A stretch of 64,000 nt of DNA, taken from Humulus lupulus (lineage: Eukaryota; Streptophyta; Magnoliopsida; Rosales; Cannabaceae). Under the pieces are notes generated by a model, which was given only the letters and a program-made list of their open reading frames with translations, was not told where the DNA came from and searched no databases. The stretch lies in assembly GCF_963169125.1 (NCBI RefSeq), contig NC_084794.1, forward strand, positions 93,231,018 through 93,295,017. The letters run 5' to 3'. Each line of letters begins with the position of its first letter. The stretch's first letter is position 1. Made by a program: the position numbers and the translations under genes. Shown piece by piece: positions 1-64,000 of the stretch.

Positions 1-2646
1 CCAACTATGAAGGAGGTTGTACTTGAGCAGATCCTTAAATGGTTGGACGTCGGGGTGATCTACCCAATTTATGATAGTGCATGGGCGAGTCCAGTGCAAG
101 TGGTACCGAAGAAGTATGGTATGACTGTGGTGAAGAATGAAAACACGAACTCATTCCAACTAGAATTGTGACAGGGTGGAGGATTTGTATTGATTACCGC
201 AAGATCAATAAGGCTACAAGGAAGGATCATTTTCTTTTGCCTTTCCTTGATCAAATGCTTGACAGATTAGCAGGCCACAGCTACTACTGTTTCTTGGATG
301 GATATTTAGGGTACCATCAGATTGCTATTGCACCAGAGGACCAAGAGAAAACAACATTTACATGTCCCTATGGCACATTTGCTTTCAGAAGAATGCCATT
401 TGGACTATGTAATGCTCCAGCAACATTTCAAAGATACATAATGGCTATTTTTTTCGGATATGGTGGAAAGGAGCATTGAAATTTTCATGGATGATTTTTC
501 TGTTTTTGGTTCTTCGTTTGATATATGGTTGGGTAACTTGGAGAATGTATTGAACTGATGTGAAAAAGCAAATCTGGTGTTAAATTGGGACAAATGCCAT
601 TTTATGGTAAAAGAAGGAATTGTTCTGGGACACAAGATCTCTAGAGATGGTATTGAGGTGGATAAAGCAAAAATTGCAACAATTGAGAAATTACCACCTC
701 CGGTGTCAGTGAAAGGTGTAAGAAGTTTCCTTGGCCACGCAGGGTTTTATCGAAGATTCATCAAAGATTTTTCTAAAGTGACTAAGCCCCTCTCTTCACT
801 GTTGATGGATGCTGTGGTTTTTTATTTTAATGAGGAGCGCCTTCATGCTTTCAAGGTAATTAAGGAGAAGCTGATATCTGCACCTATTGTTGTGGCTCCA
901 AATTGAGACTTACCGTTTGAATTGATGTGTGATGCTAGTGATTATGCTGTGGGTGCAATTTTGGGGCAGCGTATTGACAAGGTATTTCACTCCATTTACT
1001 ACGCTAGTATAACTCTCAATGAAGCACAGTTGAATTGCGCCACAACAGAAAAAGAGTTGCTAGCCATAGTGTTTGCTTTTGACAAGTTCAGGCCTTATCT
1101 GATTGGTAATAAGGTGATTGTGTATACTGATCACTCTGCTATCAAGTACTTGATGACTAAGAAAGATGCAAAACCTCACTTAATCATATGGGTTCTATTG
1201 CTACGAGAGTTTCATATGGAGATTCGAGACAAAAAAGGTACTGAGAACCTGGTAGCTGATCACTTGTCGAGACTTGAAGTAGAAGAGAGTCAGAATGAGA
1301 AAGCTGTGAAAATTAATGATTTCTTTCCAGATGAACAGTTATTTGGGGTGAGTGAAAATTCTGTTGTGCCTTGGTTTGCTAATTTTGTGAATTTCCTTGT
1401 TGCGAAGGTTGTGTCTCTTGAGATGACGAGGCAACAGTTGAAGAAATTTTTCTCTGAGGTGAAGCATTACTATTGGGAAGAGCCTATTCTCTATAATCAT
1501 TGTCTTGACCAAATCATTCGCCGTTGCGTACCTGAGGGTGAAATGCATTCTATTCTTGCCCACTGCCACAATTTACAATGTGGTGGGAATTTTGGAGCCA
1601 TAAGAACAGAATCTAAGGTATTACAAAGTGGTTTCTATTGGCCAACCCTATTTAAAGATGCTAATTCGTTTGTGAAGGCTTGTGATCGGTGTCAACGCAC
1701 TGGTAATATCTCAAGGAGAAACGAGATGCCCCTCAATGTGATTTTGGAAGTTTAGCTTTTTGATGTTTGGGGCATTGACATCATGGGTCCATTTCCACCA
1801 TCTTACAGTAATGAATATATCATGATAGCAGTTGATTATGTGTCAAAATGGGTGGAAGATGCTGCTACGAAGACCAATGGCGGTAATACTGTGTTGAACT
1901 TTCTACATAAACATATTTTCACTCGTTTTGGTACACCCTGAGCTCTCATTAGTGATGAAGGGAGTCATTTTGTCAACAAACAACTTGATGCACTTTTAGC
2001 TCGCTATGGTGTATACCACCGCACTGCATTGCCATATCACCCCCAATCAAATCGCCTAGCTAAAATTTCAAACAGGGAGGTGAAAAGTATCCTTCAAAAG
2101 ACTGTGGATAGTTAAAGGAAAAACTGGTCAAAGAAGTTGGATAATGCACTATGGGCTTACAAAACCGCGTTTAAAACACCGATAGGTATGTCTCCATATT
2201 GCTTAGTTTTTGGAAAAGCTTGTCATCTTCCAGTTGAGTTAGAGCACAGTGCATACTGGGCAATGAAAAAGTTAAACTTTGATTGGAATGCTGCTAGTGA
2301 GAATAGAATTTTGCAATTGAATGAGCTTGATGAATTTCGTCAAGAGGCATACGAAAATGCAAAAATCTATAAGGAGTGCACCAAAGCTTGGCATGGCAAG
2401 AACTTTGTCAGAAAATAATTTCAACCTGGACAGTAGGTACTTCTTTTTAATTCAAGGTTAAGACTATTTCCTGGAAAATTGAAGTCAAGGTGGTCAGGTC
2501 CTTTTACTGTTGTGAGAGTGGTTCCATACGGCTCAGTGGAAGTGCAAGGAAAGAATGGAAATCCTTTCAGGGTGAATGGGCAGCGGTTGAAGCCATACTT
2601 GGGCAGTGCATTTGATCAAGCAAAGTTCCTCTTGAAGCCCTTTTGA
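1..2646 (+). pseudogene. Athila-type gypsy pol, decayed (RT-RNase H-integrase)
   Basis: Reverse transcriptase, RNase H and integrase of a Ty3/gypsy retrotransposon; the 5' part lies off the left edge. RT motifs are visible: FLDGYLGYHQIAIAP (about 290-335), RMPFGLCNAPATFQR and the catalytic FMDDF near 485-500. RNase H follows ([34 protein letters not shown]). The integrase has a C-x2-C finger near 1680 (CDRCQRTG) and the core at about 1760-2150. Stops or frame breaks fall near 477, 555, 905, 1753, 1938 and 2113, so it cannot make one polyprotein. The usual integrase Glu in the AEVSNRE motif reads K here (AKISNRE). The post-pol tail ends at the TGA at 2644-2646. The wording of the RT and RNase H motifs matches Athila elements (family knowledge). 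Confidence 0.9.
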
Positions 2647-3552
2647 AGATGAGTTCAGTGTCCGGCTAAATGATGTTAACGACAGCGCTTGTGGGAGGCA
2701 ACCCATATATTTTTATTGCTTTCTTTACTTTTTATTCTAGTTGGAACAAAAATTTTAAGTTTAAATTTTCGCACTTGTAAATTATGAATATTTGATTTAT
2801 TATTGTACATATGGAGTCGTGGAAAGCATAAAAAATGAAAAAAAAAAGAAAAAAAAATGAATTTTTTTTCCTTAAGGGCCGCGGCATGGCCCCTTACAGA
2901 GGCGCATGGATTCTATCAAGGTGTAGGCAGGCCGCGACATGATAGAGTTGAGCCACGGCCCTGACTCCTCAGGAATTCTAGATATTTGATGCGGGCCGCG
3001 ACATTGAAAAGGTAGGGCCACAACTTGTGTTGCGCAGATATGGTTAAATCCCCAATTTTGTTACCCTTTTCTTCATTCTCTTCTCCTTCTCACCCTAATC
3101 ACCAACCCTAACCTACCTTCTCTTCATTCTCTCATTGCAATTTCTTCATCCCATACCCTTTATTTCAAAAAAGAAAAAAAAAAAGAAAAAAGAAAAAAGA
3201 AAAGAGAAACCCACTCTTCCATGAAGTTTATAGTGTTTCACTTGTCAAGGAGACAAAAAGAAGAAGACAATGTATGAAGGTCTCACATTCAAGTAAATGT
3301 CAAATCCCCTTTTTGGCGATTTTTAATTGATAGTTGGCTGTGTAGACATTAATGGGGCATGTTGTTTGGAGCTTCTTGGGTGGATTATATTTGTGGGAAT
3401 AATGATTGGGACTGTTTTGAGAATTTTTATTGAGAAATTGAGTGGTTTTGTTTGGTGTAAGTGTTTGGGTTGCTTGTTCATTGTGATTTGGTGATTTTGG
3501 GGAGCAGGAAATCAAGGAGAGGTGCTGCCCAAATTGTTTTAGGAACGTGGGA
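2647..3552 (+). other. Athila noncoding spacer with GC-rich islands
   Basis: No gene seen. After pol comes the GGGAGGCAACCC-like stretch usual in Athila elements. AT-rich DNA follows, then a GC-rich block at about 2876-3030 with repeated GGCCGCGGCATGG / GGCCGCGACATG words. The rest is a pyrimidine-rich leader-like region (3060-3160) and an A/G-rich tract (3170-3205). Related GC words recur in this element's LTR at about 5362-5600. Confidence 0.5.
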
Positions 3553-3578
3553 AGTTTAGAAATTGTTGAAGAATTGTT

Positions 3579-3953
3579 ATGGCCACTAGACCTAAAAGAA
3601 ACCCAACCCGAGTTGCCCATAAAAAGAATGCTTCCACATCCCGAGACCAAAACCCCCCACCACCACCTCCTGCTGATTATGATACTAATTTATTTTCCAA
3701 TAAGCAGGCATCCAATATGTTCAAAAGGATTCATGAGAAATATGCGGTTAGGGAGAGAGGGTTTGAGTTTCTAGAGGAACCATTTGACCACAATCCCACC
3801 TATGATCTCATTCGTGCTGAGATAGTGAGAAGAAATTGGGGTGTTTTCTGCAACTCCACCCGCGTTGGCATGGAAAATTATTCACAGATGTTTGGCATGG
3901 CTTATTGTTTTTGCTTCGTTTTTGTTCCTTTTAGTTTAATGTTTTTATTTTAG
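3579..3953 (+). pseudogene. Athila env-like / putative plant transposon protein, N-terminal part
   Basis: A 124-residue ORF starting ATGGCCACTAGACC. It has a basic N-terminus, a proline run near residues 25-31, then FKRIHEKYAVRERGFEFLEE and a stretch ending in NYSQMFGMAYCF. This matches in style the N-terminal part of the 'putative plant transposon protein' ORF that Athila elements carry between pol and the 3' LTR. The family protein is normally several hundred residues, so this one is truncated. Its last 20 residues are hydrophobic and probably read into noncoding sequence. Position downstream of pol and upstream of the polypurine tract supports the call. No function has been established for the family. 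Confidence 0.55.
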
Positions 3954-5086
3954 TTGTGTCTTTTGTGTCGAAAAGTTAAGTCGATGATATTTCTTTAATA
4001 ATTTCGTTTGTCATCACTTGTGAAATAGAGATTGTGTGAATAGCCGTGTGCTTGGTTTGATCACTCTTTGGATTAATTTTAATGCTTCTTGGAAATTTTA
4101 ATATGTTGTGTAAATGTGAGTCATTAGTATATGTTATATGTGTTTTACTTGGGTATGAGGAATGAATTGTGGAATAGGATAGAACTTGCATTGCTTGTCT
4201 TTTGAGATGAAATCCTTGATGACATGTGTGTTGAAAAATGATCTAGGCAATTTTGTTGGAACGTTTGCGCCTTTCAAGCTTACCGATATTATTTTATCCT
4301 TGGTTTGCCCCTTTGTGCCTTAACTTGCTTGATTATTTAACCACATTATTAAGCCAAAAATATACCCATTATTACTTTCCCTTGTCCTTGAATTATGCAA
4401 TGAGCTTAGAAATAAGTTTGGGGGAAAGAATTGTATTGGGTGAGATTGTTGATATGTGGATAATTGATGTATTTGACTGATTGAGAGAAATGTAAAAGTT
4501 CTTGCAACATCACTAAATTATGTATACCATTAAAAAAAAGAGTGATAAATAATTAAATAAAGTGATGTTAGAGCATTGTTTTGTGATTTCTCAATTGTTG
4601 GAAAGTTGGTGAATTGGGGAATGATTATTAAATGCAAGATGGTTGGTTTGATTGGTTTTTGATGTGTTTATGGTATAATGAAGCGTAAATGCCTTTTCAA
4701 CTACCGTTACCTAAGCCAAAATGTTATGAACCTTAAAAGTCCTGTTGATTCCAAAACATGTGTTGTTGACATTAGTGGAGAAAGGCAAGTATCAAAGCAT
4801 ATTGAATATTGGTTAGTGGATTGTTCGTATGAGTGAGATATGTATGATGTATTCTAATTGTTCATTTTGTAATTTGCAAATCATATTCTAATTTCCAATG
4901 GAGGCATTCAAGTTAATTGTTGGAGTGATCGGATTGAAATTCTGGTTCTAAAATGTAGTTGATATTTTGTGAATGATGACAATGCGATGTGAATAATATG
5001 GAGGCTTAACTGTATGTGGTGTGTTATGTTTTAAGTTTAGAGTCAATCTTTACTCGAGGGCGAGTAAAGGTTAAGTTTGGGGGAGT
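3954..5086 (+). other. Athila 3' noncoding region with polypurine tract
   Basis: No coding sequence recognised; the open frames here are short and AT-driven. The region ends in a polypurine tract around 5070-5085 (AAGTTTGGGGGAG), the plus-strand primer site expected directly before a 3' LTR. Confidence 0.6.
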
Positions 5087-6398
5087 TTGTTGAGTCTAGT
5101 TTATGTCATTGTTAGGTGGTGTTTTAGGTAGTATTTTATGTTGTTTTTATTTCATTTAGTGCGATTTTACGCTTTTGTTTGTTTGTTTTACAGTTTTAGT
5201 GAATAAAAAGGAAGATTTGAATACTTGGAGGAAATTGGTTCAAAAAGAGAAGAAAAACCCAAGTTTTGGTGTTGTTTTCAATAGAGGATGGATCTCGGCA
5301 TGATTTGAAGGCATTGGTGATTTTTCGGGTTTAAAAATGCATGAATTGAAGAATTCCTTAAGGGCCATGGCTTGAGCAATTTGGAGCCACGACCAGCCTC
5401 TTTGCAGAAGCATTGTTTCGGAGTCTAGACTCAGGCCGCGGCATGGTTTTGGAGGGTCGCGATTTGGCAGAGCTAATTCCCAGGGAAACAAAGACATGGG
5501 TCGTGGCATGGCTTTGGAGGGCCGCGACTTAGAGGTGCAAATTCTGAGGAAATTAGGACACGGGCTGTGACATGGTGTAAGTAGGGCCGCGACCCGCCTT
5601 TTTTCAAAACGAAAAAAAATAGGTTTTATAAAGGAGAAAAGGGAAAACCGTGAAGAGGCTAGAGAGGAATAGAGAGAGATAGTTTGGGTGGCTGAAAAGC
5701 TTGGAGAACACTCAAGGAGGATTGAACCGCTTGAATCCATATTATGAACTAATACGATTATCATTCCTTCTTCATCTTCTTTTCAATTCCTGACAATCTA
5801 TGCTTATTGATTGATTATTGATTGGCCATCTATAGTCATTACTTGTATGTTTTTGAATCAAAATCTGAGAAGTGCGATTTGAATTTGCTTTGGTTGTTCA
5901 GGACACAATTATAATTTGGAACGAGAGTATCTAGATTAATTGTGTAATTATCTTTTGAGTTATTGTGATTATTAAATTTACCATAGAAATATAGGAAATT
6001 TTCTCTTAGGTTGAGTTTATAATTCATAGTATGATTATAAACTTCTTTTGTCAACTTGTTAATTGAAATAGGAAGAAAGAAGAAGAAATTGGTAATTTGT
6101 ATTAGGGATTAATAGGGAGGATAGTTGATGAGATTAAATGCCCTAATTACTCTCTCATTATTTAAATTCAAGGCTTTCCTATTACTTATTGTTTTTATTG
6201 AGTTCTTAACTATTGTTTCTGCAATTTATATTTTCTTCTGTCTTTTTACAAGAATCAAAGTTTAATTGACCAAATAGAAACAAAAAGATTAATTAATTGG
6301 TAATTGGTGATTCAGTCCTTGAGAACGATACTTAGTTTTACCAATATTATTAATGAATTGCAATACGTACACTTGTGTAGCAATAAATTTTCGCAACA
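5087..6398 (+). repeat. Athila-type 3' LTR
   Basis: Starts TGTTGAGTCTAG directly after the polypurine tract and ends TTTTCGCAACA, giving TG...CA ends and a length of about 1.3 kb. It contains a GC-rich island (5362-5600) with repeated GGCCGCGGCATGG-like words in otherwise AT-rich DNA. The 5' LTR lies outside the window. The right end abuts the leader of a minus-strand gypsy element (6399-6419), as expected if the Athila copy inserted there; CTCTC (6399-6403) would be one target-duplication copy. Confidence 0.8.
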
Positions 6399-6419
6399 CT
6401 CTCAATGGAAGCACCAAAC
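6399..6419 (-). promoter_or_regulatory. Primer-binding site/leader of minus-strand gypsy element
   Basis: Reads TTTGGTGCTTCCATTGAGAG on the minus strand, directly after the LTR at 6420-7237. The plus-strand Tat element has nearly the same word (TGGTGCTTTCATTGAGAGC) after its 5' LTR at 23156. This supports a primer-binding/leader role and a related lineage. I cannot assign the tRNA. Confidence 0.6.
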
Positions 6420-7237
6420 TGTTGACGCTATTTTTCGTCAACTTATAAATGAAGAGCACTAAACACAAAATCAGAAAAATAAATAAGAAACACACGATTT
6501 TTTTACGTGGTTCAGTAGTTAAAATCTGCCTAGTCCACGGGTCGATATTATTCAACTATGGAATTCTCTCAAAGCTTTTAAAAAGCAATTCAGCAGAGTA
6601 TTCCCAGTACCAATTTCAGTCCCCCTACAAATGAATTTCTCCAGTCTATTTATAGATTGGTTTACAGAATATATCTTCCTTCACATTTTGGGAAGTTATG
6701 GTTCAAATTTCAAATAAATGCAATTAAAAACGTATAAATATACAATATCCCCTGATATTCCAGATTTATTAACAGATTACAACAAATCCCTTGATATATG
6801 AATTTTCAAACAGTAACTGTATTCACACTAGATTATCGATCTTGAATATTTGACTTACATATCTTCAGGGATCGACAAACCATCACGAGCTCGCTACCTC
6901 GGCTTGTCACAGTCTTAACAAGTGACTTTATCGAGATTGTCTTCTCCGAGCTCGCAATGCTCGGGCTCGAACCTTCTCGATGGATACTAATAAATTAGAC
7001 AATTGTTGAACCCTTGTCATTGTAGCTTCGAGCTTAACTTATAACCTCGAAACATCCTCGGGATCACGTGGTTCCGAGCTTTCCAATTCCGACGTTTTCA
7101 TTTTAATATTGAGCGATATTGTCAAACTTAATTCTCATTAATGCTGATCATATGACGAATTTGCTTATTTCGAGCTTACACTTTACGAGCCTGTCTTTCA
7201 AGACCATAATTTCTATTCTTGAAATTTTGGTGTAACA
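6420..7237 (-). repeat. 5' LTR of a minus-strand Tat-type gypsy element
   Basis: On the minus strand it begins TGTTACACC at 7237 and ends CGTCAACA at 6420, followed by the primer-binding region at 6399-6419. Only this LTR and about 20 bp of leader remain in the window, because the Athila element is inserted next to the leader. The right border falls inside the LTR at 7238-8303, so this element inserted into that LTR. Confidence 0.7.
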
Positions 7238-8303
7238 TAGTCCCATCTCATTGCAGACCGTCTATAGAGGATTGAGTGACAATTATGGTTGTAACAATGA
7301 ATAATTAATAGCGTATCTATACTTGTTATAGTGCGTTCTATGAATTCAAGAGTGCGATTCCGAGTCTTTAGTGGAGTCACGAGGAATTAATAAGTTCGTA
7401 AATTTATTTGTTAGATTTATGATAACTTATTGGAGCTTGATTTCAAAGGCCCATGGTCCCCACTATACCTTGGATAAAATCATCTAGATAGTCTCAATTA
7501 ATTGATTTAATTATCAATTAGAATTATCAAAGTTGACCAGGTCAATTTTGGATAGTTTCATAGAGTTATACAATTCAAAGAAAAAATGAGAAATTAAGGC
7601 AGATTTATTAATTAAGATAAATAGGTATCTAAATTAATAAATAAGTTTAAATCAAATTTCAAATTATAAATAATTAATTTGATAAATGATTTAAATAATT
7701 ATTTAATTAATTAAATCAATAGAAAATAATACAGGCCTTGATTTTAAGTCTAACGAGCTTATAATCAAATGAGAAATTTCACGGGCCTAAAGCCCATGAT
7801 AATTTCGACCTAGGGTTGATTATTGGATATTATTTTATTAATTTTTTAATTAAATAAATGACACAAATGAGTCTATAAAAGGAATGTTAAGTGAGAGTTG
7901 AAAACAGATGACAGACATTGGTTTTCTGATAGGTTTTAGATTCTCTCTAAACATAAGTCTTTTTCTAAGCCTAATTGTTCTTTTCTCTTCTTCTCTTTGT
8001 ATCTATCTCATGTGTTGAGAATTTCCCACTAGTATAGGTGATTCTAAGGATACTTTGGAAGGTTGTGAAGAAAATTGAAGATCGGTTTAGTTTCTTGGTA
8101 ATACTCCGCAATAGAAAGGATACAAGGGTTAGAGAAACTAAAGGAATGACTCATTCATTCTGCTGCGTATAATGTAAGTTTTCTTATCATTATTTCTCTT
8201 TGAATTCAATTTTTAGAAACATGTTCTAGGTTATCTCATATTAATTTGTTTAATATTAGATCTACATGAAAATAAATAAAGATCCTGTATAAGTTTCCTA
8301 ACA
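7238..8303 (+). repeat. 3' two-thirds of an LTR homologous to 49,208-51,066
   Basis: Closely matches the solo LTR at 49,208-51,066 from about position 49,990 of that copy to its end (shared TCTCATTG.AGACCGTCTATAGAGGATTGAGTG, and GATCCTGTATAAG near the end). The first ~790 bp are missing, cut off by the gypsy LTR at 6,420-7,237. It ends TTCCTAACA at 8303, and CACTA transposase coding sequence begins at 8304. Strand is given relative to the other copy; no internal region was found. Confidence 0.75.
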
Positions 8304-9017
8304 CTAACCTCATCAGAATTCTTTTTCTTCTACCATCTTTACTCAGCACAAGTCAGACATGCATTTGCATCAACCAACCTTTTTCGATACAGGATGCCAT
8401 CGTTAGGACAATCATGAATTTTTTCGTATTTCATGCCTAACGAACGCAATGTCTTCTTTGCCTCATAAAACGACAATGACATTTCATTATTTTTGAGTAA
8501 TAACTCTCCTAGAAAAGAAAGTATATCAGTAAAGATCTTATCACTCAACCCATGTTTAGCTTTTATATTATACAACCTAAGAAGTGCTAACAATTTAGTG
8601 AACTTATTACAACCAGGGTAAATGAGTTTCTCAGCATCCTCTAAAATGGTTTGAAATGTAACTGGATCAAAATTTGATTCAATTGTGCATCACCTATCAT
8701 TTCTGCAATGTCATCTCTCTCATCATCATTCACATAATCACAATTATTTTTCTTAGATGGAGCTTCTCTACTAAATATGATTTTTTTTCTTCATGCAGAA
8801 ACCACATCTTATAGCTTTTATCTATTCCATACTTAAATAAGTGACCATTTATCTCAGCAATTTTCATTCTTTGAACATTACCATACTTAATACAAGAGCA
8901 ACAAATGTTATTAGGATCTTGAGCATTTCTTGCACAAAACTCCAAGAAATGCTCAACTCCATCCTTATATTTAACTGATAATCTATCCGCTGACATCCAA
9001 TCTTTATCGACTGCCAT
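8304..9017 (-). pseudogene. CACTA transposase N-terminal remnant (transposase-associated domain plus start of tnp2)
   Basis: Minus-strand reading begins MAVDKDWMSADRLSVKYKDG at 9017. It resembles the transposase-associated domain of CACTA elements (family form: MDRSWM, DRLS, YxxGV, ...HLYKxGF). After a frame break near 8700 it continues as LLALLRLYNIKAKHGLSDK and LRSLGMKYEKIHDCPNDG, the start of the tnp2 domain, ending at the LTR border (8303). The rest of the transposase, including the catalytic core, is absent. Some Cys positions of the N-terminal motif are altered (SCIKYGN). This remnant belongs to an older CACTA copy into which the LTR at 7,238-8,303 inserted. Confidence 0.8.
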
Positions 9018-11586
9018 TATTTTGTCTTAGAATGTAGACAAAAAAAAAAAACAAGCAAAAACTATTTTCAGAATTATGTTCAATTAAATAATCTAAAAAA
9101 AATTGATAGAGTTCCCTCTATTAATACATCATATCCAATTTAGAATATGAACTAACTTCATAGGAATTAAACAAACAAAAATAATAAAACACATAATTAT
9201 CATGACTAAATTTAAAACAGACAACACCCCTATATTTGTAACCTAACCATCTGTCAATACCAGTTCAAATAATTCAATCAATTCAAACAACAAGCAATTT
9301 TTCTTCCTTATATCTCCCCAACACACAATTATATATATTTATATTTATATATATCACAGAACCTACTTCAGTAAGACATTCAAGTTCTCAACCTTCTGTT
9401 ATCACCGCATCACACAATTATAATCTCAGAACCTACTTCACTATGGATGAATATTTAAGATATTCAAACTCCTCTAATGTACAATTGTATAATATTAAAA
9501 AGAATAATAGATTATACCTCTTCCAATCAATAGCAAGCTTTTGTAATGCTCCTTCCTAATTCCACTACCTAAAAATAAAATTAATGCTTGAAATATTATA
9601 GCATGGAATATATTGTACTCAAAAGTAATACAAATAATCTTATTATTCTTGCATTGTACGTATTTTTTGTCATGTATTGATCTTGATCAAATCTATAACT
9701 ATTACTATATATATCATATTATGCTAGAGAAAAGAAATATAATATAATATTATATCACATCATATCCTATCAATATAGAAACATTTATAAGGATATAAGT
9801 TTCTGTTTTCATCTAATTGAGTTTAGACGAAACCTTATGGTTCATAACGTAGTATTAGCACTTAATAATTCTAACAAGCATATCAAATTCAAACTCACTT
9901 AAGGCTTAAGTAGCGAGATAAGAAATAAAAATATGGTCTACATATTACGAGGTGACATAAGATCTAATTAGCGAAACTAATACATTATCATTCATCTAAG
10001 TCAAATACGATTAAGCTACTCTAACTCAAAGAATATTGTACCATAATCTGAGTATTGTTATGTATGCTTGAGTGTATAATATGATCTATATATCTCTTCT
10101 ATATAAAAAGTGTGTAGATAACAAAAATTCTTGGTTTTAACGGTTTTTTTTCTGTTAACTTTAAGGAAATATTCTTATATTTAACATAATATTCTTATAT
10201 TTAAATGTAGATTGTAAACATGACTTAAACTTAAATACATAATTAATTAAACAAATTAAAATAAGATATTTTTGAGATATTTTACAATGATAATTATTTA
10301 AAAAAAATAAAACCATATATTTTATAACTTATATAAAATTTAATTAAACTTAAACTTAATATTATATTAAACATATAATATATAATATTTTGTTGTCACT
10401 GCCAAATTCAAAAACTAGAATAAACTTAAACTTAAACAAAAATTAATCAATTAATTAAAATGAGATATTTTTAAGATATTTTATGATGATTTAAAAAATT
10501 AAATCATATTTATTTAAAAATAGTAAAGACATACATATCAATTTTTTTATCTTATAAATTTGTATGATAGTTTGTTTTTATCAAGTAATTGGAGCTCTTT
10601 TCTTTGTCAAATTCACCAAAGGACATTGTTAGATACATTAGAAACTAAAAATAATTGATGCATGTATACTACTGTCTACACTATGACTTTTTCTATTCTT
10701 ATTTTATTTCAATTATTAATTTCTTTTTAAATATTATTGTATTTTATATATGTGTCATGTAGCTATTAGATGTCATATATGTAGAGATTATTAATATAAA
10801 TATTTATATAGAACTATAATTCATTCTATTATATATATATATATATTTTAAAATGAACAAATTTTTATTAAAATTATAGACAATGTTTACAACTTTAAAA
10901 CTAAGCAAGCATGCATTGTACGTTGCTTCTACCTAATATATTTATATATGTGTGTGTATATAAGGAAGAAACATGCAACCAATGTTTACAAACATGATAG
11001 TGGTGCTTTTAAAGTGTGTCTATGAAGCAAATACTGGAGCAGGCACTCATCACAACCATTCGTGGCCTACTGTTCAAGTTGTACCATATTTTCTTAGTAA
11101 AAAATAGAAGTAGTGTAGGATCTTGTGCATATCACAAGTACGTACGTAGTGTTGTTTCTTCTTTTCTTATTTATTGGTGTAATAAGGCAAGAATATATAA
11201 ATTTATATATATATATAAAAACATTTTCCCCCTTATTTACACTTCAAAGCTATATATTTTTGTGTTTTTCAAACATACATCACATGTCTTCAAAATCCCC
11301 TTTTTTGGCAAAAAGTATTTTCTGTAGTATTTCCTTGTACTTTTCCCCTAGTATATTCCATGATCCATTATCCAAAATATAGTATTGGATAAGTAAATAT
11401 ATCACTAAATTGAATTATTGATGTACTATAGTTATAACTAATAGATATATAGTACAATATTCTTAGTAAAAAATAGTAGATCACACGATGCAAATGCAAA
11501 TATATGTAAATTGCTTTGGTGTTTATAAATAAATTGGAAACCGAAGTCTTCTCTGCAATTCCATAGCTTTCCTACAAAGGAATAAT
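9018..11586. other. AT-rich noncoding DNA, partly CACTA-derived
   Basis: No gene seen. About 9180-9600 matches 34720-35060 inside the inner CACTA element (shared ATGGATGAATATTTAAGATA), so it is probably internal CACTA sequence. About 10140-10320 and 10390-10560 are diverged direct repeats around ATTAAAATaAGATATTTTT. About 11090-11210 resembles the end of subtilase exon 1 plus its intron start (TAGTGTTGTTT... AAGGCAAGAATAT), a partial duplicate of 11600-11720. Several TA microsatellites are present. Confidence 0.5.
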
Positions 11587-11691
11587 ATGGCACCACATTG
11601 TGGTAGTGTTGTTTATTCTTATCTTCTTTCATTAGTTTTTATTTTCATTTTTTTTCAATCACTAGTTGAAGCCACTAGTAAAAAGGCAAGA

Positions 11692-11727
<36 letters not shown>

Positions 11728-12046
11728 TCATCATAAGATTTTCTTATGCTTATAAATGTATGTAGCCATATATAGTATACATGGGAGCACATTCGCATCG
11801 TCTAAACCCTTTCTTAGAAGATCTTGACAGGACCACAAATTCTCATCACAACCTTATTGCATTGTACTTAGGAAGGTAATTATCTAATCTAACTCATACA
11901 TAAAGATAAATAAAGCTATAATTAATTCTTCATTTTATTTTTGCAGTGTGAAAAATGCTAAGGAAGCCATTTTTCTTGTGTTGTGTTGTGTGTGATCGAT
12001 TAAAGCAAAGAAGTTGCAAAAAAACTTGGCCAAAGATGATAGTAAG
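11587..12046 (+). pseudogene. Subtilisin-like protease gene fragment (signal peptide and I9 propeptide exons)
   Basis: Three exons. Exon 1 (11587-11685) encodes 33 residues: a hydrophobic signal peptide (LLSLVFIFIFF) ending in EATSKK. Exon 2 (11766-11875) encodes PYIVYMGAHSHRLNPFLED and then LDRTTNSHHNLIALYLG, the start of the inhibitor-I9 propeptide of plant subtilases, where YIVYxGAHSH and SHxxLLGxxLGS are typical. Exon 3 (from 11947) continues SVKNAKEAIF with the correct split codon, then loses the expected YSYxxxINGFAA and hits a stop (TGTGTGTGA). KAKKLQKNLAKDD further on looks like the end of the propeptide after a frameshift or deletion. The first intron uses a GC donor (AAG|GCAAGA). 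No catalytic domain (Asp, His or Ser motifs) follows; a gypsy LTR begins at 12242. It is a gene fragment, not a functional protease. Confidence 0.82.
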
Positions 12047-12241
12047 TTTTTGATACATTAACACATTAAAATAACATCAACTTTAATTAATACATTAACC
12101 TTTTAAAATAATAATAAAAAAATCCTTAATATCCATGTTCCCAAAAGCTTGGAAACCACTTATAATATTTCCCATTGAATAAATTTAATTATCTTCTTCA
12201 AATGTATATATAAGAAATAAGTCAACAATTAAAATACATAT

Positions 12242-12829
12242 TGTTGACCCTTGATTTGGCCAACGACACAGCGTCAAATAAATGACAAAGAATAAAAAGA
12301 AAATCAAGGAGAGAATCAAATGGAAAGAAAGTGACACAAGCAATTATAGTAGTTCGGCCCCAATGATATGGTAATGACCTACGTCCACTTAGTGTTCTTA
12401 CTAATATTGAATCTCAATACTGTGATCAAAGAACTAGGGTTCTTGAGTTTCACAAGCCTTGAGAGTATTACAATTTCCGGTGGATAATCACACTATCTTT
12501 CTTCTCTAATCCAAAGATTAAAAGTTCCAAAAGTCCCTTCCTTGAGCCCTCTCTTTCTTATTTATAGGCTCAAGGGGGTTACATGGGCCAATGGGCCTTA
12601 ATTACAATTAAGATCAACGTACCCAGGTAATAAAAGGAAATATAATGAATATAGTTATTATAAGATTGTGTATCTCAAAGGAAGACTGGTTGCACTTAAC
12701 TGTGAGACTTGACAAACCAACCATTATCTGGTCGATAGTCGAGAAGTATTCCTTCACTCGAAACCTCCACGTGTAAGCCACGTGTAAGAAAATCTTGCCA
12801 CATCATCAGGAACCATTTTTGGGTAAACA
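12242..12829 (-). repeat. 3' LTR of the minus-strand Tat element
   Basis: On the minus strand it starts TGTTTACCCAAAAATGG at 12829, right after a polypurine tract (TGGGAGGAAAA, 12830-12840), and ends GGGTCAACA at 12242. It aligns with the plus-strand 5' LTR at 22,583-23,152: both start TGTTTAyCCAAAAATrG, both carry GACCTACGTCCACTT-type and GGGGCCGAACyACTATAATT words in matching order, and both have a similar CGTGTC.TTGGC end. Confidence 0.82.
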
Positions 12830-13651
12830 TTTTCCTCCCAAGTTTATTTTACTGTGACCAGCATAAAGTAAACTTTTGAGTGTCCGACCCTTTGCGTGCC
12901 CCACTAAATCTATCAGAGCCGTCCATGCCTTCTCGAAAAAGGCAACCAATCATGTCTTTTCGATTTCCCAAAAGTTGTCTGACGGCTATTGCGCTTCCCA
13001 TGCCTTGAAAATTCATTCCTATCATTACCTCTTTTACAGTGCCACGATCAATATAAATAACCCATTCTTTTCACTTTTCACTTTTTACCAATCTTCTTTT
13101 CCTCAAGAAATCTGAAGAACTCCGAAGAACAAAACAAAACAGACTCAGAAAAACTTGCTGATCCAAGGTGTATCTGCCCAGCCGTTTGAATCAACGCCCG
13201 TGTCTTCACTTCAATCTCCATTCAAGTAAGTTTCTTGATCGATTCATCTCTGCTATGCCCTGTTGTGCAATGTCTGTCTTCCCATTATTTTAGATTCTGA
13301 GTTCTTGAAAAAATTGCTTTGGGGTAAACGGGTATACTGATCTGTGCTTAATATGGTAGGAAAAAGACGCTTTGATGGGGTTAGGAATCAATTTGGTATC
13401 AGGATAATTAATTTAGGGCGTAAAATCGAAGTAAAAATTCAATTTTTAAGCCTGTAGAAAAACTGAGTTTTTCCCGCCCCTTCAGAGTCAAAAAAGTTTT
13501 TCCTGAAAAACTTTTCCCTTATGCTTTTTGATCCATTTTCCAAACTGTTCGCATAAAATTTAGTGTTTTTGTCAGAATGCTGCTGGTCGTATAAAAGCTT
13601 AACTTTTATACATGAGCAACGTTATTCCAACTCTTAACACCTTTTAGTCTT
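12830..13651 (-). other. Polypurine tract and 3' untranslated part of the minus-strand Tat element
   Basis: The polypurine tract occupies 12830-12840. The rest shows no gene. It lies upstream (plus strand) of the element's antisense ORF, so it may hold that ORF's promoter and 5' untranslated region. I see no clear TATA box. Confidence 0.5.
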
Positions 13652-16302
13652 TTGGGCCATAGATTCTTATCTCCCCTTCTCTATTCGCAAATTTTCATGC
13701 AAGATCCGTGGGGAGGTGAGAGGCCAATCGACGAAGACCTGCTCGCTCAGCGGCTTGTGGACGAAGAACAACCGTCGTTACTCATACCAGAGATCCCTTT
13801 TTCCCTGGCCCCATCCAGCAGACCTCCAACCAGTTCATCAAACATGGGTAGAGTAAAATCCATCACCCAGAAAAAGAAACCAACCAACCCTCAAACAACT
13901 CAACCTGCTCCTCGGGCTGAAATTCCTTCGACCAGCGGTCGAGCTGAAAATACTGATCCTGAAATCCAAACACAGGCCCCAGGACGTCCTTCGACCAGAC
14001 GTCGAATGGTATGTTGCTCCTCCTAGCCAAATCACTACTAGGATGCTAACCAATTACCTCAAGAAGTACGGACTTTATGGGGTAACTTTATTCAAACCTA
14101 TCAACGACCAGCGGGCAAACCTGCCTGGCTACGCCTTCAGTGCCTGATCGAGGTACCATATTGAGGCAGGAGCAATGTTGCCTCTTCATCCTTTTTTCCA
14201 GGGAGTGCCCAATTATTTCGGGGTCGCTCCTTTCCAAATAACCCCAAACGGGTATAGAATGCTTTCTACACTCTATATATAGCCATAAAAAGTGGCATGT
14301 CCCTACACCTCATGAGATCAACTTCCTATTCGATCTTAAATCAAACCCCAACCAAGATAACACAGGTTTTTTCATCCCTGTCACCAGGAATCGACTCACA
14401 TCTTCCTGAGTGAGACTACCTACAAGTCCAATGTAGGAAAGTACTTCCAGGATTACTTTTTAACTACTGATCTGGTTGCCAACAACTTAGCCTTCACCCA
14501 AGGAGGTAACTTCTTTATTCTCTGGTCGCTTATTTCTTTTTATTTTATCTACATCTTCCTTAGAAAATTGGCACTCTTCAGGTCCATGGCAACGACCAGC
14601 TCCTACTCTAGAAATGGAGATTCAAGCAGCATCTCTGGCCAGCATGACTGACATAGAGAAAAGCGTCAAATAGCTGGTCACTGAAGCCAACCTGAGGCTG
14701 GTCAGTCTTCTGGCACCTCACTAGGATGTGAGGGAGTCAACAACGGGGGGGGTGGGGGGGGGGGGGGGGGGGAGTTCCACTGGCGAAGAAGTTCCCGAGC
14801 AGCACCAATACGTGTCATAGCCTCCAAGGAGGAGGACAATTGGGGTGACAATCAGGGAACCCTCCAGCACTCCGCGAGCAGCCGCTCCACCTGCCCCTTT
14901 AGGAAAGGGAAAAAAGAAAGTTTCCAAACCCCCTGCACCTGTCGAAGAGTTTTCAGACCAGAACGGTACTGTCATAGTTTGCCCATTCCCTGTCATTTAT
15001 TTGACAGGAACAGCAACTTTAAGTACACACCCAATTTAAATTCATATTTCTTCTAGGCAGTGCGTGAGTGTAGCAGTAGTTTTAGTAAGTAATGTAGCCA
15101 CCAGTAGTTATAGCTCGGATATTTTACTTACAATTTCCTTGTTCTCATTTCAAATCCATCTATATATATTGTTTAACTGCTCGCTATGTTTCCTTGCAGA
15201 TATATCATCTGGAGATGTGTTTGACCTTTACAACGCACTTGCTGCTCCTTCGAGCAAGAAGAGGGAAAGCAAGCGACACCGTGGAGAAAGCAGCAAGGCT
15301 CCCTCAACCAAAAAAGCCTAGACCGGGTATCCTCCAGCAGCCGTTCCCTTAAGAGAAACAATGCCTTTTCCGTCTCCACTCGACCAGCCGCCTCCCCCTG
15401 CATCAGCCGACCAGAATCCTACCCCTCCGACACCTGCCGACCAGCCACCTCACGATCAACCTGGAGATGTCCTGACAAGCACCGTGGTCACCGCGGCCAG
15501 AGAGAGAATATACAAACTCTCAAAGCACAAATGCAACCAAGAGGCCATCATCGGCACAGACTCTATGGAGGCCGATCAGATAATAAACCGAGGACTGAAC
15601 GAGATAGCCAGTGTAAGTTGCTTTCTATTGCTAAGTTTTATTTACTTTACTTTGTCATTTTCTGCCATCATCTTATCTCTTTATCTGATCTAGGGAATGC
15701 TGACTATAACTGTCGGCTGGCGCCGCACGGGGGCTTTGGTCACTCAGACCAAAGAATCCGACTCCAAGCACACTGAGGAGGTCAAGGTGCTCGAGGGGAA
15801 AAACACTGAACTACTCGAGAATAACATTGAACTGCTCGAGCAAAACTCCAAGCTGGCCGAAGAGCTTCAACAGTTTCAGATTGCTTTGAAAAAATCTAAT
15901 GAAGACAAAGAGAAGTTTAGGGAGTGCCCTAAACTTAACTATCAAGAGGCCAAACAACTTGAGGCTGAGCTGATCGCAAGCATAAAGGAGACTAAGGAGC
16001 TGGAGGGGCGTGTCAAGGAGCTTAAGGAGACTAATGCTAGCAACTTGGAAAGGTATAGGGGAGCTACCTTAGATTGCTTTGATGAGTTCTGGAAGCACAA
16101 TCATGGGGCCAACTTCAATTATCTTTCTGAGCGCCTGAGGCGAACTGAAATAGCCTGGTGCACTGCTCGCCTGGAGGAAGAAGAGAAAGCCAACACTCTG
16201 GCCTCCCCAGAAATCTCCCTAGCCATGAGAATTGAAGGCACTGAAAATGAAGCTGGAACCATTGTCGACCAGGAAAATCCTCAAGACCCTCCTGCCTCGT
16301 AG
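13652..16302 (+). pseudogene. Antisense extra ORF (aORF) of the minus-strand Tat element
   Basis: Lies between integrase and 3' LTR but reads opposite to gag-pol, as the extra ORFs of some Tat/Retand elements do (family knowledge). Pieces in order: 13697-14026 starts MQDPWGGERPIDEDLLAQRL with an S/P/T-rich stretch. A conserved block at about 14042-14500 contains TNYLKKYGLYGVTLFKP and HPFFQGVPNYFGVAPFQITP, broken by stops. MTDIEKSVK and VTEANLRLVSLLAPH come next (14645-14722), then GKGKKKVSKP (about 14900). The last exon, 15697-16302, is an E/K/L-rich coiled coil with ASNLERYRGATLDCFDEFWK and HNHGANFNYLSERLRR. Intron-like gaps with GT/AG borders separate the pieces. A homologous copy, also antisense, lies at 62,031-63,800. 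Function unknown. Confidence 0.7.
14745..14772. repeat. Long poly-G tract
   Basis: Eight G, one T, then 19 G in a row inside the aORF, where the homologous copy at 63,603-63,680 has ordinary coding sequence. It could form a G-quadruplex or be a sequencing/assembly error; length should be treated as uncertain. Confidence 0.8.
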
Positions 16303-16968
16303 TATTTTTGTTTTTCTTTTAACTTTATCTTGTAGTCAAGACAGTTTATATTTTTATTGCTGCATAGGCAGTTTTTCTTTTAATATACAATTACATCTGA
16401 GCAGTAATTACTCACGGTGTAAAGGGATTCATTTTTTATATTATAATACTTGCATTTTATTATAACATCTGTTCGCATGACCAAACTTAGCATAGTACTT
16501 TGGTTTGATTTAACAAAATAACAAAATTTTGAAAAATACTCTAAGTACCCTAGCATGCTTTCACTTATTTTGCTCGAGTGTTTACATACCTTTTATATGC
16601 TTTTCTTACTAGATACCTTATATGCCCCCCAAGTGATTGAGGAGCTTTAAGTCTTCAGTCACTTTCCATGACTAGGACCTGTTCGAACATTTCTGCTCGT
16701 AGTAGAAATTTTAAAACGATAATATAGCAAAACAACACACGTAATGAGCAAATACTTGTAATAAATACAATAGTTGGCAAGATTGACTGGCTGCGCACAG
16801 TCCCTTTTATTTCTCATAATAAATGGACAAATCATGTCTATACGAGTGATCAATAAAATGATCTTACACTTATAAGCGTTCAGCCATAAAAATGACTAAC
16901 CCTTGTTCATAAACTTGTAAAAAGTAAAATTAATACAAGCCAATTCTTTAAGAAGAATTGATTATTGA
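16303..16968 (-). other. Tat spacer between integrase end and aORF
   Basis: Noncoding. It is matched, inverted, by 61,407-62,030 in the plus-strand Tat copy (shared GCCCCCCAAGTGAT and TGACTGGCTGCGCACAGTCCC-like words). This shows the spacer is part of the element rather than an insertion. Confidence 0.6.
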
Positions 16969-18075
16969 TAGTACTTGCGCAAGTGTTCTCCATTCCAATA
17001 GTGAGGAATGAGATCTCCATTTAAGCGAGCAAGTTTGTAAGTGCCTGGATGGAGGAATTCTTCGATTTGGTAGGGTCCTTCCTAGTTAGGTCCGAGTACT
17101 CCAGCAACTTGGTCGTGGGTGTTAAGGAAGACTCTTCTGAGCACAAGATCACCCACATCAAATTTCCTTTCATGTACTTTAGAATTGAAATACTGGGAGA
17201 CCTTTTGCTGGTAAGTTGCTACTCGAAGTTGGGCTTGCTCGCGCCTTTCATCGACCAAATCCAAAGACTCCATCAATAACTGGTTGTTAGCGTCTAGGTC
17301 GTACGCTATCCGTCGATGTGATGACGAATCTAATTCAACAGGTAGCATAACCTCATACCCACAAGCCAAGGAAAATGGAGTATGGCCTATTGCCGTTTGA
17401 TGGGACGTCTTGCACGACCAGAGGACTTCAGGCAATTTCTCTAGCCATGTCCCCTTTGCTTCCTTAAGCCTTTTCTTCAGAGTATCCTTCAGTGTTTTAT
17501 TGACAGCCTCGACTTGCCCGTTTTCCTGCGGGTGAGCAACTGAAGAAAAGCTCTTGATAATTCCATGCTGCTCGCAAAAATCTGTAAACAGATCACTATC
17601 GAACTGCGTGCCGTTCTCTGAGACAATTTTTCTTGGCAATCCATAGCGACACACTATGTTCTTGACCACAATGTCCAACACTTTCTTGGTCGTTATGGTT
17701 GCAAGTGGCTCAGCTTCGGCCCACTTTGTAAAGTAATCGACGGCCACCACGGCATACTTGACGCCGCCTTTCCCTGTGGGCAAAGATCCAATTAGGTCAA
17801 TACCCCATACTGCGAATGGCCACAGACTTTGCATCTGTTTTAGCTCATTAGGGGCTGCTCATGGAATTTTGGAGTATCTCTGGCATTTATCGTACTTTCG
17901 CACAAATTCCATCGAATCTTCATTCATTGTTGGCCAGAAGTACCCTTGCCTTAGGATTTTCTTTGATAAACTCTGCCCCCTAGAGTGATCTCCGCAGAGT
18001 CCTTCATGAACCTCTCACATTAATTCTTTGGCCTTTTCCTTTGAAATACATCTGAGGAGCAGCATAGAGTATCCT
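16969..18075 (-). pseudogene. Tat-lineage integrase, minus-strand element
   Basis: Core readable from 17834 down to 17082: VWGIDLIGSLPTGKGG, VDYFTKWAEAEPLATITTKK, RYGLPRKIVSENGTQFDSD, SVAHPQENGQVEAVNKTLKD. The C-terminal part reads HERKFDVGDLVLRRVFLNTHDQ and ends near 16969 with RYWNGEHLRKYYQ. Of the D-D-E triad, the first Asp (VDYF) and the Glu (GQVEAVN) are present. The second Asp, in the family's SDNG motif, is Glu here (SENGTQF), which would probably impair catalysis. The zinc-finger part (17835-18075) is broken by stops. The plus-strand copy at 60,319-61,407 keeps SDN but has its own stop. Confidence 0.85.
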
Positions 18076-18077
18076 AT

Positions 18078-18668
18078 TCAGTATAGAATTATGTCAACCA
18101 GGATGAACCTAGCAGCTTGCCGCTGAAGGGTCCTGGCTTTTTTTCTTTCCGTAGGCAACACACCATGCGTCAAATACTCAATGAAAGGTGTCATCCATGT
18201 ATCTGCCGCCTGAGTCACCAGAGAGGTTTCTTCCACTTGGATGCTTGGTGCAGGCAGCCGTTCAACAGGTACAATGTTCAGGGTGTTAGCATCCTTGGCA
18301 CTCGCTAATTTGGCCAAAGCATCGGCGTTTGAATTCTGGTCGCAAGGTACTTGCCGAAGGGTATACTTCTCAAACTGGGCCAACAAATCTTTTGCTTTAT
18401 TTAGGTAGGCAACCATCTTTAGACCTCGAGCCGGATATTCTCCAATGATCTGATTAACCACCAACTGAGAGTCACTGTAGATTTCAAGTGACTTTATGTG
18501 CATGTCTCTGGCTAACCATAAATCTGCAAGCAAAGCTTCATATTCGACTTTGTTGTTAGAAGTCGTGAAGTCGAATCTAATCGCGCAGTGAAATCGATGC
18601 CCCTCAGGCGTTATCAAAATCACTCCGGCTCCAGCATGATGCTCATTAGAAGAACTATTTGTGAACAA
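18078..18668 (-). pseudogene. Second (archaeal-type) RNase H of the minus-strand Tat element
   Basis: Reads MFTNSSSNEHHAGAGVILIT, then FTTSNNKVEYEALLADLWLA, LEIYSDSQLVVNQIIGEY and CDQNSNADALAKLAS. The family pattern is a first D in VDGSS, then E in EYEALL, D in YSDSQLV, and a final D in NADALAKLA. The first Asp is replaced (FTNSS here; FIDGSS in the copy at 59,706). The extra RNase H between RNase H and integrase is a hallmark of the Tat lineage. Confidence 0.82.
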
Positions 18669-19273
18669 CTTCCATGAGGGAGCTTGGCTTTGAGGTTCAG
18701 GAACTTCTGTTTGCTCGCTGTCTGGAAGCCCCGTGAGCTCTGCAACGAAGTCGGCCAGTGCTTGTCCTTTTACTGCTACTCATGGTAAGTAAGAGATATC
18801 AAAATGCCCAAGTTCTACCGCCCATTTTAATAATCGGCCTGCGGCTTCTGGCTTCTGCAAAACTTGCGTAGAGGCTGGTCGGTTAAAACTGTTATTGGGT
18901 GGGCTTAGAAGTATGGCCGCAGCTTTTTGAAGGCTAAAATCAGGCAGTAGGCTAGTTTTTCAATACGCAGATATCGCAGTTATGCTCCTATTAGCCTTTT
19001 GCTTACATAATACACGACCTTTTGCACATTCTCCTCCTGTCTTACTAGAATAGCACTAGCCACATATTCTGTGATCGCCAAGTAGATGACCAGGGTTTCT
19101 TTATCAACTGACTTTGATAGAATCGGTGGCTGCGACATGTGCACCTTTAAAGCTTGAAAAGCCTACTCGCACTCCTCCGTCCATTCGAACTTCTTGTTGC
19201 CTCTAAGCAGATTAAAAAATAGGACGCAATTGTCCGTCGATTTGGAGATAAATCTACTTAGAGCAGCAATCCT
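18669..19273 (-). pseudogene. Degraded RNase H/connection of the minus-strand Tat pol
   Basis: Links the RT palm at 19274-19723 with the second RNase H at 18668. Minus-strand fragments of the gypsy RNase H and tether are recognisable by comparison with 47,280-47,610 (the ISKSTD, LLRGNKKFEW and EEGVKKAVYYVSKR segments), but frame breaks prevent a continuous reading. Confidence 0.55.
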
Positions 19274-20212
19274 TCATGTTAAACTTTGAACATCTTTGAT
19301 CATCGTTGGCGATTTCATATCGACCAGGGCTTTGATCTTCTCGGGATTGGCCTCAATTCTTCGTGAGTTTACTATAAATCCCAAGAATTTCCCTGATCCA
19401 ACTCCGAAGGAACACTTGAGGGGATTCAACTTCATCTGATATTTGTTCAAGATGTTGAAGCATTCTTGCAAGTCTCCTATGTGTCCTTTTGCCTTCTTTG
19501 ACTTAACCAGCATGTCATCAACATATACTTCCATGTTTGTATCGATCAGTTCCTTGAACATGTGATTGACTAGTCGCTGGTAAGTCGCACCAGCGTTTTT
19601 CAAACCGAAAGGCATTACTTTGTAATAGTAAAGCCTTGTATCGGTCTGAAAGCTAGTGTGATCCTCATCAAGTGGATTCATACTGATCTGATTGTACCCG
19701 GAGTATGCATTCATGAATGACATGATCTCGTGCCTGCAGTGGCATCGACCAGTTGGTCGATCCTAGGGAGTGGGAAACAATCTTTAGGGCAGGCTTTATT
19801 AAGGTCTGTGAAATCCATGCACATTCTCCACTTTCCATTCGGCTTGGGAACTAGTACGGGATTAGAGACCCACGATGGATAAAATGCTACCCTGATGAAC
19901 CCATTCTCTTTTAGCTTCTCGACTTTTTCTTTAAGAGCTTTTTATCTGTCTTTGTCGAGCAGCCTTCTTTTTTGTTGTACTGGTGGAAAACTTTTGTCTA
20001 TGTTCAGGACATGGCTGATAATTGCTGGGTCTATCCCAACCATGTCTTTATGCGACCAAGCAAGGACTTCCTGGTTCTTCTTTAAAAATTCCACCAGTTT
20101 TTTTGTTGTTGTTGTCTCTAAGTTTTTACCGACTTTCACAACCCTGGTCGAATCTGCTTCATCGAGTTGGACCCCTTCAAGGTCCTCGATGAGTCCTACT
20201 TATTCATCATAA
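19274..20212 (-). pseudogene. Reverse transcriptase of the minus-strand Tat element
   Basis: The N-terminal part (20139-19942) reads EFLKKNQEVLAWSHKDMVGI and ISHVLNIDKSFPPVQQKRR, the usual sequence just before the RT palm. After frame breaks the palm continues at 19723: MSFMNAYSGYNQISMNPLDE, YYYKVMPFGLKNAGATYQRL, NMEVYVDDMLVKSKK, KCSFGVGSGKFLGFIVNSRR. The catalytic YVDD is intact, unlike HVDD in the plus-strand copy. The expected first catalytic Asp before AYSGYNQI is Asn here (FMNAY), which would inactivate it. Stops around 19,724-19,941 separate the parts. Confidence 0.85.
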
Positions 20213-20388
20213 TCCCCAAAGCGAGGATCCAAATCTCTATCCTCACTTTGGGCAACACCGTATTTGGTGACACAATCACCTGATTGGGCTTGCACTTCAT
20301 TGGTCATTTGCAACTCTTTTCCGGCGTTTTCCCTCGATCCATCTTTCTTTGCCTTACATATCGAGGCATTGTAGCACTCCCTCGTTCC

Positions 20389-20985
20389 TCATTGGTTTCC
20401 CAATACAGATTCTACCCCTGCGTCAGTTGGGAATTTCATGGGAAGGTGCCAGACCAAGGTTACAGCTCGCACGTCGACCAGAATAGGCCTCCCAATTACA
20501 ACATTATACGCAGAAGGACAATCAACTACTATGAAAGTAGTGACTAATGTCCTGTTTGCAGGCGCAGTTCCTTTGGTAACTGGGAGCCTAATCGACCCTG
20601 TCGGCGCGAGCCCTTCGCCAGAGAAACCATATATGGTTTGGTTGCACGGCTCCAGGTCCTTGACGGACAACTTCATTCTCTCCAGTGAGGACTTATACAA
20701 CATGTTGATTGAGCTCCCTTTGTCGACCAACACCCTCTTAACTATCATGTTGGCAATCTGGACATCGATGACCAACGGATCTGAGTTTGGGAATCGTACA
20801 TGTTGAGCATCATCTTCAGAGAATGTTATCAACTCTTACTTTGTTCGAGCTTTTTTAGGTGCTCAATCCTTTACACTCATCATCTCGATGTCCTGGTCGT
20901 GGCGTAAGGTCTGAGCATAGCACTCTCTTGCCTTCCCACTATCTCTGGAGCTTTGGTTTGGGCCAAATTCTTTCAAAAATGTCAT
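20389..20985 (-). pseudogene. Gag C-terminus and aspartic protease of the minus-strand Tat element
   Basis: The gag tail (about 20985-20845) reads ARECYAQTLRHDQDIEMMSV and ends at TGA. The protease follows in frame: ELITFSEDDAQHVRFPNSDP, then RVLVDKGSSINMLYKSSLER and VIGRPILVDV. The retroviral-type protease motif is DTGSS; here it is DKGSS, a change next to the catalytic Asp that should abolish activity. The plus-strand copy keeps DTGSS. Upstream gag is missing: sequence changes character at about 20986. Confidence 0.82.
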
Positions 20986-21215
20986 TTCCTTCATTTTCTT
21001 TTTCAGTTTTAACTATTTATTTGTTCTCTTTTTTTATTAATGTCCAAATGCAATTTATTTCTTGAAAATTAAACACAAATTAAATTTAAAATTAATATTT
21101 TTAATTATAAAATATATTACAATAAATTCATGAAATATTAATTAAAACTTAATTTATTTTACACTTTAAAACCAATAAATTTGAATTTTTGAGCACTAAT
21201 CACAACCCCCAACTA
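20986..21215 (-). repeat. Truncated LTR start of another minus-strand LTR element
   Basis: On the minus strand, GGGACTAGCAATAAGCTAGT and a short G run (about 21230-21205, polypurine-like) are followed by TGTGATTAGTGCTC, reading as an LTR start toward lower coordinates. Only about 220 bp remain before the Tat gag at 20985. The family is not identified. Confidence 0.5.
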
Positions 21216-22582
21216 GCTTATTGCTAGTCCCTAGCAATTCAAGCGAAAAAGAAAATTGTCAAGTTGAATAATCAAGTCAACCTAAGCAAAATTATCTAAG
21301 CATTTTTAAAGTATCAGCAAGAAGTTAGAAATTACTGTCTAAGCTGCTATAGTTGCGATTTCAGAGTTGTGTGTGTGTGCACCAAACCATATTCTTTTTA
21401 TAGCAAGTCATAACACAAATAGTATCAAAAAATCTCAAAAGTATAAAGATCTCAACTCCAAATTCCTCACGGGCATTGAAAGTATTTGTATGGGAAGGAT
21501 TACACTCTTGGAGTTGGAAATGTAACAGTTTACACTCAAATGGGAAAAGATAAAAATTTTAGGACAAGTAATTTGAACAAATATTGATCACAAGATAGGA
21601 AAATCAACTTATTGGAATTCAAATGACAAAAAACCTTCGGGATTTACATGAGAACATTCTAAGAACAAAATGACAACTAACTAGAAATGATAAATAAGAA
21701 AATGAATTATAATGATAATAATTTTTTTTAATACAATTACACAAAATAATAGTAATAGAAATATTTTTTTTTCAACAACTACAAAATAATAGAAGGAAGT
21801 GTTGCTCTTGTTCTTTTTTTGTTCATTTATCTATTATTTTTTTCTTTTTCTTTTGTTTTCTTTTTTTTTTTAATTTCTTTTTTTCATTATTTGTTTTTGA
21901 CAAGAGACAACACAAAAATAAAAAGGAAATTACAAATACAATACAATAAATAGAACACAAATTTATTACAAAGACTTATCTTAAATGAAAAACATCCCTC
22001 TAGTAAATGTCATGTTTTAAATTCCAAAGATGTGACTTTACCAACTCAAATGATCAATAAAAGTTCAAAAAGTTGTTTTCTCAACTCTCACAACTCACCA
22101 AGAAATGAAAAACTTTAAACATGAAATTTCTCTCAACTATTTGTGTTAACAACCAATTTATCACATGTTTGGAAAGTGCACAAAAGAACTCTTAAAATCA
22201 CTTCTTAATAGCTAAACATAGTAAAAACTGACTCAAACAAACAAGTTATACTCATACTTGGATAATTATGAGAAAAATTGACTTAAAAATTCAACAAGAC
22301 AATAATGTTTTCCAAATGAATGCTAATGACGTAACAATAAGATTTTCCAAATGAAAGCCAATGCATGCTCACCACCCCCAAAAAAATGTCAGACAGTGTC
22401 CTCAATGTCAAAATAAATAATCAATGAAAAAGGTAAGGAGAGAGAACACCTGGATGATGACCATGTCCATGAGGCGAGAGCGAAAATAGCCTAGTAGCAA
22501 TACCCCAAAACAATTAGAATACAAAAACGAAAACATACAAAAATAAAAGAAAGAAAAAAAAATAAAAAGAACAAACACAAAT
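21216..22582 (-). other. Noncoding 3' internal part of an LTR element, AT-rich
   Basis: No gene seen. The minus strand contains TTGACATTGAGGACACTGTC and a GGGGGTGGTGAGC word near 22370-22410, typical of the noncoding stretch before the 3' LTR in plant gypsy elements (recollection, not tested). A long pyrimidine tract lies at 21815-21900. The Tat 5' LTR starts at 22583. Confidence 0.45.
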
Positions 22583-23152
22583 TGTTTATCCAAAAATAGC
22601 TGTGATGAGATGGCAAGAATTTTCAGCACGTGGCAGAGATGCTGCTCGCCTATCGACCAGAGATACTTCCGTATGCGAGGTTCAAGTTTTGTATACGACC
22701 AGCCTAGTCGTATACTCCGTTTATTTATGTATAAGTTTGTATAGTTGTAATGATATCCGAGAATATCTCTTCATTATAACCTGAATATCCGTTTATTAAG
22801 GAAAGATATTATTAATTGACTCATGTAACCCTCCTTGAGCCTATAAATATAGAAGAAATATCACAAGGGGCATCTTTGGATCTTTTTCAGAATTGTATTG
22901 TTATTATCCATCGTCTGTATTGTTTCTCCTTCTAAGGTCTGTGAAACTCAGGAACCCTAGTTCTTTGATCACACCTTTGAAGCTCAATATTAATAATAGT
23001 ATCAAGTGGACGTAGGTCATTACCAATCATTGGGGCCGAACCACTATAATTCTTGGTGTTCTTTACTTTCCATTAGATTGTATTCTCAAGCATCGTACTA
23101 ATTTCCTGTCGTATACTTGACTCCGTGTCATTGGCTAATTCGAGGCTCAATA
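22583..23152 (+). repeat. 5' LTR of the plus-strand Tat element
   Basis: Starts TGTTTATCCAAAAATAGC and ends GAGGCTCAATA. It aligns with the LTR at 12,242-12,829 (inverted). A leader with a PBS-like word (TGGTGCTTTCATTGAGAGC, 23156) follows, then gag at 23190. A TATA-like CCTATAAATATAGAAG near 22840 could be the LTR promoter. The 3' LTR lies beyond position 64000. Confidence 0.82.
22841..22856 (+). promoter_or_regulatory. Putative TATA box of the Tat 5' LTR
   Basis: CTATAAATATAGAAG lies about two-fifths into the LTR, downstream of a GC-richer segment. The equivalent place in the LTR at 12,242-12,829 reads CTTATTTATAGGCTCAAGG (given on the plus strand as CTTATTTATAGG). Position and composition are the only support. 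Confidence 0.4.
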
Positions 23153-23189
23153 TTATGGTGCTTTCATTGAGAGCTTATGAAAGAATCTA

Positions 23190-23793
23190 ATGGAAAAAAC
23201 TTCCAAGAAGACCGGACAGGCTGCTGCCGCTGCATCATCCCAGCCTCCTCCCCCAAATGTGGCTGAAGACGAACCTCATTTGGAGTTTGATGAGGAGGAG
23301 TTAGATTCTGAGACCCTGAAGGAAACACTGGGGGTGTTGCAGGATGAGTTGGCCAATCTGAGGGCCAATCAAGAGAATGATGCCGAGATAATGGCGTCGT
23401 AACAAAGGGAGATAGAATGCCAGCGTCAAGAGCTGAGCGAGCAGTAGGCTGAGATGGACCGTCGCCAGAGGGATGCCGTAGCCGCCCTTGAAGCAGCCAT
23501 CCAGCTGGCTAGGAATCAGGTTGTGCCAGCCTCCCAGCCATATCAGCCACCAAATGGGCCACCTCAAAGGGGTCCCAATCCTAGTCCTCCGCTCCAGCCA
23601 GTAAGCCCTCAAAGGCCAGAGCAACCACCTATGGCTCAGGATGATGTCCCACCTAGGGATCCTGAGCAGCAGTCTCCGTCTCAGGCTGGTCGAGGCAATC
23701 CCACACGCCCGAGGCAGAATAGGGCCGGGCAACCGCCCCACAGCCCTAGACGCCCAGTGGATGAAAAGCCGCATCCACTGAGCAGGGGACAAC
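23190..23793 (+). pseudogene. Gag N-terminal part of the plus-strand Tat element
   Basis: Begins MEKTSKKTGQAAAAASSQPP, then an acidic stretch (EDEPHLEFDEEELDSETLKE) and a proline/glutamine-rich region (SPQRPEQPPMAQDDV, PTRPRQNRAGQPPHSPRRP). Stops at 23400-23402 and 23446-23448 interrupt it. Coding is cut at 23793 by the CACTA element at 23,794-44,032 and resumes at 44,036 in the same frame once the element and one AAC copy are removed. Confidence 0.8.
23791..23793. repeat. Target-site duplication AAC, left copy
   Basis: AAC immediately before the CACTACAAC terminus; the second copy is at 44033-44035. CACTA elements make 3-bp duplications. Confidence 0.8.
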
Positions 23794-23820
23794 CACTACA
23801 ACAAATAACCCTTTCTACAA
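23794..23820 (+). repeat. Outer CACTA left terminus (type A)
   Basis: CACTACAACAAATAACCC followed by TTTCTACAACA. It matches the right terminus of the inner CACTA (minus strand, 38757-38731: CACTACAACAAAAACCC, then ATTTCCATAACA). Confidence 0.8.
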
Positions 23821-25005
23821 CATAAGAATATAACTTTATTGAAAAAGTATTATAGTAACTAATAAGTAAAGTAAAAAATTCGGTAATGAAAAAGAGGGAA
23901 ATGAAATAAAAAGGCGGCATCTGTGGAAAGCCCGCTCAAAGTAAAACCCATTATTTTTTTTATCTAACTTTAGAATAGTTTCAGTCACTTTTCCCAAAAG
24001 TAAAAAAAAAACCTCATCATTTCCAATCTCATTCCAAACCCAGTTCTTCTTCCTCAACTCTGAAACACCCAAACCTAACCTTTGAGAGGGTGACATTCTC
24101 CTTCGCCTGTGCTTGATCTTCAACTTTGACGGCCACACCCCATCAGCGGGGAGCTCTTCAACTCAAGCTACTGGAAACAAAGAAATTCAGAAGAAATGAG
24201 TGAAAAACCAAGCGTGGTTGTTAGCTTGGACTAGAAGAAGAAGATCAAGTGTGAGTACTACTTTCAGGGTTTGTTCATGGGCCTCTGCTTTCACTCAAGG
24301 AGCAGATTGAGAAGGTCAATTTTTTACTTTTTCTTTCTTTTCTTTCATCTGGTTATTCCTTTCCTTTAATTATTTAAATTTTTGGCTTAATTTAATGGAA
24401 ATTGTGGGTGGTTGAGTTACTGGGTTGTTTATTGGGTTCTTGAAACATGTGAGGATTTTATCCAATAGCCGAAAACTGATAAATTTTTATTATCAGTTTG
24501 AGGAAGAAGAACATTGCTGCTTTTTCATCACTGATTAGTGATTCATCATTAATGTTCTCTTTGTTAATTTTATTATTGCAACCATGATAATAGTGATCTT
24601 TATTTCTATGTTCAAATGTGGTGTGTTCTAGACCTGAAGGATCCTAATCGGCCTTTTCCTGCTGGTACCAATCAGACAACTACAGGTGGACAAATCCAAC
24701 GATTTCTTCTCAATCAATAGGCAATGGCCACCCTTTCTTCTCACTGTAAAAATTTGAAAAAAAAATTAATGCAGAAAAAGGTTTGTTCGTGACAAGAATA
24801 GCAGTGAGTGCATATTGATCTGAGCTAAAGCTTTTAAGCCAAATTCAAAGGCTTTTTTTAAATATATATTTTTTTATTTATCGAATACCCAACCCAAGAA
24901 ACCAAAAGAATAGGGGATAATACAGTTGTGTTGTTTTTGTTTCGATTCCAAAAACAACACATTTTGGATTGAACCCAACAAAAACATCTGGCTTTGTCTA
25001 CAGAA
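23821..25005 (+). other. Left flank of outer CACTA, possible noncoding first exon and intron
   Basis: No confident coding sequence. A GT donor-like site (GATCAAG|TGTGAGTACT region near 24250) ends a purine-rich stretch and could be the end of a first, noncoding exon upstream of the ICME exons. An isolated open stretch around 24630-24718 (DLKDPNRPFPAGTNQTTTGG) has an AG before it and may be another captured exon that I do not recognise. Confidence 0.35.
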
Positions 25006-27149
25006 ATGTCATCCCAACAGATTTTTCCCATAACCCAACATACCCAATTGTCTTCGTATGCATTTCCTGAATCGAACCCTTCTTCAGTCTCGCCTAGTGG
25101 TTCATCTTCAGTAGACACAAGGTTGCTTAAGGTTGAAGATGACCCAACTGTGAGGCTTCTCATTTCTTCATTGTTTGAAAATGAAAAGGCCTCCTTCCAG
25201 CCCATTAAGCCCCTTCTTCCCAAGATAAAAACGACTAAGACGTTTTACCAGCACCGGCGATGCAGAACCAATAGTGAAGATTCTATATCTTCGATATCTG
25301 ACATCGAAGGTTGTCGATCTTTGAGGAGTGATGTTGGCCACGCCGTGGCCGAGACATTCTTGCTCACTCGTCTAAGTTTAAAGCTTTTGAGATATCTTGG
25401 GTGAGTAAGTTTTTATCAGGTTTTGTTGCTTTTTGTTTTTTAATATGGTAATTGGTTTCGTGTATTGTGGTTTGTGATTCTTGTTTGTTTTTAGATCATC
25501 CATTTTTCCAATTTCGATCTGTTTATTGAGTAGCTTCATTTGTAGTTTATTTATTTGATTAATGTAATCAAGCTGCAAAAATTGGCCTTGTCTTTTTTCC
25601 TTTGACAATCAGTTGTATAATGATGAATGGAGGACATAGTGCTAATTGGATGAAATTAAGGTCTTAGGAAGGAGATGTAGTTAGCCTTTGTCTAAAGTTT
25701 GTTGTAATTGCCTCTGAGGAGTACACTTTCTTTTTCGTTTCAAATCATTTTGAATAGAAGACACACACAATACAATCAACTTCATAAAGAATGGTACTGA
25801 TGGACATTGTTAGAGTGTCCTGATTAACATGTGTTTAGCTAAATTTTAACTTGTTAGAGTGTGATGTATCAAGTTGAGGGTAAATTAGAGGGTAATTGAT
25901 CTTAGGTAGAAAACAACATAGAGGAAAGAAAGATAAACTGTATGGAAGAGTGATGATAAAAGCAATTGCAAGTTGTTGAATTGTTGGATTATTCAATAGT
26001 TTACATTAGAACTCTGGCACATTTTATAACAATCCTGGTAATTCTTGCCATCAATGGAAAATTATAAAATTGGCCAGTTTTAATTGGTACAATTTTGTTT
26101 TATCATGATAATTTTTTTAGCAGCTTAAATAGGTACTTCTAAAGCTTCTTTAAGTCTTCTTCCATTTTTCAGAAATGGATGTTCCCTAACCATTTTTCTT
26201 ATATTCAGGGTAGGATACATATGGATGACAAGATTTCTTGCACTTGGTTGTTATGCATTGTTACTTGTACCAGGCTTTTGTCAAGGTCTGCAGCATTTAT
26301 AGTTGTCTGTTTATAAATATTGTTATCAAAGTAGAAATCAGAAAAATCAGTGTATGGGAGAATAACTAGCGTGCCTTTTCATTTCAGTTGGTTACAACTA
26401 TTTCTTCTCCAGTCAGATACGCAAAAGTATTGTTTACGGCGATAAACCAAGGAATAGGTAGGATATCTAGAAACTTTGTGCATTTTTGATATTCTGAATC
26501 TTTTGATTTCAGGATTTGTCGCATTGATACTGAGAGTTGTTTTGCAAGCTGGATCTGAATCTACCTAAAAATAGTGATGGGCCAAAACCAGTCATTGCAT
26601 TTGTAACTGGTGGAGCTTGGATTATTGGGTGAGTTAGATTTTCCCTTGAATAATATTATTGAACACTTGGTCATAGTTAGTATGCCGTAACATTTATGTT
26701 GGCTTTTTTTTTTAATTTAAAAATATTAAAGAATGTATTATGGCATCTGGTTCTGGTTCTGGTTATCAGTTCAAGCTGATGAAACAATGTATTTTTAGAT
26801 AGATAGCAAAAATAAAAGAAATGTGGAGGTGAAGAGCAGCTGGATCTGCCAATTAAAAACAGAAGTAGCATTCCGGGTTGCATAATTACTTTATGTCTTA
26901 ACATCTCTCTCTCTCTCTTGGCTAATGCAGCTATAAAGCATGGGGTTCTCTTATGGGACAACAGTTATCAGAAAGGGACATTATTGTGGCGTGCATAGAT
27001 TACACGTAATGTATTCTTTTCAAATGTTTATGTACTGTACAAATAAAATTCCCATTGTGGACGTTGACTGCCTATGATGCTAACTTTTGTTATTGAAACC
27101 TTCATGTAGAAATTTTCCTCAAGGAACTATTAGTGATATAATAAAAGGG
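25006..27149 (+). pseudogene. Captured fragment of isoprenylcysteine methylesterase (ICME) gene
   Basis: Six exons. Exon 1 25006-25400 starts MSSQQIFPITQ, is Ser-rich, and ends in DVGHAVAETFLLTRLSLKLL. Exon 2 is 26209-26285 (VGYIWMTRFLALGCYALLLV), exon 3 26388-26457 ([19 protein letters not shown]), exon 4 about 26549-26628 ([20 protein letters not shown]), exon 5 26931-27005 (YKAWGSLMGQQLSERDIIVA) and exon 6 from 27110 (NFPQGTISDIIKG). ICME removes the methyl ester from prenylated proteins in endomembranes. The membrane segment and the GGAW oxyanion-hole region are present. The catalytic GxSxG block and everything after it are missing. The exon 4 acceptor reads TTTGCAAG|CTGG, so the phase no longer fits. 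About 40% of the usual ~430 residues remains, so it is not a functional enzyme. Confidence 0.85.
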
Positions 27150-27600
27150 TATTATTTATAACGGTTGAATATGCTACAATCTTTTATGATTTTCGAATAC
27201 CCTTCAGTCTCATGTTACCTGCAAAGGCAAGAATTAGCATGACTCTGATAAAAATATGTATTAGATCATATTTATATATCCATAGTGAATCCACTGAGAA
27301 TAAGAGGAAAACAAATAAAGTATCAACTCAAATGCAGTCCACATTTGAGATCTAGAGGCTTTTGTTGGAGTCAGCCACTGAAAAGGACCTTTGAGGATCT
27401 ACTGGCACAACACTCATCACAACAAGAATAAGGGAACACTTGGAGAGATAGAACTATGACAGAAATGGAGTCCAACTATTTTAATTAATTTCTCTAGCTA
27501 CTGATTTCCCTCAAAATTTTGATATTGCCAATGCAATGTTTACTATTTAGAGTAATTTCCTTTCATTTTTCTTTTAAAAATATATATTTTGAAATAAGTG
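27150..27600 (+). other. Intron-like spacer between ICME and next captured exons
   Basis: AT-rich, no gene recognised. The ICME exon runs into unrelated sequence after ATAATAAAAGGG, so the break point of the capture lies near 27150. Confidence 0.4.
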
Positions 27601-27615
27601 GTTTTCTTATATGCA

Positions 27616-27725
27616 GAGGCCAAATTTTTTACTCGAGAAGCAAATGAATGGTACAAAGAACCTGCTTCAGCAAGCGCTTGTAGCCCTTCAGACGATTTCT
27701 CTCATGATTTTGACGATTTCTCTGT
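27616..27725 (+). pseudogene. Unidentified captured exon
   Basis: After an AG (ATATGCAG|AGG) an open stretch reads EAKFFTREANEWYKEPASAS, then an Asp/Ser-rich end (SPSDDFSHDFDDFS). It has exon-like composition between two recognisable captured fragments. I do not recognise the source gene; it could belong to the same MORC gene or another. Confidence 0.35.
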
Positions 27726-27918
27726 GCGTCTTTCAAAATCTCATCTATGGTTTTTAGATTTCAGTTTCATATTAATAAATATATATATTTGTTGAAATAC
27801 ATATGTTTATTGTTTGTATAATATTTATTTATATATAAATATATATTATACTGTGCAAAGTGATGTGCTTATCATTTTATTTTGTAGCTTGCTTATATTA
27901 GCTTTGATCTTATGATAG

Positions 27919-28017
27919 TTTGATGACATTGGGTCTCAAGGCACAAAAGTTATTATCTACAACTTATGCACTAATGATGACGAGATTGTGGAGTTATACT
28001 TCGATACAGATCCTAAG
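27919..28017 (+). pseudogene. Captured exon of a MORC (microrchidia) ATPase gene
   Basis: A single exon of 33 codons with good borders (ATAG| and |GTAACT) reads FDDIGSQGTKVIIYNLCTND and ends ELYFDTDPK. It matches in style the MORC segment in which FDxIGxxGTKVIIYNLWxND precedes LELDFDTDxEDI. Plant MORC proteins act in heterochromatin compaction and gene silencing. The invariant Trp of NLW is Cys here. The ATP-binding N-terminus and the C-terminal coiled coil are absent. Confidence 0.7.
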
Positions 28018-28297
28018 GTAACTTGTTCTGTCTTTCTTTTTAGTTTCAATAATGTTAAAATTAAAAGAAATATGTTGACACAAAAAGATGCAATGTGTAT
28101 ATAGTCAGTCTCCTTTTGAGCCAAACTTCTCTTAGCAGTCATAGCTTGCAAATTACTTATCCTTTTTGGTATTCTGCTTAAACACAGTCTTAGCTATATT
28201 GTATGCACGCTAGAGACAGTGGTATGCTTGCTGAGATGGTTAGGGACAGTGGTTGTCACCAGCTTAAAAAGTTTACATTAGTATATAGAAGAGATAA

Positions 28298-28300
28298 GAA
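28298..28300. repeat. Target-site duplication GAA, left copy
   Basis: GAA before the inner CACTA terminus at 28301; second copy at 38758-38760. Confidence 0.75.
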
Positions 28301-28760
28301 CACTACAAGAAAAAATGCTTCTAATAACACCAAAAATGTGTTATCAAAACCTTCGATAACACTTTCTAATGTGTTAAGACAGACTGTGTTATCGTAGGTC
28401 AGGGTACTTTACATAACACTTTATCAGTGTTATACAGATGTGTTATTGTACTGTCAACGATAACACAATTTCTGTGTTATTTTAATATATAGATAAGTGT
28501 TGAATTATGTTATTTATAGTCGATACTATAACACTTTTTTTGTGTTATACTACACTTTAGTATAACACTTTTTTTGTGTTATACTACACCTTAGTATAAC
28601 ATTTTTTTGTGTTATACTACACTTTACCATAACACTTTTTTTGTGTTATACTACACTTTACTATAACACATTTTTTGTGTTATACTACACTTTACTATAA
28701 CACTTTTTTTGTGTTATATAATGAAGTTTCCATAACATAATTCTTTGCATAAAAAGTGTT
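28301..28760 (-). repeat. Type B CACTA end with ~34-bp subterminal repeats
   Basis: After the terminus, AACAC/GTGTT words are dense. At about 28527-28720 there are six copies of a ~34-bp unit (TATAACACTTTTTTTGTGTT, then ATACTACACTTTAG), each partly palindromic. The same sequence lies inverted at 43,640-44,032. Subterminal repeats of this kind bind the transposase partner protein in En/Spm (family knowledge). Confidence 0.85.
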
Positions 28761-29117
28761 ATTGTAATATATATTATAACTCAATTTTCGTATTATTGTT
28801 ATATTTAGATATATTTAAATTCTCATTATATATTTTATTTATATTACACTAATTTATTCTATTGTATTTTAATTTTTTTTATATAATTAAAATTAGCTTT
28901 CTAATATATACTAGCATCATCAAATGAACTTGATTTTCAAATAACAAAAAGTAAGAACATTCTACATTGAATTAACAATCCACAATTTAGTTTAAAACAT
29001 GCAACACTGTCATTAACAACAAAATATTCTTTAAGTATTCAAGGAGTCTAAAAGTTACTACTTTCAACACAAAGAAATAAACAAAGTTACTACTTTCAAG
29101 GAGTCTTAAGTATCCTT
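28761..29117 (-). other. AT-rich subterminal sequence of inner CACTA
   Basis: No gene seen. It probably contains the 3' untranslated end of the CACTA accessory gene whose last exon ends at 29118. Confidence 0.4.
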
Positions 29118-29830
29118 TTATACTTCGCTTGTCATATCTGCAAAATAAACAAAGAAATATTTTATTGTTATTATCTAGCATCACAAATTACTTCTAGAAA
29201 AATGCTATGGAAATTATATCCAAGAAAGGACACCACATACAAAATAATAGATTCACAACTACACCAAAGCAAACAAAGAAACCAAACACTAAATTATAAG
29301 ACATTAGTTATTTTTTGAGTATGAAAATGTACCTCTTGGAATAACTTTTTTAGAAGGCCATGCAACTGTGGAACCAACTGCTTCTTGTATTGTAAGCATC
29401 GCATGATTAGGACGAAAGAAGTAAGACTCTGGTACAATAGCAACATCAACTCATACTCGCATAAAGTCTGGTCCAAGAGGCTTTCCATGTACAGTTATAT
29501 TTGGATCACTAGAATCCCAACGACCTTCTGCAACAATTGCATCTGCCCAATCAAGCAAGTAGCAAGCATTCTTCCCTTCTGTAAAGTTATGTCTTTTTTC
29601 TAGTGCAATACTCTACCAAATTTATTTTAAAGACAATATATTAGTTTCTGTAATTGTTCTTCTAAAATGAAAATTTAAAACAATAACAACTTTTGTAATT
29701 TACCTTACGGGACTGAATATTGTTTGACTGCGGTACATTGCGAGACTGTCCTTCGCTTGGTGTCACTTTACCACCAACCTACCTAGTTCCCTGTAGAGTG
29801 TTTGGGATTTCTTTATGGTCTCGTACCTTT
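29118..29830 (-). pseudogene. CACTA accessory protein, C-terminal exons (DUF8039-like)
   Basis: Minus-strand exons. About 29830-29705 reads RDHKEIPNTLQGTR and VGGKVTPSEGQSRNV, with a stop or intron between. 29612-29333 reads NACYLLDWADAIVAEGRWDS, DPNITVHGKPLGPDFMRV, then VDVAIVPESYFFRPNHAMLT and EAVGSTVAWPSKKVIP. The last exon 29137-29118 reads DMTSEV and stop, joined in correct phase. It resembles the C-terminal module of plant CACTA ORFs in which VxVDxVxxPxxxLP... and VGxAxGSHVAWP are conserved. A TGA splits FMRV from VDVAIV. It is the element's own coding remnant and marks A to B as the sense direction. Confidence 0.65.
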
Positions 29831-30431
29831 TCTGATTGTTAATGGATATAAATTTATAATTGATTCCAGATTTGTGGTTTATAGATCATTATTAGTTCTC
29901 AGTTTGATTGTATAACCGTGTATGGTGAGTTGTGTTCAGAATAAGTGGTAAACATTTCTAGAAGAACAAGGTTATTTTAGATTTAGAGAGAGAATTAAGA
30001 CAGAAAATAAAATAGAACTTTAGAGAGAAATAGAATAATAACAGAGAAGGTGAACATTTAAAGAGAATCAAGAGAGGAAGAATTCAGCAATTCATTCATT
30101 TCTTACTAGTGTCAAAAATAGTGTCAAGAACTTGAAATGGGTGGCTATCTTCAACAATAAGTACTTTAGGGCCTTTACTTTGTCAATGTTCTTTTTTTTT
30201 TTATTGGCATTTGTGGTCTTTATATGTAATAGTCGCATATCTTATTAGATGTTTTAGAATGCAGTGCCTATTAATGACTTTCTAGGATATAATATAGGTG
30301 ATACTTCATCATCTCTAGTTATTACAACTTTAAAAAAAAAAATAGGTATTCTTAAATTAACATTCTAGAAAGTCACTAATAGGCTAATGTTGTTCTATAG
30401 AAACAAATAAATTATACTGTGATGATTTCAG
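29831..30431. other. Noncoding spacer in inner CACTA
   Basis: No gene recognised. AGAG-rich block at 29,985-30,080. A short inverted similarity exists between about 30,260-30,290 (AATGACTTTCTAGGATAT) and 30,360-30,390 (CTAGAAAGTCACTAATAGG). Confidence 0.35.
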
Positions 30432-31503
30432 GATTATGTTGGGAACAAGCGGTTGGAGTTATCTGGTCACCTTATTTCCCTACTTTTTGAGGTAAACATA
30501 TATTTTCCCATCTAATGCTTTGCATTGTATAATAACTAGATCTTTAACTTTTTAAATTTTGTTTGGGTGTTTTTTTTTAATATTGTAGGATTTGTTCAAG
30601 ACAATGATTAGTGAGGTTAAGAAGACTGTGGATACTATTTTAACAAAGCCCAGCAGGTCTAGTCGTTTTGACTTTTCTCAGGTAAGCTCTGCTAATTACT
30701 AATTTTTTTTAACAGAAATGTGATGAGAAATATTTTTATCACTAATGTTTACTTAGCTCTCCAAAGTTTCTGTTAGGAGGTTGGAGGATATTGGAACCAA
30801 AATGATTAACTTATAATTTATTTATTTTTGGGTACAGATAAAAACACTGAATTTTTTTCCATTAATTTGATGGTTTCAAGTGAATATTTGTTATCTAATT
30901 CTTATCTAGGGTGCATGTGAAGTGGACAACTTCAAATTTGATTGACTTGACTAGGTTTGCTTTACTACTGGAAAAAGAAATAGATCTTTGATGTGTGTAT
31001 GATTACACAAGAAAAAAACTATTGTTTGGTACTGTCCTAAGCATTTTTAGACTAGGCTTCATTTCATTCTAGTCTAGCTTGTATCCAAATTATTAGATTC
31101 ATATTCAACAGATGTGTTCAATTTTTCTGCAGACTGATTTTAATTTTAGCGACAAGTATGATAGGCTCAAATTGATATCAAACAATAGGATTAAATAAAT
31201 AGAGAGAATTCAGGGGGACTGTATTTTTGAATAAGGAAATATAGAAAAACCTAGGTATGCAAGACCAAGTTCTCTCTAAGTGCAAGAATTTTACTACAGA
31301 AAACAGATTGCAAATATGAAATTTTGATGGAATGTAATTCGGTTCTTCTTTGTGTTATTTGAAAATCGTGTATCATTTCTTTTGTTTTTATGCTAATGCA
31401 GTGGATAGTGAGAGATAGCATAACAATGGGACTTGAGAGGAGCCTTTCTACTGGGAATTGGGATGTTAAGCGATTTAAGATGAGCCGGAAAGGCATGACA
31501 CAG
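30432..31503 (+). pseudogene. Captured exons of RNA polymerase III second-largest subunit (NRPC2)
   Basis: Three exons with GT-AG borders. 30432-30491 reads DYVGNKRLELSGHLISLLFE. 30589-30681 reads DLFKTMISEVKKTVDTILTK and PSRSSRFDFSQ. 31402-31503 reads WIVRDSITMGLERSLSTGNW and DVKRFKMSRKGMTQ. All exon lengths are multiples of three and the frame stays open. The sequence is the conserved part of the Pol III second-largest subunit just before the fork and active-site regions; in the plant protein D.DKDYVGNKRLEL and STGNWDVKRFKM are nearly invariant. Only about 85 of roughly 1,150 residues are here. It lies on the plus strand, opposite to the other fragments in this element. It cannot give a working subunit. 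Confidence 0.9.
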
Positions 31504-34500
31504 GTTGTATACTTCCCATAATTTTAATATTTTTTTCCTGTATATATGTTCTTTCAGCCAATTTTAGTTTATCCAATTTTCCTGCATACTTGGACAATGT
31601 AAAACTACTTGAATCCCTGGTTTCATTACTCAAATCATTTAAAATACCTTCTAGTTCGAAATAGCATTTTGTACTAGTCTGATTGTTTCTTTTCATCGAG
31701 TATTTAGGAGTACTGAAATATGTTTCTGCCATGATTAATAAGTACTGTTTCATGGGTCATAAAACATTAAAACTTTGGCTGTTAATCAGGGCAAGCAACA
31801 TGGGGAGGAGGCATTATTCTTTAATATATTAGTAGCTGGCTTCCATGCCATTATATGTTAAATTAATGGCTGATTGTACATGCATAAGAATTTACATGAT
31901 TGTTAATAATGGAATCCAACATTCCATATGTAAAAATCTTGATTTTGTAAGAAAATGGTTAGGAGCTGACTTCTAGTGGCTTAAACGAGTTATGGGTCAA
32001 ACTAATTATGAATTTTCTTGTATTTTATCTTGCATTTTAGGATGTATAGATGTCCATAATGTGTAAAAACGTGCAAGAAGGTTTTGAATTGACCAAGCGA
32101 TAGCCTTTGCAAAATTTGTGTGTAGTCTGGGATAAGCATTTAAAAAATTAGGTAAATGGCTGATTTTGGACAATTATTTCGGTGGAAAAATCATTGCATT
32201 TTTGGATGATTTTTGGAGAATACATTATTTTAATATTTAAGAATCAAATGGCCAAATTTCAAAGGAGAATTTTAAAAGAGCTGTGAGTTATGAATTTTCA
32301 AAAAATTTGATAAAAATTTATGAGAATTTACCATAGTTTCTGGATAGCCAACTTTGAGTATCCGTTTTACCAAGTAAAAATGCCTAAAATGATTTTATTT
32401 TAGGTGTGAGTGTTTTTTACACAGCCTATTATGGTCCTAAAAAATTTTGGACCAAATTAATAAACCAAATAGATTTTGTAAAGTCTCAAAATTTGTTAAA
32501 AAGATTGACCTATTCCTAGACAGCCTTAAAGTAAGATTTTTGAAAATAAATGTCACTAAGTAAAAATAATTATTTTTGTGTAAAATTTTACAAGAAACTG
32601 CTTGATATAGCCAAGGTTAATTCTGTGAAGTTTGAGAATTTTTGGAGATGTAGTTTTCCAATTATAATTTTCAAACTAATCCAGTTATAACTTAGGACTT
32701 ATAAAGTTTATACTTAGAGAAACATATGAGGACTTTTCTAAGTATTTAACTAAGAAAGCTACAAATTTATATTGGTAATGGTAAAATTTACTTTAGCACA
32801 CCAAATGATTATTAAGATTAATTAGATATTAAAGGGGTAATATTTTAGTAACTCACTGTTTTATTTAAGAGAAAATTTAAAAAAGGTCCAATACCCTAAC
32901 TTTTAGAGTGCCTATATTTTCAAAAGTAGGTGTGATTTTTTCATTAAAGCTTCAGCACATGTAGACATTTTACTTTTTTAAGGAAAAGGGTTTTGGTATA
33001 TGTATAGTTTGTCTTTTAATTTGAACAATATTATCTCAATCAGATAATTATCACCTCTTAACAGAATGATAATGTTTTTTTACTGTCTATGGTTTGTTAT
33101 GGTTAATATTCTTATTCATTGCTCACTTTGTTTTGACAGACTGTATTATGTATATCTAAGTATGTTTGCGAAATTATAAGCCTACATTATTTGTATCAAT
33201 GAATTTGTAGCAAAGCAGATTGTTTTGTGTAGCAAAGTACTTCAACCCCATTCTGAATTTGTTCGGTCATATTTTACTCTTAGGTGGCTAATAACTTTAC
33301 CATTTTCAGGAGCTCTGGGAAGAAAACTAGAGTGCTTTTGTTAGTCTTCGGGTTTTAGAAATTACTGATGTTTTCCACAATGGCTGCTTCCCATAGTATT
33401 GCTACAGACTATGGAAAACTTGATTGATTCTAATTTGCTATCTTAAGAACTAAAGAAAGCATAAAGAGATGATAAATTGTGTAGCTGGGTTTATAGCTAT
33501 ATGATCTAAAATAGCATGAATATGTAGTTTTAATATAATAACTGTAATCATAAAGATTTATATATGATCTAATGCTTTAATATATTTGTATGTAGTTGTC
33601 TAGTGGATTAATTAGAGAAAATATTATCAAAGAAAGTTAAGTATAGTTATTTTCTTCTAATTGTTTCTGTATAATCTTTCTAATTTCAGAAAATTGAGGA
33701 TGGGACTTGAGAAGCTAGCTTGCAAGTTATGATTAAACGAGTTTCAAGTATGGTTCATAGTCTCTCTCTTTGTTTCTTCTTGGCTGGTTGTTTATCGAAT
33801 ACATTTTAGCGCCCCTACTGTTTAAAAGGTTCACTTTCATGAAGAATGATAATAGTAGGTTATTTTTTTAGCTTCAACTGTCCACTGATGTTTTTATTTT
33901 CATGTCATTTTATAGAAAGAACTAAATCAATAGTTTATTGGCAATAGGGATGGAGGAACTATCAATTTTTTTTAACAAGAGAAGGTAATATTCTGGTAGG
34001 AAACTAATTTACTATCATGAGATATTGTTTCTTTTTTCTATTGTTTTGAAAGCAGATTTTTTAAATGGATTTGGTTAAGAATTAGCCTTAATATTAGTAC
34101 TAATTGGAATTGTTTTAGTGGGACACTCTAAATTCCAATGAATAATCATTCCAAAAGCCTTGCTTTAATTTATGCATCACGACAAATCATGATGACTAAT
34201 TATATATATGCTATAATGATAACCAAATGCTATAGTGAATCAATGATAAGATCATCTCAGTGATTCATTCATTCTAAAGTTTATATATTTTCTTTTTCTT
34301 TTTTAACCTATTAAAATTCATTCCTTATTGCTCAAATGGTTTTGATTGTTCTAGTGCTGAGATTTTTAATTGTATGTTATAGCAGTTACTTGATTTTCTA
34401 GTACCATGATTCTTAGTCCCACTAAAGATTTCTTGGTCTAAATCTATTACTAATTTCCAGTACTTTAGTTTCTTAACTTACTTTTGTTAAGTGTCCATAA

Positions 34501-34689
34501 AAGGCTAGTTCAAGAGATTCTAGTGTTGTTTTTAATTTAAAAATCAGATTCTAAAATGGTAGCCACTAACTAATTGGGTTTGGATCAAAGACAAGATTTT
34601 AGCTTGGGTTGTGGCAATTAAATCTAATCTATACATATGGAAATAATGAAAACAATATGACTAAATGAAAATTTTAATCTATACATATA
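31504..34689. other. Noncoding interior of inner CACTA
   Basis: No gene identified; A/T-rich with many stops in all frames. A possible exon near 33690-33745 (after TTTCAG: KIEDGT, stop, EASLQVMIKRV) is too short to name. The stretch 31,960-32,900 has the look of old repeat DNA, but I find no termini. Confidence 0.4.
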
Positions 34690-35060
34690 ATTAAAAATCT
34701 AATCTATACATATAAAAGCTTACCTAACCATCTATCAATACCAAGTCAAAAAATTCAAACAACACACAATAAGTTTTCTTCCTTATATCACCGCAGCACA
34801 CAAACAAATTTTCCATAACCTACTTCTCTAATACACACAAGTTTTCAACCTTCCGTTATCACCGCAGCACACAATTTTAATCTCAGAACCTACTTCTCTA
34901 TGGATGAATATTTAAGATATTCAAACTCCTCTAACATTTTAAAGATATTAATAATAAGAGTTAAAAGAACAAATTACGTACCTCCTGCAAATTACCTTTG
35001 CAATGCTCCTTGCCAATTGGATCCCCAACCTAAAGAATATAATCAATACTTAAAAGATTA
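34690..35060. repeat. CACTA internal segment shared with 9,180-9,600
   Basis: Contains CTAACCATCTATCAATACCA, TTATCACCGCAGCACACAA and ATGGATGAATATTTAAGATA, all with close matches in the same order at 9,240-9,480, next to the CACTA transposase remnant. This indicates a common CACTA ancestor. Confidence 0.7.
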
Positions 35061-36569
35061 ATACAAAATTAAAATTTGTCAATAGATATTAAACAAGCAT
35101 GTATGATAAACTAACAAACTAAACAACATGGCAAGCAAGCTCAAACAACCAAAAATAAAAGTTGGAATATCAAATAAATGTAACAAATTGGGAAATTTTG
35201 GAATAGGTTATTTTTATTATTAATTTATTTGTTAGGTTACGCACCCTGTCTGTCATGTATGCATGTTTTATGTACTTGTATTAAAATTGAATGTATTTGA
35301 GTATTTAGAGTTTTCAATTTAATTATTAATCTTTCTCTTGTTCAGGTGGCTAAAATTTAAAAATGGTCACTACCTACTGTGCAGTGCATTTCATCTGGAG
35401 TAGTGATTGATATGCCAATCAAATGATGGAACCTTGTAGAGTCAGCGGGGTGTGCATAAAGCCTATAAACGATTTAAGACAAATGATGGAACCTTGTAGA
35501 GTCAGTGAGTGATGTGCATTGAGCCTGAAAAAATACAAGACATTTTGCCCTTAAATGAATGTAGCGTGATAAGAAGAGCCCTAGAAACAGCAGGTGTCAG
35601 AAAGGTCATGGCTGATCTTAAGGCAGTCAAGTAAGTAAACTATATGGGTTTTGTTTGTGGGGGGGCCTCTCCAAAATCTTGTGGCTGTTTCAGAATCTTG
35701 TGTCTGCGCTGCATGTGCGTTGGTTGCATTTCATGCCTTATTGAGCTATATAAGTCCACAGGCCACACACCCTTGTGACTCATACTTCCTACCTTTACTA
35801 TTATTAAATACAAATATAGAAAGAAAGAAAAATAAAATTAAAAAGAAGAATTAATGAGAAAACAGTGGCGTATTGGGTGATTCTTGGTGGGTAATGGGAA
35901 TACTATGCATGTCTTTTGTGACTTGAATTTATCATTTTTTATGTCTAAATGTCTTGCACTCCTATCATTTCATTAATAGAAAAAATGCTCTTTAATAACT
36001 GTTGTAGAACATAAAAGTAAAACAGTATACTAAATGCAGATGCAGAGGTTTCCTACTGTAAGCAAATGCAGAGGCTATAAACTTATGTTTTTTTTTTTTT
36101 TGCCTTTCACAATTTCAATTGCAATTGGTCTGTTATGGGGCATTCTGTACTATTTTGCTGGCACAAGACAGCAATAGTGTTTCAAAAACATTTTAAGAAA
36201 ATGAAATGGTGAAAAATGTAGCCTACTTTCATCAGATTATTCTCTCATTTTCATATGATCAAGTACCGGAGACTAATAGTGAACCCTCAACCCTATCGAG
36301 TGGAGATTTTGCGAAAGGGAGTGACATAAATGATTAAACAACAAGAGTTAATCAAATAATAAGAGCAAACCATCCGTCACAAAGATCACTTTCAAAAACA
36401 GCACTTTGACATTACTAACAAGTAACAAAACATAATTACCACCAGAGTTGCAGTTTCATCTCCTGAGGTATATTCATTGATACTTTAAACTTAATTGAGG
36501 CCCAAAAATTCAAAGATATAATCTCTTGGCAATAAGAATGATTACAAAATTACATGAATAGTTGCTAAC
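35061..36569. other. Noncoding interior of inner CACTA with possible unidentified exon
   Basis: A short duplicated block lies at about 35,420-35,520 (AATGATGGAACCTTGTAGAG twice). From 35,512 an open stretch reads MCIEPEKIQDILPLNECSVI, then RRALETAGVRKVMADLKAVK and stop, with a GT after it. It looks like a captured exon but I do not recognise it. The rest is AT-rich and featureless. Confidence 0.35.
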
Positions 36570-37350
36570 CTGATCAAGAACTGTACCAATATCCCTGTTT
36601 TTTTCTACTGTGTCACGCCTTATCCTCCTTGCTAAACGAACATCAGCATCTGCACTGAAAAATTTTCAATGTGAAGTGCCTCAACTTAGTAACACTATAA
36701 AGTGACATATCACGGCATCCCATAGTTAATACAGAAACTATAAAAGAAATCATTATATTAATTGAATCTCAAATGTAATGGTATAATACTGAATAAATTA
36801 GAAAAAAAAAATAGTCAGATAAGCATCTCAAGACCACATATTTGTAGTAGTAACTAATGAAAAGCATCAGAAATACAGAGTAAGAACATCAAGTAGCCTA
36901 AATGATAAAAAAGAAAATAAATGACCTGTATCAACAAATATCTTCATATTCATCAACTCTCGAACACGGGGATCATGAAAAATGAGAATGCCTTCCAAAA
37001 TTATCACCTCTGAAGGGTTTACCTGCACAGCATATGCCGCCATATTGTTGAAGTAAGGGTCCTCTAATTCAGAATTCTAATAGAGATAAGAAACATACTG
37101 ATAATTGCAAGCATGCACATACTTTAAGTACTGAATAACTTTAATTCTCCTATAACTTCCCTTTGGTAAGACAAGTATAAGAAAACAAGAGGAAATTCAT
37201 TAGACCAGCATGTTAAGAAAACAAAAGTTACCCTTCTAGGCGGGAAGACATTGTTTTTGTAACTCTTGAAGTCATAGTTTGGAATATCTACTGCTTGTCC
37301 ATTCCTCAACTTATCCATAGAAGCTAAAAGTTTCTCATTATCAAATGCAT
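36570..37350 (-). pseudogene. Captured exons of uridine kinase (UKL-type)
   Basis: Three minus-strand exons with fitting phases. 37350-37232 reads DAFDNEKLLASMDKLRNGQA and VDIPNYDFKSYKNNV. 37022-36926 reads [20 protein letters not shown] and [12 protein letters not shown]. 36649-36570 reads DADVRLARRIRRDTVEKNRD and IGTVLDQ. These are central parts of the uridine kinase domain of plant UKL proteins, which phosphorylate uridine in pyrimidine salvage. The P-loop exon before it and the rest of the kinase and UPRT-like domain after it are missing. No stop is seen within the three exons. It lies just downstream (minus strand) of the topoisomerase II exon. Confidence 0.9.
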
Positions 37351-37615
37351 CTGACAATAAAAGTAATTTTACATCAAAAGACATGAAAGAGAGAGCATGC
37401 ACCATATAGGAGAAATACATACCATAGTTAGGCTAGTTATCGCTACAAAGCAAACCAATTCTAATGTGCCCCACTAAATGGCTAAAAATATACTATATTT
37501 TTGTGAATTTTTAGCAAGATACAGGTATTAGAAACTGTGTACAAATGGGCACTAAATTACATAAAGTTTAATAGCACAAACCTCATTGCTTGGTTTAAAT
37601 GCTTAGTTTAATAGC

Positions 37616-37836
37616 ACAGGAACTCGTTTTCCATTAAGTTCCACTTTCACAATATTCCCAAGGCATCCAGCCATATCAAAAACTCTCTTTTTCATCAGCG
37701 CAACAACATCATCTTCTAAATGTGTCATGTTAAACTTAGCCAAATCTGGCTTAAAAGTCACCTTGGTCCAGTTGTCACTCTCCTTGCACTTTGTGATCAC
37801 TGGATCAATTTTCTTCCCCATGTTATTGGAGAAAAC
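37616..37836 (-). pseudogene. Captured exon of DNA topoisomerase II
   Basis: The minus-strand exon begins after AAG at 37837 and reads VFSNNMGKKIDPVITKCKES, DNWTKVTFKPDLAKFNMTHL, EDDVVALMKKRVFDMAGCLG and VKVELNGKRVPV. This is the part of eukaryotic topoisomerase II between the ATPase (GHKL) and transducer domains, where WTKVTFxPDLxKF and DVVALMxKRVxDxAG are conserved. The reading frame is open to a TAG/TAA just after VPVLLN, where homology is lost. About 75 of some 1,450 residues are present, so no enzyme can be made. Confidence 0.9.
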
Positions 37837-37859
37837 CTTCAAACAATCAACAAAAAATC

Positions 37860-38340
37860 CAATCAAATCAATATATATGCTGAACCCAATTTCAAATTAA
37901 CCACAGTAGAGAGCTTGTCTTAAATCAAAATCAAGAAATGAAATTTATAAACAAATTAGTCCCAATTTATGGAAAAACTTCAAATCGTCAACACACAAAC
38001 CCAATCAAATCACCATGTCTGCCAAACTATGCTGACCAAAATTTCAAATTAACTAAAAAAGAGAGCTTGTCCGAAACCCAAATCAAGAAATGATCTTTAA
38101 CTAAAAAAGAGAGCTTGTCCGAAACACAAATCAAGAAATGATCTTTAACTTAAAAAGAGAGCTTGTCCGAAACCCTAATCAATAAAACACATGAATAAAC
38201 AAATTATTTCCAAATTAGGGAAAACCTTCAAATATTCAACACGAAACACCCAGTCCACTCAGCAAGTATACTAAGCTCAAAATTCAAATTAACTAAAAAG
38301 ATAACTTGTCTGACATCCTAATCAAGAAATGAACTTCTAT
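37860..38340. repeat. Degenerate tandem repeat cluster
   Basis: AAAAAGAGAGCTTGTCCGAAAC followed by AAATCAAGAAATG occurs at about 38054, 38107 and 38153 (period ~50), with weaker copies near 37911 and 38300. Longer flanking words (ACAAATTA..CCCAATTTA, AAACTTCAAAT) also recur, so the whole stretch seems to have grown by duplication. No coding sequence. Confidence 0.7.
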
Positions 38341-38342
38341 AC

Positions 38343-38555
38343 CAGCTTGTACTTCTTCAGACGCTTTCCATCAGCGGTCTCGATGATAAACTCAGTGATC
38401 GGAGCATAAAAATACCCCATAAATACAAAAATGGATATTAAAAAAAAAGCTTACTGTAATTGAGAGAGGGACACAAATTGGAGAAACATACCAGATCTTG
38501 CTTCCACCATGCGTCGAGGTGATGAAGACACACACAGTGTCATCGTGCTCCTGGA
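38343..38555 (-). pseudogene. Unidentified captured exons near the A end of inner CACTA
   Basis: Minus strand. An exon ending at a good donor (CAAGATCTG|GTATGTTTC, 38493) reads MTLCVSSSPRRMVEARS. A second one at about 38415-38346 reads YAPITEFIIETADGKRLKKY and KL, with donor CTG|GTATAG. The second has a clear protein-like composition. I do not recognise its source. They lie upstream of the topoisomerase II exon in the same sense and could be the first exons of a chimeric transcript. Confidence 0.4.
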
Positions 38556-38599
38556 CAGATTGTATAAGTGGCGGGCAAGCTTAATCGTCCTCCTCCTGG

Positions 38600-38712
38600 G
38601 CAGATTGGTCGAGAAACGAAGAGAGAGAGAGGGGGTAAACGGGGAACGAAGAGAGAAGAGAGAGAGGGTAAACGGGGAACAAAGATAGAGAGAAGAGAGA
38701 GAGAGGGGGGAC
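38600..38712. repeat. GA-rich minisatellite
   Basis: GGTAAACGGGGAACGAAGAG and GAGAGAGAGAG words repeat three times just inside the type A terminus of the inner CACTA. Confidence 0.7.
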
Positions 38713-38730
38713 CGACTGGGACCGACTGTG

Positions 38731-38757
38731 TTATGGAAATGGGTTTTTGTTGTAGTG
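38731..38757 (-). repeat. Inner CACTA right terminus (type A)
   Basis: Minus strand CACTACAACAAAAACCC then ATTTCCATAACA; it matches the outer left terminus at 23794. GAA follows at 38758-38760 as the second target-duplication copy. Confidence 0.8.
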
Positions 38758-38760
38758 GAA

Positions 38761-39800
38761 GATACATTCTTGTTAGTATAAGGTTATCAAAGTTTACCAG
38801 CTTAAAAAGACAGTGGTTGTCAAATATGATATGTCATATATTGAATTGAGGCAGAAAGGAGCATAGACTTGTTAGTATAAGGTTATCAATATTGAGTGTT
38901 GTTTTGGTTTGGTCATATAGTATCTAATTCTGGTAGAGGAACTTGAAAAAGAGATAGTTTTGAACAATTTGTTTGTAGCAATATTCAACAAGGATTGGGA
39001 TGAAAATCAGTTTATGTTTTGTTGTTGAGTTGTGTATTTTGTTTGAGTGATCTTGAGAACTTAGAGAGAATGAGATTATTAATTAGTATTTGTATCTTAG
39101 ATTATAGTTTCCTCCTCTTTCTCTTAGATGATCATTGCTTTGACTTTCTCATCCAAATTTTCAACTTCTAGAACTACATGGATTCATCATGGTAAAATTC
39201 TGGTTTTGGTTGTGTTCTTGTTTTTTCATCATGGTAAAATTCTGGTTTTGGTTGTGTTCAACTTCTAGAACTACATGGAATGGAAGTCTTGTTTTTTCTT
39301 TTCTTTCTAAAATGGGAATTCTCTTTTTGGACTGTTTATGATGTTGTGTTCTTTTCTTTCTAAACTGGAAGTCTTGTTTTTTATGGACTGTTTATGATGC
39401 TCTGTCAAGTACACCCCAGAATCCTTTTTTTTCCTTTTTGAACTGCTGTAGGCCATGATGATGAACATTTAAGTTCTTAGGTGCATAGGAATTTGACAAA
39501 GTAGCAACATCATCAGAAAAAACAACATCATCAGAACTAATGTTGATATATATTTGATAAATTGTAGTGAAAATCAAACATTATAACAAGTATATATAGA
39601 TACATCTCTTTTAATATGCTTTCTTAGTTTGAAATTATCAAGATCAATAGCTAGAGATACACTATATTGATTTTTCTTAATATTTTATTTTGTAAATATA
39701 AGATTGTTCATATCTTTAAAAAATTTCTTACATATATAGATACATCTCTCCTAATATGCTTCAGCCCCATGTATTATTTCATATGGAAATAGACAAGGCT
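38761..39800 (+). other. Outer CACTA sequence right of the inner insertion
   Basis: No gene recognised. Short local repeats: CTTGTTAGTATAAGGTTATC at 38770 and 38867; CATGGTAAAATTCTGGTTTT at 39190 and 39230. AGCTTAAAAAG and ACAGTGGTTGTCA near 38800 echo words just left of the inner insertion (28245-28270). Confidence 0.4.
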
Positions 39801-40488
39801 TATTATATATACTATTGTAAACACAACCTCAAAACAAGAACATAAACACCTCATAAACCAGAAAAAAATTGATCAATAATCAATCTTAAAGACAAAACTG
39901 GTTTAATCAAGGAATCAAATCAAAACAGAAATGAAACATAAAGAGGAACACAAACACAAACACATACGTGGTTCGAATGAGTGTTGGCTAGACACCACTC
40001 TACTCCACGGCCAAAACCAGCCCCAAGGGCTTGACAATCTCTTTATTGATTCTAAGTTTCAATCCGTAAAACAATGGAGTCTAGCTCCAAGCTTCTCTCA
40101 TAACAGTAGTACAAGAGTTCTCTAGGCTCTCTAAAACTCACTCCCAATATTACAATGTATGTAAAAACTGAATTGGATTAAATGATAGAAGAGGAGCCTT
40201 ATATATACATGTGATGTAAGTGACTGACTACTAGTAGAGAATTATTCTTATTATTATAGAATATAGTTTATGCATTCTAGGTGTTTGAGTGAATGTCTCA
40301 ATAAGTACAAAATACTCAATAGACTTGTGTGTTATTTATTGTGTGAGTGGCAAATGACTACTGGTAGAGAATTTTTTCTTTTCTTTTGATTCTCTCAGTT
40401 GGTGTTTTGTGTGAATTTACACAACTTGATGCATATATTCTTCTATATAAATGATCTTTTTTGGCTTTTCTTGATATGAGAATTAACA
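39800..40488 (-). repeat. Probable solo LTR, minus strand
   Basis: On the minus strand it starts TGTTAATTCTCATATCAAG at about 40488 and runs to near 39,800-39,900. It contains the plus-strand word ACATACGTGGTTCGAATGAG followed by CACTCTACTCCACGGCC, which recalls the R/U5 part of copia-type LTRs (recollection). I could not find an exact left border or a matching target duplication. Confidence 0.45.
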
Positions 40489-42098
40489 CTAACTGTATTA
40501 GGCATTATTGTTAGTGTTTATTTACTCTCTTCCTTCTATGATTTGTATGGAACAATTCATTTCCAATTTGTTTTATGTTCAAATAAATTCAAATTTTATT
40601 CTTTTTCATGTCATTAAAAGTTTTACATCGTTGTCTTTTTCTTTATAATTTCATTTTAGCCAAATAAGAAAAGTCAATTTTGGTTGCTATTTGGTAACTA
40701 GAAAGTAGTATTTTAGTTTTGAATATTTAATGGAGAGTTAATATTATTGGAAAAGTATGCTCTGATTTTGGTGTTTTAGTTTTGAATATTTAATGGAGAG
40801 TTACTAAGTTGTAGCAAGAAGTTGAAAATTGGATCATATTGTTTGGAGTAGAAATACATGTGTTTTAGTGTTTTTTTTTTCTTCATGTAAACAGAAAATC
40901 ATGGATTCCCTGTACTTTTTAGCTTAAGAAATTTGCTTGGCATGTCTCATTTTCTGTTTCTTGTGAACCTTTGTTATTGACACCGAGTTAGATGCATTTT
41001 TTACTGACTCAAGTTTCATTTTCAAGTTTCAAGTTTCTGTACTTGGGTATATTGTTAAATGAGTCCTTTGATTACAGTTTTTAAAAAGACGATGCTTCTT
41101 CCTGCCCTTCTTTATTATTGAAATTAATTCCCCTGCTCATGTATGTTGTTCGGTGTGATTATATGCTGAATATCATTCCTTGTATTTTCTCCTGTGTGAA
41201 TTGATTTTGTTATTAATTTTTAAATTCTATACAAGTGTAACTTAAATAAGTATGTGAATATTTCAGCATGATCTAGAATATGATATTTTAGTCATAAATT
41301 TATGAATTTGATATTGTTGTTAGAAAGTTACTTAGTAGACTTTGTCTGTTTTCAGTTGGTGAACACAGGAAAGGAAAGGGCAAAAGTCAGCCTTCTTTTT
41401 ACATGGGCGGTAAGCATCTCTTTTCCTAACATAATTGTGTATAATTACTCCTAGATGTTGAAATTCTTGATTTCAGGTATTGACTTGCATGAAACTTATA
41501 TAAATTTTTCTTCATTTTGTTTGAGACAACTATGACAAAGTTCAGAGTGGGGATTTCCTGATTATCACATATATGGCTGTCATGAAACATCTAATATCTA
41601 ACAATATTTGAACTAAATGTATGCTCTGGTGTATTGAGCAAAACTCATATTGCAGTTCTGAGAGCAAAATATGGTTCTTTTGTTATTTCATTGTTGCTAT
41701 TAGATGGCTGTCTTTACTTGTCCCTAACTGACAAAATAATATTTTTTCATTACTCTCTTTTTCAAAGGCAAAAAATGTCCAGTTAACAATAATTTCCGTA
41801 GCTAGTGTTATGGTGCTCTAAATTTGATTATTGTACCCTTCCTAAGACTATTTCATGGTTTGGAAAACTATCTATGGCTTTGAGGTTTTTTTTCTTAAAA
41901 AAATAGATGTTAAAGGAGATAGCTTCTGACTAGATAATCTCTAGAAAAAGGTTGAGATATGACTTTACTTGTCCATTCAGGCCATTTTTGCCAAGTACTT
42001 CTGATTTCTGTTTTTCATGGTTGGACTATGCGCTCGTTCTTCTGCATTGCTCATATTTTGATGCTTCTCTGATTTTTCATAATGTGTTTTCTAACCAG
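40489..42098 (+). other. Noncoding part of outer CACTA
   Basis: Short direct repeats (TTTAGTTTTGAATATTTAATG at about 40711 and 40778). A possible exon at about 41357-41410 between AG and GT (LVNTGKERAKVSLLFTWA in one frame) cannot be named. Otherwise AT-rich without coding signal. Confidence 0.35.
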
Positions 42099-42187
42099 GA
42101 AGGCAATGTTGCCAACCAGAGGGAACATCGAATTCTTCTCCTTGCCAATATTCACATTCAGAAAGCTAATAAGCAGCTGTCTTGAAG
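42099..42187 (+). pseudogene. Captured exon resembling callose synthase
   Basis: After CCAG| the exon reads EGNVANQREHRILLLANIHI then QKANKQLS and TGA, with donor GAAG|GTATT. NVANQREHxILLLANxHIR is a hallmark stretch of plant callose synthases (glucan synthase-like), N-terminal to the FKS1 domain. The part after HI differs from that family, so either the exon junction or a mutation changes it. The source gene would encode a membrane enzyme making beta-1,3-glucan. The fragment is too short for function. Confidence 0.6.
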
Positions 42188-42490
42188 GTATTCTGATTGT
42201 TAATTAAGGTTGTAAAGCTTTGGCTTTAACTAATCCTTTTATATAAATTTGAATTTATGACCTTGATTCTTGGTTGAAGACACCCTCCATATATGTTTTT
42301 GATTGCTCTGCGACTGGGGGAATATTGTGAATGCTTTTATTGAGGTAAAGCTTTAACTCAAAACATATAATGAATTGATATATGTATTGATAATTAAGGT
42401 GCTACGTGACATGAATTCATTATCTGTAATTCAGATGTTTATATATAAATATATTTGTAAATATAGTGACTTGATTTGATGGTTTGGAAG

Positions 42491-42648
42491 CTTCATGATT
42501 GGGTTGCTTCTAGCTCCTTTGGATCCACAAGGGATTGCATTCTACTTGGAGCTTGTGAAGCACATGAGACTCTTCCACAAAGTGCTGAATTTCTTGCAGA
42601 TGTGTTTACGTCTTGTCTCACAACACCTATTAAGATGGCTTTGAGATG
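42491..42648 (+). pseudogene. Captured exon of RAPTOR (TOR complex 1 subunit)
   Basis: The exon reads [40 protein letters not shown] and [12 protein letters not shown](W), with donor GATG|GTGAGC. In plant RAPTOR proteins [26 protein letters not shown] and [21 protein letters not shown] are nearly invariant; the segment lies in the caspase-like N-terminal conserved domain that presents substrates to TOR kinase. The frame is open. Only about 52 of some 1,350 residues are present. Confidence 0.88.
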
Positions 42649-43283
42649 GTGAGCTTCTTTTCTTGTTCTTCTGTTAGGATCGCCTATCGCGTTTATGCAT
42701 CTTTATTTGAGATCATGCAGTTTTCTGGTTTTGCCTTGTGGTGTTTATTCCTTATTGGCTACTTCCTAGTTATTTTTAGTTTTCTAGTTTTGCCTTGTGG
42801 TGTTTATTCCATATGCCTTGTGACGTGATTGGTTTGAATAGATGCTTTGAAATATACACAAGTTAGCTAATCTCTGCCTCTATTTTAGGCAGTGAATGCA
42901 TTTTCTTATGAGACTAAATTTTTTTTGTTGTATTTTAAGTTATGGATAACAATTGGTTTTTATTTTTTGAGATAACAATTGGTTTTTGTGCTGTGGATCA
43001 TTAGATCTGTTTTATTAACATAAGGATGTAATATTTGCTTCTACATTTACTATCATTCTAGTCAAGAAATTTAGTATAGTTTAGTTACAAGTAATTTAGT
43101 TGCTGCTGTTGACAATTTGTGGTATCTAAAAGATGGAATACATACTGTAGTCTTGAAAAAACTTTCAGAAAATGGTAAGAGCTATGTGGGTTTTACAGTT
43201 TTTTTTTTTTATACTTCAAGCACTGATCTGTAGACTTATCTTAGTTTTTTGTGGATCCTACTCCATTTTCTAGGATCTTGCAG
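42649..43283 (+). other. Noncoding spacer in outer CACTA
   Basis: No gene seen. A ~75-bp direct repeat lies at about 42720-42810 (TTTTGCCTTGTGGTGTTTAT twice), probably a local duplication. Confidence 0.4.
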
Positions 43284-43429
43284 GCAAAGGACACCAAGTG
43301 AATTAGATAGAGAGGTTAAGAACTTGAGGGTGGCATTTACTGACCTATTTTTGAAGCATAACACTTTCAAAGAAACTGCAAAGCCATCGAGATATTGGTA
43401 CAAAGAATGGAAGAATGTATTTCACTAAT
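43284..43429 (+). pseudogene. Unidentified terminal exon near the B end
   Basis: An open stretch preceded by TTTTCTAG| reads GSCRQRTPSELDREVKNLRV, then AFTDLFLKHNTFKETAKPSR and YWYKEWKNVFH, followed by TAA. The composition is protein-like. Position about 600 bp from the B terminus is where the last exon of an A-to-B transcript would end. It may be captured host sequence or CACTA-specific; I do not recognise it. Confidence 0.35.
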
Positions 43430-43639
43430 TTTTGTATATATTTTTTGTTTTGTATTTAGTGATAAAGGAATCTGAATTGGGCAAAAATTATGTTGTAATA
43501 TGATTTCTTAAGCCTAGACTAGTAGACTAAATATTGTAATTACATTTGAGTAATTAATAAAAATCTATTTATGTTACCTTATTTGGCTTCAACTTTCATA
43601 TTTGTTTTCCTAGTTTTGTGTAAGTAAAAAAAGATTATG

Positions 43640-44032
43640 TTTCTCTAAGCTAATATAACACATGTATTATACTAAAGTGTAGTATAACACAAATAATGTG
43701 TTATACTAAAGTTTAGTATGACACAAAAAATGTGTTATATAAAGTGTAGTATAACACAAAAAAAGTGTTATACTAAAGTGTAGTATAACACAAAAAAAGT
43801 GTTAAATAATCAACTATAAATAACATAATGCAACACTTATCTATATATTAAAATAACACGGAAATTGTGTTATCGTTGACAATACAATAACACATCTGTA
43901 TAACACTGATAAAGTGTTATGTAAAGTACCGTGACCTACGATAACATAGTCGGTCTTAACACATCAGAAAGTGTTATCGTATGTTTTGATAACACATTTT
44001 TGGCGTTATTAAAAGCATTTTTTCTTGTAGTG
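43640..44032 (+). repeat. Type B end of outer CACTA with subterminal repeats
   Basis: Inverted copy of 28,301-28,740. TATACTAAAGTGTAGTATAA units lie at about 43670-43800, followed by the terminus AAAAGCATTTTTTCTTGTAG and TG at 44032. Confidence 0.85.
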
Positions 44033-44035
44033 AAC
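44033..44035. repeat. Target-site duplication AAC, right copy
   Basis: Pairs with 23791-23793. Confidence 0.8.
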
Positions 44036-45730
44036 GTCCTTCTGCCAACAGGAGGAACTCAGAGACAGGCTCTGCGGTCAGGGGCCCCCCACGGCATAAC
44101 AATGCACGGGGACCCACCGACCAGCACAAGCCTCCCCCTAACGCTTGGAAAATGCCAGTCCAAGGAGGCAATAGAGGGAATAGTCAGTCGCACCATAGCC
44201 AGCCATGATTCAAAGATGGCCATGGCTACAATGAATCTGACTCTGGCAGAGGAAATGCGGGTCAGAGGAACGAAGAGAGAGGTGGAGGCAGGAGCCCCCC
44301 ACCCAGAGAAGACCGACCTACAGGTCATAACGCTGGGGGGCAGCCCAGGCAGAATAACGTCTTTAGTCAGCTCGGAGCCAGCGAGTAGCGGCGAAGAGAC
44401 AATGATTTGAGGGATGTACTTAATGACCGCCGAGAAAGGCACGATGAGTACATTCCCCCGGCACCAGATGCCCCAGCAATCCCAGAAGTTGTTCAGGCTC
44501 AAATTGATGCCCTGAACCAGGCTGTGCAGCAGCTGGTCAGGGGGCGAACATCCCACATTGAGTACGATCAGAGGAGAGGCACCCTCTTCGCACAAAGGAT
44601 TGTTGTGGCTGAAACCCCCAGTAAGTTCAAGATGCCAACACTGCCAAATTTCGACGGGTATGGAGACCCAGTATCTCATGTTAACAAGTTTAAGATACAA
44701 ATGGACATTCAGAAAGTCTCTAAAGACGCTCGCTGCAGGATCTTCCCAGCAACACTTTCTGCTGCCGCCCAGGAGTGGCTCTTTAAGTTCCCTCCTGCGA
44801 GTATAGTATCCTGGGAAATGTTCGTGAAGGAGTTTTATGGACAGTTCTATGCGGGTCGAGATACACCAGAAAGAGGGGGAGCCCTTGAAGGAATACGTTC
44901 AACTCTTCATTCGAGCTGCCACTAGAGCCAAGACTGTGGGCAATGAAGGTAAGATGATGGCCCTAACTACTGGGGTTAGGCATTATTCACCCCTCTGGAG
45001 TAGCCTCAGAAAGCATGGGGTTAAAAGTACCCAGAAGTTCTTAGATCGAGTTGATCGGTACACCAAGCTCGAGGACGCGATTTCCAACGAAAGGAAATCG
45101 CCAACAAAAGACAAGGGGCCCAAGGAAGAACCTGCCAAAGCCGCCAACAGGTCGAAGCCCAATGGCAAGGACAAAGGCAACGGGAATGGCAATGGTAATG
45201 GTAAGAATGGTGGAAAGCGGGCGAGCAATGAACCCTCGACCTCCGAGAGTAAGCGCCCCAAAGGTAATCGGTATGAATCGAGATTCACCAACTACACTGC
45301 CCTTATTGAAAGCCGAGCTGAGGTCTACCAGGCGACCAGCTCCAGCGTGCCCTACAAACGACCCACACCTATAAGGAAAGATATCTCCAAGAGAGATGCA
45401 ACAAAGTTCTATCGTTTTCACAACAACTATGGACACGACACTAATGAATCTAACCAACTGGAGGACGAAATTGAGTTCCTGATAAGGCAGGGATATTTAA
45501 GAAGATATGTACGAGCTGCGGGAGGTTCTCAACGAGAGGCTCAAGGTGGCAACGAGTCGGCACCTGCACGCCAATGCTTACCACCTTTACAGCCAGCTCC
45601 TGTGGCAGGTACCCTACTCACCATCTGCAGAGGCCCACATCTTGTAGGAGATAGTGGGGAAGTGAGGGAACGATATGCTCAAACCCTGTGCCACGACCAG
45701 GAAATCGAGATGATGAGTGTTGAGGATTGA
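44036..45730 (+). pseudogene. Gag of the plus-strand Tat element (continued)
   Basis: Continues the frame interrupted at 23793 (RPSANRRNSETGSAVRGPPR). It leads into the capsid-like retrotrans_gag region: TPSKFKMPTLPNFDGYGDPV, AAAQEWLFKFPPASIVSWEM and VKEFYGQFYAG. A frameshift near 44860-44890 moves to the next frame (GEPLKEYVQLFIRAATRAKT and on to 45728). In-frame stops near 44206 and 44383 add to the damage. The segment FYRFHNNYGHDTNESNQLED corresponds to the family's CxFHxxxGHxTxxC knuckle with both Cys lost (Tyr, Ser). A glycine/asparagine repeat (GNGNGNGNGKNGG) lies near 45180. It ends at TGA 45728-45730, in the same place as in the minus-strand copy. Confidence 0.85.
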
Positions 45731-46400
45731 GCACCAAAAAAGGCTCGAACAGAGGATGAACTGATCACCTTCTCTGATGACGACGCCCATCACGTGCGAT
45801 TCCCACACTCTGATCCGCTGGTCGTGGACGTAGAAATCGCAAACATAATGGTGAAAAGGGTGTTGGTCGATACAGGAAGTTCGGTCAACATCCTATACAA
45901 GTCTTCGTTGGAAAGGATGAAGTTGTTCGTAAAAGACCTGGAGCCATGCAACCAAACCATTTATTGTTTTTCCGGAGAACGGCTCGCCCCAATAGGGTTG
46001 ATTAGACTCCCAGTCACAGCAGGAACTGCACCTGCTAACAGAACATTACTCACTACTTTTATAGTAGTTGATTGTCCTTCGGCGTACAACGCTGTGATAG
46101 GGAGACCAATCTTGGGCGACCTATGAGTCGTTACCTCTATATGGCACCTCGCTATGAAATTCCCAATGGACGCAGGGGTAGGATGCGTGTTAGGAAACCA
46201 GAGGGAAGCGAGGGAGTGCTACAATGCCTCGATCACTAAGGCAAAGAAGGGTGTATCGAGAGATGCCACCGGAAAGGAGTTGCATATGGCGACTGATGTT
46301 CAGGCCCACTCAGGTGATAATCTCACCAAATAGGGCATTGCCCAAAGTGAGGATAGAGACTTAGATCCTCGCTTTGGGAATTTTGAAGAAGAAGTGGGAC
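45731..46400 (+). pseudogene. Aspartic protease of the plus-strand Tat element
   Basis: Directly after the TGA, in frame: APKKARTEDELITFSDDDAH, HVRFPHSDPLVVDVEIANIM, then VKRVLVDTGSSVNILYKSSL and VIGRPILGDL. The catalytic DTGSS motif is intact. A TGA at about 46124 ends the open stretch, and the linker to RT has further stops (about 46330, 46424, 46537). It would mature Gag-Pol in an active element. Confidence 0.85.
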
Positions 46401-47607
46401 CCATCGAGGACCTTGAAGAGTTCTAACTCGATGAGGAAAATCCGACCAAAGTTGTGAAAGTCGGTAAAAGCTTAGAGACAACAACAAAACAAGCACTGGT
46501 GGAGTTCTTAAGGAGGAACCAGGAGGTCTTTGCCTGATCGCACAAAGGCATGGTCGGGATAGATCCTGCAGTCATCAATCATGTCCTAAACATCGACAAA
46601 AGCTTTCCATTAGTGCAACAAAACAGAAGGCTTCTCGACAAAGATAGATCAAAGGCCTTGAAAGAGGAAGTCGAAAAGCTGAAGGAGAATGGGTTCATCA
46701 GGGTGGCATTTTATCCATCGTGGGTGTCTAATCCCATACTAGTGCCCAAGTTGAATGGCAAGTGGCGTACGTGCGTGGACTTTACAGACCTAAATAAAGC
46801 CTGCCCCAAAGATTGTTTCCCACTCCCAAGGATCGACCAGCTGGTCGATGCCACTGCAGGGCATGAGATCCTCTCATTCATGGATGCATACTCCAGGTAT
46901 AATCAAATTAGTATGCATCCCCTTGATGAGGATCACACTAGCTTTCAGACTGATACAGGGCTCTACTATTACAAGGTGATGCCCTTCGGTTTGAAAAACG
47001 CTAGTGCGACTTACCAGAGACTCGTCAACCACATGTTCAAGGAGCTGATCGGCACAAACATGGAGGTCCATGTCGACGACATGCTGGTTAAGTCAAAGAA
47101 AGCAGAAGGGCATGTAAGGGATTTGCAGGAATGCTTCAACCACCTGAATAAATATCAGATGAAGTTAAATCCCTTTAAATGCTCCTTCGGAGTAGGATCA
47201 GGGAAGTTCTTGGGATTTATAGTTAACTCAAGAGGAATTGAAGCCAATCCCGATAAAATAAAAGCCCTGATCGAGATGAAATCGCCATTGAAGATTAAAG
47301 ATGTTCAAAGCCTGACCGGGAGGATTGCTGCCCTCAGTAGATTCATTTCGAAATCGACAGACAAGTGCGTCCCATTTTTCAATCTACTAAGAGGCAATAA
47401 GAAATTTGAATGGACAGATGAGTGCGAACATGAGTTTCAAGCACTAAAAACACATATGGCGCAACAACCCATCCTGTCAAAGCCAGTTGATAAAGAAACT
47501 TTGTTCATCTACCTGGCAATCACGGAATACGCTGCTATTGTTGTTCTAGTAAGAGAAGAAGAAGGCGTGAAGAAGGCTGTCTACTACGTGAGCAAAAGGT
47601 TGTCTAC
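46401..47607 (+). pseudogene. Reverse transcriptase and start of RNase H, plus-strand Tat element
   Basis: Open from 46550 across the palm: KEEVEKLKENGFIRVAFYPS, WRTCVDFTDLNKACPKDCFP, FMDAYSRYNQISMHPLDEDH, YYYKVMPFGLKNASATYQRL and CSFGVGSGKFLGFIVNSRGI. The catalytic YVDD reads HVDD (NMEVHVDDMLVKSKK), which removes the conserved Tyr. The first Asp (FMDAY) is present. The thumb and start of RNase H follow (ALSRFISKSTDKCVPFFNLL, TLFIYLAITEYAA, KAVYYVSKRLST). At about 47607 it breaks into LTR sequence of the Tekay-type element. The remainder of RNase H (roughly 80-100 codons) is missing, because the second RNase H starts right after that insertion. Confidence 0.9.
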
Positions 47608-48309
47608 TATGTTGGTGACTAGTCATCATGCACCTATCCTGTTTAAGCTAGTGAAAGGCTCACTTATCTATAAAGCCCTGGTGACCCTATCGTCACATGG
47701 CTATTGGGAATAAACCCACCTTAGTGACTATTACAACTGTCACTCTTCTATTTGGGGCTAAAAGCCCTGTATGATTATTATGATCATTGTTTGATGTGTT
47801 ATACTCAACATTACGTGGACTCATTTGCCTGCTTGAATAGGGCTATATCTGTTAGGTGTGTGCCTTATGATTTGATGACATGTTATTACTATTCATGAGC
47901 ATATTAAGTTTTCTTGCTGGGCTTTGGCTCACGGGTGCTATGTGGTATAGGTAAAGGCAAAAGAAAGCTGGACCATCCTTGAGTTGGAGAGCTTAGGTGA
48001 CGATGTGTACATATGCAGCTGCTCGACCACCACGACCGAGGTTTGAAGGGGAACTAGGGTTAAACCCTGTTTTGCTGCTTAGATCGGCTGGTTGTAAATA
48101 TTTTATTGTAATAGACCTTTAAATTATATTTTTGGGATCCCAATGTATATAATAAACGTTCTAATGAAACGTTACATCTTAACCAAAAAATTTAATCCCT
48201 AAACCGCTAATCATACTTAGTTACACGATTTTGGCCAAATGACTCGATTAGGGAGTTTATCACTGTTTATAAGGCACACTGTAACGGTCCCTGGAGTTGG
48301 GGCGTTACA
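47608..48309 (+). repeat. Truncated 5' LTR of the Tekay-type element
   Basis: Corresponds to the last ~700 bp of the family LTR (matches 56,399-56,699 plus 59,301-59,701) and ends GGGGCGTTACA. About 1.9 kb of the LTR start are missing, together with the end of the host element's RNase H. A deletion has therefore removed the left junction. Confidence 0.85.
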
Positions 48310-48325
48310 ACTTTGGTATCAGAGC
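48310..48325 (+). promoter_or_regulatory. Primer-binding site for initiator Met tRNA
   Basis: ACTTTGGTATCAGAGC follows the LTR. TGGTATCAGAGC is the standard initiator-methionine tRNA primer-binding sequence of many plant LTR retrotransposons. Confidence 0.85.
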
Positions 48326-48800
48326 GAGCCAAGGTTTATGGTTCCTGAAGACAAGCTGAGCATGTACACTCGTCACTGAAGACAGCTTCACTTAGGGAAT
48401 GGTAACTATATATGTAGTTATGCGCTTAACTGCTTAAATAGAATGTAAATGCTTTACCTGCACATTGTATTAGGGAGCATGAGATTCTGATAGAGCCTGG
48501 CTCTTGACTATATGATTATATGCTCCGTGAATATATATGGATGTGATTATATGATTACCTGCTCCATGAATATATAACTGTAATATTTGCATGCTGGAGT
48601 TGGAGGCATGGTGTGAAAGTTGGAAGAGCAGGGATTATAATTGATGTATGAATGCCATGGGCATGTTTTTAGCACTGTAGTGATTTGTGATTGTGGTGTG
48701 GTAAGATTGTTCCCGTGGGGAAAGCTCTTGATATGCTCATCAGGATTAATGGGGTAAGTTATTTACTGCAAATTCAATCAGCAGGTTTATATCCAAGGCA
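48326..48800 (+). other. Leader of the Tekay-type element
   Basis: Untranslated leader between primer-binding site and gag; no coding sequence seen. Confidence 0.5.
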
Positions 48801-49207
48801 TATAATGAGGCCCGGTGGTGGTTATAATGAGGCTGGGAGTTACAGCCAGGGTATTAGTTCTTCATCTGCTCCTTTGAATTTTCAGCAGATAGTCACAGAT
48901 TTGCAATCAAGATTGCAAAGGCATGAGGAAGAGATTAGGTGTTTGAAGCAGCAGCAGAATCTGTTGGGGAGCACCTGTTCCTTTGTTATGCCAGGAGTGG
49001 CACCAGCTTCGGCTCAGCCTAGGATTGAGAATAGATGGGAATTTCTCTGTGGAAGATTCCAAGAGTATTACCCTCCAATCTTGAGGGAGGCCTGGATCCA
49101 TTCAGAGTTGAGCAATGGATGGGCATGATCAGTTCCATTCTTGATAGTATGGGGATGGTAGGTCACGATAGGGTGGCTTGTGCGACATTTGTTTTGCGGG
49201 ATGATGC

Positions 49208-51066
49208 TGTTGGGGTTTTATGCCCTAATTAAAACCCAAATTCTTTTTAATCTCATTTTATTATCAATAAAAGAATAGAAATCATTTTTTGACTTGGTCA
49301 ATCACTTTTCTCACATGTTTTATTTTCATGATTATTTGTTTAATATAAACTTCTATTAAATCCCGAGCATATAGCTAATCTTAATTATAGTGACGTAATC
49401 ACAGTGGAATATAAATATGATTATATGTTCAAAATAAGTTAGTCCTAAGATTAGTCAGTGCACTGGATTTACACTAACTTTGCCAATCTACGATATGATC
49501 TACTTACACATTACAGTGTTATGTTCTTTCCAGAACATTAGCAAAGTAGATAAGATCGGATGTATTTGTTACATCGGACAGGACCGATATTGACAGTTGA
49601 TAAGATAAGTAAACATACCGTTATTATCTATTCTAGTCATATCATATAGTTGACCATAGGTCAATTCAATCTCAATTCTGAGTGGTTAGTATTCTAACTG
49701 ATTGTATTATTTGAGTTCTTTGACTTGTTCGTTACCAGCTTACCCTACGGACTAGCCCATACTTACATCTTGGGAACTCGGTAGTATAATTGAGTGGGAG
49801 TGTTAATCATAGATATGAACATCTATAGCTTCTGATGAAGAAGTGAAAAGATAGTTTCCTTTTAGTTTGGTTCAAGGTGTTAAATGATAGAGATCTCATT
49901 TCAGTAATTAAATTAGTTTACTGAAATATCATTTACAAGGAACTAAGTGTTTTAAGGATAAAATACAATGAGGGGTAAAACGGTATTTTAGTCCTATCTC
50001 ATTGTAGACCGTCTATAGAGGATTGAGTGACAATTATGGTTGTAACAATGGATAATTAATAGCGTATCTATATTTGTTATAGAGCATTCTATGAATTCAA
50101 GAGTGCAATTCCAAGTCTATAGTGGAGTCACGAAGAATTAATAAGTTAGTAAATTTATTTGTTAGATTTATGATAACTTATTGGAGCTTGATTTCATAGG
50201 CCCATGGTCCCCATTGTACCTTGGATAAAATCATCTAGATAGTCTCAATTAATTGATTTAATCATCAATTAGAATTATCAAAGTTGACTAGGTCAATTTT
50301 GGATAGTTTCACAGAGTTGTGTAATTTTGAGAAGAAAAGAGAAATTATGGAAAATTTATTAATTAAGATAAATTGGTATCTAAATTAATAAATAAATTTA
50401 AATCAAGGTTCAAATTATAAATAATTAATTTGATAAAGGATTTAAATAATTATTTAATTAATTAAATCAATAGAAAATAATACAGGCCTTGATTTTAAGT
50501 CCAATGGGCTTATAATCAAATGGGAAATTTCACGGGCCTATAGCCCATGATAATTTCAACCTAGGGCTTCAAAATGACTGTTATTTTATTGGTTTTTTAA
50601 TTAAATTAAATGGCCTAATTGAGTCTATAAAAGGAGTGCTTAGAGAGAAGATTTAAGAGACGACAGATAAGTCACAAGTCAGATTTTCTGATAGTTTTAG
50701 ATTCTCTCTAAACACAAGTCCTTTTTCTAAGACACTTTGTTATTTTCTCTTCTTCTCTCTATATCTATCTCATGTGTTGAGAATTGCCCACACTAGTCTA
50801 GGTGGTTCTAAGGATACATTGGAAGATCGTGAAGAAAATAGAAGATCGGTTCAGTTTCTTGATAATACTCTGCGACAGAGAGGATACAAGAGTTAGAGAA
50901 ACTGAAGGAAGGACTCTTAATTCCGTTGCGTATACTGTAAGTATTATATTATTTGTTTCTCTTTGAATTCAATTTTAGAAACATGTTTTAGGCTATCTCG
51001 TATTAATTTGTTTAATATTAGATATACATGAAAATAAATAAAGATCCTGTATAAGCTAATCCAACA
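49208..51066 (+). repeat. Solo LTR (1.86 kb), unassigned family
   Basis: Starts TGTTGGGGTTTTATGCCC and ends GCTAATCCAACA, with perfect 5-bp duplications. There is no internal region, so it is the product of LTR-LTR recombination. Its 3' two-thirds match 7,238-8,303. It contains TATA-like CTATAAAAGGAGTGC near 50626, a likely promoter (CTATAAAAGGAATG in the other copy near 7874). Confidence 0.9.
50625..50640 (+). promoter_or_regulatory. Putative TATA box of the solo LTR
   Basis: GTCTATAAAAGGAGTG, conserved in the copy at 7,238-8,303 as GTCTATAAAAGGAATG. It lies about 75% into the LTR, ahead of a pyrimidine-rich stretch. Confidence 0.55.
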
Positions 51067-51565
51067 GATGCCCAGACGTGGTGGGAAGTAGTATCCCAGA
51101 CACGAGATACAGTTGTGATGGATTGGAAAGAATTTAGGCAGCTGTTCAATGAAAAGTATTATTGTGATGTAGCTAAGACCGCTAAGTTGAATGAGTTTCT
51201 GATTCTCGTTCAAGGTAAGGCAACAGTAGCCGAGTATGTTAATAGATTTGATGGGTTGGCCAAGTTTGCTTTATACATGGTACCCACAGATGTGGCTTGG
51301 AAGGAAAGGTTTATTCGGGGATTGAATCCTGGAATAGTTCGGGGCATTAGAGTTGCCCCAGTGCATGAAGTCTCTACCTATGCCAAGGTGGTAGAGAAGG
51401 CTATTGCTGTCGAGAGCATAAGAAATGAGAAGAAGAGTGCTAGGGAGCACGGAGCTCAGATAGTGGTATCTCCACTTATTAGAGCAAGCAAGAAGAAGAG
51501 CTGGAAGACTTACCCAGAATGCGCTCGATGCAGGAGGCATCATTTGGGAGAATGCCGAGCAAGGG

Positions 51566-52227
51566 CATGTTTCTTATGTGACATGATTGGGCACTTCAAG
51601 AAGGATTGACCAAGGCTAAGAGAAGAAGAGCAAAAGGGGATAGACAGCTCGATTCCGACTCGAGTGTTTATTCCGGGGCAGTCAGAGTCTGAGACTAGTT
51701 CCTCAGGGGTGGCAGGTCAGTTTTCTAGTTCTGATTTCTAAGTTATGCTGATTGGTTTTGGTGCCATGCTGTTCTTAATTTGTTGCATATAGAAAAGCAT
51801 AAAGTTGCTGCACAGGCCATATGGTTGTGTTATGATGAAAATGTGATACTGTATTGGTAATTTAAGAGATCGGGTGAATTATTGTGGAAAGTACTCCATG
51901 TTTCTTATGTGACATGATTGGGCACTTCAAGAAGGATTGACCAAGGCTAAGAGAAGAAGAGCAAAAGGGGATAGACAGCTCGATTCCGACTCGAGTGTTT
52001 ATTCCGGGGCAGTCAGAGTCTGAGACTAGTTCCTCAGGGGTGGCAGGTCAGTTTTCTAGTTCTGATTTCTAAGTTATGCTGATTGGTTTTGGTGCCATGC
52101 TGTTCTTAATTTGTTGCATATAGAAAAGCATAAAGTTGCTGCACAGGCCATATGGTTGTGTTATGATGAAAATGTGATACTGTATTGGTAATTTAAGAGA
52201 TCGGGTGAATTATTGTGGAAAGTACTC
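51566..52227 (+). repeat. Perfect 331-bp tandem duplication
   Basis: 51566-51896 and 51897-52227 read the same, each starting CATGTTTCTTATGTGACATG and ending GAAAGTACTC. The unit spans the gag end and protease start, including the TGA that replaces the knuckle Cys. Confidence 0.92.
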
Positions 52228-54480
52228 CTTAGTGGTTTTGATAAAGTTGGTTATGACTGGCTTTGGTTTAATTTGAGATATGGATTGGTTAAGTAAGTGT
52301 GGGACAATTTTAAATGGCAATGAAAGAATAGTAGATCTTGGGTTTGAGAGTGGAAAACCTTGTGGCAGTTGACGCTGTGCATAGATTTGGTATGCCAATG
52401 ACATCTGTATTGAGAGCTATAATTCTATTGCAGGGGGATGCATAGAACTCTTAGCTAGTGTGGTGGATACCACTTAGATTGTGCCAGTGGGGTCAGGACA
52501 GACTGGATTAGTCTGTGAGTTTCTGGTTGTGCTTCCAGGGGATTTTCCAGGGTTCCTTTATGTGAAAGAGATAGAATGGTGATCGGATCAGTGTCATGGA
52601 TGGAATCAGATTTAAGCACTGTATTGAATGGTTCAGCAACGTTGTAAGAATTAAAGGCTCAGTTAGTGAGTAAGATGGAATTCTTTAAGGTGGATCTTGG
52701 ATCTGGTTAGGACCAATTAGAGATCAAGGAGAAAGTTATATAAAAGATTGTGTTTGTATCAGATAGGAGCACTAGGAGTGTTGAGTTATCTAAGAGGGTA
52801 ACTAATGTTGAGTTGCCTTGTTGAGTCAGATGGACAGAGCATTCAAAGGTTTATTTGAATGGGATATGTGATCGTCTTGGATGATGGTATTGTGGTATTT
52901 TCTTTGCGGAGATTTGCCAAGGTCAAGGAACGCCTCAGAAGGCAAGAGTTTCCTTGGGTAGTAAGGATATCACAGGTGCCTTGGGAAGAGTTTTGAGTCT
53001 TCTTGTAGATCAGAATCAGTTTGTGGATTGTTATGACATCTCAGTAGCAGAGAAAAATAATTGCCTATGCAATATGTTGGTTAAAGGATCTGACCAGAAC
53101 TATAATAGAGTTTCTGGTGGGCCAGGTGGCCAGTTTTATGTTTGAGATTTTCATTTCAGAAATGATCAAAAGGAAAAAGTACTAAGTGAACCACAAATAA
53201 GAAAGATTGAATGGAAAGTCTTAGCTAGATAGTTAATAGTTATGCAGTGTCAGATATGGATTTATTGTGGTATAGGGTCGGATTTGGAATCCGATGGACT
53301 CTAAGATTAATTGGGAGATTTTGGATGAATCTCATGTTATTCTTCTATTCTCTTCATTCAGACATCATGGAAATGTAACAGGATACGAAAGATTTATAGT
53401 GGTGGCTTGAGATGGAGAGGGATGTAGTGGAATGCGTGGTAAATTTCTTAACCTGATAGCAGGTCAAATCAGAATGTCAGAAATCGGTGAGGACATTGTA
53501 GCCTTTGAGTATTTCATAATGGAAATAAGAGAACATAGTGATGGGCTTCGCGGTGGGATTGCCCAGGATAGTGGGTCAATGTGAGTTGGCATTGGGTCAT
53601 TATGGGCCAGTTTATCCAAGTGAGTTCACTTTTATCAGTAAGGATAAGTGAATAGTACAGCCGATCAGTATTCAGATCTCTTTGTGAGAGGAATAGAGCG
53701 CCTTCATGAAACTCAAAGTCTGTCTTATCATATGAAGACTCTATTGCGACTTTCAGGTCTTGGAAGGGATAAGGAAGGCGATGAATATATAGAATAAATT
53801 CAGTACAATTTATTACTCTCAGACTGATGGTAAATCAGAGAGAGAGGGTTATCCAATTATTATTGGAAGAACATCTTATAAGATGAATGAATTAATATAT
53901 ATATACATATCTGAATCTTGAGGTAGTTCAGGGGACTATCAAGATTATTAGAGGGTGAAGCTTGGATGCTCACTTCTCAGAGTAAATGGAAAAGTTTTAC
54001 TGAATTGGAAAAGTAAGAACATGAAGTTCCAAGTAGGAGATTGTATCTTGCTTAAAAGTATCACCATGGAAAGGGGTGAGGAGATAGGGGCAAGTTGAGC
54101 CCTAGAGTAGTATAAAAGTTTGAATCCTGGATTATTTGACAGTTTGAGTTCTGGATAGGACTGGTTAGGTTGACCTTGGATCATCCTTATCTTTGACACT
54201 GTCAGTTGTATACAGTGTATTCTATATTTCCATGCTGAGGACATGGGTTAAAAGAACTCATGAGTTGAGTTATATGAATTTGGGAATTAAGGCTAAGTTA
54301 TCCTATAAGGAATGACCAGTCCAGATGTAAGACAGAAAGAATAAGGTTCTGAGGAGCAAAGTGTACCTTGGGTTAAGGTATGTTGCAGAAACAGTGAGGT
54401 CGAAGGAATGACCTAGGAAACTGGGATCAGTCGTGTGGAATTGATATTCCGGCAGTTCAGATAAATTTCAAGGACGAAAT
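51610..54480 (+). pseudogene. Decayed protease-RT-integrase-chromodomain of the Tekay-type element
   Basis: Many stops and frameshifts, but landmarks remain. The protease motif is degenerate (VMLIGFGA for the family's VLIDSGA; Asp lost) at about 51,741. RT is near 52,680 (FFKVDLGSG, stop, DQLEIKEK) and 52,830-52,900. The integrase end is at about 53,810 (YYSQTDGKSERE), then KNMKFQVGDCILL near 54,015. A chromodomain-like tail lies near 54,230-54,430. The order and the tail fit a chromovirus of the Tekay type. No single domain is intact. Confidence 0.75.
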
Positions 54481-54500
54481 TTCTATAAGGAAGGGATAGT
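54455..54500 (+). promoter_or_regulatory. Polypurine-tract region of the Tekay-type element
   Basis: TTTCAAGGACGAAATTTCTA, then AAGGAAGGGATAGT, just before the 3' LTR start TGTAATGCCC. GGACGAAATTTC is a usual landmark before the 3' LTR of Tekay/Del elements. Confidence 0.75.
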
Positions 54501-56699
54501 TGTAATGCCCCAAATTTCCTAATAAGGTTTAGGACCTTGATTAGGAGGCCTGGAGGACCATAATTGATTTATTATGCTATTTAATGATTATATGCGTGTT
54601 TATGTGAATTATATTATTATATGATCGTAAATGCATGCATATGGGTCTACATTTAATTATAAGGGCATTTTGGTAATTTGGCCCGTTGAGGGCATGATTG
54701 TGTATTTTCATGCATGTGGGTGAATTATAAATAATACCACATTATATGTGGATCGGTTCGAGCCATTCGGCATGAGACGATCATTGAATGCAAGTTTTCG
54801 GTCTAGTCATAACGGGATTAAGTTCGGGGCTCGGAGTGAGTCTCGGGGTAATTTGGTAATTAGAACGTTTCCGGGAATTAAAGGGTAACGAGATAAGAAT
54901 TATTGGTATTTGAGAATATTGAGAATAACGAGAATTGGAGGGTGTTAATTATAATTAACGAGATAGGCGGGAAAGGACGTTTTTACCCTTGGGGGTCTTT
55001 AGAAGCTTTTATTTGACCTAGGGGGAAAATGGTCTTTTCACCCCTAAGATATATATCAGCCTTTGAGTTTAGAAGGTTGTGGAATTATAAGAAAACAGAG
55101 CATCATCCTCATCTCTTTCTCTCCCTCACGTACATGTTCTTCCCTCCTTCTTCCTTTCAATTTTTGAGAGCCAATTTGAGGTAGCAAGCTAGGAGAGCAA
55201 GGCTTGAGGGCTTAAGACCTTAGTTCATCCATTGAAGGGGGTCTAAATCAAGCTTGAGGTAAGAATTCATTCTTGAATATAGGCTATACTCTGTTTTTCC
55301 TTATGGCTTTTCAGTTGAGAATTTGAGGTGTTAGTGGTGAGAATTCATGGAAGTTTTTGTGTAAGTTTGATTGGGTTTTGAAGAGGTTGTGATATGTATG
55401 AAGTTTAGGGATTGAATTGGATGTTTGGGTGATGTTTGGGATTGGTTCAGAGGGTTGGTTTCAAGGGAAATCGCAAGGAGGGAAAACCAAAAAGTTTCTG
55501 GTCTGTGGTTGGCGCAGCAGCGCTAAGTATGGCAGAGAGCTAGGCCTCTCTGACTTGAAATAGCGCCTCAGCGCCATTTAATAGGGCTGCAGCATTGGTC
55601 CATTTTCCAGCAAGCCTATTTTAGGGCTTGGGATGACTTTTAAGGCTCGGGGATGGGTTCCTTTGCCCCGTTTGGGTAGATTGAGATTCCCAAGAGTGCG
55701 GGATGGATCCCGGGAGTGTGGTTTTAGATTATAAACCTTTTTATGATTTATTTTATTGATGGGATTCCATATTTGGTTATGACTAGGTGACCACTAAAGG
55801 ATCAAATGATTGATCGTTCTCAAGGGTTGTTCTTTTACTAATTCTTGCTTGAACCCGAGGTAAGAAAACTACACCCTGTGTATATGTGACATGCATGGTT
55901 ATTATTGATGCATGTTGGATGTCTAAATGTGATGCATGTAATGCACGAGAAACATGTGATTAGCACATTCTATGAATATTGAGTATGAAATTGTTCAGAG
56001 CTTGAGCCTTTGTGTTTATGCACGATCCTAATTGTGCTAGTAATTATTGAGTAAGCATGCTGAATGCCCTTTATTTGGATAATTGACATATGATATATGT
56101 TTGGTGGCATTGCTTACTTATATATTGTACTAACTAGTCAGGGATACTGACCTAAGAGTCAGAAATGGTATAAGCGTCCTGAACGCAGAGCAAAATGAAG
56201 ATTAGATCTAATCGATATCAGCGTTGAATGACTCTAGGAGCATTAACACTGGACCGACCCTAAGGTCGATGAATCCTATAAGTGCTTGCCTAGTCTAAGA
56301 CTAGTTACTAGAGCCAGGGCCTAAGGCCTAGGTGACTGCTTGTCACATGGCTAGGGGACAGAGTTCCATGGTTATGACTCTATGGTCATGAGGAAGGTTA
56401 TGTTGGTGACTAGTCATCATGCACCTATCCTGTTTAAGCTAGTGAAATGCTCACTTATCTATAAAGCCCTGGTGACCCTATCGTCACATAGTTATTGGGA
56501 ATAAACCCACCTTAGTGACTATTACAACTGTCACTCTTCTATTTGGGGCTAAAATTCTTGTATGATTATTATGATCATTGGTTGATGTGTTATACTCAAC
56601 ATTACGTGGACTCATTTGCCTACTTGAATATGGCTATATCTGCTAGGTGTGTGCCTTATGATTTGATGACATGTTATTACTGTTCATGAGCATATTAAG
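54501..56699 (+). repeat. Tekay-type 3' LTR, first part
   Basis: Starts TGTAATGCCCCAAATTTCC. Interrupted at 56699 by a solo LTR of the same family; continues at 59,301-59,701, giving about 2.6 kb in total. Contains a GC-rich stretch with AGCGC words at 55,510-55,580 and one copy of a GACATGCATGG unit near 55,888. Confidence 0.88.
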
Positions 56700-57689
56700 T
56701 GTAATGCCCCGAATTTCCTAATAAGGGTTAGGACCTTGATTAGGAGGCCGGGAGGGCCATAATTGAATTATGATGCTATTTAATGATCATATGCATGTTT
56801 ATGTGAATTATATTATTATATGATGATAAATGCGTGCATATGGGAGTATTTATAATTGTAAGGGTATTTTGGTAATTTGGCCCGTTGAGGGTGTGATTGT
56901 GTATTCTTATGCATGGGGGTGAATTATAAATATAGCCACATTATAAGGTGGATTGGTTCGAGCTAGTCGACATGAGACGATCATGGAATGTAAGTGTTCG
57001 GTCTAGTCATAACGGGATTAAGTCCGGGGCTCGGGGCGAGTCTCGAGGTGAATTTAATGATTAGAGCATTACCGGGAATTAAAGGGTAATGAGATATGGA
57101 TTATTTGTGTTTGAGATTATTGAGAATAATGGGAATTGGAGGGTGTTAATTGTGATTAATGAAATAGGTGCGAAAGGACGGTTTTGCCCTTGGTGGTTGT
57201 TAAGGTTTTATTTTAGACCTAAGGGTATTTAGGTCCTTTCCCCTCAAAGGATATATGTCAGCCATTAAGGCTGTAGAAGAGTAACAAAAACAGAGTTCTT
57301 CTCCTCCTTCTCTCCCGATAGATTTTCTTCTTCTTTTCTCTTTGGATTTTCGAGCTCTGTTTGAGGAATTAGGCCAAGGAACCAAGCTTAGCCAAGCTAG
57401 GGTTATGCTCCACCATTGAAGAGGGTGTGTTGCTGAAATTGAGGTGAGTTTCTAGCCACTAAAACTCTTTCTTTTACTCTGTTTTCTAAGTTAAGTTTCA
57501 GCTGGTTTTTGGGTTGGAAACTTGGGAATTGGTTGGAGTTTTGGCTAGGGTTCTTGGGGTTGTGGTCCCTAGGACATGTGGAGGTGGTATTTGGGTTCAT
57601 TTGGTAGTTAATTTGATGTTTGGAAGCTTTTGAATTGAGTTAGAATTGAAGAGGCCGAAGAAGAAAGTTTCAGGGGTGGCTCTGTCTGG

Positions 57690-57813
57690 GGGTAGCGCTA
57701 CAGCGCCCATCAGAGGGTGCTATAGCGCTACATAGGGCTTCAGTAGGGTGGTTGTGGGTCTATCTTGAGCGCTGGGGCGCTAGAAAGGCAGCGCTGTAGC
57801 GCTACCCTGTTCC
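57690..57813. repeat. AGCGCT palindrome cluster
   Basis: Words GGTAGCGCTACAGCGCCC, TATAGCGCTACA, GAGCGCTGGGGCGCT and CAGCGCTGTAGCGCTACC occur within about 125 bp of the LTR. The homologous place in the 3' LTR (55,510-55,580) has only a few AGCGC words. Confidence 0.75.
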
Positions 57814-58090
57814 TTCAGAACCCTGTTTTGGGTGTTTTTAAGGGTTTTTGGCTCGGGGTTTCAATCCTTAAAGACCGGGATCGAATCTACTCACTGTGTG
57901 GGCATGTTTCGAGGTCCCGAGAGTGGGGTTTAGGTTAAGATCCTATCTTTGGTAATTTTCATTAATTGGAGATTGTTTTGGTTATGACTAGGTGACCGTT
58001 GAAGGATTAAGGATTGATCGTTCTCAGGGGTCGTTCTTGTTCTAATTCTCAATCGAACCGGAGGTAAGAGAACTGCACCATGTGTATATG

Positions 58091-58270
58091 TGACATGCAT
58101 GGCTATTATTGATGCATGTTGGTTGATTATTAAGTATGACATGCATGGCTATTATTGATGCATGTTGGTTGACTATTGAGTATGACATGCATGGCTATTC
58201 TTGATGCATGTTGGTTGATTATTGAACGTGACATGCATGGCTATTACTGGTGCACGTTGGATTGTTAAGT
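58091..58270 (+). repeat. 46-bp minisatellite in solo LTR
   Basis: Four units start at 58091, 58137, 58183 and 58229, each beginning TGACATGCATGGCTATT. The 3' LTR at 55,888 has one unit. Confidence 0.9.
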
Positions 58271-59300
58271 ATGATGCATGTGATGCACGAGAAACATGTG
58301 ATTAGGACATGCTTTGTATACTGAGTATGATATCGTTCAGAGCTTGAGCCTCTGTGTTGTGCATGGTCCTAATCGTACTAGTATCTGTTTAGTAAGCATG
58401 CTGAATACCTTGTTTATGAATATTGAACATGTGATATATGTTTGGTGGCATGGCTTACCTGTGTATGGCACTGACTAGTCAGGGACCGACCCTAAAGTCG
58501 ATGATCATGCATTGAATGGCTCTATGGCATTAATATTGGACCGACCCTAAAGTCGAAGAACTTAAAAGCGCTTGCCTAGTCTAAGACCAGATGTTCATAG
58601 CCAAGTTATATGACCCCGGTGACTGTTTGTCACATGGCTGGGGGACGTTGTCCTTAGTTACGACTCTAGAGTCGGGAGGATGGTTATGTTGGTGACCAAT
58701 CACCATGCACCTATCCTGATCGAACTTATGAAAGAACCACTTATCAATTAAGCCCTGGTGACCCTATCATCACATGGCTAAAGGGAGTTGTGCCCACTTC
58801 TGTGACTTTTGGCTATTATCACCTATCTATTATGGACCGTTGGTCCTGAATGGCTATTATGGTTATTGTTGATATTATGTCATGCTTTATTGTGTATTCT
58901 TGCTGGGCTTCGGCTCACGGGTGCTATGTGGTGCAGGTAAAGGCAAGAGGAATCTGGACCATCCTTGAGTTGGAGAGCTTAGGTGATGACGTGTACATAT
59001 GCAGCTGCTCGTCCGCCACGGCCGAGGTTTAAAGTGGAACTAGGGTTAAACCCTGTTTTGCCGCTTAGAACGGCCTGCTGTAAATATTTTCTGTAATAGA
59101 CTCTGAAACTATATTTTTGGGATCCCAATGTATATACTAAATGTTCTAGTGAAACGTTACATCTTAACCAAAGTTTTTAAATCCCTAAACCGCTAATCAT
59201 ACTTAGTTACACGATTTTTGCCAAATGACTCGATTAGCGAGTTTAGCACTGTTTACAAGGCACACCGTAACGGTCCCTGGAGTTGGGGCGTTACATTAAG

Positions 59301-59701
59301 TTTTCTTGCTGGGCTTCGGCTCACGGGTGCTATGTGGTGCAGGTAAAGGCAAAAGAAAGCTGGACCATCCTTGAGTTGGAGAGCTTAGGTGACGATGTGT
59401 ACATATGCAGCTGCTCGACCACCACGGCCGAGGTTTGAAGGGGAACTAGGGTTAAACCCTGTTTTGCCGCTTAGATCGGCTGGTTGTAAATATTTTATTA
59501 TAATAGACCTTTAAATTATATTTTTGGGATCCCAATGTATATAATAAACGTTCTAATGAAACGTTACATCTTAACCAAAAATTTTAATCCCTAAACCGCT
59601 AATCATACTTAGTTACACGATTTTGGCCAAATGACTCGATTAGAGAGTTTATCACTGTTTATAAGGCACACTGTAATGGTCCCTGGAGTTGGGGCGTTAC
59701 A
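59301..59701 (+). repeat. Tekay-type 3' LTR, last part
   Basis: Continues the LTR after the nested solo LTR and ends GGGGCGTTACA at 59701. The Tat second RNase H resumes at 59702. Confidence 0.88.
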
Positions 59702-60406
59702 TTATTCATAGACGGTTCATCCAACGAATCCCATGCAGGAGCAGGAGTGATATTGATAATGCCAGAAGGGCATCGATTTCACTGTGCAATCAGATTTGAC
59801 TTCACTGCTTCTAACAATGAGGCCAAATATGAAGCATTACTCGCTGGATTGCGGTTAGCCAAGGATATGAACATAAAAGTGCTTGACATCTATAGTGATT
59901 CTCAGCTGGTGGTGAATCAGGTCCTGGGAGAGTACCAGGCGCGAGGTTTGAAGATGGTTGCCTATCTGAACAAAACGAAGGATCTGTTAGCCCAGTTCGA
60001 TAAATACAGTCTCCAGCAGGTACGTCGCAATTATAATTCCAACGCGGACACTTTGGCAAAGTTGGCAAGTGCGAAGGATGCTAATACTCCGAACATAGTG
60101 CCAGTCGAACGACTATCAGTACTGAGCATCCAAGCTGCAGAAACCACTCTGGTAATCCAGATGGCGGATACGTGGATGGCACCATTTGTAGAGTATCTGA
60201 CAAGCGGCGTGCTACCAGCGGACAGAAACAAAGCCAGGACCCTTCAGCGGCAGGCTTCTAGGTTTATCCTGGTTGATGGAATCCTATACCGAAGGGGATA
60301 CTCACTGCCACTCCTCAGATGTATTACAAAGGAGAAAGCCACAGAGTTGATGAAAGAGGTGCACGAAGGTTTTTGCGGGGACCACGCTGGGGGCAAAGTT
60401 TGTTAA
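59702..60406 (+). pseudogene. Second RNase H of the plus-strand Tat element
   Basis: Reads LFIDGSSNESHAGAGVILIM, FDFTASNNEAKYEALLAGLR, VLDIYSDSQLVVNQVLGEYQ, YNSNADTLAKLASAKD. The archaeal-type RNase H residues (D in FIDGSS, E in KYEALL, D in YSDSQ, D in NADTLAK) are all present. It continues into the linker (ARTLQRQASRFILVDGILYR, RGYSLPLLRCI). It matches 18,078-18,668 on the other strand. The start is cut by the Tekay-type insertion. It removes RNA from RNA-DNA hybrids; its presence in addition to the RT-linked RNase H defines the Tat lineage. Confidence 0.88.
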
Positions 60407-61407
60407 AAAAGATCCTAAGGCAAGGGTATTTCTTACCAACCATCAATGAAGACTCAATGGAGTTCGTGCAGAGATGTGAGAAGTGTCAGAGATTTTCCAA
60501 AATCCCACGAGCAACCCCCAACAAGTTAAAGCAAATGCAGATTCCATGGCCCTTCGCAGTTTGGGGAATAGATCTAACCAGATCTTTGCCTACAGGAAAG
60601 GGTGGTGTAAAGTATGCAGTGGTTACCGTCGATTACTTCACCAAATTGCCCGAAGTTGAATCGCTGGCAATCATAACGACCAAAAAATTTCTTGACTTCG
60701 TAGTCAAGAACATCATTTGTCGATATGGATTGCCAAGGAAGATCGTCTCGGATAACAGCACCCAATTTGACAGTGATCTATTCACGAGGTTCTGCAAACG
60801 GCATGGTATTATCAAAAGCTTTTCTTCAGTCGCTCATCCCCAAGCGAATGGGAAGGTCGAAGCAGTTAATAAAATGCTGAAGGATACACTGAAGAAGAGG
60901 CTAGAAGAAGCTAAGGGAGCATGGCCAGAGCAGTTGCCTGAAATTCTTTGGTCATATAGGAATTCCCACAGAACAGCAACAGGTCATACCCCGTTTTCCT
61001 TGGCATACGGGTATGAAGCTATGTTGCCTGTCGATTTGGATCCACCCTTGCACCGCAGATTAACATACGACCAAGACTCTAATAGCGAGCTATTGATGGA
61101 ATCCCTGGACTCAATCGATGAGAAGCGTGAACAAGCCCAACTCCGAGTAGCTGCGTACCAGCAGAAAGTCGCCCGGTTTTTCAACTCTAAAGTGCGAGAA
61201 AGAAAATTCAATGTTGGAGATCTTGTACTCTGAAGAGTTTTTCTAAACACCCAAGACCAAGCTGCTGGAGTACTTGGGCCTAGTTGGGAAGGGCCATATC
61301 AGATCGATGAGGTCCTTCACCCAGGCACTTATAAACTTGCACGCTTAAACGGATATCTCGTTCCTCGCTATTGGAATGGAGAACACATGCGCAAGTATTA
61401 CCAATGA
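60350..61407 (+). pseudogene. Tat-lineage integrase, plus-strand element
   Basis: The zinc-finger part has H-x-H and CEKCQRF (MKEVHEGFCGDHAGG, a frame break near 60404, then INEDSMEFVQRCEKCQRFSK). Core: VWGIDLTRSLPTGKGG, VDYFTKLPEVESL, RYGLPRKIVSDNSTQFDSD, SVAHPQANGKVEAVNKMLKD; the D-D-E residues are all present. The C-terminal part RERKFNVGDLVL is followed by TGA at 61231-61233 where the other copy has AGA, then RVFLNTQDQAAGVLGPSWEG, ending RYWNGEHMRKYYQ at 61407. Nearly intact, but the stop and the finger frameshift disable it. Confidence 0.88.
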
Positions 61408-62030
61408 ACAATTCTTCTTAAAGAATTGGCTTGTATTAATTTTACTTTTTATAAGTTTTGAAAAAGGGTTGGTCATTTTATGTGACTGATCGCTTATAAG
61501 TGTAAGATCTTATTGATCACTCGTACAGACATGTTTAGTCCATTTATTACGAGAATTAAAAGGGACTGTGCGCAGCCAGTCATTTCTTTCCAATTATTGT
61601 GTTTATTACAAGTATTTGCTCATTACGTGTGCTGTTTTGTTGTATTATAATGCTAATCATATTGCTACGAGCAGTAATGTTCGAACAGGTTTTGGTCAAG
61701 GCAAGTGACCAAGGACCTAAAGCTCCTCGATCACTTGGGGGGCACATAAGGTACAAGTAAGCAAAGCATATCGTTAAAAGGTATGTAAAGACATGAGAAA
61801 AATAAGTGAAAGCATGCTAGGGTACTAGTATTTTTCAAAATTTTGTTATTTTGTTAAATCAAACCAAAGTGTTGTGCTAAGTTCAGTCATGCGAACAGAT
61901 GTTATAATAATATGCAAATATATTATAACATCAAAATGTATCCTTTTACACCGCGAGCAGTCGCTGCTCGGATGTAATTGTTTAAATAAAAGCAAAGGCT
62001 ACCCATGCAGCAATAAAAAATATATTGTGT
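61408..62030 (+). other. Tat spacer between integrase and aORF
   Basis: Noncoding; inverted match to 16,303-16,968. No gene seen. Confidence 0.6.
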
Positions 62031-63800
62031 TTACATCACGACCCGTAGGTCTTGCAGATAAAAAGATAAAGATAAAAAAAGAAAAAGACTAAGGAGCAGG
62101 AGGATCTTGAGGAGCCGGAGGATCTTGAGGATGGCCCTGATCGACGATGTCTGCAGCCTCATTGTCTGCCCCGCCCATCCCAGTGGCCAGTGAGATCTCA
62201 GGGGAAGAGGAATCCTTGCTCTTTCTTCCTTTGCCAGTCGAGCAGCACAGCGAGCGAGCTCAACGTTTCTTGCATTCTCAGGATGGTAGTTGAAGTTGGC
62301 ACCCTGGTTGTGCTTCCAGAAATCATAGAAGCATCGAAGAGTGGCATTCTTGTACCTTTCTAAGTTGCTGGCATTGGATTTCTTAAGCTCCTCGATCCGG
62401 CCCTCCAAGGTAGTATTCTCCTGTCTACTCGCAGCCAAGTCCTCCTCGAGCTATTTAGCCACGCGGTAATTGATGCGGTTAGACTCCTTGAACTGGTCCC
62501 TCTGATCAATGGCTTTGTCCAGAGACTTTTGTTTCTCCTTCAACTCCTCGACCATTTTATTCTTCTCCTCAAGCACCACTGCAAGCTGTTCGGCATATTT
62601 CTCTACGGCAGCTTTGAGTTCATCAGCATGCCGTTGCTCCAAAGATTTGGTCTATTCGGTAACAGCACCCGAGCGGAGATGGTCGGCAGTAAGGGTCAGC
62701 ATTGCCTGCGGTCAGAGCAGAAGTTAGACTAACTGTAGAATATAGAAGGGCTATCTCCACAGAAAAACATAACTTACACTGGTAAAATCGTTCAAGGCGC
62801 GGTTTAAGATTACATCGACGTCCATCGCCTCTGTCACGGCCATAGCCTCTCGGCAGCGGTAGTGCTTTACAATTTTCACGACCCTGTCCTTGACCGATTT
62901 GAAGGCGCGACTAGTTATGTCGCCCCCAGTCGAAGCAGGACCGGCCTGCTGAGCCTGCTCGGTTGGGGCCGCTGGAGGTGGAGTCATTCCGGCTGGAGCA
63001 GGGGGAGTCTGCTGCTCATGAGGAGAGGGTGGAGTTGCGTTGGCTGAGGGCCCGTCCTCCGGGGGGCCTGCATTGCTAGGCTTCTTAACCTGAGGCACTT
63101 TGCTGCTTTCCCCAGGGTGCCTCTTGCTTGCTTCTTTTTACTCGGGGGAGCTGTGGGAGTCTCGGGAGTGCTGTAAATGTCGAACACGTTCACGGAGTCC
63201 ATGTCTGGAAAAAAAGAAAAATGTTGAACAGTGAGATAGCATAAATGACTAAGTATATTACATCAGGAAAAGAAATAAAGAAAGATTGCAAAGTCAAATA
63301 CTTGAGCTATTATTACTGGTCACTATACTATAGACTCTACTAGTCTTATACTCACTCTCTAACATGAAGAAGTCTGGATCTAAATTTGGAGCATATTTAA
63401 AATTGCCGTCCCCGTCGAATAGGTGACAGGGAATTGGCAAGCTATCCAAAAGTGAAATAATTATGCCATTCTCATCTGAAGACTCGTCGAAGTATTCGAC
63501 AGGCTCGGTGGCCTTCTTTTTGCCCTTCCCCAAGGGGGCAGGGGGCCTCTCTGATGGAGATGTGCCAACAGGTTCCCTGATCGTGACCCCAGTCGGCCTC
63601 CTTCATGGAGGCGACACTAGTGGTTGCTGCTCGGGTTCCTCCTCGGCTGTGGCACTCCCTGCTGTTGACTCCCTCATGTCCTGATGAGGGGCCAAGAGGC
63701 CAACCAGCCTAAGGTTAGCCTCTGTGACCAGATGTTTGACGCTTTTTTCTACGTCAGTCATGCTGGGCAAGAGGGCTGATCTCAACTCCATGTCTGGAGT
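62031..63800 (-). pseudogene. Antisense extra ORF (aORF) of the plus-strand Tat element
   Basis: Homologous to 13,652-16,302 and again opposite to gag-pol. Minus-strand pieces from high to low: 63791-63603 (MELRSALLPSMTDVEKSVKH, VTEANLRLVGLLAPHQDMRE); 63533-63294 (MGKGKKKATEPVEYFDESSD, FDGDGNFKYAPNLDPDFFML); 63202-62751 (DSVNVFDIYSTPETPTAPPS, a proline-rich linker, SRAFKSVKDRVVKIVKHYRC, MDVDVILNRALNDFTSV); 62700-62031 (coiled coil, EQRHADELKAAVEKYAEQLA, IEELKKSNASNLERYKNATL, CFYDFWKHNQGANFNYHPEN). The gaps have splice-like borders. The 5' end lies near or beyond 64000. Both copies keep the same block order, so the ORF was maintained by selection at some time. Function unknown. Confidence 0.7.
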
Positions 63801-64000
63801 TTGGTCTAGTCGCAGCCATGGGCTTGGAAGGCATTAAAAGTTTAAGAGATTGTGCAGAAGAACACTAAATAAATATCAACAGCCAATGGTACAAAGGTTT
63901 TACCTCCTTGAGCAATGGTCAGATTGTCCGCGATCATGTTGGTCGTGAGGAAGTACTCCTGGTAGTACCTCCCCACATTTGATATATGGGTGGTGTCAGT

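Follow-up and report, generated by a model that had tools for sequence, protein, structure and literature searches.

Tgm-Express1 of soybean is described as a non-autonomous CACTA element of 5.7 kb that was studied at one insertion and contains five gene fragments, which are spliced into chimeric transcripts (PMC1947982). In the Tpn1 family of Japanese morning glory, host genes have replaced the internal sequence and chimeric transcripts are reported (PMC5105172). Further, the CACTA Pack-TYPE elements described in rice and maize mostly have a low copy number (PMC8903248). Among the titles listed in literature matches, none concerns gene capture by CACTA elements in hop. Here, a 64,000 nt stretch of Humulus lupulus DNA (the window) contains two nested, non-autonomous elements that very probably belong to a single Pack-CACTA family of the En/Spm superfamily, whose host-gene pieces were captured as DNA and would then have been trimmed, and amplified via the transposase of relatives.

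Element ends, nesting and transposase content

The outer and inner elements are members of the CACTA (En/Spm) superfamily, according to their CACTA TIRs, 3-bp TSDs and subterminal repeats (Table 1). CACTA-type termini (CACTACAACAAA or CACTACAAGAAA) are present at all four ends. In particular, the outer element begins with CACTACAACAAA at 23794 and its partner ends at 44032, with AAC on either side; the inner element begins with CACTACAAGAAA at 28301 and its partner ends at 38757, with GAA on either side. The outer element has a length of 20,239 bp with the inner element and 9,779 bp of its own. Splicing its flanks together in silico yields an open gypsy gag frame across the insertion site, while the inner element's site is empty at the exact position in all five sister copies that were examined. 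The ends and the nesting proposed by the first-pass annotation are thereby confirmed. Pack-MULEs are recognised by 9-bp TSDs and Mutator TIRs; with 3-bp TSDs and CACTA ends, neither element was identified as one.

Units of GTGTTATA/TATAACAC are repeated at the 3′ ends of both elements as subterminal repeats, and the inner 3′ terminal region has 92-93% identity to the outer one; the 5′ ends have only about 28 bp in common. At 15 other loci, at least 480 bp of the outer 5′ block (at 11 of them, at least 600 bp) match while the ICME block is missing, as counted from genome matches irrespective of CACTA ends. Six-frame Pfam scans, starting at 28900 for the inner element, found no transposase above the cut-off in either element; both are non-autonomous. 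Autonomous CACTA elements carry TnpA/TnpD (Transposase_21) genes. The inner element has a remnant match to PF03017 (E 0.0023 and 18.2 bits versus a cut-off of 21; E 0.02 in another scan).

Table 1. Features of the two nested CACTA elements, with positions in the window.
Feature	Position	Strand	Evidence
Outer-element TSD AAC, left copy	23791..23793	.	flanks compared; joined flanks form an open gag frame
Outer CACTA element	23794..44032	+	TIRs, TSD, sister copies
5′ block, taken as 5′ region of the CACTA family	24006..24670	+	recurrence at other loci
ICME block: captured 5′ portion of an isoprenylcysteine methylesterase-like gene	24667..27139	+	parent match, Pfam
ISPE/CMK (4-diphosphocytidyl-2-C-methyl-D-erythritol kinase) exon	27619..27723	+	protein match, splice sites
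MORC6 exon, in block about 27852-28297	27919..28017	+	protein match
Inner-element TSD GAA, left copy	28298..28300	.	flanks compared; empty sister sites
Inner CACTA element, 10,457 bp, same family as outer, opposite orientation	28301..38757	-	TIRs, TSD, empty sister sites
Inner 3′ terminal region, many GTGTTATA-type subterminal repeats	28301..28718	-	
Tnp1/EnSpm-like remnant, PF03017 Transposase_23, below curated cut-off	29337..29612	-	Pfam
NRPC2 (Pol III second-largest subunit), exons 30432-30491, 30589-30681, 31402-31503	30432..31503	+	PDB, plant proteins, splice sites
Exon-like stretch	35554..35631	+	open frame preceding GTAAG-like donor
Uridine kinase piece, 3 exons	36570..37354	-	PDB, Pfam
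TOP2 piece: two partial exons with the intron separating them	37615..38396	-	PDB, parent match
Inner-element TSD GAA, right copy	38758..38760	.	flanks compared
Probable GH116 (GBA2-type glucosylceramidase) exon	41356..41409	+	weak Pfam and PDB matches
Callose-synthase-like exon	42099..42182	+	presumed family motif
RAPTOR exon	42488..42649	+	PDB, Pfam
BRE1/HUB1-like E3 ligase piece with intron	42956..43408	+	parent and protein match
Outer 3′ terminal region, subterminal repeats	43651..44032	+	
Outer-element TSD AAC, right copy	44033..44035	.	flanks compared

Sources of the captured pieces and their parent genes

The first-pass annotation had proposed gene capture by a CACTA family from at least seven host genes. 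Capture from many genes is borne out, with the pieces lying within elements that have TSDs and empty sites; the count was too low, as the matches point to eight supported sources, a probable ninth (GH116) and a presumed tenth (callose synthase). PDB, Pfam and plant-protein matches support six of the seven genes then named (NRPC2, TOP2, uridine kinase, RAPTOR, ICME and MORC), and ISPE/CMK, a BRE1/HUB1-like ligase and probably a GH116 glucosylceramidase had been missed.

In the outer element, the ICME block has its start codon at 25006 and retains exons 1-6 with introns, the right-hand cut falling within exon 6; its Pfam match to BD-FAE has an E of 6.7e-6 and 26.2 bits versus a cut-off of 26.8. 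The ISPE/CMK exon, in a block with limits of about 27139-27854, is 84% identical to proteins of hop and Cannabis. The MORC exon has 69-72% identity to MORC6 of other plants (E 3.5e-5 to 1.1e-3), and its PDB match is MORC4 alone (E 0.57). The exon at 41356 probably derives from a GH116 glucosylceramidase gene: joined to the next exon, it matches GH116N as the sole Pfam family (E 0.14), and its sole PDB match is a non-lysosomal glucosylceramidase (E 0.3). The exon at 42099 is presumably from a callose synthase, by a motif of the family; it has no relevant match in PDB or Pfam, and its PDB matches, which are designed repeat proteins only, were set aside. The RAPTOR exon matches Arabidopsis RAPTOR in PDB (8e-24) and Pfam Raptor_N (1.6e-6). 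In the inner element, the NRPC2 piece matches RPC2 in PDB (E 8.5e-24) and plant Pol III C2 proteins (e.g. P0020, 79%), the uridine kinase piece matches uridine-cytidine kinase 2 in PDB (3.4e-23) and Pfam PRK (5.2e-9), and the TOP2 piece matches TOP2 in PDB (4.7e-13). The exon-like stretch matches no Pfam family.

Parent genes were sought in the same genome and their introns compared with those of the pieces, as the first-pass annotation had suggested, and parents were found on other chromosomes for three of the ten sources. The ICME block has 96% identity to its parent (G000:C3:69606632-69609095), which runs on past the capture cut with further ICME exons. The HUB1 piece has 92.6% and 94% identity in two segments to its parent (G000:C7:109680977-109685885), relative to which about 250 bp are deleted from its interior. 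The TOP2 piece, with both cuts within exons, matches its parent on G000:C4 in 701 of 782 columns, with 19 mismatches and 62 gapped columns (90%, gaps counted). For the RAPTOR, callose synthase, GH116, uridine kinase, MORC6 and ISPE blocks, a DNA search found no parent distinguishable from copies among the best 40 candidates. The pieces do not lie in one ancestral order outside transposons; they are inside TSD-flanked elements, with three parents elsewhere. Chance or mis-assignment to repeats was rejected, as three parent genes were found.

The first-pass annotation had also hinted at a preference for TOR, Pol III, Topo II and MORC genes. This is not supported: the genes recognisable from a short exon are those with strong conservation, and SNF2, SBP, kinase and helicase domains are found above the cut-off in other family members.

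Copies elsewhere in the genome

Multi-gene composites recur at other sites; the right-hand blocks are found there tens of times. Among the best 40 candidates, the ISPE-MORC part including the ICME joint is whole at at least five other loci (93-98%), the RAPTOR-HUB1 block is whole at at least ten (96-97%), the uridine kinase and TOP2 composite is found at at least five (98%), and the joint without RAPTOR, with an overlap of 8 bases, is found at at least five loci. The uridine kinase block (36200-37602) is also present at other loci. Five of the nine fetched copies have matching 3-bp TSDs; in the other four, no 5′ end was found within 20 kb. Two copies, cA and cB, are about 9.1 kb each and 97.4% alike with different TSDs, and represent the same composite at two sites. 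The cargo has moved together with the element, as shown by cA and cB and by the inner element's absence from the examined sister sites.

Further host-gene domains were found in three of the four other complete members scanned (cA, cD and cE); cF has no host-gene family at E 0.1, and the 5′ part of cE has none at E 0.01. Copy cD contains another CACTA element nested inside.

Possible transcripts

The recognised outer pieces all run in the outer element's own direction, downstream of the ICME start and 5′ region, so a spliced chimeric transcript from the outer element is possible, judged from its sequence. Among the ICME block's five sister loci, four align no earlier than 25122 or 25152 and hence leave out the start codon. 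Moreover, one annotated hop protein consists of pyruvate kinase fragments fused to the captured HUB1 exons, which makes chimeric transcripts plausible; at least one hop gene model thus appears to include the same cargo, a warning for annotation. No RNA family in the window reached the Rfam gathering threshold. A more far-reaching idea, which we consider speculative and unlikely, is that the high-copy Pack-CACTA elements act as a genome-wide exon-shuffling system of hop, where captured promoters would drive chimeric genes (the pyruvate kinase-HUB1 gene being one) and small RNAs from the copies would touch the parents in TOR signalling, histone ubiquitination and topoisomerase II.

Origin of the composites

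The two elements have no transposase gene above the cut-off, contain host fragments with parents elsewhere, and have moved with their cargo; they are Pack-CACTA elements. The captured pieces include introns whose splice sites are plausible, and capture took place at the DNA level, because introns were kept and cuts fall inside exons. Pieces of DNA would enter by template switching while an excision gap is repaired, or when neighbouring insertions fuse. Internal deletions at short homologies would then shorten the pieces, and intact relatives would supply the transposase that mobilises the finished composites in trans.

Other gene-carrying elements, such as Helitrons or Pack-MULEs, could instead have brought the pieces by inserting into CACTA elements, and nesting does occur here (the inner element, and the CACTA element inside cD). 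Nevertheless, blocks with identical borders recur in differing combinations at many loci, and the host genes differ between complete members of this one CACTA family, making this origin very improbable. That the composite has been domesticated as a selected chimeric gene on a former transposon is also very improbable; the single strand of the recognised outer pieces behind the ICME start and the annotated pyruvate kinase-HUB1 protein would agree with it, but the many copies of variable composition resemble transposon amplification. Acquisition as spliced RNA (retroposition), with later insertion into CACTA elements, has a negligible probability, as cuts fall inside exons and the introns of the ICME, HUB1 and TOP2 pieces are present and parent-like, and it was rejected for these three.

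Comparison with known systems

Capture of host DNA by the Pack-CACTA family, the preferred reading, can be traced stepwise in one assembly, from the parent gene through longer and then trimmed pieces to a multi-gene composite, its amplification and its nesting, and the joints make the route of gene acquisition by CACTA elements (gap repair versus fusion of neighbours) testable. As in Pack-CACTA/Pack-TYPE elements, CACTA ends enclose captured coding DNA and no transposase; unlike the low-copy elements described in rice and maize, single-composite blocks in hop are present at tens of loci (PMC8903248). As in the Tpn1 family, conserved termini and 3-bp TSDs surround a host-gene interior; the species differs, and multi-gene composites of the hop size are not known from the Tpn1 account (PMC5105172). 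The likeness to Tgm-Express1, as described, is that of a non-autonomous CACTA element combining both exons and introns from several host genes unrelated to one another, though five sources there compare with about ten in the two nested hop elements, whose composites are found at many sites (PMC1947982). Overall, the Pack-CACTA kind is already known, what is unusual here is how many sources and how many copies there are, and the hop elements are a rich example of the known shuffling of gene parts in plants.

Nested structure and cargo of the two elements

The two CACTA elements belong to one family, lie in opposite orientation and are nested one within the other. Their 3′ ends are similar over ~380 bp (355 of 381 aligned bases identical), while the likeness of their 5′ ends is limited to ~28 bp. 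A Tnp1-like remnant (PF03017; E = 0.0023, under the family cut-off) adjoins the inner 3′ end, a position that agrees with a minus-strand reading of the inner element. The flanks of the outer element, once joined, leave the gypsy gag frame open, and the site of the inner element is uninterrupted in all five fetched sister copies of the outer element (92.7-99.2% identity). The window also holds two gypsy-type gag-pol sequences, in the right-hand one of which the gag frame broken by the outer element resumes, and a separate tandem repeat.

Features of the window (TSD, target site duplication)
Feature	Position	Strand	Remark
Outer CACTA element	23794-44032		TSD AAC
Inner CACTA element	28301-38757		TSD GAA
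Outer cargo, ICME	start codon at 25006	+	exons 1-6
Outer cargo, ISPE, MORC6 and RAPTOR		+	
Outer cargo, HUB1	42956-43408	+	
Outer cargo, GH116		+	identity probable only
Inner cargo, NRPC2		+	
Inner cargo, uridine kinase and TOP2		-	
Exon-like stretch in inner element	35554-35631		
Gypsy-type gag-pol	17082-20835	-	
Gypsy-type gag-pol	44059-47713	+	
332-bp tandem unit	51566-52228		two identical copies

All recognised pieces of the outer element lie on the plus strand, and the splice sites of the captured pieces are mostly GT/AG, certain piece ends being truncations. The first-pass annotation had counted at least seven source genes; eight are now supported, with GH116 outside that count. One plus-strand exon of the outer element is presumably callose-synthase-like.

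Parent genes of the captured pieces

The genome searched comprises 2.478 Gb in 121 contigs, and the window lies at C2:93231018-93295017. The ICME parent (C3:69606632-69609095) matches window positions 24667-27139 at 96% and nothing outside those limits; the next ICME exons are present at the parent locus past the capture cut.

The TOP2 parent (C4:2994991-2996832) has collinear exons covering query residues 3-393. Downstream lie more TOP2 exons, including the EGDSA and PLRGKLLNVRE stretches, which were recognised against four other plant TOP2 proteins, the first query matching no further. The parent extends past both ends of the window piece, and their alignment of 782 columns has 701 identities, 19 mismatches and 62 columns with gaps. 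In a protein search of the genome (best 69 of 119 candidates scored), a TOP2 piece of three or four exons was found at about five or six loci, the short type seen in the window at six, the window included, and a single later exon at many others. The window block is 97-98% identical to six of seven longer or other TOP2 pieces and 95% to the seventh, compared with 90% to the parent, gaps counted. Because it is closer to the other pieces than to the parent, it is probably the trimmed remnant of a longer capture.

The HUB1 parent (C7:109680977-109685885) gives nine exon matches to the hop BRE1-like protein P0003, covering residues 112-782 of 878. The window piece aligns with it in two segments (92.6% and 94%), between which ~250 bp of the parent are absent, a gap common to the window and the family copies cA, cB and cC. 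In the search with P0003 (best 52 of 2942 candidates scored, the total including weak look-alikes), residues ~112-230 alone were found at 39 loci besides the parent, counted by hand. This form is a longer version of the window's piece, which is without most of its first exon and absent from those best 52; nine of the 39 loci coincide with loci matching window 40900-43640. A separate part of the same gene, residues ~335-462, occurs at nine further loci in that search (best 52 of 2942), the two parts being scattered separately in the genome. Moreover, a hop gene model annotated as pyruvate kinase isoform X2 (P0002) has HUB1 exons as its C-terminal end, which are 100% identical to those of the window across the aligned part; its alignment to the BRE1-like protein begins at residue 266.

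Copies of the composites in the genome

Composite copies were counted by sequence match, with CACTA ends and TSDs examined for a minority of loci. The inner 3′ end matches at 40 of 40 scored loci, the window included, at 89-100% in the best stretch (best 40 of 1737 candidates). In the search with 40900-43640 (best 40 of 1362), block 42258-43640 is complete at ten other loci, and block ~41025-42260 is complete or nearly so at ~29 loci (94-98%, counted by hand); a spacer of ~238 bp is possible at other loci having both. At five loci from this search (best 40 of 1362), 42226 is joined straight to 42730 with an 8-base overlap each, and these are therefore without RAPTOR; 42261-43014 is missing from cA, cB and cC too. 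The uridine kinase and TOP2 region (36200-38450) is full-length at one other locus, and four further loci match query positions 274-2249, all at 98% (best 40 of 107).

Further, the ISPE-MORC6 part (27100-28297) is whole at five other loci, at 93-98% (best 40 of 150). When the ICME region 24000-27600 was searched (best 40 of 99), one of these five shared nearly all of it, and at the other four the match starts only at 25122 or 25152, so that the ICME start codon is missing there.

Other members of the family

Nine other copies (cA-cI) were taken from 20-kb genomic neighbourhoods. Both ends and matching TSDs were present in five: cA and cB (9.1 kb each, 97.4% alike), cD (16.6 kb), cE (15.4 kb) and cF (10.5 kb); no 5′ end was found within the neighbourhoods of cC, cG, cH and cI. 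Domain scans, in sense frames only, covered cA, cD, cE and cF, and three of these four carry host-gene domains. In particular, cA has SNF2 (2.6e-10) and SBP (8.3e-8) domains, with an actin match under the cut-off (9.1e-4); the 5′ 6.9 kb of cD has a kinase domain (1.7e-12), with FH2 (7.7e-5) and FIGL1_N (0.0019) under the cut-off; and cE has Helicase_C (3e-15), its 5′ part giving no domain at E 0.01. The scanned 3′ 9.8 kb of cF gave no host family. cD also hosts a nested CACTA element of different ends (CACTACAAGAAAAAAAGG, TSD TTT).

Comparison with known systems

Three Camellia proteins (P0015, P0018 and P0023) join an exon-chain match to unrelated domains (protein kinase, LRR and PF07393). 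These fusions possibly reflect an independent transposon capture of TOP2 or another such gene in tea.

Host-gene capture by CACTA elements is established (PMC1947982, PMC5105172, PMC8903248; review, PMC13317346), with examples in soybean Tgm-Express1, which carries pieces from five genes and yields chimeric transcripts (PMC1947982), morning glory Tpn1 (PMC5105172) and Chenopodium (PMC8978399). In rice and maize, Pack-TYPE elements of the CACTA group are reported to be mostly low copy (PMC8903248); in contrast, the hop blocks are found at tens of loci.
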